This document shows positions 1-64,000 of a stretch of DNA of 64,000 bases, piece by piece. The position numbers and the translations under genes are program-made. Within the stretch, counting starts at the first letter, position 1, and every line of letters starts with the position of its first letter. The DNA comes from Candidatus Faecousia faecavium. GTDB taxonomy: Bacteria > Bacillota > Clostridia > Oscillospirales > Oscillospiraceae. Under the pieces are notes generated by a model. The model worked only from the letters and a program-made list of their open reading frames with translations. It searched no databases and was not told the DNA's origin. The DNA lies in the NCBI GenBank assembly GCA_018712645.1, contig DVGO01000056.1, positions 1-64,000 on the forward strand, read 5' to 3'.

Positions 1-131
1 TGTTTACCTGCCAATATGCCCCCTCTGAATGGGGCAAGCAGCTTAGCGATGAGGAAGGCTGCTACGGCAAGTTGGACGGAATCCGCCGAAGACTCACCAC
101 TGGTTACACGGTCCATATTGAACGGTTGTAA
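1..131 (+). CDS. C-terminal fragment, possible IstB/DnaC-like ATPase of an IS21-type element
   Basis: The frame beginning at base 3 is open from the window edge to a TAA at 129-131 and gives 42 residues. It contains a TCQY...EWGKQL stretch followed by a helical segment and GYTVHIERL at the end. This resembles the end of IstB/DnaC-type helper ATPases, which finish with an SQY..W..L motif, an aliphatic helix and a short strand. The start lies outside the window. The following GC-rich non-coding stretch with repeated GATTATGGCCC words fits the end of an IS21-like element. The family call rests on short similarity from memory and could be wrong. Confidence 0.4.
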   Translation, partial: FTCQYAPSEWGKQLSDEEGCYGKLDGIRRRLTTGYTVHIERL

Positions 132-440
132 GCAGTCTGTTTAGGCCACGATTACCCCTGGCGGCTGGCCGGAAATTATGTCTTTGGCTGGCCGCCGATT
201 ATGGCCCGGAGTGGCCCGGGATTATGGCCCCGCTGGCCGGACAAGATGGCCATATGCACATGCTTCCGGAAACCACACTCATGGCAGCACTTGAAAAGAT
301 CATGTCCGCAGACAGTGCAGATCCAGCTGCAATCCTGTCCATCATCCAGCGGGTAGAAATTGGTCCAGAGGAAATTCTCCTCTGGACCATGTGCCACGCC
401 GCCCCAGACGGTATCATAGATACCACCCGGAGCGGCGTGA
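132..440. mobile_element. Probable right end of an IS21-like insertion sequence
   Basis: After the ORF fragment comes a GC-rich segment (about 150-235) with repeated GCTGGCC and GATTATGGCCC words, as expected of IS21-type ends, which carry multiple short repeats. At 362-388 there is a perfect 11-bp inverted repeat (GGTCCAGAGGA and its complement) around AATTC. The exact boundary and target duplication cannot be seen because the left end is outside the window. Short ORFs run through here on both strands (minus 176-397 with a CxxC-rich stretch; plus 224 onward running into the tRNA). Neither has a convincing ribosome binding site and I do not call them genes. Confidence 0.35.
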
Positions 441-450
441 CAAAAATTGA

Positions 451-527
451 TGGTACGCCGAAAGGGACTCGAACCCCCGACCTACTGATTCGTAGTCAGT
501 CACTCTATCCAACTGAGCTATCGGCGC
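451..527 (-). tRNA. tRNA-Arg (anticodon ACG)
   Basis: The minus strand folds as a full cloverleaf. The acceptor is GCGCCGA with TCGGCGT (one G-U pair), and the D arm begins GCTCAGTTGG. The anticodon stem ACTGA/TCAGT encloses loop CTACGAA, giving anticodon ACG. The T loop is TTCGAGT and CCA is encoded at 451-453. It reads CGN arginine codons after A34 is edited to inosine. A sigma-A promoter lies just upstream at 555-583. Confidence 0.95.
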
Positions 528-554
528 ATAGGCACTTCACTCAAGCGCCATATT

Positions 555-583
555 ATAATAACACAACTTTTTCAAAATTGCAA
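555..583 (-). promoter_or_regulatory. Sigma-A promoter of tRNA-Arg
   Basis: Read on the minus strand: -35 TTGCAA (578-583), a 17-bp spacer, -10 TATTAT (555-560). Transcription would begin about 20 bases before the tRNA 5' end. Confidence 0.65.
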
Positions 584-641
584 GTACTTTTTTCAAAAAT
601 TTTCATTTTTCAGATTTATTTTTTCTCGGCCCGGGGACTCC

Positions 642-671
642 TTGACAGGATATCCGGTTCTATTGTACAAT
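642..671 (+). promoter_or_regulatory. Promoter of the mutY operon
   Basis: -35 TTGACA (642-647), an 18-bp spacer, -10 TACAAT (666-671). The expected start near 678 falls after the ATG at 673, which argues that mutY is translated from a later start (706). Confidence 0.7.
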
Positions 672-705
672 TATGGCAGCTAGAAAGGGTGAAACAGTCG
701 ATTTG

Positions 706-1746
706 ATGCAGATTTTAGACAAACTTCCGGCGGCTTTGCTGCCCTGGTATGCAGCCGGACATCGGGATCTTCCCTGGCGCCAAACCCGGCAGCCCTACCG
801 CATTTGGCTCTCGGAGATTATGCTTCAGCAGACCCGGGTGGAAGCCGTGAAGGGGTATTACAGCCGGTTTTTGGAGGCACTTCCCAATGTGGAGGCTTTA
901 GCAGAGTGTCCGGACGAAGTTTTGCACAAGCTCTGGGAAGGACTGGGATATTACAGCCGGGTGCGCAATCTCAAGAAAGCCGCGCAGGTGATTGTCCGGG
1001 ACTATGGTGGGGTCTTTCCACAGACCTACCAGCAGGTGCTGGCATTGCCGGGAATCGGAGAATACACCGCGGGGGCTGTTTGCTCCATTGCCTTCAATTT
1101 GCCCACACCGGCTGTTGACGGAAATGTGCTTCGGGTGTGTTCCCGTTTGCTGGATGATCCTGCCCCCATCGATCTTCCTTCTACAAAGGCACGGATTCGG
1201 GAAGGACTGGCAGCTGTTTACCCGGAAAACGCCGGGGATTTTACCCAGGCCCTGATGGAACTGGGCGCCACCCTCTGCGGCCCGAACCGGAAGCCGGAAT
1301 GCAGCCTCTGCCCCTGCCATAGCTTCTGTCTGGGATATCAGCACAATACAGCTGATAACTTGCCGGTGAAGTCTCCCAAAAAGGAAAAACGCCAGGAAAA
1401 CCGCACCGTGTTCATCCTCAGCTGTGACGGACGGTATGCCCTGGAAAAGCGGCCCCAGACCGGCTTGCTGGCAGGACTGTGGCAGTTTCCCAATGTATCT
1501 GGTCACCTGCCCCTGGAAGCGGCGCTGTCTCAGGTGGAGCAAATGGGCCTGCACCCCAGACAGGTACTGCGGGAAGTATCCCGAAAACATATCTTTACCC
1601 ACATCCAGTGGGATATGAAAGGGCTTTATCTGGAAGTTTCCGAAACGGCGGGAAATTTTCAGTGGTTTACAGCGGAAGAGATTCGCACACAGGCGGCGCT
1701 GCCTACGGCGTTCCGCCAATTCTGGGAGGAGATAGAGAATGTTTGA
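706..1746 (+). CDS. mutY: A/G-specific adenine glycosylase MutY
   Basis: Removes adenine mispaired with 8-oxoguanine in base-excision repair; cytoplasmic. The 346-residue protein has the HhH-GPD fold: LPWR near the N-terminus, the catalytic-Glu helix with LQQTRVE, the hairpin LPGIGEYTAGA, the catalytic Asp region AVDGNVLRV, an iron-sulfur ligand set C-X7-C-X2-C-X5-C, and a C-terminal NUDIX-like 8-oxoG recognition domain with LAGLWQFP. Most MutY proteins have X6 in the first cysteine spacing. I chose ATG 706 because the promoter would start transcription after ATG 673 and AAAGGGTGA lies just upstream; TTG 703 is an alternative. It overlaps the PHP gene by 8 bases, so the two form an operon. 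Confidence 0.93.
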   Translation: MQILDKLPAALLPWYAAGHRDLPWRQTRQPYRIWLSEIMLQQTRVEAVKGYYSRFLEALPNVEALAECPDEVLHKLWEGLGYYSRVRNLKKAAQVIVRDYGGVFPQTYQQVLALPGIGEYTAGAVCSIAFNLPTPAVDGNVLRVCSRLLDDPAPIDLPSTKARIREGLAAVYPENAGDFTQALMELGATLCGPNRKPECSLCPCHSFCLGYQHNTADNLPVKSPKKEKRQENRTVFILSCDGRYALEKRPQTGLLAGLWQFPNVSGHLPLEAALSQVEQMGLHPRQVLREVSRKHIFTHIQWDMKGLYLEVSETAGNFQWFTAEEIRTQAALPTAFRQFWEEIENV

Positions 1747-2521
1747 CTTTCATATGCACTCTCGGGTATCCTTTGACGGGCACGACACCGGCAAAGAAAT
1801 GGCCCTGGCTGCCGCTGCCGCGGGACTGGAGGAAATCTGTTTTACCGACCATGTGGACTATGACCCGCTGGGAAAAATCCCCACCATGGCTTTTGATACC
1901 GCAAAGTATAACGAAGAGTATGACAATCTGGAAGTTCCGGGCCTAAAAATCCGCAGGGGTATGGAGTTTGGCCTGACCGAAGAGAATCAGGATCAGCTTT
2001 TGCAGGATTTGCAGCGGCGGCCCTTTGATTTTGTGCTGGGCTCCATCCACTTTGTGGACAAGCTGGACGTGTACTTTTCCGGTTACTGGGAAGGAAAAAC
2101 CATCTGGCAGGCAGAGCGGCGGTATCTGGAAGAAACTCTGGCCTGTGTCCGGGTTCATCAGGACTTTGACGTTCTGGCCCACTTAACCTACATCAGCAAA
2201 ACCGCCGGACACCCCGCTCCCCGCCCTGTGCCATATGAGGAGCACCGGGAAATCATTGACGAAATCCTGCGAATTTTGGCTTCCAAGGGAAAAGGATTGG
2301 AAATGAACACCAGCGGTGTAGACCGCTGCGGCGGCTTTTTGCCCACGGCGGATTACTTCCGGCGCTTCCGGGAGCTGGGCGGCGAAATCGTCACCATCGG
2401 CTCCGATGCCCACCGCTGCGACCGGGTGGGACAGTACTCCCGGGAGGCCGCCCAGATTCTGAAGGACATTTTTGGATACGTCTGCACCTTTGAAAATCGT
2501 CAGCCAATTTTTCATAAGTAA
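1739..2521 (+). CDS. PHP-domain phosphatase, histidinol-phosphatase (HisJ/HisK) family
   Basis: A 260-residue PHP metallophosphatase. The metal-binding motifs are visible in order: DFHMHSRVSFDGH at the N-terminus, FTDHVDYD near residue 35, GMEFGL near 80, GSIHF near 105, LAHLTY near 148, EMNTSG near 195 and GSDAH near 230. The family hydrolyses phosphomonoesters. Histidinol phosphate is the annotated substrate for relatives of this length, but no his genes lie nearby, so the substrate is open. The start overlaps the end of mutY by 8 bases, giving translational coupling. A palindromic terminator follows at 2523-2549. Confidence 0.82.
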   Translation: MFDFHMHSRVSFDGHDTGKEMALAAAAAGLEEICFTDHVDYDPLGKIPTMAFDTAKYNEEYDNLEVPGLKIRRGMEFGLTEENQDQLLQDLQRRPFDFVLGSIHFVDKLDVYFSGYWEGKTIWQAERRYLEETLACVRVHQDFDVLAHLTYISKTAGHPAPRPVPYEEHREIIDEILRILASKGKGLEMNTSGVDRCGGFLPTADYFRRFRELGGEIVTIGSDAHRCDRVGQYSREAAQILKDIFGYVCTFENRQPIFHK

Positions 2522-2522
2522 G

Positions 2523-2779
2523 AAAGGCAGGGGCTTGGCCCCTGCCTTTCAATGTGTCAAAAAAGCCTCGCAGAGTTTGATGCCGTTGGCGGCAAAAAAA
2601 GTTCAAACTGGTTTCAGCCGGGGCACGTACCTGGCAGAAAACACTGCTCAGGCTGCAAGTGTGGAATTTGTCCCCCATCGGGGGACAAATTATGCGTGCA
2701 GCAGACTGCCAAAGTTTGTCGGAAAAGCCCGCAGGGGTTTTCCGACAGTCTCAAAGGCAGGGGCCAAGCCCCTGCCTTT
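2523..2779. repeat. Pair of inverted 27-bp palindromic terminators bounding a hairpin-rich segment
   Basis: A 27-bp near-palindrome (AAAGGCAGGGG core) occupies 2523-2549, and its exact reverse complement occupies 2753-2779. Between them are a perfect 12-bp hairpin (AATTTGTCCCCC, 2665-2691) and a longer hairpin beginning TGTCGGAAAA (2717-2747). No ORF with a ribosome site is present. The outer palindromes sit at the ends of two convergent operons and can act as bidirectional terminators. The symmetric layout also resembles a small MITE-like repeat, but I see no target duplication. Confidence 0.6.
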
Positions 2780-2784
2780 GTTGT

Positions 2785-4905
2785 TTATTGTGCTTGTTTT
2801 TCCCGATTCTGGCAGGTAAAGCAAATCACCTGCCGCTTTCTTGCCACATCCCGGAGAATGTCCAGAGCGGCTTTCATCCGGGTATCGTCAAAACGCACCA
2901 GTGCGTCATCCAGAACCAGCGGAATTTCCGGTGTCAGCTCCTCCGCCACTGCCAGCCGCAGCGCCAGATACAGCTGGTCGATGGTTCCGTCGCTGCGCCA
3001 GAGGCTGTCATGGAGGGTATCCTCCTCCCCGGCGCCGGACTGCAGGCTGAAGTCCTCCCGCATCGTCAGGCTGTGATACCGTCCGCCGGTCATCTGAGAC
3101 AGCAGCTTCTGGGCACGCTTGGTGATTCTGGGAGCGAACCGACGCTGCAGCTCCGAACGAGCCTGATTCAGTGTCTCCAACGCAATGGTCAGTGCGGTGT
3201 AGGTTTCTTCCAGCTGGGAAATCCGCTTGTTCTTCTGCTCCAGCTGGGCTGCAATCTCCCGCTTATCCCCAAGGGTTGCCATCCGTCCCTGGTACTGCCC
3301 CAGACGGTTCTGCAGCCGCTGCTGCTCCACAGCACATTCCGTCATCAGCTGGGCAGTTTCCGCCTCAGACTGTGTCAGGTGGTCGGGCTTTGACGGTTTT
3401 TCAACCGGTTTGACCATTGCCCGCAGTGTTTCAAAGTGCTTTCGGTTCTGGGCAACTTCCCGGCGTGCGGCATAGTAGCCATCCCACTGGCTTACCGTAT
3501 CCTGCCAGAAGTCCAGCAAGGCGTCCGGTTCCTGATCGCCGCACAGGGAATCCCGTTTTTTCCGCAGTACCATCATGCGCACTTCCACATCACCGCTGCT
3601 TTCCTTGAATCTGCGCAGATCGCTTTCATAGATGACTTGGGCCTGCTCGTACTCGTCCACAGGATCCTCCCAATGTCTGCACTGGGCTGTACCGTACTTG
3701 CGTTCTAAGTTTTTTGCCCGCTTTTTGGAAGAGATGGCCTCACCAATTCCCCAAATCAAAGCAATGGCTGCAGCGCCGCCTGCCACGCCCGCAAAGACGT
3801 AGGCTGTTAACAGTACCAGCACGCCGGCTGCCAGCAAGCCAAAAATACCGATTCCCATCAGAATACCCGGTGTCTTGGTGGTTTTTGCATCTACAAAAGC
3901 CTTTGCATCTGCGTGGGCCATGGCTCTTGCCTCGTCCGGCTCCATACCGGTGAAAGGCTCCGGCATCTGAGGCTCCTGGGGCTGCTGGGGAAGCCTCTGC
4001 ACCTCGGCCTGCATGGCGTTCCATTCATCCCGGAACAGCCGCAGCTCCCGCAGCTTCTGCTCCGCTTCCTCCCGGGATGCCAGTTTTGCGCAGGCTGCCT
4101 CCCGCTGTGTCAGCTCTTGCTCTGTCTGTTCCAGAACATCCCGGGCCTGTGCCACCCGTGCTGCATTTTCCTCCGCAGCCTGGTAGGCCAAAGCCTGCTG
4201 ATGGTTATACAGCTGCTCCAGCCAAGTCTTGACTTCTTCAATGCGCTGCTTCATTTTTTTGCTCTGGGCCTCCAGAGATTCCATCTCCGTCAGTTTTTCT
4301 TCCAGAGCATCCCGCTCCACTTCCGCCTGGGGCAGCAGGCCGGAGCGATTATACCGGCACCGGTTTTTCAGTTCCTTCAGCTGCATCGCCAGCTGGTCGG
4401 CAGCGCCGCTTTCATCTCCGGTGGTGACCAGTGCATTGAGCCGCCGGCGCAGGGCTTCATCCTGGGTCACCGGCAGATCTGCCTGGCGGATGAATCCGGC
4501 CCGGCGGAACACCGTCTGCTCCACCCCCAGCAGCATCTGGCCGCAGTTTGCCGCTGTCAGTTCTTTCACCGTCAGGCCTGTTGCCGTTTCGTAAGCCCGG
4601 AATTCTCCCAGAGGAATCCGCCGCTTGGTGGTCCGTTCAATGGTGATATCCCTGCCCTGCCAGTTCAGGTCAATCCGGCCGGACATGGGACTTCCGGACC
4701 AGGGGGTATAGTGGTCCTTGTCGGCCAGGGCGTTTTTTGTGGACTTGGCCCGGGTATCCACACCGTAGAACATGGCAATCAGAAAGGCGCACCAGGTGCT
4801 TTTTCCCCACTCATTGGGTGCGGTGATGATATTCAGTCCCGGCTCCAGGGTCAGGCTCTGGTGTTCCAGCTTGCCGAAGGTAGCCGTCATTTTATAGATT
4901 CTCAT
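2785..4905 (-). CDS. YhaN/SbcC-like AAA ATPase with coiled coils and a membrane hairpin
   Basis: A 706-residue SMC/Rad50-like ATPase. The N-terminus has a Walker A of the form PNEWGKST near residue 40. The centre is coiled coil interrupted by two hydrophobic segments (near 370-415) typical of YhaN-type proteins. The C-terminus carries LVLDDALVRFDD, the Walker B and D-loop region. I start at ATG 4905 because it overlaps the upstream nuclease stop in ATGA; an upstream extension of the frame has no family similarity. With the YhaO-like nuclease it should form an SbcCD-like DNA-end processing complex, possibly membrane-anchored. It is shorter than Bacillus YhaN. Confidence 0.8.
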   Translation of the reverse strand: MRIYKMTATFGKLEHQSLTLEPGLNIITAPNEWGKSTWCAFLIAMFYGVDTRAKSTKNALADKDHYTPWSGSPMSGRIDLNWQGRDITIERTTKRRIPLGEFRAYETATGLTVKELTAANCGQMLLGVEQTVFRRAGFIRQADLPVTQDEALRRRLNALVTTGDESGAADQLAMQLKELKNRCRYNRSGLLPQAEVERDALEEKLTEMESLEAQSKKMKQRIEEVKTWLEQLYNHQQALAYQAAEENAARVAQARDVLEQTEQELTQREAACAKLASREEAEQKLRELRLFRDEWNAMQAEVQRLPQQPQEPQMPEPFTGMEPDEARAMAHADAKAFVDAKTTKTPGILMGIGIFGLLAAGVLVLLTAYVFAGVAGGAAAIALIWGIGEAISSKKRAKNLERKYGTAQCRHWEDPVDEYEQAQVIYESDLRRFKESSGDVEVRMMVLRKKRDSLCGDQEPDALLDFWQDTVSQWDGYYAARREVAQNRKHFETLRAMVKPVEKPSKPDHLTQSEAETAQLMTECAVEQQRLQNRLGQYQGRMATLGDKREIAAQLEQKNKRISQLEETYTALTIALETLNQARSELQRRFAPRITKRAQKLLSQMTGGRYHSLTMREDFSLQSGAGEEDTLHDSLWRSDGTIDQLYLALRLAVAEELTPEIPLVLDDALVRFDDTRMKAALDILRDVARKRQVICFTCQNREKQAQ

Positions 4906-5969
4906 AAGGTAACCTCCCGCCCGTTCAGCAGCTTTCGGGAAATTTCCGCCGCCAGCTGAATTTCCTTGGCGTGCTCCGGATTCAGTTCCTTGGCACTGCG
5001 CAGCATATGGAAGTAAACCCCTTCCAAGGTATCTTCCCCGGCATCTGCCCATACGTCCAGGGGCGGTTCGGTCTGATCCAGCAGTTCCAGATTGGGGTAT
5101 GCAGCGCAAAGGGCCTGGCGGATTTTGGGCAGATCCACCTCACCGCAGCCTGTCAGGGTAATGCGGAAGAAGTCCTGACTTCCGGCACCGGGAAGCACCG
5201 CTTCCAACGCTGCCAGAGCATCTGCGCCGATGTCCGTCTGCAGCTGGTAAAAACGCACCGTATCCAAGCTCACCGCCTGGATATCCGGCTCAGTCTCCAG
5301 CTTGACAATGCACACACCTTTTTCCCCAGTCTCATCCCAGCCCCGGCCCATAGGGCAGCCCGGCCAGGCGCAGATGCTGTTTCCGCTGCGGAAGGCACCC
5401 GCTTTATGAATATGTCCCAGGGCCAGATACATCAGTCCGGACTTTTTCAGCTGAGATGCGGTTATGGGGTTGTACACCGAGGTATTCTGAGTGGGGTCGC
5501 CGTGCATCACGCCCAGAAGATACTTTTCTTTCCCCTCGGCGTGGAAGTTTTCCAGCAGGCCGGAGCAATCCATGCTCTGGAAACCCGCACCGTACACTCG
5601 ACAGTCCAACTCCGGCAATGCCACGCTGTCCATAGCGCCGGTGAAAACATGCACATTGGAAGGCCAGCTCTCCGTAATCCAGGGGCTTCCGGGTGCGCAG
5701 AAATCATGGTTGCCCGGCGCAATCATCACGGGAACCGCACATTGCTCCAGCGCCTTTTTCACCAGTTCCACCGTATCCCGGGTGGGCTGACCATCAAACA
5801 GGTCGCCCGCCAACAACACCAGATCACAGTTTTCCCGGCGGCACAAGTCCGCAATTTTCCCGGGAATCTTCCGCTGCTCCTGCTTCAAAAGTTCCCGCTG
5901 CTGCTCTGAAAAACCAGCAAAGGGAGAATCCAGATGCCAGTCTGCACTGTGTAAAATCTTCAGTCCCAT
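4902..5969 (-). CDS. YhaO/SbcD-like DNA repair exonuclease (metallophosphoesterase)
   Basis: A 355-residue calcineurin-like nuclease. Metal-binding motifs are HSADWHLD near residue 7, LLAGDLFD near 49, APGNHD near 86, MHGDP near 153 and LALGHIHKA near 180. It is the expected nuclease partner of the adjacent YhaN-like ATPase, with a 4-base overlap. I prefer ATG 5969 over 5996: AAAGGG precedes it and the nine extra residues are not family-like. It overlaps the end of the YmdB-type gene by 10 bases, so three genes form one operon. Confidence 0.83.
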   Translation of the reverse strand: MGLKILHSADWHLDSPFAGFSEQQRELLKQEQRKIPGKIADLCRRENCDLVLLAGDLFDGQPTRDTVELVKKALEQCAVPVMIAPGNHDFCAPGSPWITESWPSNVHVFTGAMDSVALPELDCRVYGAGFQSMDCSGLLENFHAEGKEKYLLGVMHGDPTQNTSVYNPITASQLKKSGLMYLALGHIHKAGAFRSGNSICAWPGCPMGRGWDETGEKGVCIVKLETEPDIQAVSLDTVRFYQLQTDIGADALAALEAVLPGAGSQDFFRITLTGCGEVDLPKIRQALCAAYPNLELLDQTEPPLDVWADAGEDTLEGVYFHMLRSAKELNPEHAKEIQLAAEISRKLLNGREVTL

Positions 5970-6736
5970 TCGTCTACCCTTTCCGCCTTGCGGCATGTTC
6001 CTGTTTCGCAGTCAATGGTAAATAGCACCGCTTCCATTTTGGTAGGGCCCTCTGCCCAGCGGTATCGTTCCGGCAGATCTCCCCGGAATTTGGCAATGGA
6101 CAAATCCGGCCGAATGCCCAGAACCGAGTCCCGGGGGCCGGTCATGCCCAAATCCGTCACATATCCGGTGCCCTTGGGCAAAACCCGTACATCCGCTGTG
6201 GGGACATGGGTGTGGGTGCCCCAAAGAGCACTGACCCGTCCGTCCAGCAGGTATCCCATAGCCAGCTTTTCCGAGGTGGCTTCCGCATGAAGCTCCACCA
6301 GAATCACTTTGCAGGAAATTTCCTTGAGAATCCGCTCCACCAGCAGGAAGGGATTGTCCGGCCCATAGTCCATACCGCAGCGCCCGATCAGGTCAATTAC
6401 CGCTACGGGGCCTGCATGGGTTTCGTAGATTCCCCAGCCCCTGCCGGGAACCTGGGGCGCAAAATTGGCAGGCCGCAGAATCCGGCTGGATTCTTCCATG
6501 TAGGGCACAATATCCCGTTTGCTCCAGGTGTGGTTGCCCATGGTAATCACATCGGCTCCCGCATCCAGAATGTCCTCTGCCTGATCCGGGGTCATACCCA
6601 CCACGGCGGCATTTTCTCCATTGACCACCACAAAATCCGCATGAAGCCTGCGTTTGAGCTGGCGAAGATTCCGGCGCACCCGTTCCATTCCCGGTCCGCC
6701 TACCACATCGCCAACAGCCAGAACTTTCATTTCCAT
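5960..6736 (-). CDS. YmdB-family metallophosphoesterase (2',3'-cyclic nucleotide phosphodiesterase)
   Basis: A 258-residue member of the TIGR00282/YmdB family. It shows VGDVVGGPG near residue 8, VVNGENAA near 38, TMGNHTW near 66 and the late motifs ELHAEATSEK and GTHTHVPTAD, which hold the di-iron site. In Bacillus YmdB hydrolyses 2',3'-cyclic nucleotides and affects biofilm versus motility choice. CGGAGGC lies seven bases before the ATG. It leads an operon with the YhaO- and YhaN-like genes. Confidence 0.88.
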   Translation of the reverse strand: MEMKVLAVGDVVGGPGMERVRRNLRQLKRRLHADFVVVNGENAAVVGMTPDQAEDILDAGADVITMGNHTWSKRDIVPYMEESSRILRPANFAPQVPGRGWGIYETHAGPVAVIDLIGRCGMDYGPDNPFLLVERILKEISCKVILVELHAEATSEKLAMGYLLDGRVSALWGTHTHVPTADVRVLPKGTGYVTDLGMTGPRDSVLGIRPDLSIAKFRGDLPERYRWAEGPTKMEAVLFTIDCETGTCRKAERVDEWD

Positions 6737-6812
6737 TTTTTGCCTCCGCAGACATTTTTATCAATTATATAACACAATATTCTCTTTCGCAAGGGCTATA
6801 CACGTTTCTTAA

Positions 6813-6847
6813 GAAAAGCGGCTCCCGGGAAAACCTGCCCGGGAGCC
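6813..6847 (-). terminator. Intrinsic terminator of the AraC-family gene
   Basis: GGCTCCCGGG (6820-6829) pairs with CCCGGGAGCC (6838-6847), and on the minus strand this is followed by GCTTTTCTT. It sits five bases after the stop of the AraC-type gene. Confidence 0.7.
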
Positions 6848-6852
6848 AAACA

Positions 6853-8004
6853 TTATCGTACTGACTTTGCATACTCCGTCGGGGTGATGCCGAACTTCTC
6901 CTTGAACTGCCGGGAAAAGTGATGAACCGTGGAATATTGCAGCAGCGCGGCAATTTCCGTAAAGTTCAGGTTATTCTCCCGGATCATCTGCTTGCTCTCC
7001 TGCAGCTTGATCCGACGGATATACTCACCGGGGGAAATTTGCAGATTCTTATGAAACAGCGCCGTCAGATAACTGGGGCTGACGTCCACCTGTCTGGCCA
7101 CCAGCGGCACTGACAATTTTTCCCGGATGTGGGTGCTGATATACTGCTGGGCCTGGCGGATAATCTCATTTTCCGAGTGAACGGCATTGACCGTCTGCAA
7201 TTTCCCCGCCCGGGGTGCGGCGGACTCCCGCAGCAGCAGAAGCAGCAGCAAATTCAGCTGGGACAGAATAATGTCATTGGAGTAAGCGTCCATCCGCTCC
7301 TGCTCCTGAAGCATCCGCTGCAGCAGCAGAACCACATGCTGGGGAGCGGTGAATTTCCGATTCAGCAGTGCGGACAAATCCCCTCCGGTCAAATCAAAGG
7401 AAAGCGTCACATACCGGGGGGCCACACCGATATCGGCATACTGCATATGCCACTGATTGGGGCCGTAAATCACCAGGTCTCCCTGCTTCAGCAGCAGGTC
7501 CTGTCCGTCAGCCACGGAATGCAGCGCTCCCTGATCCACATAGGTCAGCTCCGCCATGGGGTGGGATTCTCCGGAGAAGAGGAAGCCCTGCTCCTTCTCC
7601 TGATAGAAAAAGGTGTAGATGCATTCCACCCGCAGCTGATGATCCACCCGCAACGTATCGGATGCCCGCTTGCCTACCGGCTCCGGGGCATTGGGCGCAT
7701 ACATCAGCACCGAAGCTTCCCCCATAAAGGGGCTGAGGCTGAACAGGACACCATCTTTGATGCACACAGGCTTATCCAAATAATAATGCTGAAAACTATC
7801 GGCAGATGTGCCCACCGACAGCACGCTCATGCCGCTGTTGCCCATGAGCCAGGTCTCCCCTTGGGCCTGATAAATTGCAGGTTCTGACTGGGATAAGTTC
7901 CAAAGCGTGGCGCTGGCCTTGTCAAAGTTTTTATTGCCTTGGCTGCGCTCCGGCGGTACCGTTCCAAAGCCCTGAAAGGTTACTTGATTCAAATTCCGGA
8001 TCAT
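6853..8004 (-). CDS. AraC-family transcriptional regulator with cupin-type sensor domain
   Basis: A 383-residue protein. The first about 250 residues form a beta-rich ligand domain with a cupin-like part. The last 100 residues hold two helix-turn-helix motifs, the first with LVARQVDVSPSYLTALF and the second with YSTVHHFSRQFKEKFG, typical of AraC/XylS C-termini. Start ATG 8004 follows GGGGGAA; the longer frame to 8031 would begin inside the promoter palindrome. Its promoter carries a perfect 15-bp inverted repeat, so autoregulation or control by another factor is likely. No obvious target operon is adjacent and the ligand is unknown. Confidence 0.85.
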   Translation of the reverse strand: MIRNLNQVTFQGFGTVPPERSQGNKNFDKASATLWNLSQSEPAIYQAQGETWLMGNSGMSVLSVGTSADSFQHYYLDKPVCIKDGVLFSLSPFMGEASVLMYAPNAPEPVGKRASDTLRVDHQLRVECIYTFFYQEKEQGFLFSGESHPMAELTYVDQGALHSVADGQDLLLKQGDLVIYGPNQWHMQYADIGVAPRYVTLSFDLTGGDLSALLNRKFTAPQHVVLLLQRMLQEQERMDAYSNDIILSQLNLLLLLLLRESAAPRAGKLQTVNAVHSENEIIRQAQQYISTHIREKLSVPLVARQVDVSPSYLTALFHKNLQISPGEYIRRIKLQESKQMIRENNLNFTEIAALLQYSTVHHFSRQFKEKFGITPTEYAKSVR

Positions 8005-8023
8005 GGCGCTTCCCCCAGAAAAA

Positions 8024-8083
8024 AATAACATACGTCACGTTGGTGACGTATGTTATTATAACGGAAAAAATCGAAAATGGCAA
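8024..8083 (-). promoter_or_regulatory. Promoter and palindromic operator of the AraC-family gene
   Basis: On the minus strand: -35 TTGCCA (8078-8083), a 17-bp spacer, -10 TATAAT (8055-8060). A perfect inverted repeat with 15-bp arms (AATAACATACGTCAC at 8024-8038, its complement at 8043-8057) around GTTG overlaps the -10 box and the start point. This is where a repressor would block transcription. Confidence 0.65.
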
Positions 8084-8115
8084 ATACTTTATAGACAAAA
8101 AGTAAAAAAACCTTT

Positions 8116-9390
8116 TCAGCGCTGGTATTCAAATTCGATATCGTAAATATCCACAGTATCCCCGTCCTGAATGCCCATTTCCTCCAGACGGGCAAACAGG
8201 CCGCACTTTCTCAGCTGCTGGTCGAAGTAATTTCTCGACTCATAGTCATCAAAATTGATGTTCTGCACCAGCCGCTCCAGCCAGGTGCCGGTGACCAGCC
8301 AGGTGCTGCCGTAATGCTCCACTTCGAAGGCACTGGGGTCCTTGGGCGGCTCGATGACCTCCACATACTCCGGCTCGTAAATTGTCACAGGAGGCAGCGT
8401 GCGCAGCTTCTCCGCCACCACCCGCATCAGGTTCCGGGTGCCCTGGGTGGTACCGGCGCTGATTTCGTACATCTCGCAGCCGGCTGCTTCCACCGCTGCG
8501 CGCAACCGCTCCAGATTGTCCGAATCCGGGGGCAGCAGGTCTACCTTATTGGCGGCTACAATCATGGGACGGTTGCTTAAGTCCACACTGTAATTGCCCA
8601 GTTCCTGGCAGATGGCGTGGAAATCCTCCACTGGATCCCGTCCTTCACTGCCGGACACATCCACCACATGCACCAGCAGACGGCAGCGGTCAATGTGGCG
8701 AAGGAAATCATGTCCCAGTCCGGCGCCTTCCGCAGCGCCTTCAATAATACCGGGGATATCTGCCATGACAAAGGATACGCCTTCATCCACATAGATCACA
8801 CCCAGGTTGGGAAACAGGGTGGTAAAATGATAGTTGGCGATTTTGGGCCGGGCGTTGGAGGTAACACTCAGCAAAGTGGATTTGCCCACGTTGGGGAAGC
8901 CCACCAGGCCCACATCTGCCAGCAGCTTCAGCTCCAGAATGATATCCCGCTCCTGGCCCTTCAGTCCGGCCTTGGCAAACCGGGGAACCTGACGAGTGGG
9001 CGTGGCATAGTGGGCATTGCCCCAGCCGCCGCGGCCGCCCCGGGCAATGACGAAATCTTCGCCTGTGGACATGTCCACAATAATCTGGTTGGTTTCGGCA
9101 TCCCGAACCACCGTGCCTCTGGGAACCTCGATGATGAGATTTTCTCCCCGCTTGCCGGCCATCTTCCGGCCCAGACCGTTGACACCGGCCTGAGCGGCAT
9201 ACTTGCGCTTATACCGGAAATCCAGCAGAGTTGACAGATTGTCGTTTACCCGCAGAATCACACTGCCGCCATGGCCGCCGTCGCCGCCGTCGGGGCCGCC
9301 GGAGGCCACATATTTTTCCCGGTGAAAGGCTACGGCACCGTCACCGCCACGGCCGCCAATGACTGTGATCCGTACTTTATCTACAAACAC
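8116..9390 (-). CDS. obgE: Obg-family GTPase ObgE/CgtA
   Basis: A ribosome-associated GTPase needed for 50S assembly and stress control. The order is the glycine-rich Obg fold (GGRGGDGAVAFHRE near residue 14), a G domain with GFPNVGKSTLL near 166, DIPGIIEG near 212 and NKVD near 283, then an OCT domain near 350-420. The Shine-Dalgarno AAGGAGGT abuts ATG 9396, so the GTG at 9390, six bases further on, is the better start and gives 424 residues. It lies downstream of rpmA, the common obg context. Confidence 0.95.
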   Translation of the reverse strand: MFVDKVRITVIGGRGGDGAVAFHREKYVASGGPDGGDGGHGGSVILRVNDNLSTLLDFRYKRKYAAQAGVNGLGRKMAGKRGENLIIEVPRGTVVRDAETNQIIVDMSTGEDFVIARGGRGGWGNAHYATPTRQVPRFAKAGLKGQERDIILELKLLADVGLVGFPNVGKSTLLSVTSNARPKIANYHFTTLFPNLGVIYVDEGVSFVMADIPGIIEGAAEGAGLGHDFLRHIDRCRLLVHVVDVSGSEGRDPVEDFHAICQELGNYSVDLSNRPMIVAANKVDLLPPDSDNLERLRAAVEAAGCEMYEISAGTTQGTRNLMRVVAEKLRTLPPVTIYEPEYVEVIEPPKDPSAFEVEHYGSTWLVTGTWLERLVQNINFDDYESRNYFDQQLRKCGLFARLEEMGIQDGDTVDIYDIEFEYQR

Positions 9391-9476
9391 GAACATACCT
9401 CCTTGAAAAGAACAGGGTTTCCTACATGCTCACTGCACGGTGCTGGCTTGTTCCAGCGCTCTGCACTCAGCACGAA

Positions 9477-9509
9477 AAAAGCTGCCGCAGGTAGTGTGCG
9501 GCAGCTTTT
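9477..9509 (-). terminator. Terminator after rpmA
   Basis: AAAAGCTGCCGCA (9477-9489) pairs with its complement at 9497-9509, with a run of T on the minus-strand side. It ends the rplU-prp-rpmA transcript. I see no clear separate promoter for obgE in the 90 bases that follow, so readthrough is likely. Confidence 0.75.
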
Positions 9510-9524
9510 AGGCTTTATGCGCGA

Positions 9525-9806
9525 TTACTGCTCAGCGTAAACGGAGCACTGACGGCGATCCTTGCCCTTGCGCTCGAACTTGACGGTACCGTCAACCAGA
9601 GCGAACAGGGTGTCATCCTTGCCGATGCCAACATTGACACCGGGATGGATGTGGGTGCCTCTCTGGCGAACCAGAATGTTGCCAGCCAGAACAAACTGAC
9701 CGTCAGCACGCTTGACGCCCAGCCGCTTGGACTCGGAGTCACGGCCGTTCTTGGTGGAACCGCCGCCCTTGTGGTGAGCGAAGAACTGAATACCAATCTT
9801 CAGCAT
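9525..9806 (-). CDS. rpmA: 50S ribosomal protein L27, with Prp-cleaved N-terminal extension
   Basis: A 93-residue L27. It starts at ATG 9806 behind GGAGGTG with 8-base spacing. The N-terminus [16 protein letters not shown] matches the Firmicutes extension that the Prp protease removes after the FF pair to expose the mature A-HHKGGG end, which reaches the peptidyl-transferase centre. The core [16 protein letters not shown] and [14 protein letters not shown] segments are present. The protease gene lies just upstream. Confidence 0.96.
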
Positions 9807-9810
9807 GATG

Positions 9811-10134
9811 TTACACCTCCAAAACTTCGATATAATCAGGATATTCATCCCGCAGGCTGCACAGATACAGCATCATGCCGGCAAGAACTGCCTGGACGCT
9901 GTCCTCTTCATCGCAGGAAACGGGGAGGGTCAGGGTAATACGAGCCTGCTCGTCCTTGACCCGAACCTTGGCCTTTGCGCCGCACACATCATTGATGGTG
10001 GCTTCGGCCATGGCAACTGCGGCAGAAACGGCGGCGCAGACAATATCACTGCCTGATTCCGCATAGCCGCTGTGACCCGAGACGGAAAATCCGGTAATCC
10101 GGTCGTTCTCGGTAAAAAATTCGCATCTTGTCAT
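9811..10134 (-). CDS. prp: Ribosomal-processing cysteine protease Prp
   Basis: A 107-residue Prp/YsxB family protein. The catalytic pair is visible: His in SGHSGYA near residue 21 and Cys in DIVCAAVS near 34, spaced as in the family. It cleaves the N-terminal extension of L27 before assembly. It lies between rplU and rpmA in the conserved order, with 3 and 4 bases of spacing, so dosage with its substrate is coupled. Its own ribosome site is weak, consistent with coupling to rplU. Confidence 0.93.
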
Positions 10135-10137
10135 AAA

Positions 10138-10449
10138 TTACAGAGCGATCTTGGTGATCTCCACCTTGGTGTAAGGCTGACGATGACCGATGTGCTTCTT
10201 CTCGTTCTTCTTAGCCTTGTAGCGGATGATGTCGATCTTCTTGCCCTTGCCATTCTTGACAACCTTGGCTTCCACGGCGGCACCAGCCACGACGGGAGCG
10301 CCGATCTTGGTGTTCTCACCGTCCAGGACAGCCAGAACCTGATCGAACTTCACGGTGGATTCGGCCTCAGCGTTCAGCTTCTCGATGTACAGGACATCGC
10401 CCTCAGCCACGGTGTACTGCTTGCCTCCGGTAACGATAACTGCTTTCAT
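10138..10449 (-). CDS. rplU: 50S ribosomal protein L21
   Basis: A 103-residue L21. It begins [12 protein letters not shown] and ends with the basic segment around [17 protein letters not shown] that contacts 23S rRNA. ATG 10449 sits six bases after AGGTG; the GTG at 10458 is part of that ribosome site, so I do not use it. It is the first gene of the rplU-prp-rpmA operon. Confidence 0.96.
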
Positions 10450-10567
10450 TTGTTTCACCTACTTTATATTGTGTAGTCTCGCTTTTGAGGCGTGGTGTTT
10501 TGGCGCACCAACTTAAGCCCCTTCAATGCGGCTCGTCTATTTTAGCATTTGAGGAAGAAAAAGTCAA
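10450..10567 (-). promoter_or_regulatory. rplU promoter and 5' leader (L21-leader-like)
   Basis: On the minus strand: -35 TTGACT (10562-10567), a 17-bp spacer, -10 TAAAAT (10539-10544). The roughly 80-base leader holds GGTGCGCC with a following CACC that can pair, and AAGGGGCTT. Many Firmicutes carry an L21 autoregulatory leader here. The position fits, but I could not confirm the consensus structure by eye. Confidence 0.55.
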
Positions 10568-10679
10568 GGAGTTTTTCGTACTTTTTCTTGCGTTTTCCAT
10601 GGTTTTTTGCTATACTTGTTGGGCATCCTCCCGCAATGGGCAGATGTATGCGAGAAATGCCGGCGTAGGAGGATTGTTC

Positions 10680-11039
10680 GTGAAAACAAAGGATTGGATT
10701 GCCCTGTTGTCCGTGATTTTATTGGTGTGCGGGCTCTTGAGCATCTGGGTTCTCTCCCCAGGCGAAAGCGCCGATTTTGCCGAAATCCGCTCTCAGGGAA
10801 CTCTTATCAAAACCGTTAACCTGCATGTAGATCAAACCTTTACGGTGGAAACACCCCAGGGCGGGCAGAATGAGGTCACCGTATCCGGCGGCCGGATTGC
10901 GGTAACCAGCGCCAACTGTCCCGATCATCACTGCATGCAGCGAGGATTCTGCAGCGGCGGAACGCCCATTGTATGCCTTCCCAACCAGCTGGTCATCCAA
11001 TTCACCGGTCAGCAGGAACTGGATGCAGCTGTTGGATAA
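10680..11039 (+). CDS. NusG domain II-containing protein (secreted or membrane-anchored)
   Basis: A 119-residue protein of the NusG_II family (PF07009). It has one N-terminal membrane segment (about residues 7-25) and then a small beta domain that includes CPDHHCMQRGFC, a cysteine-rich loop characteristic of the family. The function is not established; relatives often lie near quinone, FMN-binding or ApbE genes, none of which is seen here. Start GTG 10680 follows AGGAGG by seven bases; the upstream frame lacks a ribosome site. Confidence 0.8.
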   Translation: MKTKDWIALLSVILLVCGLLSIWVLSPGESADFAEIRSQGTLIKTVNLHVDQTFTVETPQGGQNEVTVSGGRIAVTSANCPDHHCMQRGFCSGGTPIVCLPNQLVIQFTGQQELDAAVG

Positions 11040-11066
11040 AAACATCGGAAATTGGAAAAATTGTGC

Positions 11067-11095
11067 TTGACAAACGCTACCCCATCGTGTATAAT
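11067..11095 (+). promoter_or_regulatory. Consensus promoter of tRNA-Val
   Basis: TTGACA (11067-11072), a 17-bp spacer, TATAAT (11090-11095): a full consensus sigma-A promoter about 34 bases before the tRNA. Confidence 0.85.
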
Positions 11096-11128
11096 GCGTC
11101 ATGTGCCTGAGCGACGGCATCGAATTAT

Positions 11129-11204
11129 GGACGATTAGCTCAGCTGGTAGAGCATGCGCTTGACGTGCGCAGGGTCAGCGGTTCGAGTCCGTTATCGTCC
11201 ACCA
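11129..11204 (+). tRNA. tRNA-Val (anticodon GAC)
   Basis: Perfect acceptor GGACGAT/ATCGTCC, D arm GCTCAGCTGGTAGAGC, anticodon stem TGCGC/GCGCA around TTGACGT (anticodon GAC), T loop TTCGAGT and encoded CCA. Its last eight bases and the following terminator stem are repeated at 31477-31503, making it the candidate integration site of the downstream island. Confidence 0.96.
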
Positions 11205-11224
11205 TACATGAAAAATCCGAACTT
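11197..11224 (+). other. Candidate attL site at the tRNA-Val 3' end
   Basis: GTCCACCA (the last eight bases of the tRNA), eight bases, then AAATCCGAACTT. The same two blocks, seven bases apart, recur at 31477-31503 at the end of the serine recombinase gene. I infer an attachment-site duplication. Serine recombinases need little sequence identity, so the exact crossover is not defined. Confidence 0.45.
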
Positions 11225-11252
11225 GTTCCCCGTCGGGGACGGGTTCGGATTT
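11213..11252 (+). terminator. Terminator after tRNA-Val
   Basis: AAATCCGAAC pairs with GTTCGGATTT, enclosing CCCCGTCGGGG, and is followed by CTTCTCT. If the island model is right, this copy belongs to the element, and the native tRNA terminator is the one at 31492-31530. Confidence 0.7.
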
Positions 11253-11289
11253 CTTCTCTATATCAAAGATATTACATACTGAGCCTGTG

Positions 11290-11320
11290 CCCCCGGTTTT
11301 GCCTGCCGCAAAACCGGGGG
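11290..11320 (+). terminator. Second strong hairpin upstream of tnpV
   Basis: CCCCCGGTTTTGC (11290-11302) pairs with GCAAAACCGGGGG (11308-11320), followed by GCTTTGT. It isolates tnpV from tRNA transcription. Confidence 0.5.
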
Positions 11321-11389
11321 GCTTTGTACATTCGACGAAAGATTCTTCCTTCTGTACAATAGCAGTACCAACCAAAAGGAGGATTGCAT

Positions 11390-11737
11390 ATGAAAATTCA
11401 GTATATTCGCGTCGGAGACTACTACATCCCAGACCTGACGCTGACGGAAGAATCCTGCCCCATCGGCAAGTGGGGGCGAATGCACCGGGACTATCTGAGA
11501 GAGCACAAGCCGATTCAGTACAACTGTCTGCTCCTGTCCGGCAAGCTGTGGTCATACCTTGCAGACCTGAATGAGCAGGCGCAGGACAGACTGGAGCGGA
11601 TGATCGACCAGATGAAGGTATCTGAGGGAATCACGGAATCGCTGAAAGCCAGCGACCCAATGACATGGGTGCAGCGTATGAACAATATCCGAGCCAGAGC
11701 CGAGGCAATTGTCAGGGAGGAGCTGATCTTTGTATGA
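11390..11737 (+). CDS. tnpV: TnpV family transposon protein
   Basis: A 115-residue protein matching the TnpV family first seen in clostridial Tn4451-type elements: IGKWGRMHRDYLREH in the N-terminal half and WVQRMNNIRARAEAIV near the C-terminus are characteristic. The role is unknown; it accompanies mobile elements that use large serine recombinases. ATG 11390 follows AAAAGGAGG by seven bases. Its stop overlaps the next start in ATGA. Confidence 0.82.
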   Translation: MKIQYIRVGDYYIPDLTLTEESCPIGKWGRMHRDYLREHKPIQYNCLLLSGKLWSYLADLNEQAQDRLERMIDQMKVSEGITESLKASDPMTWVQRMNNIRARAEAIVREELIFV

Positions 11738-12030
11738 ACATGGAAGAATACTTCCGGGCATTGGAAACCTATGTGGCGTCCCGCAAGCTGAATCTTGGAG
11801 ACGGCGAATCTATCCTGTCGCTTCTCTATGAAGCTTATGGCGATGCAAACCGCATAGACGATGACCAGGTCAAAGCGGATTTCGCTGAGTTGTATCGTTT
11901 GCTGAACGGAATGCCCCTGCGAGAAATGGACTGGATTATCAACCCTGTCTGTGCGCTCTGCCGAGATCATGAACGGAATGGATTTGTGCATGGCGTGCAG
12001 GTGGGCATACGGTTGGCACAGGAAATATAG
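11734..12030 (+). CDS. DUF6809 family protein
   Basis: A 98-residue acidic, mostly helical protein (MNMEEYFRALETYV at the start, GFVHGVQVGIRLAQEI at the end). It resembles the small DUF6809 proteins that repeatedly accompany tnpV on clostridial elements. Function unknown. It is translationally coupled to tnpV by the ATGA overlap, and GGGAGGAGC precedes the start. Confidence 0.65.
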   Translation: MNMEEYFRALETYVASRKLNLGDGESILSLLYEAYGDANRIDDDQVKADFAELYRLLNGMPLREMDWIINPVCALCRDHERNGFVHGVQVGIRLAQEI

Positions 12031-12182
12031 AATGTAGAATAATCAATATACGCAATGCCTCAACCCCGGAAAACGGAGCTGAGGCTTTTGCTATTATCGG
12101 AGCGAAGGCTTTTTGCTACGGGGCACCATCGCAATCGAATGGGATTTGTTGCAGTCATATTGCGCAAAAAGTGTTTTTTTAA

Positions 12183-12347
12183 ATTGTACGGACTGCAAGT
12201 AATTGTGATAAACACAGCAAATACAAAGCTTTTAATGTTAATCCGATTGACAAATTTATAGAAGAATGGTACAGTGATACCGAAGGTTTACGCAAGGAAT
12301 CTGTGCAATATTTTGTCCTATGCAAAGATGTTGCTCATCTTATATAA
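12183..12347 (+). pseudogene. Possible decayed coding fragment in the 12031-12360 gap
   Basis: The 330-base gap after the DUF6809 gene holds no intact gene. One frame from 12183 to a TAA at 12345 gives a protein-like stretch (NPIDKFIEEWYSDTEGLRK followed by a hydrophobic helix). It opens just after a run of seven T's (12174-12180), where a shift would join it to an upstream frame. It has no start codon or ribosome site. A TTGACA-17-TACAGT promoter overlaps it. I do not recognise the family; chance is possible. Confidence 0.25.
12247..12275 (+). promoter_or_regulatory. Promoter of the isomerase-kinase operon
   Basis: TTGACA (12247-12252), a 17-bp spacer, TACAGT (12270-12275). It would give a leader of about 80 bases before the sugar isomerase. 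Confidence 0.55.
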
Positions 12348-12360
12348 AGGAGAGATACGA

Positions 12361-13050
12361 ATGAAGCGTTCCGAAGTTAACAAGGCTCTTCGTGAGCTGG
12401 AAGCCATGTGCAAAAAATACCACTGCTACCTGCCGCCTTTCTGCCACTTTACCCCGGAGGAATGGGAAGCCAAGGGTCACGAGTATGACGAGGTCCGGGA
12501 CTGCTGCCTGGGCTGGGACATCACCGACTACGGCAAGGGCGACTTTGACAAGATGGGCTTCTCCCTCATTACCATCCGCAATGGCAGCCAGACTATGAAG
12601 GACAAGTATCCCAAGGTTTACGCCGAGAAGCTACTGTACCTGAAGGAGGGCCAGTATTCCCCCAACCATTTCCACTGGTATAAAACTGAGGATATCATCA
12701 ACCGAGGCGGCGGAAACGTGCTGATTCGGGTGTATAACTCCCATCCCGACGAGTCCATTGACTATGAAAGCGACGTGACAGTACATACCGACGGCAGAAC
12801 CTACACCGTTCCCGCCGGAACCCAGATCCGCCTGACCCCCGGTGAAAGCATTTATATCCAGCAGTACCTCTACCACGACTTCGAGGTGGAGCCGGGCACC
12901 GGCGATGTGCTGCTGGGCGAGGTCAGCCAGTGCAATGACGACAGTAACGATAACCGCTTCAATCCTCCCATGGGCCGGTTCCCTGCCATCGAAGAGGACG
13001 AAGCGCCTTACCGCCTGCTGTGCACGGAATATCCCGAGGCGAAGGACTGA
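12361..13050 (+). CDS. D-lyxose/D-mannose family sugar isomerase
   Basis: A 229-residue cupin-fold isomerase. Known members interconvert D-lyxose with D-xylulose and D-mannose with D-fructose using a divalent metal. The metal-binding set is visible as NHFHWYKTEDI near residue 105, with a distal His in YLYHDFE near 166. AAAGGAGAG lies eight bases before the ATG. The next gene, 15 bases on, is a fructokinase-type kinase, so D-mannose to D-fructose to fructose 6-phosphate is a sensible route. D-lyxose to D-xylulose would need a xylulokinase, which is absent here. Confidence 0.85.
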   Translation: MKRSEVNKALRELEAMCKKYHCYLPPFCHFTPEEWEAKGHEYDEVRDCCLGWDITDYGKGDFDKMGFSLITIRNGSQTMKDKYPKVYAEKLLYLKEGQYSPNHFHWYKTEDIINRGGGNVLIRVYNSHPDESIDYESDVTVHTDGRTYTVPAGTQIRLTPGESIYIQQYLYHDFEVEPGTGDVLLGEVSQCNDDSNDNRFNPPMGRFPAIEEDEAPYRLLCTEYPEAKD

Positions 13051-13065
13051 AAAGGAGGACGAACG

Positions 13066-14013
13066 ATGATTGACGTAGTGGCATTGGGTGAACTGCTTAT
13101 TGATTTTGCGGCCAAATCCACGGATACCAGCGGCTATCCCACCATGGCTGCAAACCCCGGCGGCGCTCCCGGCAATTTTCTGGCAGCGCTGAACGCCTAC
13201 GGTAAGAAAACCGCTTTTCTGGGAAAAGTAGGCAACGATGCCTTCGGCCATCTGTTGCTGGGCACCCTGAAGGCTGCGGGCATCGAGACAAAGAGCGTTG
13301 TGGTGGACGATTCCGTGTTCACCACCTTAGCCTTCGTGACCTTTGATGAAAACGGCGACCGCTCCTTTTCCTTCGCCCGGAAACCCGGCGCGGACACGCA
13401 GCTTACCTGGGAGGAGATTGACAAATCTCTCATTGATGACGCCAGAGTGTTCCATTTCGGCACCCTGAGCCTGACAGACGAACCCGTCCGCACAGCAACC
13501 CAAAGGGCCGTTGCCTATGCCAAGGAAAAGGGAAAGCTCATCACCTGTGACCCGAACCTGCGCAAGCCTCTGTGGCCCAGCGAGGATGCGGCACGGGAGC
13601 AGATGTTGTGGAGCCTCCGACAGGCGGATGTGGTGAAAATCAGCGATAACGAGGTGGAGTTCCTGTGGAACTGCACCCCGGAGGAGGGCGCGGATAAGCT
13701 GCTGAAGGAATTCGGTGTGTCTCTTGCTTTGGTGACCCTGGGCCCCGAGGGCTGTCTGCTGAAGACGGAAAACGCATCCTTCCGGGCTGTCTGTCCCAAG
13801 GTTCATCCCATCGACACCACCGGCGCGGGAGACATCTTTGGCGGCAGCGCGCTATCCCGGCTGCTGGAACTGGAGAAACCTATTGATGCCCTGAAAGAAG
13901 AAGATCTTGCCTACATTGGCAGCTTTGCTGCCGCCGCTGCCAGCCTGTCCACGGAAGCCTCCGGCGGCATCCCCAGCATCCCGGAAAAGGGTGCGGTTTT
14001 GAAGGCTATGTAA
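13066..14013 (+). CDS. PfkB-family carbohydrate kinase, probably fructokinase
   Basis: A 315-residue ribokinase-like sugar kinase. The N-terminal GELLIDF with NPGGAPGNFLAAL near residue 28 binds sugar. The C-terminal DTTGAGDIFGG near 250 holds the catalytic Asp and anion hole. Sequence layout and length fit fructokinase rather than ribokinase or 2-keto-3-deoxygluconate kinase, but specificity cannot be read directly. GGAGG precedes the ATG. It is cotranscribed with the isomerase and followed by a terminator at 14018. Confidence 0.85.
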   Translation: MIDVVALGELLIDFAAKSTDTSGYPTMAANPGGAPGNFLAALNAYGKKTAFLGKVGNDAFGHLLLGTLKAAGIETKSVVVDDSVFTTLAFVTFDENGDRSFSFARKPGADTQLTWEEIDKSLIDDARVFHFGTLSLTDEPVRTATQRAVAYAKEKGKLITCDPNLRKPLWPSEDAAREQMLWSLRQADVVKISDNEVEFLWNCTPEEGADKLLKEFGVSLALVTLGPEGCLLKTENASFRAVCPKVHPIDTTGAGDIFGGSALSRLLELEKPIDALKEEDLAYIGSFAAAAASLSTEASGGIPSIPEKGAVLKAM

Positions 14014-14017
14014 GGAA

Positions 14018-14053
14018 AAACCCGGAGATTCCTCAGAATTTCCGGGTTTCTTC
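14018..14053 (+). terminator. Terminator of the isomerase-kinase operon
   Basis: AAACCCGGA (14018-14026) pairs with TCCGGGTTT (14041-14049), then CTTC. Confidence 0.65.
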
Positions 14054-14090
14054 ACGCCTTGTGGCGCTGGGATGCGGGGCATCAGGCGAA

Positions 14091-14119
14091 TTGACAAAAG
14101 AATCGAGAAACCGTATAAT
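14091..14119 (+). promoter_or_regulatory. Consensus promoter of the ROK regulator
   Basis: TTGACA (14091-14096), a 17-bp spacer, TATAAT (14114-14119), a perfect sigma-A promoter 40 bases before the ROK start. Confidence 0.85.
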
Positions 14120-14159
14120 GAGGACAAAAGGGCAGAACAAAGGAAGGTGAGCTTTGGAT

Positions 14160-15260
14160 ATGGCGCAGAAACCACGCAACGCAGACTACACAAAAGAATA
14201 TAACCGCAAAGCGGTCCTGCGCATCCTGCGGCATAACGCCGTGAGCCGGGCAGAGCTGGCCCGGGCCACGGGTCTGACCCGGGCGGCCACCTCCCTGATT
14301 GTGGAGGACCTGCGGAATCTGGGAATTGTGACAGAGCTTGCCCCTCAGTCCGTGGGCCGGGGCCGCAGCGCCACACCCCTTGCTCTGCGCCCCGACTGCT
14401 ATTACGCATTGGCAGTGGATTTGGCCAGAAAGGGCTGCAGTGTGGGCCTGTGTGATATGGCCGGGAATCTGCTTCAGTGCCGAAAGATTCCGGAGCAGGA
14501 CAATCTGGCCATCATCGCGGAGCTGAAAGCCATACTGGAAACCGTGGAACGGGACAAGGTTCTGGGTATCGGTATCAGCTCCCCTGGCCCGCTGGACTGC
14601 GAAAATGGCCGGATTTTGAACCCGCCCCGGTTTGAACGCTGGCACGGGGTGGAAATCAGCCAGCTTCTGTCCGAAGCGCTGGATATGCCTGCCTATCTGG
14701 AACACGATGTCTGCGCTTTGGCGCTGCACCAGCTGGAAACGGGGCAAAGCCAGAATTTTATGCTGGTGTTCGTCGACATCGGTATCGGCGCAGCCATTAT
14801 GTCCGGCGGAAAGAGAAATTCCAAATACTTCACAGGGGAACTGGGCCACACCACCATCCGCTTCGATGGACGGCTCTGCGAGTGCGGGAACCGGGGCTGC
14901 CTGGAAACCTACGCCTCCATCCCAGCGCTGCTGGAAGGCTCGGAGTTTTCCAGTTGGGAGAACCTGATTGACAATGTGGATAAAAACCCAGAGGCCAAAA
15001 GGCTTCTGGATCAGGAGGCGGTCTATCTTTCTGCCGGTCTGATTAACCTGATAAACCTGATCCCCGTGGATACCATCTATTTGGCTGGAGATATCTGCTA
15101 CCGTTATGAGCTGCTGGCGCAGCGATTACAGCGGGAGATCAGTGCCAAGGCACTGCATCGGAGCAAGGGTAATATCAAAATCTACCCCTCCAGCCAGGAT
15201 CCAAACGTGGGCGTTCTCGCGGCGGCGGATGTGGTTTTTTTCAGGTTTTTCACCGTATAG
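14160..15260 (+). CDS. ROK-family transcriptional repressor (NagC/XylR type)
   Basis: A 366-residue regulator. The N-terminal winged helix-turn-helix reads HNAVSRAELARATGLTRAA near residue 27. The kinase-like domain carries the ROK zinc motif CECGNRGCLE near 240 and GELGH just before it. ROK repressors release DNA on binding a sugar or sugar phosphate. Placed between the catabolic pair and the sensor cassette, it likely controls one or both. ATG 14160 lies ten bases after AGGAAGGTGA; TTG 14154 is a weaker alternative. Confidence 0.88.
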   Translation: MAQKPRNADYTKEYNRKAVLRILRHNAVSRAELARATGLTRAATSLIVEDLRNLGIVTELAPQSVGRGRSATPLALRPDCYYALAVDLARKGCSVGLCDMAGNLLQCRKIPEQDNLAIIAELKAILETVERDKVLGIGISSPGPLDCENGRILNPPRFERWHGVEISQLLSEALDMPAYLEHDVCALALHQLETGQSQNFMLVFVDIGIGAAIMSGGKRNSKYFTGELGHTTIRFDGRLCECGNRGCLETYASIPALLEGSEFSSWENLIDNVDKNPEAKRLLDQEAVYLSAGLINLINLIPVDTIYLAGDICYRYELLAQRLQREISAKALHRSKGNIKIYPSSQDPNVGVLAAADVVFFRFFTV

Positions 15261-15430
15261 GCATTGCGCCGACGTCAAGAAAGCAGGAAGGCCTTTGGGG
15301 AAAGCTTGGAGAGAAACGGAGATTCGTTCCCAGTTTGCACAACCCTCCACGGTCTCCATACCTTTGACAGGGGGAAAACGCCCTACAGAATAGAAAAACA
15401 ACGCAAGCATATAAGAAAGAGGAAGCTGAC

Positions 15431-16408
15431 ATGAATCATATTCGCAGAAGATTCACCTCCTTAGCGGCTATTTCCATGGTTGTCACCCCGCTGCTGATCA
15501 CAATTTACCTGTTGTTCTGGAGCCCCGGTGATTTATCTGCCAGCCAGACTGGAAATCAGCGGGTGTTTGGCGCAACCTATATGACGATGAACAATCCATA
15601 CTTCCAAGTGCTGGACACACAGATTCAGGCGCTTCTCGAGCTTCGTGGAGACGTACTGCTCACCCGGGATGCCGCTATGGATCAGCAGCGGCAAAACCAG
15701 GAGATTCAGGAATTGGTGGATGCGGGTGTCTGTGCCATTTTCATGACGCCGGTAGAGTGGGACACCTCAAAAGGCGGTGTTCAGATTGCCGCCGCCGCGG
15801 GTGTGCCGGTTATCGTTGTGGATGCCCCGATACAGGACTCGGAGCTGGCGGCCTGCTCGGTTTTGTCGGATAACTACCAGGCGGGGGTGTTGTGCGCCCA
15901 GCACCTGCTGTCTGTCCGGGACAGTGCAAAAATTCTCCTGCTGGAACACATCACCGCCCGCTCCGGTGCGGACCGAATCCAGGGCTTTAAGGACACCATT
16001 GCCGGCCATGAGGGCTTCGAAATTCTGGGTTCCGGTGAATCGGATGGACAAATCGAAAACGCCATGCCGGTGATGGAGCAGCTGCTGCGGCAATATCCGG
16101 ATGCCGATGTCCTAATGGCGCTCAATGACCCCAGCGCCTTCGGCGGACTGGCGGCGATTCAGGGAGCAGGCCTGTCGGATCGATTTCTGGTGTACAGCGT
16201 GGACGGCTCCCCTGAGGGGAAAGCCATGGTCAGCAGCGGCTTCCTCACGGCCACCTGCGCTCAGTTCCCCTCCAAGGTTGCCGAGGAAGCGGTGAATCAG
16301 GCCTATGCCGCCATAGACGGCGGCTGTGAATGCAGTGAGGTCATTGTCCCAGTGGAGCTGCTGACAGCAGAAAACGTGAACCAATATGGAATAGATGGGT
16401 GGCAGTAA
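15431..16408 (+). CDS. Membrane-anchored periplasmic-binding-protein-like sugar sensor
   Basis: A 325-residue type-1 periplasmic-binding fold (ribose/galactose-binding or LacI sensor type). A single N-terminal membrane segment (about residues 12-31) is followed by FGATYMTMNNPYFQVL, the usual first strand and helix. MTPVEWD, VIVVDAP and FLVYSVDG segments mark the hinge and ligand cleft. There is no lipobox, so it is anchored by its signal helix. It overlaps the histidine kinase gene by one base (TAATG). No permease lies beside it, so I infer a sensory partner of the kinase, like XylFII in the XylFII-LytS-YesN system. Confidence 0.78.
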   Translation: MNHIRRRFTSLAAISMVVTPLLITIYLLFWSPGDLSASQTGNQRVFGATYMTMNNPYFQVLDTQIQALLELRGDVLLTRDAAMDQQRQNQEIQELVDAGVCAIFMTPVEWDTSKGGVQIAAAAGVPVIVVDAPIQDSELAACSVLSDNYQAGVLCAQHLLSVRDSAKILLLEHITARSGADRIQGFKDTIAGHEGFEILGSGESDGQIENAMPVMEQLLRQYPDADVLMALNDPSAFGGLAAIQGAGLSDRFLVYSVDGSPEGKAMVSSGFLTATCAQFPSKVAEEAVNQAYAAIDGGCECSEVIVPVELLTAENVNQYGIDGWQ

Positions 16409-17733
16409 TGAAAACGGAACGAAATCTGACGAGCATCGCAGCCGCGATGTTTGCATTGAATTTTTCTATCCTCGCCTTTTACTCGCTGATCTGTGTGACC
16501 ACCACTTTTCGGATATGTGACACTTTGGGTGCACATGATTTTTTGACCTCCGTACGGCAGATACCCCGATATCCCTGGCAAATGCCGGTTCAAACGCTCA
16601 GTTTATTTGCTTTGCTGTGTACGGTAAGCTTTTTCAAGATTTTCCGCCCCATCGAGCATTTTCCCTTACGGGTCGTCATTTGCGTCACAGAAATAGCCCT
16701 GTGCGCCGGAATCATCGTCTCTTTGAATTTCTATTACAGCGGTGTCGCCCTGCTTGTACTTGCTGATCTCGTCCACTATCTGCGCAGCAATCGAATGCGG
16801 CTGTGTTTTATCGTGATACTCAGCCTGATGTTTGCCTTTGGCCGATACGAGATTGTTGAACAATTCACGAGGTGTATCGCATTCAGCGCCTACCTCAGCT
16901 ACTACAACCCGATAGCCCAGAGCTGCTTTACCAGCTTGGAAAGCCTGATGGTCTGCCTGAACATTCTCCTGTTTGTTTTGTATATGATTTTGCTGTTTAC
17001 CGGTCAAAAAGAAGAAAATGCCCGCATTCGCAAGCTGAATGAACAGCTTAACCAGGCCAACGACCAGCTTCGGGACTATGCTGTAAACATGGAGCGCATG
17101 ACGCAGATGCGGGAACGCAACCGGCTGGCCCGGGAGATTCACGACACTCTGGGACACACGCTTACCGGCATCATCATGGGGGCAGATGCGGGACTGGCTC
17201 TGTTTGATGTTGCGCCGGAGGAATCCAAGAAACGGATTCAGGTGGTTGCCCAATCCGCTCGTGACGGACTTACAGACGTGCGTCGATCCATCAAGGCTCT
17301 GCGGCCTGACGCGTTGGAACATTCCTCCCTTGCGCAGGCACTGGAGGGGCTGGTTGAGAATTTCCGTCTCACGACATCCGCCCAAATTGCCTATTACCAG
17401 GAGGCGGGTGAGCTGAATCTGGATGTGGATGAAGAGGACGCGCTGTACCGGGTTGTTCAGGAGGGACTGACGAACGCTGTCCGTCATGGCAGAGCTGACC
17501 GCATTTCTATCCGGGTCACTCGAACCGGGGACTTGGTTACCGTCAGCATTCGGGACAACGGTATCGGCTGTGGGACGCTGGTGGAAGGCTTTGGGCTGCG
17601 CCACATGCGCGAACGCCTGGATATGCTGGGCGGCACCCTGTCCTATGGGAATCTGGAGCAGGGTGCGCAGGATGGGTACACAGGCTTTTTCATTACTGTG
17701 GGCTTGCCCATCAGAAATAGAAAGGGGGAGTAA
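16408..17733 (+). CDS. Sensor histidine kinase, NarL/HisKA_3 type
   Basis: A 441-residue membrane kinase. The N-terminal 195 residues hold about six hydrophobic segments, then a coiled-coil linker, then the phosphoacceptor helix with REIHDTLGH (His 245) and an ATPase domain with QEGLTNAVRHG and DNGIGCG. It has little extracytoplasmic sequence of its own, which fits input through the separate binding proteins encoded on either side. I chose ATG 16408 (overlapping the previous stop) over GTG 16399. Its stop is three bases before the regulator start. Confidence 0.88.
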   Translation: MKTERNLTSIAAAMFALNFSILAFYSLICVTTTFRICDTLGAHDFLTSVRQIPRYPWQMPVQTLSLFALLCTVSFFKIFRPIEHFPLRVVICVTEIALCAGIIVSLNFYYSGVALLVLADLVHYLRSNRMRLCFIVILSLMFAFGRYEIVEQFTRCIAFSAYLSYYNPIAQSCFTSLESLMVCLNILLFVLYMILLFTGQKEENARIRKLNEQLNQANDQLRDYAVNMERMTQMRERNRLAREIHDTLGHTLTGIIMGADAGLALFDVAPEESKKRIQVVAQSARDGLTDVRRSIKALRPDALEHSSLAQALEGLVENFRLTTSAQIAYYQEAGELNLDVDEEDALYRVVQEGLTNAVRHGRADRISIRVTRTGDLVTVSIRDNGIGCGTLVEGFGLRHMRERLDMLGGTLSYGNLEQGAQDGYTGFFITVGLPIRNRKGE

Positions 17734-17736
17734 TCT

Positions 17737-18402
17737 GTGATTAAGGTTTTGATTGTAGACGACCAGGAATTATTTCGCGAGAGCCTAAAGGTGGTTCTGA
17801 GTGTCAGCGAAAATATCCGGGTAACCGATGCGGTATCCGGTGTGTCCCAGGCGCTGAGAAGCGCGGAGCAGGAGCGCCCGGATGTGGTTTTAATGGATAT
17901 TCGTATGCCCGGCATGGACGGCGTGGAGGGAACCAGGTTGCTGAAAAAACGGTGGCCTGATGTCAAGATCATTGTGCTTACCACTTTTGATGACGATGAA
18001 TACATATTTGGGGCGCTGAAAAATGGAGCAAGCGGTTACCTTCTAAAAGGGAGCAGCATCGCCAAATTGTCCGAGAGCATCCGAATTGCCTATGAAGACG
18101 GCGCGATTATTACCCCCACTGTGGCCACAAAGGTGATCCACCAGTTTTCACACATGGCGCAGGGTTCATCCCGGCTCCAGGTGGACAAAGAAGCCGTCAA
18201 GGATATCAGCAGGAGCGAGTGGCAGATCATCCAGACCGTGGGGGGCGGGATGTCCAACAAGGAGATTGCTCAGGAGCTTTCCCTATCCGAGGGGACCGTT
18301 CGCAACTCCATCAGCAACATCCTGTTCAAGCTGGGTCTGCGGGACCGCACACAGCTGGCAATCTGGGCCGTACAAACCGGGGCGGTGAATCGTCCGCTAT
18401 GA
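17737..18402 (+). CDS. NarL/FixJ-type response regulator
   Basis: A 221-residue regulator. The receiver has the acidic pair VDDQ, phosphoacceptor Asp 54 in LMDIRMPGMDG, the switch Thr in LTTFDDDE and Lys in YLLKGSS. The C-terminal LuxR-type helix-turn-helix reads GMSNKEIAQELSLSEGTVRN. GTG 17737 follows AAAGGGGGAG. It is coupled to the kinase upstream and overlaps the lipoprotein gene downstream by four bases. The direct repeats at 19815-19855, upstream of the importer operon, are its likely targets. Confidence 0.92.
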   Translation: MIKVLIVDDQELFRESLKVVLSVSENIRVTDAVSGVSQALRSAEQERPDVVLMDIRMPGMDGVEGTRLLKKRWPDVKIIVLTTFDDDEYIFGALKNGASGYLLKGSSIAKLSESIRIAYEDGAIITPTVATKVIHQFSHMAQGSSRLQVDKEAVKDISRSEWQIIQTVGGGMSNKEIAQELSLSEGTVRNSISNILFKLGLRDRTQLAIWAVQTGAVNRPL

Positions 18403-19691
18403 AAAAATGGTTTGTAAAACGGAATGTGGTGGCACTGCTGACCCTGATGCTGTGCCTTTGTCTGGCAGGGTGCGTTGGAAATCAGGAAACAGTACTCACC
18501 ATTGGTGTGTATTCGGGAAGCTACTGGAATACGCCCAATGGAAATTGCTACCAGATTCTGGACGATGTTATCACCCTATTTGAAGAATCGCACCCCGGAG
18601 TGAAAGTCGAGTACGTCAGCGGCATTCCCGCCAATGATTACAGCGAGTGGCTGGCAGAGCAAATTATGAAGGGGACAGAGCCGGATTTGTACTTTGTACT
18701 GCCTGAGGATTTTGATCTTTTGGTATCTTCCGGGGCATTGGCACAATTGGATGAATGGATTGCCGGAGACCCGGCGTTTGACACATCTGCCTATTATGAG
18801 CCCTGTCTGCGCTCAGGGCAGTCCAAAGGCCGCCAGTATGCCCTGCCCCACGAGAGCGTTCCCACCATCATGTTCGTAAATAAGACGCTGTTGGAAGCCA
18901 ACGGCATAGACATGCCGGATAACAGCTGGACCTGGGAAGATTTTTACAACATCTGCGAACGGATCACCAATGTGAGCCTACATCAGTACGGCGTATATGG
19001 CTACTCCTGGCTGGATGCCATGTATTCCAACGGTGCGTCATTGTTTTCTGAAGACGGGCGAAGCTGCTATCTGGCTGAGGAGAATGTCCTGCAGGCCATT
19101 CAGTTTACCAAGCGGCTGGGGGAACTGAATGGCGGTTACAGCGTTACTGTCCGAGACTTTGATGTGGGCAGGGTAGCCTTCCGCCCCCTCCTTTACTCGG
19201 AATACCGGGCCTATCAGCCCTACCCCTGGCGGGTAAAGAAATACTCCGCTTTTCAGTGGGACTGTGTCAGTATGCCCGCGGGCCCTTCCGGCTCCAATAT
19301 TTCTGAGCTTCACACCATGATGTTGGGAATCAGCTCCCGCACCCGCCATGAAGAGCTTGCTTGGGAATTATGTAAACTCTTGTCCATAGACGAGAATGTG
19401 CAGCGGGAGCTTTACACCCATTCTCATGGTATTTCTCCACTCCCCGCTGTCGCGGAGGATCCCGAACTACTGCTCCAGATTCACCATGACATCCCCGAAG
19501 AAATCGGCTTCTCCCCCGATATGATTCACCGTATTATGAGCAACGCCGTGGTTGCACCCAGATTCGACGCGTACAGCCAGGCGATGATTATGGTGGAGAG
19601 TGCGATACAGGAGGCTGCCGGCAATCAGCTTGGGCAGAGCGGGATGCTCATTGCTCAGAGTGAAATCAATATTTTTCTGAATAAATCATAG
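18399..19691 (+). CDS. Lipoprotein extracellular solute-binding protein (ABC sugar type, family 1)
   Basis: A 430-residue lipoprotein. The signal peptide ends in a lipobox LAGC (Cys near 24), and the mature part resembles maltose/multiple-sugar-binding proteins: LTIGVYSG, a SHPGVKVEYVSG strand-helix pair, EPDLYF and SWTWEDFYNICE. The start overlaps the regulator stop (ATGA). Such proteins usually sit beside MalFG-type permeases, and none is here. That, and the coupling to the two-component genes, suggests a sensing role or use of a distant permease. A terminator follows at 19703. Confidence 0.85.
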   Translation: MKKWFVKRNVVALLTLMLCLCLAGCVGNQETVLTIGVYSGSYWNTPNGNCYQILDDVITLFEESHPGVKVEYVSGIPANDYSEWLAEQIMKGTEPDLYFVLPEDFDLLVSSGALAQLDEWIAGDPAFDTSAYYEPCLRSGQSKGRQYALPHESVPTIMFVNKTLLEANGIDMPDNSWTWEDFYNICERITNVSLHQYGVYGYSWLDAMYSNGASLFSEDGRSCYLAEENVLQAIQFTKRLGELNGGYSVTVRDFDVGRVAFRPLLYSEYRAYQPYPWRVKKYSAFQWDCVSMPAGPSGSNISELHTMMLGISSRTRHEELAWELCKLLSIDENVQRELYTHSHGISPLPAVAEDPELLLQIHHDIPEEIGFSPDMIHRIMSNAVVAPRFDAYSQAMIMVESAIQEAAGNQLGQSGMLIAQSEINIFLNKS

Positions 19692-19702
19692 CGTTTTTTG
19701 CA

Positions 19703-19743
19703 GAGCAAGGGCCTGCCTGGGTTTTCTGGGCAGGCCCTTGCTC
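19703..19743 (+). terminator. Strong hairpin ending the sensor cassette
   Basis: GAGCAAGGGCCTGCC (19703-19717) pairs perfectly with its complement at 19729-19743. The T-run is short, so efficiency is uncertain. Confidence 0.6.
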
Positions 19744-19814
19744 GGTGTTTTGCACAAAAAAATAGGAGTTGGTTTTTCTGAATTCGATAGCCAATTAGAA
19801 AACTTAAGAAAAAC

Positions 19815-19880
19815 ATGACAAATGTAATCTGTAATTTATGACAAATAGCACTGTATGAATATGGGCTGTTTTTGTATCAT
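19815..19880 (+). promoter_or_regulatory. Activator-type promoter with two direct repeats, HAD-importer operon
   Basis: Two copies of ATGACAAAT followed 4-5 bases later by CTGTA start at 19815 and 19838, 23 bp apart. A -10 box TATCAT lies at 19875-19880 with no good -35 box. With a start near 19887, the repeats centre near -68 and -45, classic activator positions on one helix face. The NarL-type regulator encoded just upstream is the obvious candidate to bind. Confidence 0.5.
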
Positions 19881-19935
19881 ATAGGCAGAAAAACCTGAGC
19901 CACAGAGAGAAACAGAGAGGAGGCGGTGCAATCGG

Positions 19936-20778
19936 ATGCGTACCTATTCTATCGTTTTTTTGGACATTGACGGTACCTTGCTGGACTCGCGACATCAGGT
20001 CATGCCCTGCACCCAGAATCACCTGAGATACCTGCACGGACGGGGTGTTCCCATCATCCTGTGCTCCGCCCGTCCGCCAGGGGGCGTAAATCTGGTTGCC
20101 AGACAGGTTGGCCTGCACGGCCCTATGGCGTGCTATAACGGAGGACTGGTTTTTGATGAGAACAGCACCATACTGCGGGATGTCGGAATCGATCCCCAAC
20201 TGGTTCTAAGCTTCAAGCAGTTTGTCTCAGAGCGTTTTCCGGAGCTGGTGGTAAGCGCCTATTTGTACGATGTGTGGATGGCAGAAGATCCCCATCACCC
20301 CTTGATTCAGCAGGAGGCAGATATATCCCAGTGTACGCCTCTTGGGGGCTCTCTGGAGCGAGCCGCAGATGCCGCGTCCCACGTCCACAAGCTGCTGTGT
20401 ATTGGTGACGCGATGCGCATACGGGCTTTGCAAAATGAAATTCCACGTTATTTTCCCCAACTGATGGCGCTTCGCTCCAAAGCCACTTATCTGGAAATTC
20501 TCGCCCCGGAAAGCACCAAAGACAAAGCAGCACAGGTGCTGTTGACACACTATGGCTTGGCAGCAGAGGACGCGGTGGCATTCGGCGACAATGATGTGGA
20601 TATTGCAATGCTGGAATACTGTGGTCTGGGTATCGCCATGGGAAATGCCCCAAGGCAGGTAAAGGAAGCAGCGGATTATGTGACGGCTTCCAACGATGAG
20701 GAGGGCGTCTTCATCGCGCTGAAGGGACTGCGGCTGAAAGCGCCAGACGCTGCCAGGAATCCGGAGAAAACGCGATGA
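19936..20778 (+). CDS. HAD-superfamily Cof-type sugar phosphatase
   Basis: A 280-residue Cof/HAD-IIB phosphatase. Motif I is FLDIDGTLLD at the N-terminus, motif II CSARPP near 43, and the C-terminal motifs III and IV are the Lys in STKDKA near 194 and AFGDNDVDIAML near 217. The family removes phosphate from sugar phosphates and similar metabolites, and specificity is not readable. It lies 42 bases before the importer ATPase and shares its promoter. It may deal with excess sugar phosphate or an unmetabolised phosphorylated analogue. Confidence 0.88.
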   Translation: MRTYSIVFLDIDGTLLDSRHQVMPCTQNHLRYLHGRGVPIILCSARPPGGVNLVARQVGLHGPMACYNGGLVFDENSTILRDVGIDPQLVLSFKQFVSERFPELVVSAYLYDVWMAEDPHHPLIQQEADISQCTPLGGSLERAADAASHVHKLLCIGDAMRIRALQNEIPRYFPQLMALRSKATYLEILAPESTKDKAAQVLLTHYGLAAEDAVAFGDNDVDIAMLEYCGLGIAMGNAPRQVKEAADYVTASNDEEGVFIALKGLRLKAPDAARNPEKTR

Positions 20779-20820
20779 GCGTGTTTCTCTCTGCAATAGA
20801 GTAATTGAAGGAGGTTGCAC

Positions 20821-22362
20821 ATGGAAGATTCTATCATTCTCCAAATGAGGGAAATCGTCAAGGTATTTCCGGGTGTGCGCGCGTTGGATGGCGTAAGCCT
20901 GGAGGTGCGCCGGGGTGAGATCCATTCGATCTGCGGAGAAAACGGCGCCGGAAAATCCACACTGATGAAAGTCCTGTCTGGCGTTTATCCCTATGGCTCT
21001 TATGAAGGCCAGATCATTTATATGGGAGAGGAGGCCAAGTTTAAAAATATCAAGGAATCGGAAAACGCAGGAATCGTCATCATCCATCAGGAGCTGACCA
21101 TGATCCCCGAGCTTTCCATTACCGAGAATATTTTTATGGGCAATGAGATCGTAAGGCACGGCCTCATTGACTGGGAGGAAGCCCGTCAGCGGACCACGGA
21201 ATTGCTATGCCGTGTGGGGCTGAATCTGAACCCCAACACCCTGATCAAGAATCTGGGTGTGGGCCAGCAGCAGCTGGTGGAAATCGCAAAGGCATTGTCC
21301 AAGAATGTCAAGCTGCTGATCCTGGATGAACCCACCTCTGCTCTGAATGAGGCTGATTCCGCCAATCTTCTGGAACTGATGCGGGACCTGAAGAGCAAAG
21401 GCATCACCTGTATCATGATCTCCCACAAACTCAATGAGATTGCGGCGATCTCCGATGGGGTTACTGTAATCCGCGATGGACGCACTGTCGAGACCTACCC
21501 GGTGGAAGCAGGTCATGTAGATGAGGATCGGATCATCAGCTCCATGGTAGGCCGCGCCATTGAGAACCGCTATCCGCCTCATGAGTCCCACCCCGGTGAG
21601 ATTATCTTTGAGGTATCCGACTGGTGCGTGGAGGATCCCAACGTCCCGGGCAGAATGGTCTGTAAAAACTCCGGTTTCCATGTCCGTGCCGGCGAGGTCG
21701 TGGGGTTTGCCGGCCTGATGGGCGCTGGACGGACAGAACTGATGCGCTCCATTTTCGGACACAATTACGGCATTTTCCACGGCGGTACCGTGAAAATGAA
21801 AGGTCGGGAGCTTTCTCTGCCTTCCGTTTCCGCGGCCATTGAAGCAGGCATCGCCTATGTTCCCGAAGACCGGAAGAACTTAGGACTCAATCTGCTGGAC
21901 TGCATCCGGATGACGATTGTATCAGCAAACCTGAAGGCAATCTTAAGAGGCAGACTTCTGGATTCTGACAAGGAATTGCAGGCAGCTGAGCAGAGCAGAA
22001 AAGCACTCCGGATCAAAACAAGTTCCGTGGATGCCGGTGTGACAACGTTGTCTGGCGGCAACCAGCAGAAAGTGGTTCTGGGTAAGTGGATGTTTACGCA
22101 GCCGGAGGTTTTGATTCTTGACGAACCCACCCGCGGCATCGACGTTGGTGCCAAGTACGAGATTTACCGCCTGATCCATGAGATGGCGGATCAGGGCAAG
22201 GCAGTGATCCTGGTCTCTTCGGAGCTGCCGGAACTGCTGGGTATGTCGGATCGTATCTATACCATCTGTGAAGGACGCATCACGGGTGTGATAGACAGCA
22301 AGGATGCAGACCAGGAAAAGTTGATGCGGTTGATGACAACGACATCTGACGTAAAATCATAA
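20821..22362 (+). CDS. mmsA: Multiple-monosaccharide ABC importer, ATP-binding protein
   Basis: A 513-residue double ATPase of the sugar CUT2 family (MglA/XylG/GguA). The first domain has GENGAGKSTLM, VGQQQLVEIAKAL and ILDEPTSAL. The second has a degenerate P-loop GLMGAGRTELMRS, with LSGGNQQKVVLGKW and ILDEPTRGIDVG. The mismatch in the second Walker A is normal for this family. ATG 20821 follows AAGGAGG by six bases. It pairs with the MmsB-type permease and ChvE-type binding protein that follow, importing monosaccharides such as arabinose, galactose, xylose or a mannose/lyxose-type sugar. Confidence 0.92.
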   Translation: MEDSIILQMREIVKVFPGVRALDGVSLEVRRGEIHSICGENGAGKSTLMKVLSGVYPYGSYEGQIIYMGEEAKFKNIKESENAGIVIIHQELTMIPELSITENIFMGNEIVRHGLIDWEEARQRTTELLCRVGLNLNPNTLIKNLGVGQQQLVEIAKALSKNVKLLILDEPTSALNEADSANLLELMRDLKSKGITCIMISHKLNEIAAISDGVTVIRDGRTVETYPVEAGHVDEDRIISSMVGRAIENRYPPHESHPGEIIFEVSDWCVEDPNVPGRMVCKNSGFHVRAGEVVGFAGLMGAGRTELMRSIFGHNYGIFHGGTVKMKGRELSLPSVSAAIEAGIAYVPEDRKNLGLNLLDCIRMTIVSANLKAILRGRLLDSDKELQAAEQSRKALRIKTSSVDAGVTTLSGGNQQKVVLGKWMFTQPEVLILDEPTRGIDVGAKYEIYRLIHEMADQGKAVILVSSELPELLGMSDRIYTICEGRITGVIDSKDADQEKLMRLMTTTSDVKS

Positions 22363-22386
22363 GGAAGGAAAGGATGGAATCGTCTT

Positions 22387-23598
22387 ATGAATAAAATTAA
22401 AAAAGTATTGGGAGACGACCTGCACAAATACACAATGGTAATCGCGTTGATTGCACTGATCGTTTTCTTCAATATTGCCTCGGGCGGAAAAATGATTACC
22501 CCCTCCAATTTCCAGAATCTTTTGTCCGGTAATGCGTACGTGCTGATTCTGGCCATCGGTATGCTGATGGTCATTGTCATCGGCCAGATCGACTTGTCCG
22601 TTGGTTCCGTTGCCGGTTTCTGCGGAATGGTCATGGCCATCGCATTCCAGAAATGGAATTTCCCCTGGTGGGCAGCGGTGCTGCTGGGCATGGGAATCGG
22701 TGTGCTGGTTGGCGCATGGAACGGCTTCTGGGTGGCAAAGATGGGGATTCCCGGCTTTATCACTACCCTGGGCAGCATGATGATTTTCCGCGGCGCTGTC
22801 ATCTGGATCTCCCACTCTATCTCCGTCCCCGCTCCTTCGGAACTGAAACTGTTCGGCGCCGGTCATCTGCCTGAGTGGGGCCCTGCCTTTACGGGGATGA
22901 ACAACTCCACGCTGTTGCTGGGCATCTTCGCTATCGCGTTTCTGATTTACGCAATGCTTCGTCAGCGCGCCCGTGCGAATGAGCTGCATGCAAATAAAGA
23001 ACCTCTGTGGCCTGTTGTGATCCGCATCGCACTGGGTACTGTTGCAATTGGTTACCTGACCTGGCTGTTTGGCACCGGACGCCCCGGCACCTCGTTCCCA
23101 ATCCCTGGCCTGATTCTGGTAATCCTGGTCATCATCTACCACACCATCACCCAGAAAACCAGATTTGGACGCCATATCTACGCAGTCGGCGGTAATAAGA
23201 ACGCCGCTGCCCTGTCCGGTGTCAACGTGCAGAAGACCTATTTCCTGACTATGCTGAATATGTCTTTCCTGGCTGCACTGGCCGGCATTATGTTCGTGGG
23301 ACGCTCCACTGCGGCAGGCCCTTCCGATGGTACCAGCTGGGAGATGGATGCCATTGCATCTGTCTACATTGGTGGCGCGGCCGTTTCCGGCGGTGTTGGT
23401 ACCATTATGGCTACCATGGTCGGCGGTATGATGATGGCAGTTCTGAACTCCGGCCTGATGCTGCTGGGTGTCGGTGCCGACAAGACCCAAGTCATCAAGG
23501 GCCTGGTTCTGATGGCAGCCGTTGCCTTCGACGTTTACAATAAGCGTCCCGGACATGTCTCCATTACAAAGCGCCTGTTCAACATGAATAGGGCCTAA
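22387..23598 (+). CDS. mmsB: Multiple-monosaccharide ABC importer, permease
   Basis: A 403-residue CUT2 permease with about ten membrane segments. It has the family signature IDLSVGSVAGF near residue 66 and the cytoplasmic coupling stretch FGRHIYAVGGNKNAAALSGV near 260. One protein probably forms a homodimer across the membrane, as in GguB/XylH. The gene lies 24 bases after the ATPase gene and AAGGAAAGGA precedes it. The length and the long central loop fit the multiple-monosaccharide group rather than ribose RbsC. Confidence 0.92.
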   Translation: MNKIKKVLGDDLHKYTMVIALIALIVFFNIASGGKMITPSNFQNLLSGNAYVLILAIGMLMVIVIGQIDLSVGSVAGFCGMVMAIAFQKWNFPWWAAVLLGMGIGVLVGAWNGFWVAKMGIPGFITTLGSMMIFRGAVIWISHSISVPAPSELKLFGAGHLPEWGPAFTGMNNSTLLLGIFAIAFLIYAMLRQRARANELHANKEPLWPVVIRIALGTVAIGYLTWLFGTGRPGTSFPIPGLILVILVIIYHTITQKTRFGRHIYAVGGNKNAAALSGVNVQKTYFLTMLNMSFLAALAGIMFVGRSTAAGPSDGTSWEMDAIASVYIGGAAVSGGVGTIMATMVGGMMMAVLNSGLMLLGVGADKTQVIKGLVLMAAVAFDVYNKRPGHVSITKRLFNMNRA

Positions 23599-23695
23599 AG
23601 TAAAGAAGGTTCCCCTGCTGACAAATAATTCTGATGGATTTTTGACAGCCGGGCCTTAATAAAAACCAAATACACAATAGTAGGAGGAAAAAACA

Positions 23696-24829
23696 ATGAA
23701 AAAACTGTTCGCGTTGCTCTTGGTTCTGGTTATGGTCCTGTCCATGACTGCCTGCGGCGGTGGCCGTACCGAACCTGCTCCCACAGCCACTACCCCCGCT
23801 GCACAGCCCGCTGAGGCCGACAGCAGTGCTGAGGCTCCCGCTGCAGCCGGCGGCTTTGAGGCCGGCGCCACCATCGGCGTCTCCCTGCCTTGGCTGGGTA
23901 CCCAGAACTGGAAAGAAGCCGAAGAAATGTTCAAGTCTGAGCTGGAAGCTGCCGGCTTCAAGCCCATCATCCAGGCTGCTGACAATAAGGTTCCTACGCA
24001 GCAGCAGCAGATCGAATCTATGATTCAGAACGGCGCCAAGGTTATCGTTGTTGGCCCCATCGACGGCACCCAGCTGGGCGCTGTCCTGGAAGAGGCCAAG
24101 GCTGCCGGCGTTTATGTCATTGGTTATGACCGTCTCCTGGAGAATACCACCGGCGTTGACGGCGTGGTGCAGTTCGGCAGCGTCAAGACCGGTGAGCTGC
24201 AGGCTCAGGCTCTGCTGGATGGCCTGAAGGAAATGAAGGGCGAGGGTCCCTGGAACATCGAGCTGTTCGGCGGCGGCCCCGCTGACCCCAATGCTCCCAA
24301 CTTCTTCAAGGGCGCCATGAGCGTTCTGCAGCCCCTGATCGACGACGGCACGCTGACCGTTGTTTCCGGCCAGACTGACTTCACCCAGTGTGCTACCATG
24401 GACTGGGACAACTCCAAGGCACAGGCAAGAATGGACTCCCTGCTGTCCGGCTTCTACTCTGACAAGGAAATCCACGGTGTCCTGTCTCCCAACGACGGCA
24501 TCGCCCGTGCAATCATCACCTCCTGCGAGCAGGCAGGTCAGGAGATTCCCGCTATCTCCGGTCTGGACGCTGAGAACGAGTCCGTTGAGTGGGTCTGGTC
24601 TGGACGCCAGTACTCCACCGTTGCCAAGCCCACCGACGTCCTTGTGGGAAAGACCGTTGAGATCATCAAGTCCCTGCAGGCAGGCAACGGCATGCCTGCC
24701 ACCGATGTTCAGGTGAACAACGGCAAGATCGATGTTCTCGTCTACGAGCTGCCCCCTGTCGTGGTCACCAAGGACAATGCTAAGGAAGTCTTTGCCAACG
24801 ATGCCGGCCGTCTGGCACTGCTGAAATAA
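23696..24829 (+). CDS. chvE: ChvE-type monosaccharide-binding lipoprotein
   Basis: A 377-residue lipoprotein: signal peptide with lipobox MTAC (Cys near 20), a short Pro/Ala/Thr-rich linker, then a periplasmic-binding fold with IGVSLPWLGTQNW, VIVVGPIDGTQLG, YVIGYDRLL and a hinge around LSPNDGIARAII. It delivers sugar to MmsAB and could also feed the sensory system. GTAGGAGGAA precedes the ATG. Base composition at third positions is strongly biased (C-rich), typical of a highly expressed binding protein. A strong terminator follows at 24851. Confidence 0.92.
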   Translation: MKKLFALLLVLVMVLSMTACGGGRTEPAPTATTPAAQPAEADSSAEAPAAAGGFEAGATIGVSLPWLGTQNWKEAEEMFKSELEAAGFKPIIQAADNKVPTQQQQIESMIQNGAKVIVVGPIDGTQLGAVLEEAKAAGVYVIGYDRLLENTTGVDGVVQFGSVKTGELQAQALLDGLKEMKGEGPWNIELFGGGPADPNAPNFFKGAMSVLQPLIDDGTLTVVSGQTDFTQCATMDWDNSKAQARMDSLLSGFYSDKEIHGVLSPNDGIARAIITSCEQAGQEIPAISGLDAENESVEWVWSGRQYSTVAKPTDVLVGKTVEIIKSLQAGNGMPATDVQVNNGKIDVLVYELPPVVVTKDNAKEVFANDAGRLALLK

Positions 24830-24850
24830 GAATCCAATCGAAACATAACA

Positions 24851-24881
24851 AGGCGGCGGAAGGATTATCCTTCCGCCGCCT
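24851..24881 (+). terminator. Terminator of the importer operon
   Basis: AGGCGGCGGAAGGA pairs perfectly with its complement (24868-24881) around TTA; very stable, with no long T-run. Confidence 0.7.
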
Positions 24882-25000
24882 CAATACGGCTATCATCTGA
24901 ATGTGGCAAACCCTCTGGAGATCATCATAGCGGATGTTCAACCCAGGGGGTTTTTACGTTTTGGAATGAATGCTCACAAACCACTTTCCATTTGTGGGTA

Positions 25001-25357
25001 CTCATTTCAAAACGAGCTGGGATTCCAAAGGGATGGCAATTCCTTTGGCTCGGGGTCATCCAATAGGGGCGAGAGCGCCCTGTTGGCTGAGGATTCCAAA
25101 GGGACAGCGTTCCCTTAGCGGTGGTTTCCAAAGGCGGCAGCGCTGCCTTGGCGGGAAGAATCCAATGAAACCGGCGGTTTCGTGGCACACGATCTTGCTC
25201 GCAAGGTCTAGTGTGTTATACCTTTGGCGACCGTGGGTGGCGGAAAGGGATTGTTCGGGGCGGGAACAACCCCTTTCCGCCAGCCACAGAACAGGCGGAT
25301 TTTGGCGCGCCACGCGCTGAAATTCAGGATTTGCCCCTCGGCAAAATCCGCCTGTTC
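25001..25357. repeat. Array of hairpins with about 34-bp spacing, in a gene-free gap
   Basis: The 24882-25483 gap between convergent genes holds no credible ORF. Five imperfect hairpins of a common form (CCAAAGGG, a short loop, CCCTTTGG, then C) begin at 25025, 25060, 25096, 25128 and 25162, separated by 9-11-base linkers that mostly end in ATT or TTT. A smaller one (CTC...GAG) precedes at 25001. Larger hairpins follow at 25186-25215, 25238-25282 and 25289-25357, the last with perfect 16-bp arms. Stem bases vary while pairing is largely kept. This is not a CRISPR: repeats are not identical and spacers are too short. Confidence 0.65.
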
Positions 25358-25483
25358 GGGTGTAGGTGGTGTCGCGAAATGGAAAGGCAAAGCAAAGCGG
25401 AGCCTTGAAATGGAGCGGCATCACCGGGGGAGCCAGAGGTATATTAAGCCCCCGTCCCGCCGCAGCGACGCTACTCTCTCGCG

Positions 25484-26701
25484 CTACTCCTCAAATGAAA
25501 TCACCGTTTCTTTCGGCAACTTCTCATTCTGACAATTCAAAAGATAGGAGATTGCGTACTTGGCAAAGGGCTGAGATATCATTTTGTCCCAGTCTGCCAG
25601 CTGAATAATCTGCGCCGTTTTGGTTTCAAAGTCAAACTGAATCTCGCCCCATTCGCCGTCGCTGTCTGCCTGATACAGGTAGGTTGCGGCGGTGATTTTT
25701 TCTTTTCGCTTTTTCTGACGCTTGCGCTTCAAAACGATGGTGTGAAAGAGACCATCCTCAATCAGCAGCTGCGTCAGCTTCTGTACCGCTTTCTTGTAAG
25801 CCCGCTCCGCACCGCTGGCTGTGGAACCTTCAAACATCGCTGCCAAATCCTCCCATGTGGGACGGCGACGCATGGGCAGCACACAGCGGCAGTCCATGCA
25901 GACTGCCATGTGCCGCTCTATGAGAATCTGAGAACGGTAGTCCAGTTTGCTGTGTGCACGCTGGACAGCACCACCCCAGGAGTTGTCCCAGAGCATTGCA
26001 CTGTACACGCCACCGGCATCCCGGCTTAAATCCTCACCATCGTCCTCGGTGATATCCACATCAAAATCCTCGCTGAATTCCTTGTCGCGCTCACGGAGAA
26101 TGGTATCATAGATAGAAACGTTGCCCCGATTTTTGCGGGCTGCGGTGAGATAATCCTCCGCCGTCTTTTTGGTGCAGCCGGTTTTCTCCATGAATGCCGC
26201 AATGGTTTTCCTCCGGGAATCCCTCGCCTTGTTATAGAGCCATGCAATGCCCCGGACGGTTTTGTACTCGTCCAGATTTTTGAAGGAGCCGGATTCCTCA
26301 TAGCGGCGGCAGTTGAGAATGGCGTTGCCGATATCATAGTAGGCGTAGGTCAGAAAGTCTGCACCCTTATCAGGATCGTATCCCGGGCAGCACTCCACAA
26401 TCGCTGCTACGCAGTTCATCTTGTAATCCAGCAGACGAACCGGGTCGTAAGCGTAAAGCCCCTCCCGGTGGAAAAAACGGTAGATGCGCCCATTCAGTAT
26501 CTTCTCAATGTGGTGGAGGTAGAAACAGAGATACAGAAGATTGTGCTCCCGGTTTGCCATGACGATATATTGATTGATATCCTCAACCGCCAGCGGCTCC
26601 GGCGAGAGTTGAAAGGCGTGCTCCGCCTCAAACCGGGTCACGTTCTTTTCCAGACACTGGAAACCATATTTGGTGGTGTACCTTTCTGCCAACTTAGGCA
26701 T
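25484..26701 (-). CDS. Sigma-70-like protein of a mobile element
   Basis: A 405-residue protein. The centre resembles sigma region 2 (GYDPDKGADFLTYAYYDIGN near 115), followed by a region-3-like helix-turn-helix (CTKKTAEDYLTAAR near 190), and a region-4-like stretch near 290-330 (TWEDLAAMFEGSTASGAERA). A CxxC (AVCMDCRC) lies before the last. The C-terminal 70 residues are extra. It may direct RNA polymerase to element promoters or be a relative that has lost that role. AAGGAGG precedes the ATG. It is the second gene of an operon with the DUF6076 gene. Confidence 0.6.
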   Translation of the reverse strand: MPKLAERYTTKYGFQCLEKNVTRFEAEHAFQLSPEPLAVEDINQYIVMANREHNLLYLCFYLHHIEKILNGRIYRFFHREGLYAYDPVRLLDYKMNCVAAIVECCPGYDPDKGADFLTYAYYDIGNAILNCRRYEESGSFKNLDEYKTVRGIAWLYNKARDSRRKTIAAFMEKTGCTKKTAEDYLTAARKNRGNVSIYDTILRERDKEFSEDFDVDITEDDGEDLSRDAGGVYSAMLWDNSWGGAVQRAHSKLDYRSQILIERHMAVCMDCRCVLPMRRRPTWEDLAAMFEGSTASGAERAYKKAVQKLTQLLIEDGLFHTIVLKRKRQKKRKEKITAATYLYQADSDGEWGEIQFDFETKTAQIIQLADWDKMISQPFAKYAISYLLNCQNEKLPKETVISFEE

Positions 26702-26728
26702 GGGGCACCTCCTTCCTTTGTTTCAAAA

Positions 26729-27838
26729 TCACAGAAGCGCTTTGGCTTCCGCTTCCAAGGCATCCAGCTCCATCTCCTGAATGTATTTTCCATTGGCATA
26801 ATCGACACTGTTTTTTGATCGCTGCATTTTATCTTTTGCCAGCTTCTTCATCATCTTCCCCAGCGGTTTATCTGCATTCTTTCTTCTCAAACGGTGGTTG
26901 ATGGAATCCAACCGCTTCTTATATAGCTCCACATTGGGATTGTCTTCTGCCAGCTCCCGTTCCTTTCTGCCTTTCAGATTTCCAACCTGCCTGCAACTTC
27001 TGTGCCGCTTATCTCCGGGGGCATAGCCACCACAGTATTTCGTTGGCCTGGCATTGATGGTCAGAAACCAACGTCCGCAGGTTCGGCACTTCTTAGGAGC
27101 GTGTCCTACACACAAGCCTTCGTACAGATCGGAACGGAACATTCCCACGAAAGAAACATAGATCATGTGCTTTGCGATTACCGGCGTCTTGCTGTCGGGC
27201 CGCAGCAGCGTCGTGTATTGGGTGGTGGCATTGGTCATTGCCATCCAGGCGGCATTGTTCTCGAATTTTTCAATCTTCGGGAAGCACTCCCCAAAGAGAG
27301 TGGCAATGTTCTGGGGCGTTCGCTTGAATCCGGGATCGTTCAGCTTCTCCGCAAAGGAAAGCATGGTTTGCTGATATTGCTCCAAAGAATATCCCAACTG
27401 CGCCAGCACCGGCAGCGTCCGAAGCAGGGTTTTGCCCTGTTCATATTTTGGATCCGACAGAATGTCCAGAGTGCTGCCGCCAAAGACAGTGCTGTATTCG
27501 ATTGCGTTGTTCAGATATGCTTCCGAGAAAATCCGCTCAATCCGACCTTCCACATCGGGCACATCCATATAGGAAAAGGGTTTCACATCTTTCAGAAGCT
27601 TCGCAATCTGCTGGGCGCTTTCCCGCGCCGCCGAAAGCAATGCAGGATTCCCGGGACCGAAAGTAAGAGAGTTTATCAGCGCATACTGCACCGTACATAG
27701 TTCTTTCAGTTTCTCGATCACTTCGGCTGGGATATTCAGGGCGTCACAGCCAATGGTTCCGCAAGGGAAGCTTTTCCCGGAGTAGAAAGCCAATCCGTTC
27801 CAGAAGTCAAGAGATACCGCATCGTTTGTATTCATCAT
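26729..27838 (-). CDS. DUF6076 domain-containing zinc-finger protein
   Basis: A 369-residue protein matching the DUF6076 proteins found on Firmicutes elements. The N-terminal 230 residues are helical. A zinc site reads CRTCGRWFLT, then KYCGG and HRSCRQ near 245-275, followed by a long basic, charged C-terminus. It probably binds nucleic acid; the function is unknown. ATG 27838 or 27835 fits the GGAGGG ribosome site; the TTG at 27850 overlaps that site. It is divergent from the primase genes, sharing a 200-base regulatory region. Confidence 0.7.
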   Translation of the reverse strand: MMNTNDAVSLDFWNGLAFYSGKSFPCGTIGCDALNIPAEVIEKLKELCTVQYALINSLTFGPGNPALLSAARESAQQIAKLLKDVKPFSYMDVPDVEGRIERIFSEAYLNNAIEYSTVFGGSTLDILSDPKYEQGKTLLRTLPVLAQLGYSLEQYQQTMLSFAEKLNDPGFKRTPQNIATLFGECFPKIEKFENNAAWMAMTNATTQYTTLLRPDSKTPVIAKHMIYVSFVGMFRSDLYEGLCVGHAPKKCRTCGRWFLTINARPTKYCGGYAPGDKRHRSCRQVGNLKGRKERELAEDNPNVELYKKRLDSINHRLRRKNADKPLGKMMKKLAKDKMQRSKNSVDYANGKYIQEMELDALEAEAKALL

Positions 27839-27899
27839 CCAACCCTCCAAAATTGTTTTCGCTCATTATAGCACATATGTTCTATAATTGGAAGAGGGT

Positions 27900-27951
27900 T
27901 TGTCCTGTTTTTTGAAATGGGCTTGTCCTGCGATTAGCCTGTTTTTTGAAA
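27900..27951. repeat. Iteron-like direct repeats upstream of the primase genes
   Basis: CCTGTTTTTTGAAA occurs at 27904-27917 and 27938-27951 (34-bp spacing), and TTGTCCTG at 27900-27907 and 27923-27930. They lie in the divergent intergenic region before the CHC2/P4 primase genes, where an origin or regulator site of a replicating element would be. A TATAAT for the minus-strand operon lies near 27863. Confidence 0.45.
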
Positions 27952-27981
27952 ATTTCCCCATAACCATAGTGAGGAGGTAAA

Positions 27982-28038
27982 ATGCCTGTTGAGCCAGCGG
28001 GTATTTTCCTCCCCAATATTTTTATGGAGGCAAGATAA
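27982..28038 (+). CDS. 18-residue leader peptide coupled to the CHC2 gene
   Basis: A GAGGAGGT ribosome site is followed by ATG 27982 and an 18-codon ORF (MPVEPAGIFLPNIFMEAR). Its TAA overlaps the ATG of the next gene (TAATG), while the GGAGGC site of that gene lies inside the ORF. The layout suggests translational coupling. No homologue is known to me; it could be chance. Confidence 0.4.
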   Translation: MPVEPAGIFLPNIFMEAR

Positions 28039-28631
28039 TGCGCGTATTTGAAACCATCAAGGCAGCCGTAACCCTGCGGCAGGCTGCCGAACACTATGGG
28101 CTGCGGGTTCTGCCAAACGGCATGACCTGCTGCCCATTCCACGAGGACGCTCACCCAAGTCTTAAGCTGAATGAGGATTACTTCTTCTGCTTCGGCTGCG
28201 GGGCCAGCGGAGATGTCATCGACTTCACCGCAAAGCTATTCGGCATCAGCCTCAAGGATGCCGCAACGAAACTCGCCGCTGATTTCGGCATCAATCCCAG
28301 ACCGCCAACACAATCGGATATGCCCACTTTTCATGCAGAGCCTTCCCGGGACAGGGAGCGGCTCTGCATTTGTGCTCTCCGGGAATATCTTCGGCATCTA
28401 CGCATCTGGCAGCTGCGGTATCGTCCAGAGAAGCCGGGCGACCCAATTCATCCCCGCTTTGCCGAGGCGATGAAGATGCTGCCCACGGTGAATGAGCTTC
28501 TCGACTGCCTGCTGGGGAATGATTTGCTTCTGGCGAAACAGACGGCTAAAATGCTTTGTGACGATGGGCATATTCAGCGACTGTCTGAGTATCTCGGGAC
28601 ACTGTCTGAGAAAGAGAGGGATTGTGCATGA
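28038..28631 (+). CDS. CHC2 zinc-finger primase-like protein
   Basis: A 197-residue protein with a DnaG-type CHC2 zinc finger in the first 65 residues (CCPFHEDAHPSLKL, then FFCFGCGASGDVIDF). The remaining helical part has no TOPRIM domain. On clostridial elements such proteins precede a P4-type helicase, so the two likely start replication together. GGAGGC precedes the ATG, and the stop overlaps the next start in ATGA. Confidence 0.8.
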   Translation: MRVFETIKAAVTLRQAAEHYGLRVLPNGMTCCPFHEDAHPSLKLNEDYFFCFGCGASGDVIDFTAKLFGISLKDAATKLAADFGINPRPPTQSDMPTFHAEPSRDRERLCICALREYLRHLRIWQLRYRPEKPGDPIHPRFAEAMKMLPTVNELLDCLLGNDLLLAKQTAKMLCDDGHIQRLSEYLGTLSEKERDCA

Positions 28632-30145
28632 GCGGTACACCGGAATGGCTGGATGACAAGGGGAAGATCATCGAGCACAGATACTGCCAGTGCTTTCTGG
28701 AACAGCAGCCCATGATCAGCAAGGGAGAGGACTTTTTCACCACGGAGGGCGTCGTCACCGATAAGGACCGGCTCCTGCGGGATGTGTTCGACGACATCAA
28801 GGAACACCTGACCGGCGGGCTGGTGACGAAAGCTAAAAACCTGCTGGAAGCCATCCGTATGGAGTGCTATGACCGGGGAGCGCTGGAAAAGCATCAGGAT
28901 CGTATTTTCCTCGCCAACGGCACCCTGTTTCTGGACGGCAACTTCGTGGAGAAAAAAGGCTTCTGCCTGAACCGCCTGCCCATCTCCTACAATCCCAACG
29001 CACCGCAGCCGGAGGTCTGGCTGCGGTTTCTGTCTGAACTTCTGGAGCCGGAGGACATTCTGACCTTGCAGGAGTTCATGGGATACTGCCTGATTCCCTG
29101 CACCCGGGGTCAGGTGATGCTGCTCATTAAGGGAAACGGCGGCGAGGGCAAGTCCCGGATCGGCGTGGTGATGCACACCCTGTTCGGCGCCAATGCAAAA
29201 AACGGCAGCATTGACAAGGTGGAAAACAGTGCCTTCGCCCGGGCGGATTTGCAGCATGTGCTGGTGATGGTGGATGACGATACCAAGATGGAGGCCCTCT
29301 CATCTACCCACTATGTAAAATCCATCATCACCGCGGAAACCCCCATGGATTTGGAACGGAAGAAGGAGCAGAGCTTTCAGGGGGACATGTATGTCCGCTT
29401 CATGGCGTTCTCCAACGGCGATCTGGAGGCTCTGTACGACAAGTCCGAGGGTTTCTTCCGGCGGCAGCTGATTTTGCAGACCAGACGGAAGCCTCCGGGC
29501 AGAGAGGATGACCCCTATCTATCCGACAAGCTGAAACAGGAGGTGGAAGGCATCTTCCTCTGGTGCCTTGAGGGATTAAGAAGGCTCCAATCCAACAGCT
29601 ATCGCTTCACGGTAAGCCAAAGGGCGGCGGAAAACAAGGAGCACGCCAAGCGGAACGCCAATAATCTGGTAGAGTTTATGCAGTCTGAGGGGTACATCCA
29701 ACTGAAAGGAGACAGCACCATCACCTCCCGGGATTTGTATGCCATCTACCAGATGTGGTGTGAGGACAACGGCTATCGTCCCATCGCCCAGCGGTCGGTG
29801 AGCAGCTACCTGAAAAGCCATCTGGAGGACTACAATCTGGAATCCCGGAACACGCCATTCTTCGTTTTGCCCGGTTTTTACTGCCGAAGATACAGGCGGA
29901 TTTGGAAAAGAAAGAGGAATAAGACTTTGGCAGGCAGTGGATTTGTGTCTGCTGCCTGCCGCACATTTGACGATACAATCACCTTTTACTATTATGAACA
30001 CATGGAGGAGAATGCTTATGAACGCAGTGATTTATGCTCGATATTCTTCCGACCGGCAGCGGGAAGAATCCATCGAAGGCCAGCTCCGGGAATGTACGGA
30101 GTATGCCAGGAAAAACAACCTGACCCTGCTTGGAACCTATGTTGA
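28628..30145 (+). CDS. P4/D5-type phage or plasmid primase-helicase (C-terminus probably frameshifted)
   Basis: An SF3 helicase of the P4 alpha/D5 type. The D5_N region is followed by Walker A KGNGGEGKSR near residue 168 and Walker B VMVDDD near 213, then the downstream arginine-finger region FMAFSNGD. The C-terminal winged helix ends near 410. After about residue 415 the frame becomes unlike the family (Arg/Lys-rich, then cysteines) and runs 128 bases into the recombinase gene. A shift to the -1 frame at the five-T run 29875-29879 gives a charged tail ending in EKKEE and a TAA at 29920. That end is more natural, so an indel or slippage is likely. Confidence 0.75.
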   Translation: MSGTPEWLDDKGKIIEHRYCQCFLEQQPMISKGEDFFTTEGVVTDKDRLLRDVFDDIKEHLTGGLVTKAKNLLEAIRMECYDRGALEKHQDRIFLANGTLFLDGNFVEKKGFCLNRLPISYNPNAPQPEVWLRFLSELLEPEDILTLQEFMGYCLIPCTRGQVMLLIKGNGGEGKSRIGVVMHTLFGANAKNGSIDKVENSAFARADLQHVLVMVDDDTKMEALSSTHYVKSIITAETPMDLERKKEQSFQGDMYVRFMAFSNGDLEALYDKSEGFFRRQLILQTRRKPPGREDDPYLSDKLKQEVEGIFLWCLEGLRRLQSNSYRFTVSQRAAENKEHAKRNANNLVEFMQSEGYIQLKGDSTITSRDLYAIYQMWCEDNGYRPIAQRSVSSYLKSHLEDYNLESRNTPFFVLPGFYCRRYRRIWKRKRNKTLAGSGFVSAACRTFDDTITFYYYEHMEENAYERSDLCSIFFRPAAGRIHRRPAPGMYGVCQEKQPDPAWNLC

Positions 30146-31517
30146 CCGGGCGCTATCTGCCAGAACGGCGGACAGGCCGGATTTCCAGCGGATGATTGCC
30201 GACAGTGCCAAAGGTGTTTTTGATGTGGTGCTGGTGTGGAAGCTGGACCGCTTTTCCCGGGATCGCTATGACAGTGCCCACTACAAGCACATTCTGAAAA
30301 AGAACGGTGTCCGACTGATCTCCATCAAGGAAAACATTTCCGACGGCCCGGAGGGTATCATTCTGGAATCCATGCTGGAAGGCTATGCGGAGTATTACTC
30401 GGCAGAACTCTCCCAGAAGATTCGCCGAGGACAGCAGGATAACGCTATCAAGTGCATGAATAACGGTGGAAATACCCCGCTGGGCTACTATGTGGACAAG
30501 GCAACGGGGAAACTTGATATTGACTCCGAAACAGCGCCCTATGTTCGGGAACTGTTTTCCCGCTACGCAGACGGCGAGCGGCTCACAGTTTTACAGGCAG
30601 AAATGGCGCAGCGGGGACTTCGTTCCAAGCGGGGCAATCCCTATTCCATCAGCGTGCTCAGTAATCTGCTGAAAAACCGCAAGTACATCGGAGAATATAA
30701 GTACGGTGATGTGATTATCCCGGATGGGATTCCGGCAATCATAGACAAAGAATTATTTGAAAGGGTGCAAACGCGTATGGCAGCAAACAAAAAGGCCCCG
30801 GCACGGGCAAAGGCAGAGGAAGAATATCTGCTTACTACGAAGCTATACTGTGGGGAGTGTGGGCGGCTGATGGCCGGTGAAAGCGGAAAGGGCTGCAAAG
30901 GAGTTGTTTATCATTACTACAAGTGCAGCGGGGCAAAGCGGAAACTGGGCTGTAAAAAGAAAGCCATCCGAAAGGACTGGATTGAGGATGTGGTGGTTAA
31001 GTTTACGGTTACCCATGTGCTCACCGACACCGCCATTGACCGCATTGCGGATGCCATTGTTGTGATGCAGGAGCAGGAGGATACCATGACCCCGGTGCTG
31101 AAACAGCAGCTGCAGCAGTGCGAAACAGAGATCCGCAATGTGATGAAGGCCATCCGGCAGGGTATCATCACCGAAACTACCAAGGAGTGCCTGGAGGAAC
31201 TGGAAATCCAGCGGGATTCTCTGAAAGCCAGCATTGCCCAGCTTGCTCTGGAGCGGCGCAAGTTTACCAAGGAAGAAATCGTGGAATGGATCAGCCGCTA
31301 TAAGGACGGCAATATCAACGATCCCGACTACCGGAGGGAAATCATTGATACCTTTGTAAATTCTGTCTATGTGTACGATGACAAATTGCTTCTCACCTAC
31401 AACTACAAAGACGGCACTCAGGCCCTGACTCTAAAGGAAATTGAAGCTGCCCTGAGTTCGGATTTAACCAGTATGTGTCCACCAGTCTTTGAAATCCGAA
31501 CTTTTCCTTCTGGATAA
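30018..31517 (+). CDS. Large serine recombinase (integrase/resolvase family)
   Basis: A 499-residue large serine recombinase. The catalytic domain begins AVIYARYSSDRQREESIEGQ, with the nucleophile Ser in that stretch, and has LVWKLDRFSRDRYD near 75. The recombinase domain is near 165-255, followed by a zinc ribbon (YCGECGRLM and KCSGAKRKLGC) and a coiled coil. ATG 30018 follows GGAGGAGA. The last codons run through a copy of the tRNA-Val 3' end, and the stop lies in the loop of a terminator hairpin, so the C-terminal tail is encoded by the attachment region. Confidence 0.92.
   Translation: MNAVIYARYSSDRQREESIEGQLRECTEYARKNNLTLLGTYVDRALSARTADRPDFQRMIADSAKGVFDVVLVWKLDRFSRDRYDSAHYKHILKKNGVRLISIKENISDGPEGIILESMLEGYAEYYSAELSQKIRRGQQDNAIKCMNNGGNTPLGYYVDKATGKLDIDSETAPYVRELFSRYADGERLTVLQAEMAQRGLRSKRGNPYSISVLSNLLKNRKYIGEYKYGDVIIPDGIPAIIDKELFERVQTRMAANKKAPARAKAEEEYLLTTKLYCGECGRLMAGESGKGCKGVVYHYYKCSGAKRKLGCKKKAIRKDWIEDVVVKFTVTHVLTDTAIDRIADAIVVMQEQEDTMTPVLKQQLQQCETEIRNVMKAIRQGIITETTKECLEELEIQRDSLKASIAQLALERRKFTKEEIVEWISRYKDGNINDPDYRREIIDTFVNSVYVYDDKLLLTYNYKDGTQALTLKEIEAALSSDLTSMCPPVFEIRTFPSG
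31477..31503 (+). other. Candidate attR site inside the recombinase 3' end
   Basis: GTCCACCA, seven bases, AAATCCGAACTT. It matches the tRNA-Val 3' end and terminator arm at 11197-11224, and the chromosomal gene eutH follows at once. Confidence 0.45.
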
Positions 31518-31530
31518 GTTCGGGTTTTTC
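31492..31530 (+). terminator. Terminator overlapping the recombinase stop codon
   Basis: AAATCCGAACTT (31492-31503) pairs with AAGTTCGGGTTT (31516-31527), then TTC and more T's. The recombinase TAA (31515-31517) sits at the loop edge. It may be the native terminator of tRNA-Val before insertion. Confidence 0.7.
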
Positions 31531-31562
31531 TTTTATTGTTTGCAGAAAGGGCAGGTGGCAGT

Positions 31563-32645
31563 ATGACCCTGCAATCCATTCTTCTCTGGGCCATGGCTTT
31601 CGGTGCCTTAATTGGCGGCGGGGATCATCTTTTGGGAAATCGGTTCCGATTGGGCAAACGCTTTGAAGAAGCCTTTCAGCTTCTTGGCCCCATTGCCCTG
31701 TCCATGGCAGGCATCATCTGTCTGGCCCCGCTGATTTCTTCCGGTCTGTCGGGAATCATTGTCCCTTGTTTTCGTGCTCTTGGTCTGGACCCCGGTTTGT
31801 TCGGCGGGATTCTTCCCATTGACATGGGCGGTTATCCCCTGGCGATGGACTTAGCGGATGATGCGCAAATTGGACGGTTTTCCGGGATTCTGGTAGCGGC
31901 AATCTTTGGCTGCACCATTATTTTCACCATCCCCGTGGGATTGGGCACCATACGCCCGGAAGATCAGCCCTGGTTTATCAAGGGCATTCTGCTGGGTCTG
32001 GCGGTGATGCCTGCGCCGTTGCTGCTTGGGGGCATTGCCTGCGGGCTTCCCGTTTTCACTGCGCTTGTCAGCATGTTACCCATTGCTGCACTGTGTCTGC
32101 CGCTGTTTTGGGGATTGCTCCGATGCCCGCAAAAAACCGCTCATGGATTTCAGGTGTTGGCAAAGTGGATTCAGAAAGCAGCCATTCTGGGCCTGACCCT
32201 TGGCGCTGTTCAGCATCTGACCGGCACTCCCCTGCTGAAAAGTCTCACCCCGTTGTCAGAAGCCATGGAAGTGGTCTGCTCCATTGCCATTGCCATGCTG
32301 GGCAGCATGCCTCTGGCAGAGCTGATTCAGCAGGTACTGAAGGTTCCCTTTGCCTGGATTGGCAAGCACACCGGACTCAATGCCGCCAGCACCACCGTAC
32401 TGCTGGTGGGCGTGGTCAGCGTGGTCCCCGCCCTTGCCATGATTCCCCGTATGGACAACCGTGGGAAAGTGGTAATCGGGGCGTTTCTGGTCTGCGGCGC
32501 TTCCACCTTTGCCGCCCATCTGGGCTTTGCCGTGGCTGAAGAACCGGGACTGATTCCGGCACTGCTGCTTGCCAAACTGCTGGGCGGCATATTGGGAATG
32601 ACCCTGGCTCTGATCGTTACCAAAAAGCAAACATGTGCAGCATAA
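31563..32645 (+). CDS. eutH: EutH-type ethanolamine transporter
   Basis: A 360-residue membrane protein with about ten hydrophobic segments. It starts as EutH proteins do (AFGALIGGGDHLLGNRF) and carries PIDMGGYPLAMDLA near residue 93, a hallmark of EutH. It should bring ethanolamine across the membrane. No other eut genes lie in the window, so it is an orphan here. ATG 31563 follows AGGTGG; the longer frame starts inside the upstream terminator. Confidence 0.85.
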   Translation: MTLQSILLWAMAFGALIGGGDHLLGNRFRLGKRFEEAFQLLGPIALSMAGIICLAPLISSGLSGIIVPCFRALGLDPGLFGGILPIDMGGYPLAMDLADDAQIGRFSGILVAAIFGCTIIFTIPVGLGTIRPEDQPWFIKGILLGLAVMPAPLLLGGIACGLPVFTALVSMLPIAALCLPLFWGLLRCPQKTAHGFQVLAKWIQKAAILGLTLGAVQHLTGTPLLKSLTPLSEAMEVVCSIAIAMLGSMPLAELIQQVLKVPFAWIGKHTGLNAASTTVLLVGVVSVVPALAMIPRMDNRGKVVIGAFLVCGASTFAAHLGFAVAEEPGLIPALLLAKLLGGILGMTLALIVTKKQTCAA

Positions 32646-32674
32646 AAGCGGCAGCGAAAATTCGCTGCCGCTTT
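32645..32674. terminator. Bidirectional terminator between eutH and the DMT transporter gene
   Basis: AAAGCGGCAGCGAA pairs with TTCGCTGCCGCTTT around two bases. It serves both convergent genes. Confidence 0.75.
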
Positions 32675-32680
32675 CCTTAT

Positions 32681-33589
32681 TTACATGTCGTAAATGCCCA
32701 TAATCAGAATACCCGCGAAGGTAATGGCAATGCACAGATAGTGCTTCCAGCTCAGCTTTTCCTTCAGGAACAGGCGGCTCCACAGGACGGAGGCCATGCA
32801 GTAGGAGGAAATGATGGGCGCTGCCAGTGCAGACTCCCCGCTGGCCAGGGCGTAGATGTAAGTCAGCTGACCGGCGGTTTCAAATCCGGCGCCCACATAT
32901 TTGGGCAGTTCCATTTTGGGAACCAGCTTCTGCTTCTTGATGATGACCGTGTAAACAAAGCAAACAATGCCGGCCATCAGGAAGGTCAGCTCGTAAGCTA
33001 CATTGGCAGAATCCTCGTTCAGCGTCTCCAGTACCAGATCGTCGGCAAAAGTACCGGCGGCATCCAGCAGGCAGTAGGCAATGGGCAGAGCCAAAGCCAG
33101 CCAGGATTTGGCATACTTATAATTGGATGCTTCCTGACGGGCTGCCCGGAGGGTTTCATCCTCGTTTGCCTCCACAAAGCCCAGGCCGATGACACCGGCG
33201 CAGGCAAAGACAATTGCCAGGTACTGGGTTGCCTCCATGGGCTCCGCTGTGCCGCTGACAATGGCAATGATGGCAACCAGAGCGCCGGAAGCGTTACAGA
33301 TGGGAGAAGAAATGGACAGTTCAATGTAGCGAAGTCCCACATAGCCCAATGTCATGGAGCCGATATACAGCAGGCTCACAGGCAGATAGGTCAAAATCAC
33401 ATTCCAGGAAATCTCCACACCGTTGACAAAGACCATATACCCGGCATGCAGGCCCATCACCAGGCCCACAGCCATCACCATCTTAAACTGGCTGTATTTG
33501 TCCCTGGCATCCCGGCAGCCGATTTTGGAGAAAAAGTCCGACCCGGACCAGCACAGCAACGTGATAATGGAAAACCAAAACCAAGTCAT
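32681..33589 (-). CDS. DMT/EamA-family transporter
   Basis: A 302-residue protein with ten predicted membrane helices in two EamA-like repeats (first half ending near GVIGLGFVEA, second half ending LCIAITFAGILIMGIYD). The substrate is unknown; the superfamily exports amino acids, nucleosides and other metabolites. GAGAGGT precedes the ATG. It is the last gene of the operon with the AbrB-type regulator and the YnbB-type lyase (46-base gap). Confidence 0.8.
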   Translation of the reverse strand: MTWFWFSIITLLCWSGSDFFSKIGCRDARDKYSQFKMVMAVGLVMGLHAGYMVFVNGVEISWNVILTYLPVSLLYIGSMTLGYVGLRYIELSISSPICNASGALVAIIAIVSGTAEPMEATQYLAIVFACAGVIGLGFVEANEDETLRAARQEASNYKYAKSWLALALPIAYCLLDAAGTFADDLVLETLNEDSANVAYELTFLMAGIVCFVYTVIIKKQKLVPKMELPKYVGAGFETAGQLTYIYALASGESALAAPIISSYCMASVLWSRLFLKEKLSWKHYLCIAITFAGILIMGIYDM

Positions 33590-33635
33590 TTTCTTACCTC
33601 TCTCGTTTCTCTAGGATGGGGCGGCAATGGCCCAA

Positions 33636-34919
33636 TTATAAGGTAACCAGTCCCGCATCCACCATTTTCTGCAGGCTCATCAGAATGCCCAATTTGGCAT
33701 GATTCCAGGTCAGACCGCCCTGGAAATAAACCGCATAAGGCGGACGGATGGGGCCGTCGGCAGACAGCTCAATGGAGCTTCCCTGCACGAAGGCACCAGC
33801 TGCCATAATCACCTTGTCATTGTAGCCGGGCATATCCGACGGATAAGGCGTAGCGAAGGAATCCACAGGCGCCGCAGCCTGAATACCCTTGCAGAAAGCA
33901 ATCATGCCTTCCTCGCTGCCCAGTTCCACTGCCTGGATGATATCATGCCGGCTCTCGTCAGCGCTGGGAACGCAGCGGAAGCCCAGGGGCTCATAGAGAT
34001 TGGCAGCAAACACCGCGCCCTTTTCCGCACCGGCCACCACCGTAGGTGCCAGGAAGAAGCCCTGATACAGCGACGGCATCAAGCCCAGGTTTGCGCCCAC
34101 TTCCTGGCCCAAACCGGGGGCAGAAAGCCGGTAAGCACACCGCTCCACGCACTCCTTGGTTCCGCAGATATAGCCGCCGATGGGGGCAAGACCGCCACCG
34201 GGATTCTTAATCAGGCTGCCCACCGTCATGTCGGCGCCCACGTCGGAAGGCTCCCGGGTCTCCACAAATTCGCCGTAGCAGTTGTCCACCATCACCAGCA
34301 CATCGGGCTTGATCTGCTTGCAGAAGGCAATCAGCTCCCCAATCTGGGTCACGGAGAAGGTAGGACGGGTGGCGTAGCCTTTGGAGCGCTGAATGGTAAT
34401 CAGCTTGGTCTTTTCATTGATGGCTTTGCGGATACCTTCGTAGTCAAAGGTGCCGTCGCTGAGCAGATCCACCTGCCGGTATGTGACACCATACTCCGCC
34501 AGAGAGCAGGGGCTTTTGCGGATGCCGATTACCTCCTGCAAGGTATCATAGGGCATCCCCACAGGAGACAGCAGCTCATCTCCCGGCAGCAAATTGGCGC
34601 TGAGGGCCACTGTCAGAGCGTGGGTGCCGCAGGTGATCTGAGGCCGCACCAGCGCCGCTTCGGTATGAAATACGTCGGCATAGACCCGTTCCAGGTTGTC
34701 CCGGCCAAAGTCGTCATAGCCATATCCGGTAGTCGCCGCGAAGCAGGCTGCGGACACCCGGTTTTTCTGCATGGCCCACAAGACTTTGGCCTGGTTATGC
34801 TCTGCCACCTGGTCGATGGCTGCAAAGCGTTCTTTGAGAGATTCCAGCACTTTTTCTCCACGGGCGTAAACCGCCGGGGAAATGCCCATTGTCTGATACA
34901 ATTCCAGTAATTCTTCCAT
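33636..34919 (-). CDS. YnbB-type methionine gamma-lyase family PLP enzyme (aluminium-resistance protein family)
   Basis: A 427-residue fold-type I PLP enzyme. TGYGYDD near residue 64, RPQITCGTHAL near 92 and the PLP-lysine motif GSLIKNPGGG near 240 define the family that includes Bacillus YnbB. Members are annotated as Cys/Met metabolism lyases, historically as aluminium resistance proteins; the actual substrate is not settled. The gene lies four bases after the AbrB-type gene and before a DMT exporter. Confidence 0.88.
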   Translation of the reverse strand: MEELLELYQTMGISPAVYARGEKVLESLKERFAAIDQVAEHNQAKVLWAMQKNRVSAACFAATTGYGYDDFGRDNLERVYADVFHTEAALVRPQITCGTHALTVALSANLLPGDELLSPVGMPYDTLQEVIGIRKSPCSLAEYGVTYRQVDLLSDGTFDYEGIRKAINEKTKLITIQRSKGYATRPTFSVTQIGELIAFCKQIKPDVLVMVDNCYGEFVETREPSDVGADMTVGSLIKNPGGGLAPIGGYICGTKECVERCAYRLSAPGLGQEVGANLGLMPSLYQGFFLAPTVVAGAEKGAVFAANLYEPLGFRCVPSADESRHDIIQAVELGSEEGMIAFCKGIQAAAPVDSFATPYPSDMPGYNDKVIMAAGAFVQGSSIELSADGPIRPPYAVYFQGGLTWNHAKLGILMSLQKMVDAGLVTL

Positions 34920-34923
34920 GATT

Positions 34924-35163
34924 TTAATCCTCTTTTTTCACAGTATTCAAAATTTCCGTTGCCAAATCATTCAGCACTTCCGGGCGGGAAACGATCAGTC
35001 CCGTCTCTTCTTCCCCCACCAGCAGGAGGGTATCTCCCGGTTTGATGCCGAGAAGTTCTCTGGCTTCCTTGGGAATCACAATCTGCCCCCGGTCGCCAAC
35101 CTTGGCTGTGCCGAAAACCCGCTGGGGCTTTCCCTTGCCGAGTATGTGTTTGCCTCCAGGCAT
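34924..35163 (-). CDS. AbrB/SpoVT-type swapped-hairpin DNA-binding protein
   Basis: A 79-residue AbrB-family protein. The swapped-hairpin motif reads VGDRGQIVIPKEARELLGIKPGDTLLLV from residue 22 on, preceded by a short basic N-terminus and followed by a helical tail. It probably regulates its own operon. GAAGGGA precedes the ATG. A full-consensus promoter lies upstream, partly inside the terminator of the preceding operon. Confidence 0.85.
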   Translation of the reverse strand: MPGGKHILGKGKPQRVFGTAKVGDRGQIVIPKEARELLGIKPGDTLLLVGEEETGLIVSRPEVLNDLATEILNTVKKED

Positions 35164-35216
35164 AGCATCCCTTCTTCCTTAGAAAATCACATTTTTCATA
35201 CTTTTCACATCGGCGA

Positions 35217-35258
35217 ATTATACAAAATTCCGCTTCGGTTGTCAATACCGAAGCGGAA
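35217..35258 (-). promoter_or_regulatory. Consensus promoter nested in a terminator hairpin
   Basis: On the minus strand: -35 TTGACA (35240-35245), a 17-bp spacer, -10 TATAAT (35217-35222), driving abrB-ynbB-DMT. The -35 box lies in the loop of a perfect 11-bp hairpin (TTCCGCTTCGG arms, 35228-35238 and 35248-35258) that ends the HD gene upstream, followed by TTTT. Confidence 0.8.
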
Positions 35259-35266
35259 AAATTTGT

Positions 35267-35701
35267 CTATTCTGTTAGTATGGCCATAGCGGTGGTATAC
35301 TTCTCCTTCCAGGCTTTCAGTCGGGCCGGGGGAAGGTCGGTTCCCAGGCAGCGGGTCTGATCCAGGTTGTGGGCAAGATCCGCCAGCTTGACCCGAACCG
35401 CCACCGGGTTTTGCCGGATTCGGCGGATATAGGAACGGTAATCCTCTCCTTCCCCACGGGTCAGCAGGCAAACCGCTTCCACCACCGGATGGGGAAATTC
35501 CCGGGCCAGTTCCTCCGGGGTAACCGGCGCATCCTCCAAAACATCGTGGAGCAGGGCCACACAGCAGGAAACCTCTTCCTCCATCTGCTCCGCCACATGG
35601 ATAGGGTGAAAAATATAGGGAACTCCATTATCGTCCAGCTGCCCGTGATGGGCCTGGTAGGCCAAACACATGGCCTTGTTTGTCAGCGGTGTGTAGATCA
35701 T
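35267..35701 (-). CDS. HD-domain protein, RelA/SpoT hydrolase-like
   Basis: A 144-residue protein matching the HD part of (p)ppGpp hydrolases: YQAHHGQLDDNGVPYIFHPIHVA with the first metal His, LLHDVLEDAP with the HD pair, and VKLADLAHNL near residue 108 with the last Asp. There is no synthetase or TGS domain, so it looks like a stand-alone small hydrolase of the MESH1 type or a nucleotide phosphohydrolase. Its ATG overlaps the YugP-type stop by one base. Confidence 0.82.
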   Translation of the reverse strand: MIYTPLTNKAMCLAYQAHHGQLDDNGVPYIFHPIHVAEQMEEEVSCCVALLHDVLEDAPVTPEELAREFPHPVVEAVCLLTRGEGEDYRSYIRRIRQNPVAVRVKLADLAHNLDQTRCLGTDLPPARLKAWKEKYTTAMAILTE

Positions 35702-36423
35702 CAGTCATTCCGGCGCCGGCCGCCAAAAATGGCAATCAGGCGAAGAAGCTGCGCCAGAGACACTGCAGTGGCCGCCACATAGGTCAGCGCCGCAGCGGTC
35801 AAGGTTTTTTTCGCTCCCTGCTGCTCTTCCGGGGTCAGGATTCCTCCATCTTCAATGGCCTGCAGCGCCCGGCGGCTGGCATTGAATTCCACCGGCAATG
35901 TCACCAGCTGAAATACCAGAGACAGTCCAAAGCAGGCAATGCCCAGGTAAATCAGAGATTCCGCCATCTGACCAAAGGCAGAGAACAATAGTCCCAGAAG
36001 AATCAGGGGCATAGCCAGCCGGGAGCCAAAGTTGGTCACAGGGATAATGGCCGCTCTGAGCTTGATGGGGGCATATCCCACCGCGTACTGCACCGCATGT
36101 CCCGCCTCGTGGCAGGCAACGCCGATGGCAGCGGTGGAGGTATTGTCATAAACATCCTGAGAAAGACGGATCACATTGGTTCTGGGGTCATAATGGTCCG
36201 TCAGCTTCCCGCTGACCCGTTCAATCCGCACGCCCTGTACGCCGTTGTTGCGCAGAACCCGCTGGGCAGCCTCCGCTCCGGTGATTCTCCGGACAGACAT
36301 CTGCTGGGAATACTTGCGGAAAGTGGAATTGACGTTGCTGCTGGCCCACAGTGACAGCAGCAGGCACGGAAGCACCAATGTCAAAAATGTGGGGTCAAAA
36401 CCGAAGCCATAATAATACGGCAT
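35701..36423 (-). CDS. YugP-type neutral zinc metallopeptidase
   Basis: A 240-residue membrane protein: one N-terminal helix, then VRIERVSGKLTDHYDP and the zinc motif CHEAGHAVQYA near residue 108, then two hydrophobic segments (about 140-185), an E-containing helix (VEFNASRRAL near 198) and a final helix. Family members are annotated zinc_peptidase_2; substrates are unknown. ACAGGAGGAA precedes the start. It leads a two-gene operon with the HD protein. Confidence 0.85.
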   Translation of the reverse strand: MPYYYGFGFDPTFLTLVLPCLLLSLWASSNVNSTFRKYSQQMSVRRITGAEAAQRVLRNNGVQGVRIERVSGKLTDHYDPRTNVIRLSQDVYDNTSTAAIGVACHEAGHAVQYAVGYAPIKLRAAIIPVTNFGSRLAMPLILLGLLFSAFGQMAESLIYLGIACFGLSLVFQLVTLPVEFNASRRALQAIEDGGILTPEEQQGAKKTLTAAALTYVAATAVSLAQLLRLIAIFGGRRRND

Positions 36424-36472
36424 AGTGTGTTCCTCCTGTCTTCATGGCCGGTTATCCGGCTATTTTTTATAT

Positions 36473-36501
36473 AGTATACCCATCTGCGCAGGAAATGGCA
36501 A
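36473..36501 (-). promoter_or_regulatory. Promoter of the yugP-HD operon
   Basis: On the minus strand: TTGCCA (36496-36501), a 17-bp spacer, TATACT (36473-36478). Confidence 0.7.
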
Positions 36502-36649
36502 GGGCCGGCAAGCCCTTTCATCCTCAGAAAATTGTAAACTTTTTTCCATATTTATCCAAAAACTGCCGAAAGAATTATTCACAATTTATTCATACTGCTC
36601 CCTGCCGAACCTGATATACTTGTTTTAGTTCTGCACAGGAAGTGATGTC

Positions 36650-37843
36650 ATGAAAGATCCTTACATAAAGCGGTATTTATATCTGATGCTGGCGATTTTC
36701 GGTGCCATCAGTTTAAGTATTGTGGTATTTTTTGCGGTGTACCGTTTTCGGGGCATCGGAGATGGGCTGCACACCTTATCCGAGATTCTGGCTCCCTTTA
36801 TCTACGGCAGCGTGGTGGCGTATCTTCTGCGGCCTTTGTGCAACCATTATGAGCGATTTTTCTCCAAATCTCTGCCCAAAAGTCTGCGGAAACTGTCGGA
36901 TGCTCTGGCTGTGGGGCTGAGTCTGATTTCCGGTCTTCTGATTGTCTATGCCTTGATTATCATGATTGCTCCTCAGCTGTACCGGAGCATTATGTCCCTG
37001 TGGGACACGCTGCCGGCAAAAGTCAATGCCTTCCTGGACTGGGCAAGGGCTACCTTTGGAGAAGATGAAGAACTGGTACAGATGGCCAATCAAATATACA
37101 ACACCCTGTACTCCGAAGTGGAAACCTGGGGTCGAAACATTCTGGCCCCTTATGTTACCAATCTGATCAGCAGCCTGAGTTCCAGCGTGTATAAGGTGCT
37201 GCTGTTTCTGTACAACATGCTCATTGGTCTGATTGTGGCATGCTATCTGCTGGCCAGCCGGAAAAAATTCGCCCGGCAAAGTGTGCTCATCATCCGCAGC
37301 ACACTTCCTCCCCGGTGGGCAGACCGTTTCCTGAACGAAGTGGCCTTTGTGGATCGGATGTTCGGCGGGTTCATCGACGGCAAGCTGGTGGATTCGGCAA
37401 TCATCGGTGTGCTTTGCTACATCGGCTGCGTGATTTTCCGGTTCCCCAATGCACTGCTGGTCTCCGCTTTTGTGGGAATCACCAACGTCATTCCCTTCTT
37501 CGGTCCCTTCATCGGCGCCATTCCCTCTACCCTGCTGATTATGATTGAGGACCCCATCAAGGGTCTGTGGTTTGCCCTGTTTGTGCTGGGACTGCAGCAG
37601 CTGGACGGAAACGTAATCGGCCCCAAGATTCTGGGCGACCGGACAGGACTGTCCAGCTTCTGGGTTCTGTTTGCCATCGTGCTGTTCGGCGGCCTGTGGG
37701 GTGTCGCCGGAATGCTGGTGTGTGTGCCTGCTTTTGCCGTATTTTACGATATCGTCAAAAAGCTGGTCCGTCGGGGACTGGACAAAAAAGACCAAATCCA
37801 TCTCTGGGAACACTACAAAGCCGATTACCCCGACGAAAAATGA
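36650..37843 (+). CDS. AI-2E family transporter (putative permease)
   Basis: A 397-residue membrane protein with the AI-2E (PF01594, formerly UPF0118) layout: two N-terminal helices, a hydrophilic helical domain (about 110-180), then five to six helices including DGKLVDSAIIG near 243, PNALLVSAFVGITNVIPFFGPF near 263 and a C-terminal GLWGVAGMLVCVPAFAVFYDI. Relatives export AI-2 or act as Na/Li-proton antiporters; the substrate here is unknown. The ribosome site AGGAAGTGA is modest. Confidence 0.85.
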   Translation: MKDPYIKRYLYLMLAIFGAISLSIVVFFAVYRFRGIGDGLHTLSEILAPFIYGSVVAYLLRPLCNHYERFFSKSLPKSLRKLSDALAVGLSLISGLLIVYALIIMIAPQLYRSIMSLWDTLPAKVNAFLDWARATFGEDEELVQMANQIYNTLYSEVETWGRNILAPYVTNLISSLSSSVYKVLLFLYNMLIGLIVACYLLASRKKFARQSVLIIRSTLPPRWADRFLNEVAFVDRMFGGFIDGKLVDSAIIGVLCYIGCVIFRFPNALLVSAFVGITNVIPFFGPFIGAIPSTLLIMIEDPIKGLWFALFVLGLQQLDGNVIGPKILGDRTGLSSFWVLFAIVLFGGLWGVAGMLVCVPAFAVFYDIVKKLVRRGLDKKDQIHLWEHYKADYPDEK

Positions 37844-37853
37844 GCACATTCTG

Positions 37854-37888
37854 CTGCCCGCCGCACTTTCTGCGGCGGGCAGTTCCAT
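37854..37888 (+). terminator. Terminator after the AI-2E transporter gene
   Basis: CTGCCCGCCGCA (37854-37865) pairs with its complement (37871-37882) around CTTTC, then TTCCATTTTTT. Confidence 0.8.
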
Positions 37889-37900
37889 TTTTTCCCAGCG

Positions 37901-37929
37901 TTGCATTCCCCGCAGGGCTATGGTATACT
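37901..37929 (+). promoter_or_regulatory. Promoter of nrdG-dut
   Basis: TTGCAT (37901-37906), a 17-bp spacer, TATACT (37924-37929). Confidence 0.7.
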
Positions 37930-37979
37930 GTCCGGGTAATGTCCGCAAAATCTGTCTGCGGAGAATCAGGAGAGTACCT

Positions 37980-38519
37980 ATGAACTACGCTGCCATTAAA
38001 AATTGTGATATTGCCAACGGCCCCGGAGTCCGGGTCAGTTTGTTTGTTTCCGGCTGCACCCATCGATGTCCCGGCTGCTTCAATGAGGTGGCCTGGGATT
38101 TTCACTACGGCCAGCCTTTTACCCAGGAAGTCATGGACCGGATTGTGCAGATGCTCCGCCCGGACTATATCCGGGGACTGACTTTGCTGGGAGGCGAACC
38201 TTTCGAGCCGGAGAACCAGGGCGCCATCGTGCAGCTGCTGCGGCAAGTAAAACGGGAGCTGCCCCAAAAAAGCATCTGGGCTTTTTCCGGATATCTGTTT
38301 GACCGGGACATCCTGTCCGGGCGTCTGGGGGATACCCGGGAGTATCTGAGTTATCTGGACGTGCTGGTGGACGGTCCTTTTATTGAGGCGCAGAAGAATC
38401 TGTCCCTGCGCTTCCGGGGTTCGGAAAATCAGCGGCTGATTGACGTGCCTGCCTCTCTGGCTGCCGGGAAAATCGTTCTGTGGCAGGATTGGCAAGGCGA
38501 TAAGAAAGGAATGCAGTAA
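37980..38519 (+). CDS. nrdG: Anaerobic ribonucleotide reductase activating protein NrdG
   Basis: A 179-residue radical-SAM activase that installs the glycyl radical on NrdD. The cluster motif CTHRCPGC (C-X3-C-X2-C) lies near residue 27, with TLLGGEPFEPEN near 70 binding SAM. ATG 37980 follows AGGAGAG; the longer frame runs back through a terminator and promoter. NrdD is not in the window. The dUTPase gene starts directly after its stop codon, joining two steps of dNTP supply. Confidence 0.93.
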   Translation: MNYAAIKNCDIANGPGVRVSLFVSGCTHRCPGCFNEVAWDFHYGQPFTQEVMDRIVQMLRPDYIRGLTLLGGEPFEPENQGAIVQLLRQVKRELPQKSIWAFSGYLFDRDILSGRLGDTREYLSYLDVLVDGPFIEAQKNLSLRFRGSENQRLIDVPASLAAGKIVLWQDWQGDKKGMQ

Positions 38520-38957
38520 ATGGAACCCATTCATGTAAAACGGCTATCTCCGGAAGCCAAGCTTCCCACTTATGGCACCGCCGGTGCTGCCGGCGCCGAT
38601 TTGTACGCCTGTCTGGAACAGCCTATTACCATCCAGCCCGGTCAGACGGCGTTTCTTCCCACCGGCATTGCGCTGGAAGTCCCCCAGGGCTGCGCAGGTT
38701 TGGTCTATGCCCGCAGCGGTCTTGCCTGCAAGCAGGGACTGGCACCGGCCAACAAGGTTGGCGTGGTGGACAGTGACTACCGGGGAGAAATCACCGTAGC
38801 CCTGCACAACCACGGCCCCCAGCCCCAGACCATCCACAGCGGTGACCGAATCGCCCAGTTCATTATCACCCCGGTGCTGACACCGGTCTATCAGGAGACG
38901 GAAGAACTGTCCGCAACCGCCAGAAACTGCGGTGGATTTGGTTCCACCGGGAAATAA
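38520..38957 (+). CDS. dut: Deoxyuridine 5'-triphosphate nucleotidohydrolase (dUTPase)
   Basis: A 145-residue trimeric dUTPase. All five motifs are visible: GAAGADLYA, ARSGLACKQG, GVVDSDYRGEI, GDRIAQ and the C-terminal NCGGFGSTGK. It converts dUTP to dUMP and keeps uracil out of DNA. The ATG directly follows the nrdG stop and must use a ribosome site inside nrdG (AAGAAAGGA). Confidence 0.95.
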   Translation: MEPIHVKRLSPEAKLPTYGTAGAAGADLYACLEQPITIQPGQTAFLPTGIALEVPQGCAGLVYARSGLACKQGLAPANKVGVVDSDYRGEITVALHNHGPQPQTIHSGDRIAQFIITPVLTPVYQETEELSATARNCGGFGSTGK

Positions 38958-39016
38958 TTGGTGCTTTTGATAAAATCCATGTAAAGTTTTTGTAAAATTT
39001 AATCGTATTTTGTCAC

Positions 39017-39045
39017 TGTACATTTCTCTGAAAATTCCCTATAAT
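39017..39045 (+). promoter_or_regulatory. Promoter of the Na/Pi cotransporter gene
   Basis: TGTACA (39017-39022), a 17-bp spacer, TATAAT (39040-39045): a strong -10 box with an imperfect -35 box. Confidence 0.55.
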
Positions 39046-39098
39046 GGTACTATGCCCGGTTCGGGCGATCCTGGAAATGACGATTGGAGTATCATCAT

Positions 39099-40901
39099 AT
39101 GGAGATATTTAGAGCCATTATCCAACTTTTGGGCGGTCTGGCCATGTTCCTCTACGGCATTGAGGTCATGGGTGACGGACTGAAGAACAGCTCCGGAGCC
39201 GCACTGAAGCGGGTTCTGGAGAAAGTAACCGGGAATGTCATCATCGGTGTGCTCACCGGCGCCATGGTTACCGCAGTCATTCAGAGTTCCACCGCAACCA
39301 TCGTTCTGACCGTGGCCTTGATTGGTGCGGGAGTGCTGAATCTGAGACAGGCCGTGTCCATTGTCATGGGTGCCAACATCGGCACTACAGTCACTGCGCA
39401 GATCATTCGTCTGTCCTCCATCGAGGCCGGCAACAATCTGATGCTGATGCTTTTTGATACGGACACACTGGCTCCCATTGCGTTGGTAATCGGCATCATC
39501 TTGCTGATGTTCGTCAAGTCCAAGTCCTCCAAGACCATCGGAGACATTTTTGTGGGCTTCGGCGTGCTGTTTGTGGGTCTGAGTCTGATGACCGACGGCG
39601 TCCGGCCGCTGATCGGCACCGACGCTTTTGTGGCCTTTGTGGGTTTCCTGCAGAATCCCCTGCTGGGCATTTTGTTCGGTCTGGTGCTGACCGTCATTGT
39701 GCAGAGCTCTTCCGCTACGGTGGGTATGCTGCAGACCGTTGCTTCCGTGCCCGGTTCCGGCATTACCTTTGCCATGGCCTACCCCATCATTATGGGTATC
39801 AACCTGGGTACCTGCGTAACCACCGCTTTGGTCTGCTCCATCGGCTCTTCCAAAGATGCCAAGCGTACCGGTGTTGTGCACATCGCCTTCAATACCATCG
39901 GCACCATTTTGTTCCTGGTGGTTATGAATGTTTTGCAGCGCCTTTCCGTATTCGGTCAGGACTTCTGGGTTCGGGCTGTGGACAGCGGCAACATTGCCAA
40001 TTTCCAGACCGTATTCAACCTGATTACCGCCATTGTGCTGATTCCCTTTGCCGATGTTCTGGTGAAGCTGTCCATGCTGCTGGTGCATGATGACAAGCCC
40101 GGCAAAGATCGTCACCCGGAACTGCACACCCTGGACGAAAAGCTGTATATCTCCCCTGCCGTGGCCGTTTCCGAAACCGTAAAGGCCGTGGCTGCCATGG
40201 GTACCATCGCCAAGACAAACTTCGAACGGGGCTGTCGGATTCTGTCCAAATACGACCCGGTGCTGGTTGCCCAGGTTGACGAGGACGAAGACGTGATCGA
40301 CCAGTTTACCGACCAGGCAGACCGGTTCCTGATTGGTCTGGCCAAGAACGTGGAAACCGAGTGGGATGACCGTCAGCTGGACATGCTGATGCAGACGGTT
40401 CCCAATTTTGAACGCATCGGCGATTACGCCACCAACCTGGTGGAGCTGGCCCAGCGGCTGCAGTCGGAAGGCACCACCTTCTCCGAGACTGCCAAGAAGG
40501 AGCTGAACCTGATCTGCTCCGCCGTTACGGAAATTTTGACCATTACCCTCGATGCTTTCGCCAAGGGCGATAACGAAGCTGCCAAGGCCATTGAACCTCT
40601 GGAAGAAACCATTGACGATATGGTGATGATTCTCCGTGACCGGCATACCAAGCGGCTGAAAACCGGCGCTTGTTCCGTCGGAGCCGGATTGGTATTTATG
40701 GAGACGCTGACCTATCTGGAGCGCACCTCCGACCAGTGCTCCTCCATCGCCGTGATGATGCTGGCAAGAAACAATGAAGAAATCCTGCAAAATCACTATG
40801 ATTATCTGCGGGAAATCCACGCCGGCAACGACGCTGCCTACATGGCAGAGAAGGAACGCCGCCGTCGCCAATATATCAAGCCCCTGCGAGAACTGGTATA
40901 A
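39099..40901 (+). CDS. Na/Pi cotransporter family protein with PhoU-like domain
   Basis: A 600-residue protein. The N-terminal half has two inverted NptA-type repeats with the paired QSSTA/QSSSA signatures (VIQSSTATIVLT near 65 and IVQSSSATVGML near 205) and about eight helices. The C-terminal 230 residues form two PhoU-like three-helix bundles. It should import phosphate with sodium. ATG 39099 is preceded by TTGGAG; the frame extends five codons upstream to a TTG. A strong terminator follows. Confidence 0.9.
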   Translation: MEIFRAIIQLLGGLAMFLYGIEVMGDGLKNSSGAALKRVLEKVTGNVIIGVLTGAMVTAVIQSSTATIVLTVALIGAGVLNLRQAVSIVMGANIGTTVTAQIIRLSSIEAGNNLMLMLFDTDTLAPIALVIGIILLMFVKSKSSKTIGDIFVGFGVLFVGLSLMTDGVRPLIGTDAFVAFVGFLQNPLLGILFGLVLTVIVQSSSATVGMLQTVASVPGSGITFAMAYPIIMGINLGTCVTTALVCSIGSSKDAKRTGVVHIAFNTIGTILFLVVMNVLQRLSVFGQDFWVRAVDSGNIANFQTVFNLITAIVLIPFADVLVKLSMLLVHDDKPGKDRHPELHTLDEKLYISPAVAVSETVKAVAAMGTIAKTNFERGCRILSKYDPVLVAQVDEDEDVIDQFTDQADRFLIGLAKNVETEWDDRQLDMLMQTVPNFERIGDYATNLVELAQRLQSEGTTFSETAKKELNLICSAVTEILTITLDAFAKGDNEAAKAIEPLEETIDDMVMILRDRHTKRLKTGACSVGAGLVFMETLTYLERTSDQCSSIAVMMLARNNEEILQNHYDYLREIHAGNDAAYMAEKERRRRQYIKPLRELV

Positions 40902-40908
40902 CGAATCT

Positions 40909-40950
40909 ACCCCCGGAAAATCCTGAACGGATTTCCGGGGGTGTGTTTTT
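40909..40950 (+). terminator. Terminator of the Na/Pi transporter gene
   Basis: ACCCCCGGAAAATCC pairs with GGATTTCCGGGGGT (40929-40942), then GTGTTTTTTG. It may also serve the convergent HD gene. Confidence 0.8.
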
Positions 40951-40960
40951 TGTTCGGCAC

Positions 40961-41539
40961 TCAGGGGCAAAGACGCTCCAGTTCCGCGGATACGGAAGCT
41001 TCGCAGCTGCGCATGGCGAGAATCGTCTTTTCCAGCAGCTCGTCCAGACTCCAGCCCAGCCGCTGGGCGCCTTCCTGAATCACATCCCGGGAGCAGCCGG
41101 CTGCAAACTTCTTGTCCTTGAACTTCTTTTTCAGGGAAGACAGTTCCATGTCCATCACGCTTTTGCTGGGGCGCATCCGGGCGGCAGCACCGATCAAACC
41201 GGTCAGTTCATCCACTGCAAAGAGCACCTTCTCCATCTGGTGAACCGGCTCCACATCGCTGCACAGGCCGTAGCCATGGGAGCAGATGGCATGAACCATT
41301 TCCTCGCTGGCATTGACCTGGGCCAGAAGCTCGGGAGCCTTCTTGCAGTGCTGATCCGGGTACTGCTCAAAATCCACATCGTGCAGCAGTCCGCACAGGC
41401 TCCAGAATACTTCGTCCTCCCCCAGTTCCCGGGCAAACCAGGCCATAACCCCTTCCACCGTCAGAGCGTGCTGAATGTGAAAGGGTTCTTTGTTATACCG
41501 TTGCAGCAGGTCCAGGGCCTGCTCTCTTGTCAGTTCCAT
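40961..41539 (-). CDS. HD-domain hydrolase-like protein
   Basis: A 192-residue HD protein: HIQHALTVEGVM near residue 21, CGLLHDVDFEQYPDQHC near 49 with the HD pair, and FAVDELTGLIGA near 107. It resembles predicted hydrolases often called HDIG-domain proteins; the substrate is unknown. ATG 41539 lies eight bases after AGGAGGC. It is a single gene, convergent with the Na/Pi transporter gene. Confidence 0.8.
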   Translation of the reverse strand: MELTREQALDLLQRYNKEPFHIQHALTVEGVMAWFARELGEDEVFWSLCGLLHDVDFEQYPDQHCKKAPELLAQVNASEEMVHAICSHGYGLCSDVEPVHQMEKVLFAVDELTGLIGAAARMRPSKSVMDMELSSLKKKFKDKKFAAGCSRDVIQEGAQRLGWSLDELLEKTILAMRSCEASVSAELERLCP

Positions 41540-41713
41540 GAAATGCGCCTCCTGTATCAAAATATGGAATCATTTTACCTTTGGCGACTTTCTTTGTCAA
41601 CCGGACGAATGCGATATCGGCTTAGCATTTCAAAAGAAGTCCCGGTTTTTTTGAAAAGGTGTAGAGATGTTCATAATTGCGTGCTATACTGGTTTTGTTA
41701 GGAGGTGTCCTTC

Positions 41714-42835
41714 ATGGCAAATATACTTGACTACATACGCTGGCGCGGTGACCTGACGTTTACCCAGGACCCGCCGAATCCGGTGGACGCATTGATTTTC
41801 TCGGCGCTGGTTTACATCCGCTACGGCGGCAGAGTGGAATCCCAGCCCACAGTCCCCATTTCCCTGACGGAAGCGGCTGAGGACTTTTTTGCCGGAGACA
41901 ACTGCGAGGCCCTGGTGCGGGTGAAAAACGATCTGACGCTGCTGCGTCTGGCAGCCGACTCTGTCCGGTTCGGTTCCGCCCGTTTGTGTATGTATCAGGA
42001 TCAGCTGATTCCCGAGCAGGAGACGCAATTTGCGGCCCTTACCTTTCTGCTGGATGACGGAAGTATGTTCCTGGCATTCCGGGGCACCGACAGCACCCTG
42101 GTAGGCTGGAAAGAGGATTTCAACATGACCTTCCAGCAGACCATTCCCGCCCAACGGCTGGCGGTCCGATATACCCTGGCAATAGCCCAGGAATATGTAG
42201 CTCCCATGCGCCTGGGCGGCCATTCCAAGGGCGGCAATCTGGCAGTATTTGCCGCAGCCCGTTCTTCCCCTATGGTACAGCAGCGGATTTTGCAGGTATA
42301 CAACCACGACGGCCCGGGTTTTACGAAATATCTGATGGGCGACCCCGGATATCTTGCCATGGTTCCCCGGATCAAAACCTACGTTCCCCAGTCCTCCGTC
42401 ATCGGCATGCTGCTGGAACATGAAGAACCCTATACGGTCATCCGCAGCAAAACCGTGGGACTGCTGCAGCATGATCCCTACTCCTGGGAACTGATGGGCA
42501 GCCAATTTCTCACCACGGAGGAAGTCACCGAAGGCTCCCATTTCCTGGACGCCACCATCAAAACCTGGTTTGCGGAAATGACCAACCAGGAACGCAACCA
42601 GCTGGTGGATGTGATGTTCGCCCTGCTGGGCACCGGCGGCGTTGACAACGCCATCGACATTTTCCAGCCCAAAAATATCCACGCCTATGTAAAAGCCCTG
42701 AGCGGTGACGAAAAAATGCGCCGGGTGCTGTCCACGGAATTTCTGGGCCTGATGGACGCGGCGAAAAAAACCAGAGCCAAACTGGAAGCAGAGCGAAAAA
42801 CAGAAAAGCTTCTGGAAGAGGGCTTTGACGTATAA
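41714..42835 (+). CDS. DUF2974/Mbeg1-like alpha/beta hydrolase (putative lipase)
   Basis: A 373-residue Mbeg1-like protein. The nucleophile elbow GHSKGGNLAV lies near residue 172, after FLAFRGTDSTLVGWKEDF near 120 and before NHDGPGF near 200, the usual order in this lipase-like family. The catalytic Ser is the one in GHSKG. Relatives occur widely in Clostridia with unknown substrates; there is no signal peptide. GGAGGTG precedes ATG 41714. Confidence 0.82.
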   Translation: MANILDYIRWRGDLTFTQDPPNPVDALIFSALVYIRYGGRVESQPTVPISLTEAAEDFFAGDNCEALVRVKNDLTLLRLAADSVRFGSARLCMYQDQLIPEQETQFAALTFLLDDGSMFLAFRGTDSTLVGWKEDFNMTFQQTIPAQRLAVRYTLAIAQEYVAPMRLGGHSKGGNLAVFAAARSSPMVQQRILQVYNHDGPGFTKYLMGDPGYLAMVPRIKTYVPQSSVIGMLLEHEEPYTVIRSKTVGLLQHDPYSWELMGSQFLTTEEVTEGSHFLDATIKTWFAEMTNQERNQLVDVMFALLGTGGVDNAIDIFQPKNIHAYVKALSGDEKMRRVLSTEFLGLMDAAKKTRAKLEAERKTEKLLEEGFDV

Positions 42836-42869
42836 CCCCCCGGCCTAACCGGTACAGACAGGTAAGCAT

Positions 42870-42911
42870 ACTCCCCCTGATGCAGGTACTGTGCACCAGG
42901 GGGAGTTTTTG
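42870..42911. terminator. Terminator between the Mbeg1-like gene and spoIID
   Basis: ACTCCCCCTG (42870-42879) pairs with CAGGGGGAGT (42897-42906), followed by TTTT on the plus strand; it can also slow the opposing spoIID transcript. Confidence 0.7.
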
Positions 42912-42928
42912 TGTATGCAGGATTCCCG

Positions 42929-43927
42929 TCAGGAGGCGCTATTCTCCAGCTTCTCAGGGTCCATCAGGGTCAATTCTGTTCCCTGATAGTAGTAGGCCAA
43001 AATATCAGCGTAGCTGCTTCCTGTGACCGCCATGGCATCGGCACCATACTGGCTCATACCCACCCGATGACCATAGCCGTAGGTTGTAATGACAATTCGC
43101 TCGTCTCCGGCGGATACGGTAAAATCCGTAGAGGGCAGCTTCAGCAGCGAACGCAGCTGAACACCGGTATAAAGTTTCCCTCCGATGTCCATGCTTTCAA
43201 TACCGCCTCCATCGGTAAAGGATGCTGCCCCGAACCAGCCGCTGGGAGAGCCTTCCAACGTTACCCCCAGCGCTTCCTGAAATGCTTCCGGAGAAAAGGT
43301 GAAGGTATCGGAAAAATGTGCCGCATCCTCTTCACCCGGGCTTTCTACTGCCTGCAGATAGGGAAACTCTGCTCCCCAAACCGCCGCCGCATCCTCGGTG
43401 CTGCCGCCGGAGCAGGAGAAGTAGGTGGCCTCAATCAGTTCTCCCTCATAGGTCAGCACATAGCCGGAGGTTGCATTCACCGCCGAGCGGACTTTGCTCA
43501 CATTCTCTACCGTCCCCCCCTGGAGCAGATACTCTTTCTGAGACAGATACGCCTGGCAGCAGGTGGATTGGGTACAGACACTGCCGTCTGCGTGCTTGCC
43601 ACCGGTTTGGTAGGCTTTGCAAGCGTAGGTTCTGGCCGCCACTGACTGGGCTTTCAGTGCTTCCGTTTCAAAAGAAGCCGGCATTTCTGCCAATACCACT
43701 CCCGTCAGGTAATCGTCCATGTCCATCTGCTCCACCGTACCGTCTGTATGGCGGACCAACACCGGCAGCGAAACCGTTTGCTGCTGAGGCGCCTGCAGCA
43801 CCGGCTGGGTTTGTAGCTGCGTTTCAACCGGAGCATCCAAAGCCATTACCGCACCGTTGAGCACCAGCCCCGGCAAAACCATGCCCATAAACAGCGCAGT
43901 CAGAATATCCTTCCAAATGGATCGCAT
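42929..43927 (-). CDS. spoIID: Stage II sporulation protein D (SpoIID/LytB domain)
   Basis: A 332-residue membrane-anchored lytic transglycosylase needed for engulfment. One N-terminal membrane segment is followed by the SpoIID domain: MDDYLTGVVLAEMPASF near 92 with the conserved Glu, EALKAQSVAARTYA just after, ATYFSCSGG near 190 and GYGHRVGMSQYGA near 295. ATG 43927 is the in-frame start with correct spacing after GGGAGGG. Its presence marks a spore-forming lineage. Confidence 0.92.
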   Translation of the reverse strand: MRSIWKDILTALFMGMVLPGLVLNGAVMALDAPVETQLQTQPVLQAPQQQTVSLPVLVRHTDGTVEQMDMDDYLTGVVLAEMPASFETEALKAQSVAARTYACKAYQTGGKHADGSVCTQSTCCQAYLSQKEYLLQGGTVENVSKVRSAVNATSGYVLTYEGELIEATYFSCSGGSTEDAAAVWGAEFPYLQAVESPGEEDAAHFSDTFTFSPEAFQEALGVTLEGSPSGWFGAASFTDGGGIESMDIGGKLYTGVQLRSLLKLPSTDFTVSAGDERIVITTYGYGHRVGMSQYGADAMAVTGSSYADILAYYYQGTELTLMDPEKLENSAS

Positions 43928-44068
43928 CGGCATCCCTCCCATGGATGTATTCCCGCTTTCATCAGGAACCGTTTGGAATATATGGTAGCATGTCTGCATG
44001 ATAAATGCAGTCAGATTTCCGCCGGAAGAAAAAGCCGAAATCCGCCTTACCAGGATTTGTCAAAAGTC

Positions 44069-44283
44069 TTGACTTTCCTGCTGAGCCATGGTAAATTATC
44101 TCCATTGTCAGTAAAGATTTGTTAAAGATTTCATCTTCAAATCCCTTATCCAACCGGCGAAGCTTTTTGCCGGGACGTGCTGCCTGTCATTTCCTTTGGG
44201 AATTGTACAGGTTTTTTCTAATCTTTCGTCTGTTTTGGCACAATCGTGCCGGCATATTACATTTTACGAAGGAGCGTACCCCC
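44069..44283 (+). promoter_or_regulatory. Promoter and long leader with internal terminator, CaCA antiporter gene
   Basis: TTGACT (44069-44074), a 17-bp spacer, TAAATT (44092-44097), then about 180 bases before the ATG. The leader holds CCGGCGAAGC...GCCGG near 44154-44174 and, at 44183-44217, a hairpin (CCTGTCATTTCC/GGAATTGTACAGG) followed by TTTTTT. No upstream plus-strand gene needs that terminator, so attenuation or a riboswitch is possible. I recognise no known riboswitch class. Confidence 0.45.
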
Positions 44284-45249
44284 ATGATTGTTTCTGTTCT
44301 GTTGTTTGCTGTGGGACTGGTGCTGCTGATCAAAGGCGGCGACTGGTTTGTCGACGGAGCCACCGGCATTGCCCGTCGGTTCCATCTGCCGGACATTGTT
44401 GTCGGCGCCACAGTGGTTTCCATCGGCACCACTCTGCCTGAGGTTATGGTTTCCGCCACCGGCGCCATGCTGGGTCAGGGCGCTATGGCTTACGGCAACG
44501 CCATCGGTTCCATCATCTGCAACACCGCTTTGATCGCCGCCATTTCCGTTGCGGTCAACCCGGGCCCGGTCAATACCAAATCCATGAAGATGCCGGTGAT
44601 TTTCTTCTTCCTCAGCGCCGCCATTTACTGCGTAGCCGCATACATTATGGGAGAGTTCACCCGGCCTCTGGGCTTGATTTTGCTGACGATTTTTGTGGTC
44701 TACATGATTATCACCGTCCGTCAGGGACTGAAAAACCCGGATCAGGTGGAGGAAGAAGAGACGGAAACCAAAGACAGAACCTTCCTGCAGGATCTGTTCT
44801 GGCTGGTTGTGGGCGCCGCTCTGATTGCTCTGGGTGCTGATCTTCTGGTGGATCACGGCACCATCATCGCCAGAGAACTGGGCGTTCCGGAGACGGTAAT
44901 TGCCCTGACCTTTGTGGCCCTGGGCACCAGCCTGCCGGAACTGGTCACCACCATCACTTCCCTGCGCAAAGGCCACGCTTCTCTGGGTATCGGCAACGTG
45001 ATCGGCGCCAATGTATTTAACCTGGTGCTGGTTTCCGGCATCTCGGTAACCCTGGCTCCCTTTGAGGTGCCGGTGGGCAACCTGATCTTCGGCCGCAACG
45101 CCTCCCTGCTCATGGACATTCCGGTGATGCTGACCGTCATGGTTCTGCTGACCTTCCCCGCACTGGCCAGCAAGAAGCTCCATCGCTGGCAGGGTATTAC
45201 CTTGCTGTGCATCTACGCAGCCTTCTGCATCTGCCAGTTCGCCATGTAA
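44284..45249 (+). CDS. Calcium/sodium antiporter, CaCA family (YrbG-like)
   Basis: A 321-residue antiporter with two inverted five-helix halves. Each has the alpha-repeat signature: GATVVSIGTTLPEVMVS near residue 40, and TFVALGTSLPELVTT near 210 followed by GNVIGANVFN. An acidic loop (VEEEETETKD, near 158) joins the halves. It exchanges cytoplasmic calcium for sodium or protons. ATG 44284 follows AAGGAGCG; the longer frame is leader sequence. Confidence 0.9.
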   Translation: MIVSVLLFAVGLVLLIKGGDWFVDGATGIARRFHLPDIVVGATVVSIGTTLPEVMVSATGAMLGQGAMAYGNAIGSIICNTALIAAISVAVNPGPVNTKSMKMPVIFFFLSAAIYCVAAYIMGEFTRPLGLILLTIFVVYMIITVRQGLKNPDQVEEEETETKDRTFLQDLFWLVVGAALIALGADLLVDHGTIIARELGVPETVIALTFVALGTSLPELVTTITSLRKGHASLGIGNVIGANVFNLVLVSGISVTLAPFEVPVGNLIFGRNASLLMDIPVMLTVMVLLTFPALASKKLHRWQGITLLCIYAAFCICQFAM

Positions 45250-45255
45250 TATTTT

Positions 45256-45281
45256 CAGCCGCCGGAAAGTTCCGGCGGCTG
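45256..45281 (+). terminator. Terminator of the CaCA antiporter gene
   Basis: CAGCCGCCGGAA pairs perfectly with its complement (45270-45281) around AG. Confidence 0.65.
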
Positions 45282-45300
45282 AACCCATACTGCGCAGCAA

Positions 45301-45324
45301 AGCCGCCGGGAAATCCCGGCGGCT
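45301..45324 (-). terminator. Terminator of the LtaS-like gene
   Basis: AGCCGCCGGGA pairs with its complement (45314-45324) around two bases; it closely resembles the neighbouring hairpin at 45256 and ends the opposite strand. Confidence 0.65.
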
Positions 45325-45328
45325 CCGT

Positions 45329-47311
45329 TTATTCTGATAATTCTTCTCCCTTTTCCTGATAATAGTCTGTTTCCAGAATCAGGTTATTCACACGGATAAA
45401 CTGCTGCACTTTCTGTGCCACGCCCCTGCGGAACTCAGGGGTATCCGTCAGTTCTTCGCCGCTGACAGAGAAATACTGTCCCGTACTGGCATCGTAGGCC
45501 GTATCGCCGCAGATCCAGCTGCCGTTGGCGAAGGGCACAAATCCTTCATAGTCCTCATCAAAGGCATCGCTTCCGATGTAGGAATACTCGCTGTGGATTC
45601 CCAGCAGATTCAGCAATGTTGGCAGAAGATCCGAGGTATTGAGCACCTTGTCCACTTCCATGGGCTCCATTCCCGGTGTCCAGATGAAACAGGGCGTACG
45701 CTCCAGCAGCAGTTTTTGCTGGACGCCGGACAGTTCCAGAAGGGCCGGTTCATTTTTATAGCCATAGGTATAGTGGTCGGTTACCGCCACGATGACGGTA
45801 TTTTCCAGTTCGCCATGGCTCTCCAGTTCTTCCAGGAGTCTTGCGAACATGTCATCTACCAGTTTTGCTTTTAAGTACGCGCAGTTGGTTTCTTCGTTTT
45901 CTGTCAGGTCCCGGTATTCGGGGTATTTTTTTAGTCCCCAATAGCTCAGCACCTCGTTGTACTTATAACTAAGGTGAGCCGAGCGGGTGATGATGAAGTT
46001 GAGCTTCTGCCCTTCCCGGAAGAAACTGTCAGACAGCTGCTGGTTGTCAAACAGGAACTGGTCGTCGTACAGCTGATCCTTCGTCTGTTCGGTTACATAA
46101 TCCTGATACGAAATGTACTCTTCGTATCCCATCGCCGGAGAGAACACACCCCGGGAGTAGAACGACGGGTCATTATAATGGTATACTTTCGCAGAATAGC
46201 CTTGATCCCGCAGTACATTGGCCAAAGACTGGTCAAAGTGATTGGTTACATAGTCAAAAGCATATCCGCCGGAACTGCTGAGGAAGGACCCGGTATTGAT
46301 GCAGAATTCAGTATTGAACGTCCGGATGCCGCCATAGCCCGGAGTATAGAATTTGGTAAAATTCATTCCTTCTGCCATCAGCCGCGCAATGGTGGGGGTA
46401 TGCTCTCCGATCATCCAGTCGTCCATGGATTCCATCAGTACCAAAACCACATTTTTCCCCTGGAGCAGTCCGGTCATAGCATTGTCCTGGCCTTCTTCCT
46501 GGGTATCAAAAAAGGCATCCAGGGTTTTCTCTGCCTTCTGCTGGGCCTGGGCATAGGCCGGTGTGATGGGATACAGATAATTGGTATAGACATCTTTCAC
46601 CGCTGTCTGGTAGATACCGCAGACCTGATACAGCCGATGGGCGTCAAACATGTTTTCATAAGCCGCTTCCGCTGACTGGACGCGGCCATAGTCCGATTCG
46701 GCATAGCGGATGCTGCTGTCGCTGAGAAATACCAGCTGGGGCAGAAGCCATGCCCCCACTGCCGCCATCACGGCAATCCCTGCGCTCAGCAGCTGATTTT
46801 TCCAATACTTTTGGTTTCTGGGAAAGTTCCAGAGGGTGAACACACCTATGCCAATCATCACCGGCAGGCAGATCCACCAGGAAACCGGATAACTCAGCAG
46901 GACATCCAGGTAGTCCGCACCTTCGGAGGCATAGCGAAAATCGGAAATCCAGATCATTCCCTGAAACAGCAGATAATATCCGGTTTGGATAAAGGCATAA
47001 ATCAGGAACAGAAAATAGCTGATGCCGTACGCAATTCTGGCCAGCTTGCCCGGCAAAGCGGAAATCAGCCCTGTCAGCAAAATTGTCCAAACACCGCCGA
47101 ACACCAGCGGCCACCAGGCATACAGGGCAGAAGTCACTTCTCCAGAGGATATCTGGGATGATAGGGTTTGGGTCTGCTCTTGCGCTGTGGTTTTCAGAAA
47201 TACAAAGGCAAATAACTCAATCAGAAAAAAGGAAGCGGGAATCAGCCAGGCAGATATGCGTTTGGCCGATATTCCTTTCTTTTGCAAATACTTTCCAGCT
47301 GTGGAAACCAT
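45329..47311 (-). CDS. LtaS-type sulfatase-fold lipoteichoic acid synthase family protein
   Basis: A 660-residue membrane enzyme. Five N-terminal helices (about residues 20-225) are followed by an extracellular alkaline-phosphatase/sulfatase domain: NVVLVLMESMDDW near 300 with the metal Glu, PGYGGIRTFNTEF near 335 with the likely nucleophile Thr, and VAVTDHYTYGY near 525 binding metal. It would polymerise or add glycerol phosphate units from phosphatidylglycerol outside the membrane. ATG 47311 follows AAGGAG; the 29 extra upstream codons overlap the promoter region. Confidence 0.88.
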   Translation of the reverse strand: MVSTAGKYLQKKGISAKRISAWLIPASFFLIELFAFVFLKTTAQEQTQTLSSQISSGEVTSALYAWWPLVFGGVWTILLTGLISALPGKLARIAYGISYFLFLIYAFIQTGYYLLFQGMIWISDFRYASEGADYLDVLLSYPVSWWICLPVMIGIGVFTLWNFPRNQKYWKNQLLSAGIAVMAAVGAWLLPQLVFLSDSSIRYAESDYGRVQSAEAAYENMFDAHRLYQVCGIYQTAVKDVYTNYLYPITPAYAQAQQKAEKTLDAFFDTQEEGQDNAMTGLLQGKNVVLVLMESMDDWMIGEHTPTIARLMAEGMNFTKFYTPGYGGIRTFNTEFCINTGSFLSSSGGYAFDYVTNHFDQSLANVLRDQGYSAKVYHYNDPSFYSRGVFSPAMGYEEYISYQDYVTEQTKDQLYDDQFLFDNQQLSDSFFREGQKLNFIITRSAHLSYKYNEVLSYWGLKKYPEYRDLTENEETNCAYLKAKLVDDMFARLLEELESHGELENTVIVAVTDHYTYGYKNEPALLELSGVQQKLLLERTPCFIWTPGMEPMEVDKVLNTSDLLPTLLNLLGIHSEYSYIGSDAFDEDYEGFVPFANGSWICGDTAYDASTGQYFSVSGEELTDTPEFRRGVAQKVQQFIRVNNLILETDYYQEKGEELSE

Positions 47312-47348
47312 GAGGGGAATACTCCTTATTGTCAAGATAACGGGCGTA

Positions 47349-47377
47349 ATTATACCACAAAATCTCTCTTTTGTATA
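47349..47377 (-). promoter_or_regulatory. Promoter of the LtaS-like gene
   Basis: On the minus strand: TATACA (47372-47377), a 17-bp spacer, TATAAT (47349-47354). Confidence 0.55.
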
Positions 47378-47435
47378 CTGTCTTTCTTTTTCTATCAAAA
47401 GATTACAAATTTTTACAAAATCATATCGCTTTGCA

Positions 47436-47464
47436 TTGACATTCCTTTCTCAAACTGATATGAT
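47436..47464 (+). promoter_or_regulatory. Promoter of the GAF-GGDEF-HD-GYP gene
   Basis: TTGACA (47436-47441), a 17-bp spacer, TATGAT (47459-47464). Transcription from about 47471 would include the upstream coding-like segment at 47506-47649. Confidence 0.7.
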
Positions 47465-47505
47465 AATATCCACGTAATACGTTTTGCTGCAATGCCGCAA
47501 ACCAT

Positions 47506-47649
47506 GTGCGTCAGTTTGGATTTTCCCTGTATAACCAGGCAATCAGGCTGCCGCAGCAGCAGAAGGTGCGAGGTATTTGTGTGTCTGCCAATACACTGAC
47601 AGAGCGTGTCAAAGAAATATTTCATGCTTTCTTTTTGCAGCCCGATTGA
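47506..47649 (+). pseudogene. N-terminal part of the GAF-GGDEF-HD-GYP gene, cut off by an in-frame UGA
   Basis: From GTG 47506 this frame reads as protein (SLYNQAIRLPQQQKV, then NTLTERVKEIFHAFFLQPD) and stops at TGA 47647-47649. It is in the same frame as the long ORF downstream. Past the TGA the frame continues TAPHLLDSMIYYLTDG with no other stop. The segment looks like the start of the GAF-type sensor domain found in relatives. There is no clear ribosome site at GTG 47506, so the true start is uncertain. Confidence 0.5.
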
Positions 47650-47707
47650 ACTGCACCCCATCTGTTAGACAGTATGATATACTATCTAACAGATGGGGTG
47701 CAGTTCA
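47647..47707. repeat. Perfect 23-bp inverted repeat spanning the UGA and the ATG
   Basis: Positions 47647-47669 are the exact reverse complement of 47685-47707, with a 15-base loop. The left arm begins with the in-frame TGA; the loop holds ATG 47674; the right arm codes LTDGVQF of the GAF-like domain. A palindrome this perfect in coding sequence is unusual. Confidence 0.9.
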
Positions 47708-49176
47708 CCATTGCCAACCGGGATTCTTTTGCTGGCGACCATCCTATGATTACCTGGCTGAAAGAGCATATGCAGGCCATCAGCTATGAAAATTTCTCCA
47801 AGACCAAGAGTTTCCGTGCCATGTGGAGAAACGAGAAAAAGCGGCTGGAGGAGATGAACGTAAATGTGATTCTCCCCGTCATCAGCAACAATGAGCTTGT
47901 GGCAGTTACATTGATCTCGCTGAATGATGCATCCGCTAAAAAGGGAAAGGGAATTTCCGTCGGCAACATGACGTTCCTGGAATCCACTGCTGCGGTTCTC
48001 TCCATTGCCCTGAACAATGCGGCGTTGTGTGAAGAGTTGAAGCGCAAAGCCCACAAAGACCCTTTGACCAATCTGTATAACCGGGGATATTTCCTGGAAA
48101 ACATTGCGAAAGAATTCGACCTTTCCAAGCATGCCCAGATTACGCTGATGATCATCAATCTGGATGATTTCCGGCTTTACAACGAACTTTACGGTACCGC
48201 AGAGGGCGACCTGATTCTCAAGCGTTTTGCAGAAGCGCTGAAATACCTGGTAAACAACCGGGGTACCGTGGCCCGCTACGGCGGCAAGGAATTTATCATC
48301 AGCTTCCCCTTCTGTCCCCCAGCTACCGCTTTGGAGTGTGCGAAAAACGCCAAAGAATGGCTGACGAAGGAAATCATGTCCCCCGACGGAAAAACCAAGA
48401 AATTTCTGACTTTCAGTGCGGGAATCAGTTCCTATCCGTCCAATGCAGCCAGTGTGGACGAACTGTTCACCTATGCCAGTATGGCGGTATATTCCGCCAA
48501 AAGTGACGGAAAGAACAAGATTGTGCTCTATACCCGGGAAAATGAAAATCAAAGAATGGCCCGCAATGTAAAAAGTAAGCGGGCTTTGGCGGAAAACTGT
48601 GCGTCCACCATCTATGCACTGACTGCAGCCATCGATGCCAAAGACCACTATACCTTCAGCCATTCCAACCATGTAGCCCAGTACGCATCCATTCTCGCTG
48701 AAGCTCTGGAACTGGTTGCAGAGCATATCGAAATCATCCGTCAGGCGGGACTTCTGCACGATATCGGAAAAATCGGCACGCCGGAAGCCATCTTGTCCAA
48801 AACCACCCGTCTGACCCAGGAAGAGTACGAAATCATGAAACAGCATGTGGAAGCTTCCATTTCCATGATTAAGTATCTGCCTTCCCTGGATTATGTCATT
48901 CCTTCCGTTCTGGGCCATCACGAACGCTGGGACGGCGGCGGATATCCCCGCGGTTTGTCCGGAAATGCCATTCCCATTGGCGCTCGCTGTCTGTGTCTGG
49001 CTGATTCCTTTGATGCCATGATTTCCAAGCGCAGCTACAAGGAAGCCATGAGCGTGGAAGAGGCCATTGGGGAAATTCGCAGAAATCAGGGAACCCAGTT
49101 TGACCCCGAGCTTGCAGTGCTGTTTATCCAGCTGATCGAATCAGGAAAAATTCAGATTCATAACGATGGGTACTAA
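47674..49176 (+). CDS. GAF-like, GGDEF and HD-GYP cyclic-di-GMP signalling protein (5'-interrupted)
   Basis: 500 residues from ATG 47674: the rest of a GAF-like domain (to about 125), a GGDEF domain (DPLTNLYNRGYFLENIAKEF near 132; active-site loop RYGGKEF, with Lys in place of the central Asp, so possibly degenerate), and an HD-GYP domain near 320-490 (LLHDIGKIGTPEAIL and HHERWDGGGYPRGL) expected to hydrolyse cyclic-di-GMP. ATG 47674 has no ribosome site and lies in a hairpin loop. The natural gene probably starts upstream and is interrupted by UGA 47647. Confidence 0.85.
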   Translation: MIYYLTDGVQFTIANRDSFAGDHPMITWLKEHMQAISYENFSKTKSFRAMWRNEKKRLEEMNVNVILPVISNNELVAVTLISLNDASAKKGKGISVGNMTFLESTAAVLSIALNNAALCEELKRKAHKDPLTNLYNRGYFLENIAKEFDLSKHAQITLMIINLDDFRLYNELYGTAEGDLILKRFAEALKYLVNNRGTVARYGGKEFIISFPFCPPATALECAKNAKEWLTKEIMSPDGKTKKFLTFSAGISSYPSNAASVDELFTYASMAVYSAKSDGKNKIVLYTRENENQRMARNVKSKRALAENCASTIYALTAAIDAKDHYTFSHSNHVAQYASILAEALELVAEHIEIIRQAGLLHDIGKIGTPEAILSKTTRLTQEEYEIMKQHVEASISMIKYLPSLDYVIPSVLGHHERWDGGGYPRGLSGNAIPIGARCLCLADSFDAMISKRSYKEAMSVEEAIGEIRRNQGTQFDPELAVLFIQLIESGKIQIHNDGY

Positions 49177-49238
49177 AGCAAATTGATACACTCCCGCAGG
49201 CGGCATTTCTGCTTCCGCTGCAGCTACTCTGCTGCTTT

Positions 49239-49271
49239 GAAAAGCCTTGGTTTCCAAGGCTTTTCTTTTTT
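49239..49271 (+). terminator. Terminator after the GGDEF-HD-GYP gene
   Basis: GAAAAGCCTTGG pairs with CCAAGGCTTTTC (49254-49265) around TTT, then TTTTTT: a textbook intrinsic terminator. Confidence 0.9.
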
Positions 49272-49353
49272 CTATTTCCCTCAGGATAAAAATCTGTTCA
49301 GATACGGCACACCCTTCTGAAAAAACTTTGGCAGTTTTTTACCCAATCCTTCC

Positions 49354-49408
49354 TTGACAAATTCTGTATCCGGTATTATCATATAGAAATTAGCTAAAGC
49401 TAACTTAA
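49354..49408 (+). promoter_or_regulatory. feoAB promoter with DtxR-type operator
   Basis: TTGACA (49354-49359), a 17-bp spacer, TATCAT (49377-49382). Directly at the expected start lies TTAGCTAAAGCTAACTTAA (49390-49408), which matches 15 of 19 bases of the DtxR/IdeR consensus TTAGGTTAGGCTAACCTAA. Iron-bound repressor there would block transcription. Confidence 0.7.
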
Positions 49409-49456
49409 TCCTGATATACCATCTGCAAATTCTGCCGATGGCGAGGAGGCAACCAT

Positions 49457-49678
49457 ATGAAAACACTGAAAGATGCCAAAGTCGGTCAGACCGTTACCGT
49501 GGTAAAGCTCCACGGAGAAGGCGCCGTGCGGCGGCGAATCATGGATATGGGAATCACAAAGCGGGTGGAAATCTTTGTGCGTAAAGTAGCGCCCCTGGGA
49601 GATCCCATTGAAATCAACGTTCGCGGATATGAACTGAGCCTGCGCAAGGCGGATGCGGAAATGATTGAAATCGCCTAA
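49457..49678 (+). CDS. feoA: Ferrous iron transport protein A (FeoA)
   Basis: A 73-residue SH3-like FeoA: LKDAKVGQTVTVVKLHGEG at the start, RRRIMDMGI near 25 and IEINVRGYELSLRKADAEMI at the end. It is a cytoplasmic accessory that helps FeoB-dependent Fe(II) uptake. GGAGGC precedes ATG 49457. A second DtxR-like palindrome lies between it and feoB. Confidence 0.93.
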   Translation: MKTLKDAKVGQTVTVVKLHGEGAVRRRIMDMGITKRVEIFVRKVAPLGDPIEINVRGYELSLRKADAEMIEIA

Positions 49679-49691
49679 TTATCGCCAGGAG

Positions 49692-49705
49692 TTAGCCTTG
49701 GCTAA
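49692..49705. promoter_or_regulatory. DtxR-like palindrome between feoA and feoB
   Basis: TTAGCC TT GGCTAA is a perfect 6-bp inverted repeat sharing the half-site of the box at 49390. It could act as an internal roadblock for the repressor. Confidence 0.45.
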
Positions 49706-49729
49706 GTACATAGGAAAGGGAAGGAAACT

Positions 49730-51901
49730 ATGGGTATTAAAATTGCCCTTGCCGGCAATCCCAACTGCGGCAAGACGACCTTATTCAATATACTGACCGG
49801 TTCCAACCAGTATGTGGGAAACTGGCCCGGAGTCACTGTGGAGAAAAAAGAAGGCACCCTGAAAGGCCATGACGATGTGATCATCCAGGATCTGCCGGGA
49901 ATTTACTCCCTGTCTCCCTATTCTCCGGAGGAGGTGGTTACCCGCCGGTATCTGGTGACCGAGCATCCCGACGCCATTTTGAACATCGTCGACGGCACCA
50001 ACATCGAGCGAAATCTCTATCTGACCACCCAGCTGATTGAACTGGGCCACCCGGTGGTGGTTGCGGTGAATATGATCGACCTGGTTCGCAAAAACGGAGA
50101 TACCATCGATCTGCAGAAACTGAGTAAGGCTCTGGGCTGCACCTGCCTGGAAATCAGCGCACTGAAAAGTCTGGGCTGCCAGGAGGCTGCAGAAAGGGCA
50201 GTGGAACTGGCCAGAAACCACACCCATGGAGAAATGCCCCACGTTTTCAACGGCAGCGTAGAACATGCTCTGGCCCATATCGAAGAATCCATCGAAGGCA
50301 AGGTGTCCCAGAATTATCTGCGCTGGTACGCCATTAAGCTTTTTGAACGGGATCAGCGGGTGCGTAACGAACTGAAGCTGGACAATGATCTGATTGCCCA
50401 TCTGGAAAAGCACATTGCCGACTGCGAAGCAGAAATGGACGACGACGCGGAATCCATCATCGCCGATCAGCGCTACACCTATATCGGCAATGTTATGGAT
50501 CGGGCCGTTGTAAAAAAGGCCCCCAAGCATTCTCTGACGCTGTCGGATAGGATTGACCGAATCGTCACCCACCGGATTCTGGCACTGCCGATTTTTGCCG
50601 GAATTATGTTCCTGATGTACGCCATCGCCATGGGCAGTTTTCCCTTCTCCATCGGCACCATCTGCACAGGCTGGGCCAATGACGTTCTGTTTGGTCAGTG
50701 GATTCCGGACCTGCTGGGCGGTCTGCTGACCAGCCTGCATGTCAGTCCCTGGCTGTATGGTCTGGTGATGGACGGCATTCTGGCTGGTGTTGGCTCGGTT
50801 CTGGGATTTGTTCCCCAGATTCTGGTACTGTCGTTCCTTCTGTCCATCCTGGAAGATGTGGGCTATATGTCCCGGGTGGCCTTTATTATGGACCGGATTC
50901 TGCGTAAATTCGGCCTGTCCGGCAAATCCATCATCCCCATGCTGGTAGCTACCGGCTGCGGCGTTCCCGGTATTTTGGCCTCCCGAACCATTGAGCAGGA
51001 CCGGGATCGGAAAATCACCGTGATGACCACCGGTTTCATTCCCTGCGGCGCCAAAATGCCCATTATCGGCCTGTTTGCCGGTGCGGTATTCGGTAATTCT
51101 CCGCTGGTTGCCACCTCCGCCTTCTTCATTGGCGTGGGGGCTGTGGTTACCTCCGGCGTGATTCTGAAGAAATTCAAGGCACTGGCAGGCAAGCCTGCTC
51201 CCTTCGTCATGGAGCTGCCCGCCTACCACCTGCCCTCTGCCCGGAATGTGCTGCGCTCCACCGGTGAACGGGGCTGGGATTTCGTCAAACGTGCCCTGAC
51301 CATTGTGCTGCTCAGCTCCATGGTACTGTGGTTCCTGCAAAGCTACGGCTTTGAAAACGGCGTGTTCCAGGCGGTTCAGGACAACAACACCTCCCTGCTG
51401 GCAGATCTGGGCAAGGCCATTGCCTGGCTGTTCTATCCCCTGGGCTGGATGGGCGATATGGCTTGGAAGGCAACCGTGGCCACCTTCACCGGTCTGATTG
51501 CCAAGGAGCAGGTTGTCATGACCTTCGGTACCCTGTACCACTACGCCGGAGAACTCAGCGAAGAGGGCAATGAAATCTGGGCCATGATTGCCGCAGACTT
51601 CGGCCCCGTCCGGGCATACAGCTTTATGATCTTCAACCTGCTGTGCGCCCCCTGCTTTGCCGCCATCGGCGCCATCCGCCGGGAAATGAACAGTGGAAAG
51701 TGGACCTTGGCCACCATCGGCTATATGTGCGGCTTTGCCTATGCCATCTCCCTGATTGTGTACCAAATCGGCGGACTGTTCACCGGGGAGGCCAGCTTCG
51801 GCATTTTGACCGTTGCCGCAGTGGCTGTCCTGGCAGGACTGGTATACCTGGTGGTCCGGAAAAACCGCCATGCTGACATACCTGTGAAAATCGGCGTGTA
51901 A
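49730..51901 (+). CDS. feoB: Ferrous iron transport protein B (FeoB)
   Basis: A 723-residue Fe(II) transporter. The N-terminal G domain shows GNPNCGKTTLFN, the switch region with GVTVEKKEG, DLPGIYSL and NMID, followed by a helical GDI-like domain (about 165-265) and a membrane part with two Gate motifs (around GVPGILASRTI and GAKMPI near 405-445). It works with FeoA and the small Cys-rich protein downstream. AGGAAAGGGAAGG precedes the ATG. Confidence 0.96.
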   Translation: MGIKIALAGNPNCGKTTLFNILTGSNQYVGNWPGVTVEKKEGTLKGHDDVIIQDLPGIYSLSPYSPEEVVTRRYLVTEHPDAILNIVDGTNIERNLYLTTQLIELGHPVVVAVNMIDLVRKNGDTIDLQKLSKALGCTCLEISALKSLGCQEAAERAVELARNHTHGEMPHVFNGSVEHALAHIEESIEGKVSQNYLRWYAIKLFERDQRVRNELKLDNDLIAHLEKHIADCEAEMDDDAESIIADQRYTYIGNVMDRAVVKKAPKHSLTLSDRIDRIVTHRILALPIFAGIMFLMYAIAMGSFPFSIGTICTGWANDVLFGQWIPDLLGGLLTSLHVSPWLYGLVMDGILAGVGSVLGFVPQILVLSFLLSILEDVGYMSRVAFIMDRILRKFGLSGKSIIPMLVATGCGVPGILASRTIEQDRDRKITVMTTGFIPCGAKMPIIGLFAGAVFGNSPLVATSAFFIGVGAVVTSGVILKKFKALAGKPAPFVMELPAYHLPSARNVLRSTGERGWDFVKRALTIVLLSSMVLWFLQSYGFENGVFQAVQDNNTSLLADLGKAIAWLFYPLGWMGDMAWKATVATFTGLIAKEQVVMTFGTLYHYAGELSEEGNEIWAMIAADFGPVRAYSFMIFNLLCAPCFAAIGAIRREMNSGKWTLATIGYMCGFAYAISLIVYQIGGLFTGEASFGILTVAAVAVLAGLVYLVVRKNRHADIPVKIGV

Positions 51902-51919
51902 CAAAGAAAGGAAACACCT

Positions 51920-52090
51920 ATGATGCAATGGATCTGCGCCAACTGGGGCAACGCAGTTGTTCTGGCTGTACTGATTCTGGCTGTGATTGCCGCAGTGGCT
52001 GTCATGCGCCGGGATCGGAAAAAGGGCGGATGCTGCGGCTCCTGCAGCGGCTGTTCCATGTCCGGCTGCTGCCACGGCAAAAAAGTATAA
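51920..52090 (+). CDS. FeoB-associated Cys-rich membrane protein
   Basis: A 56-residue ORF starting at ATG 51920 (a second ATG follows immediately) and ending with TAA 52088. It has one membrane helix (VVLAVLILAVIAAVAV) then RRDRKKGG and a Cys cluster (GGCCGSCSGC, then SGCC). This matches the FeoB_associated family (PF12669), found after feoB in many Clostridia and proposed to pass or bind iron. AAAGGAAA precedes it, 18 bases after feoB. Confidence 0.88.
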   Translation: MMQWICANWGNAVVLAVLILAVIAAVAVMRRDRKKGGCCGSCSGCSMSGCCHGKKV

Positions 52091-52094
52091 CAAA

Positions 52095-52136
52095 ACGGCT
52101 GGGAAGCAATACCACGCTTCCCAGCCGTATTTTTTT
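52095..52136. terminator. Bidirectional terminator between the feo operon and mreB
   Basis: ACGGCTGGGAAGC pairs with its complement (52116-52128), followed by ATTTTTTT. Confidence 0.9.
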
Positions 52137-52141
52137 CATCT

Positions 52142-53188
52142 TTATCCCCGCATTGCCCGCTTTCTGGCAATGTTGATGGGACCTTCCTGCATGTTGTTAA
52201 TCCAGGCCAGACTCTTGCCGGCGCCGTAGGCGGTGCAGGCATCCGGGTCGTCTGCCAGGATGCAGGCAATGCCGGTACGCTCCATCAGCAGCAAATCCAT
52301 GCCCCACAGCTGGCCGCAGCCGCCGGTGATGGTAATGCCGTTCTCGGAGATATCCGACACCAGTTCCGGACTGGTCTGCTCCAGCACCGCCAGCACCTCG
52401 TCGGCAATCTGCCGGGCGGGGCGACGCAGAACCTCGTAAATCTCATTGGAGGTCAGGGTTACGGTTTTGGGCATACCAGTCTTATAGTCCCGGCCCTTGA
52501 TGTTCATGCTGCGCTCTTCATCCCGGGGGTAAACCTGGCCGATCTGAATTTTAATGCTTTCCGCCGTTACCTGTCCGATGATGATGCCGTGCTGACGGCG
52601 GACGTACCGGGCAATCATTTCGTCAAAGTAGTTGCCGGCAATTTTCAGAGAAGAGGAAACTGCCACGCCGTTCATGCTCAGCACCGCAATGTCCGTGGTA
52701 CCGCCGCCCACGTCCACCACCAGGTGGCCGCTGGCGCCCCGGATATCCAGTCCCGCACCCAATCCGGCAGCCAGAGGTTCTTCAATCAGGAACACACGGC
52801 GGGCACCGGCTTCGATGGCGGCGTTGATGACGCTGCGCTCTTCCACTTCCGACACGCCGGAGGGGACAGACACAACCACACGGGGCTTGGGCGTGAACAA
52901 GCCAGCCTTGGTAGCGGTTTTGAACATCTCCTGCAGCATACGAACGGTCATTTCGTGGTCGGAAACGATGCCGTCCTTCAACGGGTGCATGGCCACCACG
53001 TTGCCGGGGGTACGGCCCAGCATGTTCCGGGCGGCGGCGCCTACCTGCAAAATCTTACCGGTATTCTTGTCCACCGCCACAACCGAAGGCTCCCGAACCA
53101 CCAGGCCCTTGCCGTCGGCGTAAATCAACACATTACAGGTACCCAGGTCCACACCCAGGTCATTGGAAAACATAGAAAACAGAGACAT
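52142..53188 (-). CDS. mreB: Rod-shape determining protein MreB (MreB/Mbl family)
   Basis: A 348-residue bacterial actin. GVDLGTCNVLIY near residue 12, VVSVPSGVSEVEERS near 100, VDVGGGTTDIAVLS near 158 and TITGGCGQL near 290 mark the actin-fold nucleotide site; Gly-Gly-Cys is where most MreBs have Gly-Gly-Gly. ATG 53188 follows AAAGGTG. It lies in an operon with comF, recD2 and a small membrane protein, not with mreC/D, so it may be an Mbl- or MreBH-type paralogue. Confidence 0.9.
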   Translation of the reverse strand: MSLFSMFSNDLGVDLGTCNVLIYADGKGLVVREPSVVAVDKNTGKILQVGAAARNMLGRTPGNVVAMHPLKDGIVSDHEMTVRMLQEMFKTATKAGLFTPKPRVVVSVPSGVSEVEERSVINAAIEAGARRVFLIEEPLAAGLGAGLDIRGASGHLVVDVGGGTTDIAVLSMNGVAVSSSLKIAGNYFDEMIARYVRRQHGIIIGQVTAESIKIQIGQVYPRDEERSMNIKGRDYKTGMPKTVTLTSNEIYEVLRRPARQIADEVLAVLEQTSPELVSDISENGITITGGCGQLWGMDLLLMERTGIACILADDPDACTAYGAGKSLAWINNMQEGPINIARKRAMRG

Positions 53189-53198
53189 AATGACACCT

Positions 53199-53849
53199 TT
53201 ACTTTCGTGCCGCCGCAACTGCGGCGCAATGTACTTCCCCGGCCCCGGCAGTGAGCAAAACTCTGGCAGCCTCTCCGGCTGTGGCTCCTGTGGTCAGGAT
53301 ATCATCCAGCAGCAAAACCCGCTTTCCGGTCACCACACCGGGGTCTGTCACCTGGTAAACGCCCAGCACATTGGCCCGGCGTTGGGCTGCTCCGGAAATT
53401 CCGGATTGGGGACGGTTATGACGAACTTTCTTCAGTGCAGGAACCGGAGTCATTTCCAGTTCCCTGCCCACCGCTTTCGCCAGCAGTTCCACCTGGTCGT
53501 ATCCCCGGCACAGTTTTCGCAGGGGACTGACCGGAATCCAGGTCAGAACATCGAAGCCCTCCGGATACAGCCGTAGGATCTTCATGGCCAGCAGCCGGCC
53601 GTAAGCATCGGCATAGGAGCGGGCATGATAAAATTTATAACGCAGCAAACTTCTTCTTACGTTCCCTTCATAGTACCAGACAGCGGCGAAACTGTCAAGA
53701 AATTGAAGCTTACTTTTCCGGTTTGGGTACTCCGGAGCGTCTAAACGACAATCTTTGCACAGGTCCAGCGCTTCTTTTCCCAAAAGATTACCGCACAAAA
53801 CACACTTTGGCGGAAACAGAAGCCTCATCAAAGCATGATACAGTTTCAT
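53199..53849 (-). CDS. ComF family phosphoribosyltransferase-like protein
   Basis: A 216-residue ComF/amidophosphoribosyltransferase-like protein. The N-terminal zinc finger has CVLCGNL and CKDC. The C-terminal PRTase motif is RVLLLDDILTTGATAGEA near 175. ComFC is needed for uptake of transforming DNA in naturally competent Firmicutes. It overlaps recD2 by four bases and precedes mreB by ten. Confidence 0.9.
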   Translation of the reverse strand: MKLYHALMRLLFPPKCVLCGNLLGKEALDLCKDCRLDAPEYPNRKSKLQFLDSFAAVWYYEGNVRRSLLRYKFYHARSYADAYGRLLAMKILRLYPEGFDVLTWIPVSPLRKLCRGYDQVELLAKAVGRELEMTPVPALKKVRHNRPQSGISGAAQRRANVLGVYQVTDPGVVTGKRVLLLDDILTTGATAGEAARVLLTAGAGEVHCAAVAAARK

Positions 53850-56056
53850 TCTACCTTCCCCTGCAAGCGAAGCTTCAGGCCGGTGTAGCGGCGGTTTTTG
53901 GTAGCGTTCTGGGTCATCGCCGCCACCGTCTCTTCCTTGCCCACCACAATCAGCAGTTCCCTGGCCCGGGTAATGGCGGTGTAGAGAATGCTGCGGGTCA
54001 GCAAATACGGCGAACCGTTCCAGGCCGTGAGAATCACCGCCCGGTATTCGCTGCCCTGGCTCTTATGCACCGTCATGGCGTAAGCCGGTTCCAGTTCATT
54101 GAGCTGAGTAAAATCATACTCTGCTTCCCGGTCATCAAAGACAATGGTCATGGTTTCAGCGGAAGGGTTGATTTCCCGGATAATCCCAACATCCCCGTTG
54201 AAGATTCCCGCTCCCACGGCGCTGCCGTCGGTTTTCTTCCACAGGATATCGTAGTTGTTGCGAATCTGCATCACCCGATCTCCTTCCCGGAAGAGGAACT
54301 CTCCAAACTGCCGTTCCTTTTTGTCCGGTGCAGGGGGATTCAGGGTTTCCTGAAGGAGCCGGTTCAGATTCATGGTACCCACGCCGCCTTTTCGGGTGGG
54401 GCTGAGCACCTGAATCTGTTCCGGCGCAATGCCCATATTCTTGGGAAGCCGGGTGCTGCACAGATCCCGGATCAGCTGGGCTACTCCTTCTTCGTTGCCC
54501 CGGCGCAGGAAAAAGAAATCGCTGTTTACGGTTTTCAAGTCCGGCATTTCTCCCCGGTTGACCCGGTGGGCGTTCATAACGATCAGGCTTTTCTGGGCCT
54601 GACGGAAAATCTCCGTCAGCCGCACTGTGGGCAGCTGGCCACTGCGGAGCATATCGCTGAAGGGAAATCCCGGTCCCACCGGGGGCAGCTGGTCGGGGTC
54701 GCCCACCAGAATCAGCCGTTTTCCCTGAGGAATCGCCTGCAAAAGAGCATACAGCAGTTCCACATCCACCATGGACATCTCGTCCACGATCACCGCATCG
54801 GCTTTCAGGGGGTTATCCTCGTCCCGGGCGAAGAACATTTTGCCGGTACCCGGGTCAATCCCCGCTTCCAGCAGGCGGTGAATTGTGGAAGCTTCCTCTC
54901 CGGTGACTTCCGTCAGCCGTTTAGCCGCCCGTCCCGTGGGCGCCGCCAGCAGGCAGCGCAGCTGCATCTGTCCCAGCAAGGACAAAATACCGTTGAGGAT
55001 GGTGGTTTTACCGGTACCCGGACCGCCGGTAATCAGCAGCAGTCCGGAAATTGCCGCTTCCCGGATGGCCTGACGCTGTTCGTCAGAATATTCCACGCCG
55101 CTTTCCTGTTCCGCCGTCCGGATTTTCTTCTCCAGGCCATGAGGTGCGGGGAAAGACAAAGCGGCAAATTCCGCCAGGCTTCGGGCGCAGTAACTTTCCG
55201 CTTCATAGAGTCTCGGCAGGTAGATTACCGAGATTCCTGCCAGGCGCTGCTTTTTCAGCCGGTCTGCTTCCAGCAGCCGTGCAATTCCCTGCCCTACGCT
55301 CTCCGATTCCACCGACAGCAGCTGACCTGTGGCCGCCATCAGCTTGTCCTCGGGCAGGAAGCTGTGTCCGGCGGTTAAATTGTAACTCAGTTCAAACAGG
55401 ATTCCTGCCTCAATCCGTCGGGGATCATCCCCCGCCACTCCCAATTCAATGGCAAACCGGTCTACAGCCCCAAAAGGGGCCTCCAAACCTTCGTCCATCA
55501 AAAGATAGGGGTCGTCATAGAGCAGTTCAATGGTGCTGTCTCCATACAGCTTATAGGTACGCACCGCCAGTTCCGCAGGCAGGTGGTGCAGGGCAAAAAA
55601 TTCCATCAGCTGCCGCATTCCCACCTGAAGTTTGAATTCTTCCCCAATGGCCCGGGCCTTTTCCCGGGAAATACCGGATACCTCCGCCAGACGCTCCGGC
55701 TCCCGCTCCATAATCAGCAGGGTTTCCGAGCCGAAATGCTCCACAATCCGGGCCGCCATCCGGGGGCCAATACCCTTAATCACCCGGCTGCTCAAATAAC
55801 TTAAAATCTCCATGGCGGTCTGGGGCATCAGCCGCTCCAGAAATTCCGCTTCAAACTGCCGGCCGTAGCTGGCGTGGCTGCTCCACCGGCCGGTGACCAT
55901 CAGCCGTTCTCCCACGGCAGGCAGCGGAATGGTGCCAACCACCGTTACATTCTGTCCGCCACCTACGTTCAGCCGCAGTACCGCATAACCGTTTTCATAA
56001 TTCTGATACACCACGGCGCTGATAGCGCCCTGGATAATCTCCATTTCTTCCGTCAA
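53846..56056 (-). CDS. recD2: ATP-dependent helicase RecD2
   Basis: A 736-residue SF1B 5'-3' DNA helicase of the RecD2 class. The N-terminal extension has an OB-like part and tandem HhH motifs (KGIGPRMAARIVEHFG near 90, VSGISREKARAI near 122). Walker A is TGGPGTGKTTIL near 345, with VDEMSMVD near 420, GDPDQLPPVGPG near 447 and YAMTVHKSQGSEY near 655. It acts in repair and mismatch processing without RecBC. TTG 56056 overlaps the upstream stop (TTGA); ATG 56044 is an alternative start. Confidence 0.94.
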   Translation of the reverse strand: MTEEMEIIQGAISAVVYQNYENGYAVLRLNVGGGQNVTVVGTIPLPAVGERLMVTGRWSSHASYGRQFEAEFLERLMPQTAMEILSYLSSRVIKGIGPRMAARIVEHFGSETLLIMEREPERLAEVSGISREKARAIGEEFKLQVGMRQLMEFFALHHLPAELAVRTYKLYGDSTIELLYDDPYLLMDEGLEAPFGAVDRFAIELGVAGDDPRRIEAGILFELSYNLTAGHSFLPEDKLMAATGQLLSVESESVGQGIARLLEADRLKKQRLAGISVIYLPRLYEAESYCARSLAEFAALSFPAPHGLEKKIRTAEQESGVEYSDEQRQAIREAAISGLLLITGGPGTGKTTILNGILSLLGQMQLRCLLAAPTGRAAKRLTEVTGEEASTIHRLLEAGIDPGTGKMFFARDEDNPLKADAVIVDEMSMVDVELLYALLQAIPQGKRLILVGDPDQLPPVGPGFPFSDMLRSGQLPTVRLTEIFRQAQKSLIVMNAHRVNRGEMPDLKTVNSDFFFLRRGNEEGVAQLIRDLCSTRLPKNMGIAPEQIQVLSPTRKGGVGTMNLNRLLQETLNPPAPDKKERQFGEFLFREGDRVMQIRNNYDILWKKTDGSAVGAGIFNGDVGIIREINPSAETMTIVFDDREAEYDFTQLNELEPAYAMTVHKSQGSEYRAVILTAWNGSPYLLTRSILYTAITRARELLIVVGKEETVAAMTQNATKNRRYTGLKLRLQGKVE

Positions 56057-56361
56057 TTTGTGTTCGCTCCAATTCCAAGCCTTTCCGGCAATTCCGCCAG
56101 GCTGTATCGTTCAATTCCGTGTTTATCCAGGTATTCCCGCTCTGCTTCCGTAAATCCCCAGTCTACCACAATCAGGGGGCAGCGTACTGCGCCCAAGTCC
56201 CGGAGCCACAGATAGATCCCCACAAACCCGGGCTTTCCCCGCTGTCCAAAATACACCAGGCAGCCGTCCCGGCAAGCGCTCAGCAGCCAGCCAAAGCTCA
56301 CCCACAAAGCGCACAAAACCCCAAACGCCGCCAATGTCCCCACCAGGAAATACCATGCCAC
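56053..56361 (-). CDS. Small membrane protein, function unknown
   Basis: 102 residues: one N-terminal membrane helix (about residues 4-28), then a soluble part containing PLIVVDWGFTEAEREYLDKHG, which resembles a strand-helix pair of a small regulatory domain. I do not recognise the family. It starts at GTG 56361 eight bases after GAGGTGA and overlaps recD2 by four bases (TTGA), making it the first gene of the recD2-comF-mreB operon. Confidence 0.6.
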   Translation of the reverse strand: MAWYFLVGTLAAFGVLCALWVSFGWLLSACRDGCLVYFGQRGKPGFVGIYLWLRDLGAVRCPLIVVDWGFTEAEREYLDKHGIERYSLAELPERLGIGANTN

Positions 56362-56518
56362 GCCGCATCACCTCAGAATACCATATGCACAAATGGCGGG
56401 CTTTGTTCCGGTTTTCTTTATTTTACTACACCTTCCGGGAAAAGAAAAGCCCTTTTCCGGAATATCCCCAAGCAAGTGGAAACTTTCCCCTTGATTTGTA
56501 CAATTTTCTAAAAAAGCC

Positions 56519-56547
56519 TTGAATCCAAGGCTGTTATAGGGTATAAT
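56519..56547 (+). promoter_or_regulatory. Promoter of the ATP synthase operon
   Basis: TTGAAT (56519-56524), a 17-bp spacer, TATAAT (56542-56547). It is the only clear sigma-A promoter before the atp genes. Confidence 0.7.
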
Positions 56548-56567
56548 ATCCAGTAATTACTGGGAGT

Positions 56568-56855
56568 ATGGCATTAAGGAGCGATGCAGGCAGGATGATG
56601 AAATTTTTGAATCTGCTGATGTGGGTTGGCCAGTTTGGTTTTTCCGTTGTCTTTCCCACGCTGTTCTTCCTTCTGATCGCTGTGTGGCTGCAGAATAAGT
56701 TCGGTCTTGGCATGTGGATTGTGGTGGTTCTGGGATTGATCGGGATACTGACTTCCATCAGCACTGCCCGTTCCTGTCTGCGTTCGCTGTGCAAGGCTGC
56801 CCAAGAGGCGTCCTCCAAAGAGCCTCCCCCCACCGCATTCAACGATCACAAATAA
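56568..56855 (+). CDS. AtpI-like small membrane protein (ATP synthase assembly)
   Basis: 95 residues with two membrane helices (about 20-46 and 52-72) and a polar tail. The GQFGFSVVFPTLFFLLIAVW helix matches AtpQ/AtpI-type proteins that precede F-ATPase operons and help c-ring assembly or magnesium supply. The first ATG (56568) has GGGAG almost touching it; ATG 56595 or 56598 would give an 85- to 86-residue protein. First gene of the operon. Confidence 0.65.
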   Translation: MALRSDAGRMMKFLNLLMWVGQFGFSVVFPTLFFLLIAVWLQNKFGLGMWIVVVLGLIGILTSISTARSCLRSLCKAAQEASSKEPPPTAFNDHK

Positions 56856-56880
56856 TCTCCCCAAAAAGGAAGTCTGTACT

Positions 56881-57312
56881 ATGAAATTACAAGCTGCATC
56901 CCGCAAAGAGCTGTCCCGAATTGCTTCGGGCACGTTGATTTGTGATGCAGGGCTGATTGCCGCCCTGTTTTTGCTGAGTTTGGTTGGTGTAGGAACCTTC
57001 CAGTTAGGCCCGATTCTCCTGGGCGCTGCCTGCGGCAGTGTGATCGCCATCGGGAATTTCGCCATTTTGTGTCTTACGGTGCAGAGCGCTGTGGGCATGG
57101 AAAACAAGCGGAAAATGAAAGCCCGATTCCAGCTGAGCTGCAATGTCCGCATGCTCATTCAGGCCGGCTGGGTAGTGGCTGCTTTCTTAATCCCCCAGCT
57201 GCACTTTATCGCCGCCGCAGCCCCGATTTTGTTTCCCCATGTGATCATTTACTATCTGCAGGCTACCGGCAGGCTGATGCCCAAGCAGGAGCAATCCTCC
57301 TCCGAAGGCTGA
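56881..57312 (+). CDS. ATP synthase subunit I (AtpI family)
   Basis: A 143-residue protein with four hydrophobic segments (about 14-37, 43-66, 95-115, 118-135), as in the ATP-synt_I family. It assists assembly of the c ring. AAAAAGGAAG precedes the ATG. It lies 50 bases before atpB. The second AtpI-like gene just upstream makes a pair, as in several Clostridia. Confidence 0.75.
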   Translation: MKLQAASRKELSRIASGTLICDAGLIAALFLLSLVGVGTFQLGPILLGAACGSVIAIGNFAILCLTVQSAVGMENKRKMKARFQLSCNVRMLIQAGWVVAAFLIPQLHFIAAAAPILFPHVIIYYLQATGRLMPKQEQSSSEG

Positions 57313-57361
57313 TTATCGTCCGTTTTATCCGTCATCCACCTATTGAAGTGAGGTAATGTTC

Positions 57362-58240
57362 ATGGAAATCTCGATTACCGGTGCAAAAGTTCTGGCAACC
57401 ATTGAAAATGTTCCCCTGTTTGGAACCGTCCAAATCACCCAGACCCTCACCGCCAGCTGGCTGGTGATGCTCATCATCACAGGGCTTTGTATCTGGCTGG
57501 GTTCCGGGCTTCGGGTGACCAATATTTCCCGGAAGCAGGCTGTGGCAGAAATGGCTGTGACCAGCCTGCTGAAGTTTGTCCGGGGTAACATGGGCACCGG
57601 TTTTGACCATTACATTCCCCTAATCGGCACCATCTTCATCACCAGCGTGGTATCCAACCTCATCAGCCTGGTGGGCGTATGGAGCCCCACCGCTGACCTG
57701 ATGACCGAACTTGCCTGGGCACTGGTGGTCTTTGTGCTGATTACCTATCACAAGATCAAGGCTTCCGGTATCCTCAGCTACCTGAAGGGCTTCCTGGACC
57801 CCATTTTTGTGCTGGCTCCCATCAACGTGATGGGCGAGTGCTTTACCCCCATTTCCATGGCCTGCCGTCACTTCGGCAACATTATCTCCGGCACCGTTAT
57901 CGGCACTCTGATTTACGGCGCACTGACCGCAGCCAACAGCGCCCTGTTTGGTCTGCTGGGCTCGAGCATGTATGTGGCCATTGCCGTGACTGTGCTGGGC
58001 GCCATTCCCGCAGTTCTGGGCTATCTTCGCAAGCAGAAAAAACTGCTGATTGTGGGCGCCATCGTGGCAATTCTGGGTGTGCTGGCCATTTTCACCAACC
58101 TGGGCGCCACCTATCCCTGGCTGACGGTGGGCATTCCTGCCATCCCCAGCCTGTACTTCGACTGGTTCGGCGGCTGCATCCAGGCTTTCATCTTCTGCAC
58201 CCTGACCACCCTCTTCATCAAACAGGCAGCCGGGGACTAA
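57362..58240 (+). CDS. atpB: F0F1 ATP synthase subunit a
   Basis: A 292-residue subunit a with five to six helices: an early helix (SWLVMLIITGLCIWLG near 36), FITSVVSNLISLVGVWSPTADLMT near 95 and MACRHFGNIISGTVIGTLIY near 165 with the essential Arg. It provides the ion half-channels beside the c ring. ATG 57362 lies seven bases after GTGAGG; ATG 57356 is too close to that site. Confidence 0.93.
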   Translation: MEISITGAKVLATIENVPLFGTVQITQTLTASWLVMLIITGLCIWLGSGLRVTNISRKQAVAEMAVTSLLKFVRGNMGTGFDHYIPLIGTIFITSVVSNLISLVGVWSPTADLMTELAWALVVFVLITYHKIKASGILSYLKGFLDPIFVLAPINVMGECFTPISMACRHFGNIISGTVIGTLIYGALTAANSALFGLLGSSMYVAIAVTVLGAIPAVLGYLRKQKKLLIVGAIVAILGVLAIFTNLGATYPWLTVGIPAIPSLYFDWFGGCIQAFIFCTLTTLFIKQAAGD

Positions 58241-58282
58241 CCCAAGCCGCCATTTGAATATTCACACTGTAACTAATTTTAG

Positions 58283-58576
<294 letters not shown>

Positions 58577-58620
58577 TTCCGCTCAACGCAAAAAAGTATT
58601 GACCGGAAGGAGGCCAATCC

Positions 58621-59127
58621 ATGGAACTTTATCAGTCTCTTGTGGCGGTGAATCCCGTGACGCTGATTGCCTCGATCTGCAATCTGTTCATCCAGCTGTT
58701 TCTGTTCAAGAAGCTCTTCTGGGATAAAATCCTGAACATTCTGGATCAGCGCCGTCAGGCCGCCGATCAGGAGATTTCCGATGCCAAGGCTGCCCATGCC
58801 GAGGCAGACGCCATCAAGGCAACCTACGAGGAAAATATGCGCCAGGCCAAGGAGAAGGCAGACAGCATTCTCATGAATGCTCAGAAAACTGCCACGCTGC
58901 GCAGCGAGGAGATCATCGGCCAGGCACAGGCTGCCGCCGCACAGATCAAATCCAAAGCTTCCGCCGACATTGCCCTGGAGAAGAAAAAGGCCATCAACGA
59001 CGCCAAAAACGAAATCTCCGGCCTGGCTATGGCCATTGCCGGCAAGGTGGTCGCCCGGGAACTGACCACTGCTGATCAGGCGGGCATGATTGACCGCTTC
59101 ATTGACGAACTGGGTGATAACGTATGA
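58621..59127 (+). CDS. atpF: F0F1 ATP synthase subunit b
   Basis: A 168-residue subunit b: an N-terminal membrane helix (about 9-30) and a long amphipathic coiled coil rich in Ala, Glu and Lys that forms the peripheral stalk. GGAAGGAGG precedes the ATG. Its stop overlaps the delta start in ATGA. Confidence 0.93.
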   Translation: MELYQSLVAVNPVTLIASICNLFIQLFLFKKLFWDKILNILDQRRQAADQEISDAKAAHAEADAIKATYEENMRQAKEKADSILMNAQKTATLRSEEIIGQAQAAAAQIKSKASADIALEKKKAINDAKNEISGLAMAIAGKVVARELTTADQAGMIDRFIDELGDNV

Positions 59128-59663
59128 CGGAAGTCGGAAATGTTTATGGGGAATCCCTGTACGAGTTGGCAAAAGCAGAGTCTTTGAGTCAGCTCATCGG
59201 ACAGCAGCTTGCTGTGCTGCAGCAAAGCTTCCGTCAGGAGCCGGATTTTATCCGTCTGCTGTCCTCCTATAACCTGACCAAAGCGGAGCGGTGCCAGATT
59301 CTGGATGACAGCTTTCGCGGTTCGGTGCATCCGTATGTCCTGAATTTCCTGAAAATTCTGACAGAGAAAGGCTACATGCGCTATTTTTCCGACTGCTGTG
59401 ATGCCTATACCGAACATTACGATCAGGATAACGGCATTCTGAGAGTAACCGCAGTCACCGCCGTAGCCCTCAGCTCCGGCCAGACTGACAAGCTTACCCA
59501 GAAGCTGTCCCAGACCACCGGCAAGCAGGTTGTGCTGCGCAACCGGATTGACCCCGCAGTCTTGGGCGGCGTGCGCCTGGACTATGACGGTCAGCGCCTG
59601 GATGATACCGTGTCCCACCGTTTGGACGCCATCCGGGATCTGCTGAACAAAACCGTACTCTGA
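59124..59663 (+). CDS. atpH: F0F1 ATP synthase subunit delta
   Basis: A 179-residue OSCP/delta subunit. The N-terminal helical bundle begins NVYGESLYELAKAES. The C-terminal part has VTAVALSSGQTDKLTQKLS and ends with the family motif DPAVLGGVRLDYDGQRLDDTV. It joins F1 to the b stalk. The start overlaps atpF by four bases. Confidence 0.94.
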   Translation: MTEVGNVYGESLYELAKAESLSQLIGQQLAVLQQSFRQEPDFIRLLSSYNLTKAERCQILDDSFRGSVHPYVLNFLKILTEKGYMRYFSDCCDAYTEHYDQDNGILRVTAVTAVALSSGQTDKLTQKLSQTTGKQVVLRNRIDPAVLGGVRLDYDGQRLDDTVSHRLDAIRDLLNKTVL

Positions 59664-59666
59664 TGA

Positions 59667-61190
<1,524 letters not shown>

Positions 61191-61205
61191 GGGAGGCGGT
61201 TACCC

Positions 61206-62051
61206 ATGGCTGGCGTTTCCACCAAGGAAATCAAAAACCGTATCCGAAGCATGGAGAGCACCAAGCAGATTACAAAAGCCATGGAAATGGTGGCTGCCTC
61301 CAAGCTTCGTCGGGCCCAGGCACAGATTGCCAACTCCCGCCCCTATTTTCAGATTCTCCACAGCACCATTCAGGACATTCTCCGGACCAACCGGGAATTT
61401 GAATCTGCCTACCTGAAGCAGCGGCCTGTGAAGAAGGTTCTGTATATCGTCATTGCCGGTGACAGAGGTCTTGCCGGCGGCTATAACAGCAATATCCTTA
61501 AAATGGTTCAATCGGAGGTTCAGGGAAAGGATGCCGTGGTACTCCCCATCGGCAAAAAAGCCGTGGATTTCTTCCGTGCCCGGAAGATTCCTGCCCTGAC
61601 CGAACATTATGGGGAAGCTGCGGATGTTTCCATCGGCGACTGCTTCTCCATTGCCAAGCAGCTGTGCGGCGGTTTCCTGTCTGGAGAATATGACGAAGTC
61701 CGGGTTGCTTATACCGCTTTCGTCTCTGTCCTCTCCCAGGAGCCCCAGAGTCTGGCTCTGCTGCCTCTGACCAAATCCGAATCTGAGGAAGACAGTTCTT
61801 CCCGAAGCCAGATCATTTATGAACGGGGCAGCGAAGAAGTATTCTCCGCCATTGTTCCGGAATATCTGGGTGGTATTCTGTACGGTGCACTGTGCGAAAG
61901 CCGTGCCTCTGAGCAGGCGGCCCGGCGCTCCGCAATGGACTCCGCTACCCAGAACGCCGACGAGATGATCGCCGATCTGAGCCTGAAGTTCAACCGGGCA
62001 AGACAGGCCGCCATTACCCAGGAGATCACGGAAATCGTCGCCGGTTCGTAA
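61206..62051 (+). CDS. atpG: F0F1 ATP synthase subunit gamma
   Basis: A 281-residue rotor shaft. The N-terminal coiled coil has IKNRIRSMESTKQITKAMEMVAASKLRRAQ-type sequence, the central Rossmann-like part has VIAGDRGLAGGYNSNI near 82, and the C-terminus ends KFNRARQAAITQEITEIVAG. AGGGAGGCGG precedes the ATG. Confidence 0.96.
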   Translation: MAGVSTKEIKNRIRSMESTKQITKAMEMVAASKLRRAQAQIANSRPYFQILHSTIQDILRTNREFESAYLKQRPVKKVLYIVIAGDRGLAGGYNSNILKMVQSEVQGKDAVVLPIGKKAVDFFRARKIPALTEHYGEAADVSIGDCFSIAKQLCGGFLSGEYDEVRVAYTAFVSVLSQEPQSLALLPLTKSESEEDSSSRSQIIYERGSEEVFSAIVPEYLGGILYGALCESRASEQAARRSAMDSATQNADEMIADLSLKFNRARQAAITQEITEIVAGS

Positions 62052-63916
<1,865 letters not shown>

Positions 63917-63923
63917 GATTTGC

Positions 63924-63946
63924 CCCGGCATCCTCTGGATGCCGGG
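63924..63946 (+). terminator. Hairpin after atpC
   Basis: CCCGGCATCC pairs with GGATGCCGGG around TCT. No T-run follows, so it may be a weak terminator or an mRNA-stabilising stem before the next gene. Confidence 0.4.
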
Positions 63947-63988
63947 AAACTTATATCCAATCGCATTCTCATATCCACAAAGGAGCAA

Positions 63989-64000
63989 ATGACCATGAAC
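63989..64000 (+). CDS. Start of a further gene cut by the window edge
   Basis: AAAGGAGC at 63979-63986 is followed by ATG 63989 (M-T-M-N...). Only four codons are inside the window, so nothing can be said of the product. ATG 63995 is an alternative start. Confidence 0.3.

Follow-up and report, generated by a model that had tools for sequence, protein, structure and literature searches.

Described sensors with solute-binding partners

The closest described counterpart of the cassette analysed here is LevQRST of Streptococcus mutans, a four-component sensor of fructose and mannose encoded in the order levT-levS-levR-levQ, for which similar operons were reported in six other species, including C. 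acetobutylicum and Dorea longicatena (PMC3043104). In this system, two membrane-associated solute-binding proteins (SBPs) flank a kinase and a NarL-class regulator. The operon adjoins the fructose/mannose PTS levDEFG (levTSRQ-levDEFG), and fruAB belongs to the regulon. LevS, for which up to 5 membrane helices were predicted (PMC3043104), is an HPK7 kinase of a subgroup with 6 to 8 helices that is separate from the DesK-like thermosensors (PMC3353171). We compared these systems with a locus of Candidatus Faecousia faecavium (Clostridia); the window is the whole stretch of 64,000 nucleotides that was analysed.

Other systems share fewer traits with the locus. A binding protein feeds the kinase in XylFII-LytS-YesN and CuaDSR of clostridia, as we propose here, but each has one SBP where the window has two. 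XylFII-LytS-YesN consists of the single binding protein XylFII, the kinase LytS and the AraC-type regulator YesN, whereas the window encodes a HisKA_3 kinase and a NarL/GerE regulator. The sequence-only reading had invoked this system as precedent; this is correct for the use of a binding protein as kinase input, but LevQRST is the closer analogue. SBP1 of the window also matches PDB 2x7x, a chain listed as SENSOR PROTEIN (1.4e-23, weaker than the matches to ribose-binding proteins), which we take to be the Bacteroides fructose sensor BT1754. BT1754 similarly uses a type-1 binding-protein domain as sensor, fused to a hybrid kinase, but has no second SBP. Among solved structures, the kinase core of the window is closest to DesK of Bacillus subtilis; to our knowledge, DesK-DesR has no solute-binding partners. 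The motifs given for DesR and for RR11 of pneumococcal TCS11 (PMC11034029) resemble the window's putative operator, ATGACA-N2-TGTCAT, and no SBPs are named for either system, in contrast with the SBPs flanking the kinase-regulator pair here. CuaS is described as having a large outside section and CuaR as a YesN/AraC-type regulator that controls an ABC importer (PMC10384115).

The window encodes a probable LevQRST-type cassette

The cassette consists of four genes on the + strand: SBP1 (LevT-like, 15431-16408), a histidine kinase (HK, LevS-like, 16408-17733, ATG start), a response regulator (RR, LevR-like, 17737-18402, GTG start) and SBP2 (LevQ-like, 18399-19691, ATG start). Checking the open reading frames confirmed the genes and junctions of the sequence-only reading: a 1-base overlap between SBP1 and HK, a 3-base gap between HK and RR, and a 4-base overlap between RR and SBP2. 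Its assignment of the kinase and regulator to the NarL class, and of the SBPs to different folds, agrees with Pfam. HK has HisKA_3 and HATPase_c domains, and RR, of the NarL/LuxR class, has Response_reg and GerE; SBP1 is of type 1 (ribose-binding-like) and matches Peripla_BP_4 (2.2e-42), while the maltose-type SBP2 matches SBP_bac_1 (7.7e-21).

The claim that SBP1 is membrane-anchored and SBP2 a lipoprotein also agrees with the sequence features, with a hydrophobic N-terminal segment lacking a lipobox in the former and a lipobox-like LAGC in the latter. Among relatives, a hydrophobic N-terminus is predicted in all 74 SBP1 checked (lipobox in 7) and in 80/80 SBP2 (lipobox in 18). Most SBP2 relatives therefore have a hydrophobic N-terminus without lipobox, unlike the lipoprotein-like SBP2 of the window. 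The solved chains closest to SBP1 are ribose-binding or similar sugar-binding proteins, and six pocket positions are invariant across the aligned rows of 79 sequences. This ribose-type pocket, though conserved, is not enough to identify the sugar. The solved protein closest to SBP2 is AbnE (6rjy) by sequence, and 5f7v and 6rjy by fold (structure model with pLDDT 89.4); its aromatic residues are strongly conserved.

The kinase model has about six membrane helices (mean pLDDT 81.8, pTM 0.51) and two short segments, at about 39-57 and 147-167, that we interpret as lying outside, as expected from the earlier claim of a kinase with hardly any extracytoplasmic loop. The solved chains closest to RR are, in order, VraR, DevR, NarL and DesR. 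Classing RR as DesR-type from the operator motif alone was abandoned because the first three are closer.

The sequence-only reading knew of no described system of such composition. LevQRST is one, with the same gene order (PMC3043104) and, in common with the window, a multi-helix membrane kinase of the HPK7/HisKA_3 type with hardly any outside domain (PMC3043104, PMC3353171), a NarL-class regulator and two SBPs that in the window are predicted to be membrane-associated too. The cassette is most likely LevQRST-type, judged indirectly from its likeness to the published descriptions of LevQRST and from the relatives. The SBP2 of L176, whose genome is of the class of an Erysipelotrichaceae genome, has 5/6 of the residues reported for LevQ, each at the same residue number, against 3/6 in the next best loci. 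At the position of LevQ C161, 80/82 family members have F. Similar residue checks of LevT (SBP1) and LevS (HK) across loci gave nothing clear.

Relatives and their genetic neighbourhoods

The sequence-only reading had proposed to search for conserved adjacency. We read the loci of the best 80 of 333 SBP2 relatives from one scan, and 74 have SBP1-HK-RR-SBP2 on one strand, starting with SBP1. This conservation of gene order is not due to chance. The loci are partly non-independent (close kin L108/L110, L109/L111, L122/L130, L066/L067, L068-L070). Three of the six exceptions are cut by contig ends (L094, L127, L133); SBP1 is on the opposite strand in L104, L120 is rearranged, and no RR was found at the L128 locus.

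A mannose-family PTS (EIIC+EIID; family confirmed on L117), the counterpart of levDEFG, is present in 53/80 loci. BPD_transp_1-like permeases were found in 4/80, using seven queries of which one (L152) contained stops, and GguB-like permeases in 13/80, accompanied by a ChvE in 10 cases. SBPs routinely beside their own permeases, which would have told against a sensor, were looked for in these 80 loci and not found; the PTS uses no SBP.

The window differs from LevQRST in lacking a PTS directly downstream. In its place, on the + strand, are a HAD-IIB sugar-phosphatase-like hydrolase (19936-20778; Hydrolase_3, Cof subfamily), with HAD matches in 55/80 loci, and a CUT2 ABC importer made of a GguA-like ATPase (20815-22362; NF040905, 796 bits for a cut-off of 810), a GguB-like permease (22387-23598; NF040906, 426.6 for 450) and a ChvE-like transport SBP (23696-24829; NF040907, 304 for 460), none of which reaches its NCBIfam cut-off. 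The earlier statement that there is no permease holds for the four cassette genes, but not for the surroundings, as this importer begins 1.1 kb past SBP2. Upstream, also on the + strand, the window has a gene of the D-lyxose isomerase family (12361-13050; Lyx_isomer, 1.2e-98), a family with mannose isomerase activity, a fructokinase-like PfkB-family sugar kinase (13066-14013; best NCBIfam hit, fructokinase PRK09434, at 180.9 bits, below the cut-off of 450) and a ROK-family regulator (14154-15260; ROK and a weak MarR_2). The isomerase and fructokinase-like genes distinguish the window clade from LevQRST. The latter gene occurs in 6/8 ABC-type loci and in 1/39 PTS-type loci. With L067 left out, the window clade is nested among PTS-bearing relatives, and a second HAD-GguA-GguB-ChvE-type locus was found in Lachnospiraceae (L137).

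Neighbours were counted in 50 of the 80 loci, mostly on longer contigs. GH32 lies within 10 kb of the cassette in 7/50 genomes (0.65 expected) and a fructose-PTS EIIC is near it in 4/50 (0.22 expected). We rejected mere clustering of sugar genes as the cause of the GH32 enrichment: the GH13 control gave, among the listed part of its 329 matches (taken as 162 rows), 2 loci, the close kin L108 and L110, for an expectation estimated near 1. The window's genome (89% complete) has no GH32 match. GH2, GH31 and GH13 genes are also near some cassettes, so that sugars other than fructose are within reach as well.

A conserved putative operator precedes the transporter operon

A strong terminator-like stem-loop (19703-19743, + strand; 19 pairs, 12 G-C, T-rich tail) closes the cassette. 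It has the longest stem in a scan that showed no overall excess (11 sites against 9.3 in shuffles). We therefore rejected a single transcription unit for sensor and importer. An Rfam scan of 11000-26000 found only a tRNA.

The proposed operator (19815-19843, + strand) comprises the 14-nt dyad ATGACAAATGTAAT (19815-19828) and a second half-site, TGACA (19839-19843). Allowing at most one mismatch, the dyad pattern precedes the transporter operon in 58/63 loci, of both PTS and ABC types, but is present in just 0.56% of 3245 other segments of 300 bases. In the window's genome, there is one occurrence of the paired pattern and none of the reversed control pattern. This conservation supports the earlier guess that the regulator controls 19936-24829. 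A putative -10 hexamer, TATCAT (19875-19880, + strand), begins 60 nt from the first base of the dyad; TANNNT is found at exactly this distance in 24/63 loci, and in 9 at the next best distance, in a count leaving out the close kin L067, L069 and L070. A general promoter scan did not list the hexamer. If it is read correctly, the dyad would be at -72 to -59, which is where the dyad required at S. mutans fruA is reported to lie (PMC9241797).

Proposed mechanism and alternatives

We consider it very probable that the window encodes a LevQRST-type sensor of extracellular fructose, and probably mannose, that activates the ABC importer operon (19936-24829) in place of the PTS. SBP1 and SBP2, held at the outside of the membrane, would bind the sugar and act on the kinase at its membrane helices and its two short segments outside; the kinase is predicted to phosphorylate the regulator. 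The regulator would bind the putative dyad and adjacent half-site, just 5' of a weak promoter, and activate HAD-GguA-GguB-ChvE. Free sugar would then be imported and used via the fructokinase-like kinase and the D-lyxose isomerase. The interpretation of the sequence-only reading is partly supported overall, and its core, that two SBPs sense sugar outside the cell for a NarL-class two-component system, is well supported.

The same architecture might respond to arabinose, ribose, galactose or monosaccharides in general, as would befit an importer family named multiple monosaccharide. SBP1 is also closest to ribose-binding proteins, and the sequence of SBP2 to that of a protein binding arabino-oligosaccharides. 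This reading is unlikely, because the genes found nearby (PTS, GH32, fructose-PTS, fructokinase-like) indicate fructose and mannose, the sugars to which LevQRST responds (PMC3043104), and because pocket residues nearly invariant across PTS and ABC types make one ligand likelier. That SBP1, kinase and regulator form the sensor, with SBP2 as a ligand-free scaffold, seems more doubtful still given the conserved aromatic residues of SBP2 and the altered sugar response of LevQ point mutants (PMC3043104).

Both SBPs belong to transport families, and GguB lies 2.7 kb 3' of SBP2, so they could be transport lipoproteins lent to the ABC permease beside an incidental two-component pair. We find this very improbable: ChvE already serves GguB, BPD_transp_1-like permeases are far rarer at these loci than the PTS, and few SBP2 have a lipobox in spite of their universally hydrophobic N-termini.

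What appears to be new is thus a LevQRST-type sensor beside an ABC importer instead of the usual PTS, the composition of the sensor being already known. In the window clade, the ancestral PTS target would have been exchanged for the importer, with sensor and operator retained. We lean towards at least two independent re-wirings from PTS to CUT2 ABC importer, one in the window clade and one at L137, with the operator kept and a fructokinase-like gene gained. If so, a system whose SBPs never fed a transporter now stands next to a transporter that requires a third SBP for itself, and SBP1 and ChvE might have a ligand in common, perhaps even the kinase. The analysis assigns a gut cassette that looked like an orphan to a characterised family of signalling systems, for which it provides a probable operator and shows a broad distribution. 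Finding this sensor and operator next to two unrelated transporter types also amounts to a natural experiment, which makes the separation of SBP sensors from transport testable.

Organization of the cassette and its flanks

The four genes and their junctions proposed in the sequence-only reading were borne out exactly by the re-read open reading frames. By Pfam, SBP1 (15431-16408) is a type-1 sugar-binding protein, HK a HisKA_3 kinase, RR a NarL-class regulator, and SBP2 (18399-19691) a maltose-type binding protein; all lie on the forward strand, and the window's genome has one HisKA_3 match. The structural model of HK (mean pLDDT 81.8, pTM 0.51) has approximately six membrane helices, with just two short stretches exposed on the outside, and its core is nearest to DesK (Foldseek, 5.2e-12, TM-scores to the target near 0.47). 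The cassette ends in a stem-loop of 19 pairs, beyond which, downstream, lies the importer operon encoding HAD, GguA, GguB, and ChvE (19936-24829). On the 5' side are genes for a D-lyxose isomerase, a PfkB kinase, and a ROK regulator. Beyond the importer operon, 25484-31517 is possibly a mobile element, with a helicase/primase-like gene (28622-30145) and a serine recombinase-like protein (29937-31517), whose families were judged by eye.

Resemblance to LevQRST

We read the cassette as a sensor of the LevQRST type known from Streptococcus mutans. This system is encoded by the operon levTSRQ followed by levDEFG, has two sugar-binding proteins, both membrane-associated, and a kinase with at most five predicted helices, responds to fructose and mannose as inducers, and has similar operons in six other species, two of them clostridia (PMC3043104). 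LevS is placed in the 6-8-helix subgroup of HPK7 and LevR in the NarL class (PMC3353171). As an indirect check on kinship, the named residues of S. mutans LevQ were looked up by number in SBP2, with several starts tried per protein; five of six were found at their own numbers in one locus (L176) and at most three of six in the other 19 loci. Mapped to the SBP2 family, F261 and F292 are invariant (82/82), Y254, D202, and E170 are the most frequent letters (60, 48, and 44 of 82), and C161 does not fit. Our literature search, judged mostly from its listings and covering few subscription journals, turned up no account of a LevQRST system next to an ABC importer.

Distribution of the cassette

Full-length HK is found in 10 of 99 genomes: the window's own, seven of the same genus (81-100%), and two from other families (39%). 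In nine further genomes the matches are weak or confined to the kinase core. Of 391 genomes sampled evenly from the window's class, 9 carry SBP2 at 1e-80 or better, a count that includes the window's own genome. Scanning genomes of named species with the SBP2 alignment (tblastn, 1e-3 or better) gave 333 relatives, and in the best 80 of these, to which our cassette counts apply, the order SBP1-HK-RR-SBP2 on a single strand occurs at 74 loci. Within the class to which one Erysipelotrichaceae genome belongs, SBP2 matches at 1e-25 in 24 of 394 genomes, that one counted (23 at 1e-119 or better, the remaining one at 5e-28). All 20 regions read out of the 23 strong matches have the ordered cassette, and EIIA-EIID adjoin it in 18. 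One Erysipelotrichaceae genome (RUG11122) carries two cassettes, L088 and L095; the L095 locus is without PTS and has a Bmp-like and a GH31 gene.

A probable exchange of the neighbouring transporter

EIIC and EIID lie near the cassette at 53 of the 80 loci, GguA and GguB-like genes at 12, ChvE at 10, and BPD_transp_1-like permeases at 4 (in L126, the permease ends 0.9 kb upstream of SBP1). The PTS of L117 comprises, by Pfam, EIIA-man, PTSIIB_sorb, EII-Sor, and EIID-AGA. L090 has both PTS and GguA+GguB-like genes, and the ATPase matches in L090 and L120 reach only 377 and 416 bits. L120 is rearranged: HK-RR-SBP2 are followed by two SBP1-like genes and then by an ATPase and a permease of CUT2 type that score lower and may be one more pairing with a transporter. 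L177 has the four cassette genes and no PTS, Ggu-like, or operator match within 18 kb; its cassette possibly has a different target. A PtsI-like gene (PTS enzyme I) is near the cassette at 11 of the 80 loci, including L117, L118, L123, and L124, as if a dedicated PTS travelled with it.

When the four proteins are joined and placed in a FastTree tree of 99 rows, the window's ten-tip clade is nested within one of 20 tips (support 1.0); support is weak at several inner nodes (≤0.5, some near 0). Eight of the window's ten tips have GguA+GguB, one (L072) has only a GguB piece and ChvE, and one (L077) ends at the contig end. Nine of the remaining ten carry PTS, and L084 is cut. The other locus with complete GguA, GguB, and ChvE, L137, falls in a separate, otherwise mostly PTS-bearing clade of 23 tips (0.998) and retains an exact dyad 190 bases 5' of GguA.

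A candidate operator

The dyad TGACAWWTGTCA, allowing one mismatch, occurs within 300 bases 5' of the transporter operon at 58 of 63 loci. The corresponding rate is 0.56% for 3245 other segments of 300 bases taken from these loci and 0.32% for shuffles. The five others are L085 and L120 (two mismatches) and the weaker L079, L088, and L132; in L079 and L132 an exact site lies close to the called start or slightly inside it, and L088 has only a one-mismatch site, within the gene. Upstream of SBP1 the dyad is rare (8/69). In the window, the candidate operator matches at 19816-19827 and TGACA recurs at 19839; this pair occurs once in the genome, and zero times in the reversed control. Using a single site per locus, the distance between the start of the dyad and TANNNT is precisely 60 nt at 24 of 63 loci (runner-up distance, 9 loci), which with a canonical -10 would place the dyad at -72 to -59. 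PMC9241797 reports that S. mutans fruA requires a dyad at -72 to -59, probably the site on which LevR acts; the two are compared here by position, not by letters. The candidate operator is similar to the pneumococcal RR11 motif ATGACATTTGTCAT, given with that of DesR in PMC11034029.

Sugar specificity

A search of 50 genomes placed GH32 genes within 10 kb of the cassette in 7, where 0.65 would be expected (P 5.6e-6), a count in which L108 and L110 are closely related; Clostridium acidisoli (L098) has GH32. A fructose-PTS EIIC is nearby in 4 of the 50 (0.22 expected). In Anaerobutyricum hallii (L131), a PfkB kinase accompanies an EIIABC (PTS_EIIA_2, PTS_IIB, PTS_EIIC) scored as fructose PTS via TIGR01427. 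Against this signal count two observations: GH2, GH31, and GH13 also adjoin some cassettes, and no GH32 was found in the window's own genome. A fructokinase-like gene is present at 6 of the 8 ABC-type loci with sufficient upstream sequence versus 1 of 39 PTS-type loci (Fisher 1.7e-5, with related loci counted as independent).

We take N13, D89, R90, R141, N190, D215, and Q235 to be the sugar-pocket positions of RbsB. Among the aligned rows from 79 sequences, the SBP1 positions corresponding to all of these except R90 show no variation; at R90 there is T, A, or S (33, 28, and 17 rows). This invariance suggests that SBP1 is a sugar binder whose ligand is likely of one kind throughout; the pocket does not give the identity of that ligand.
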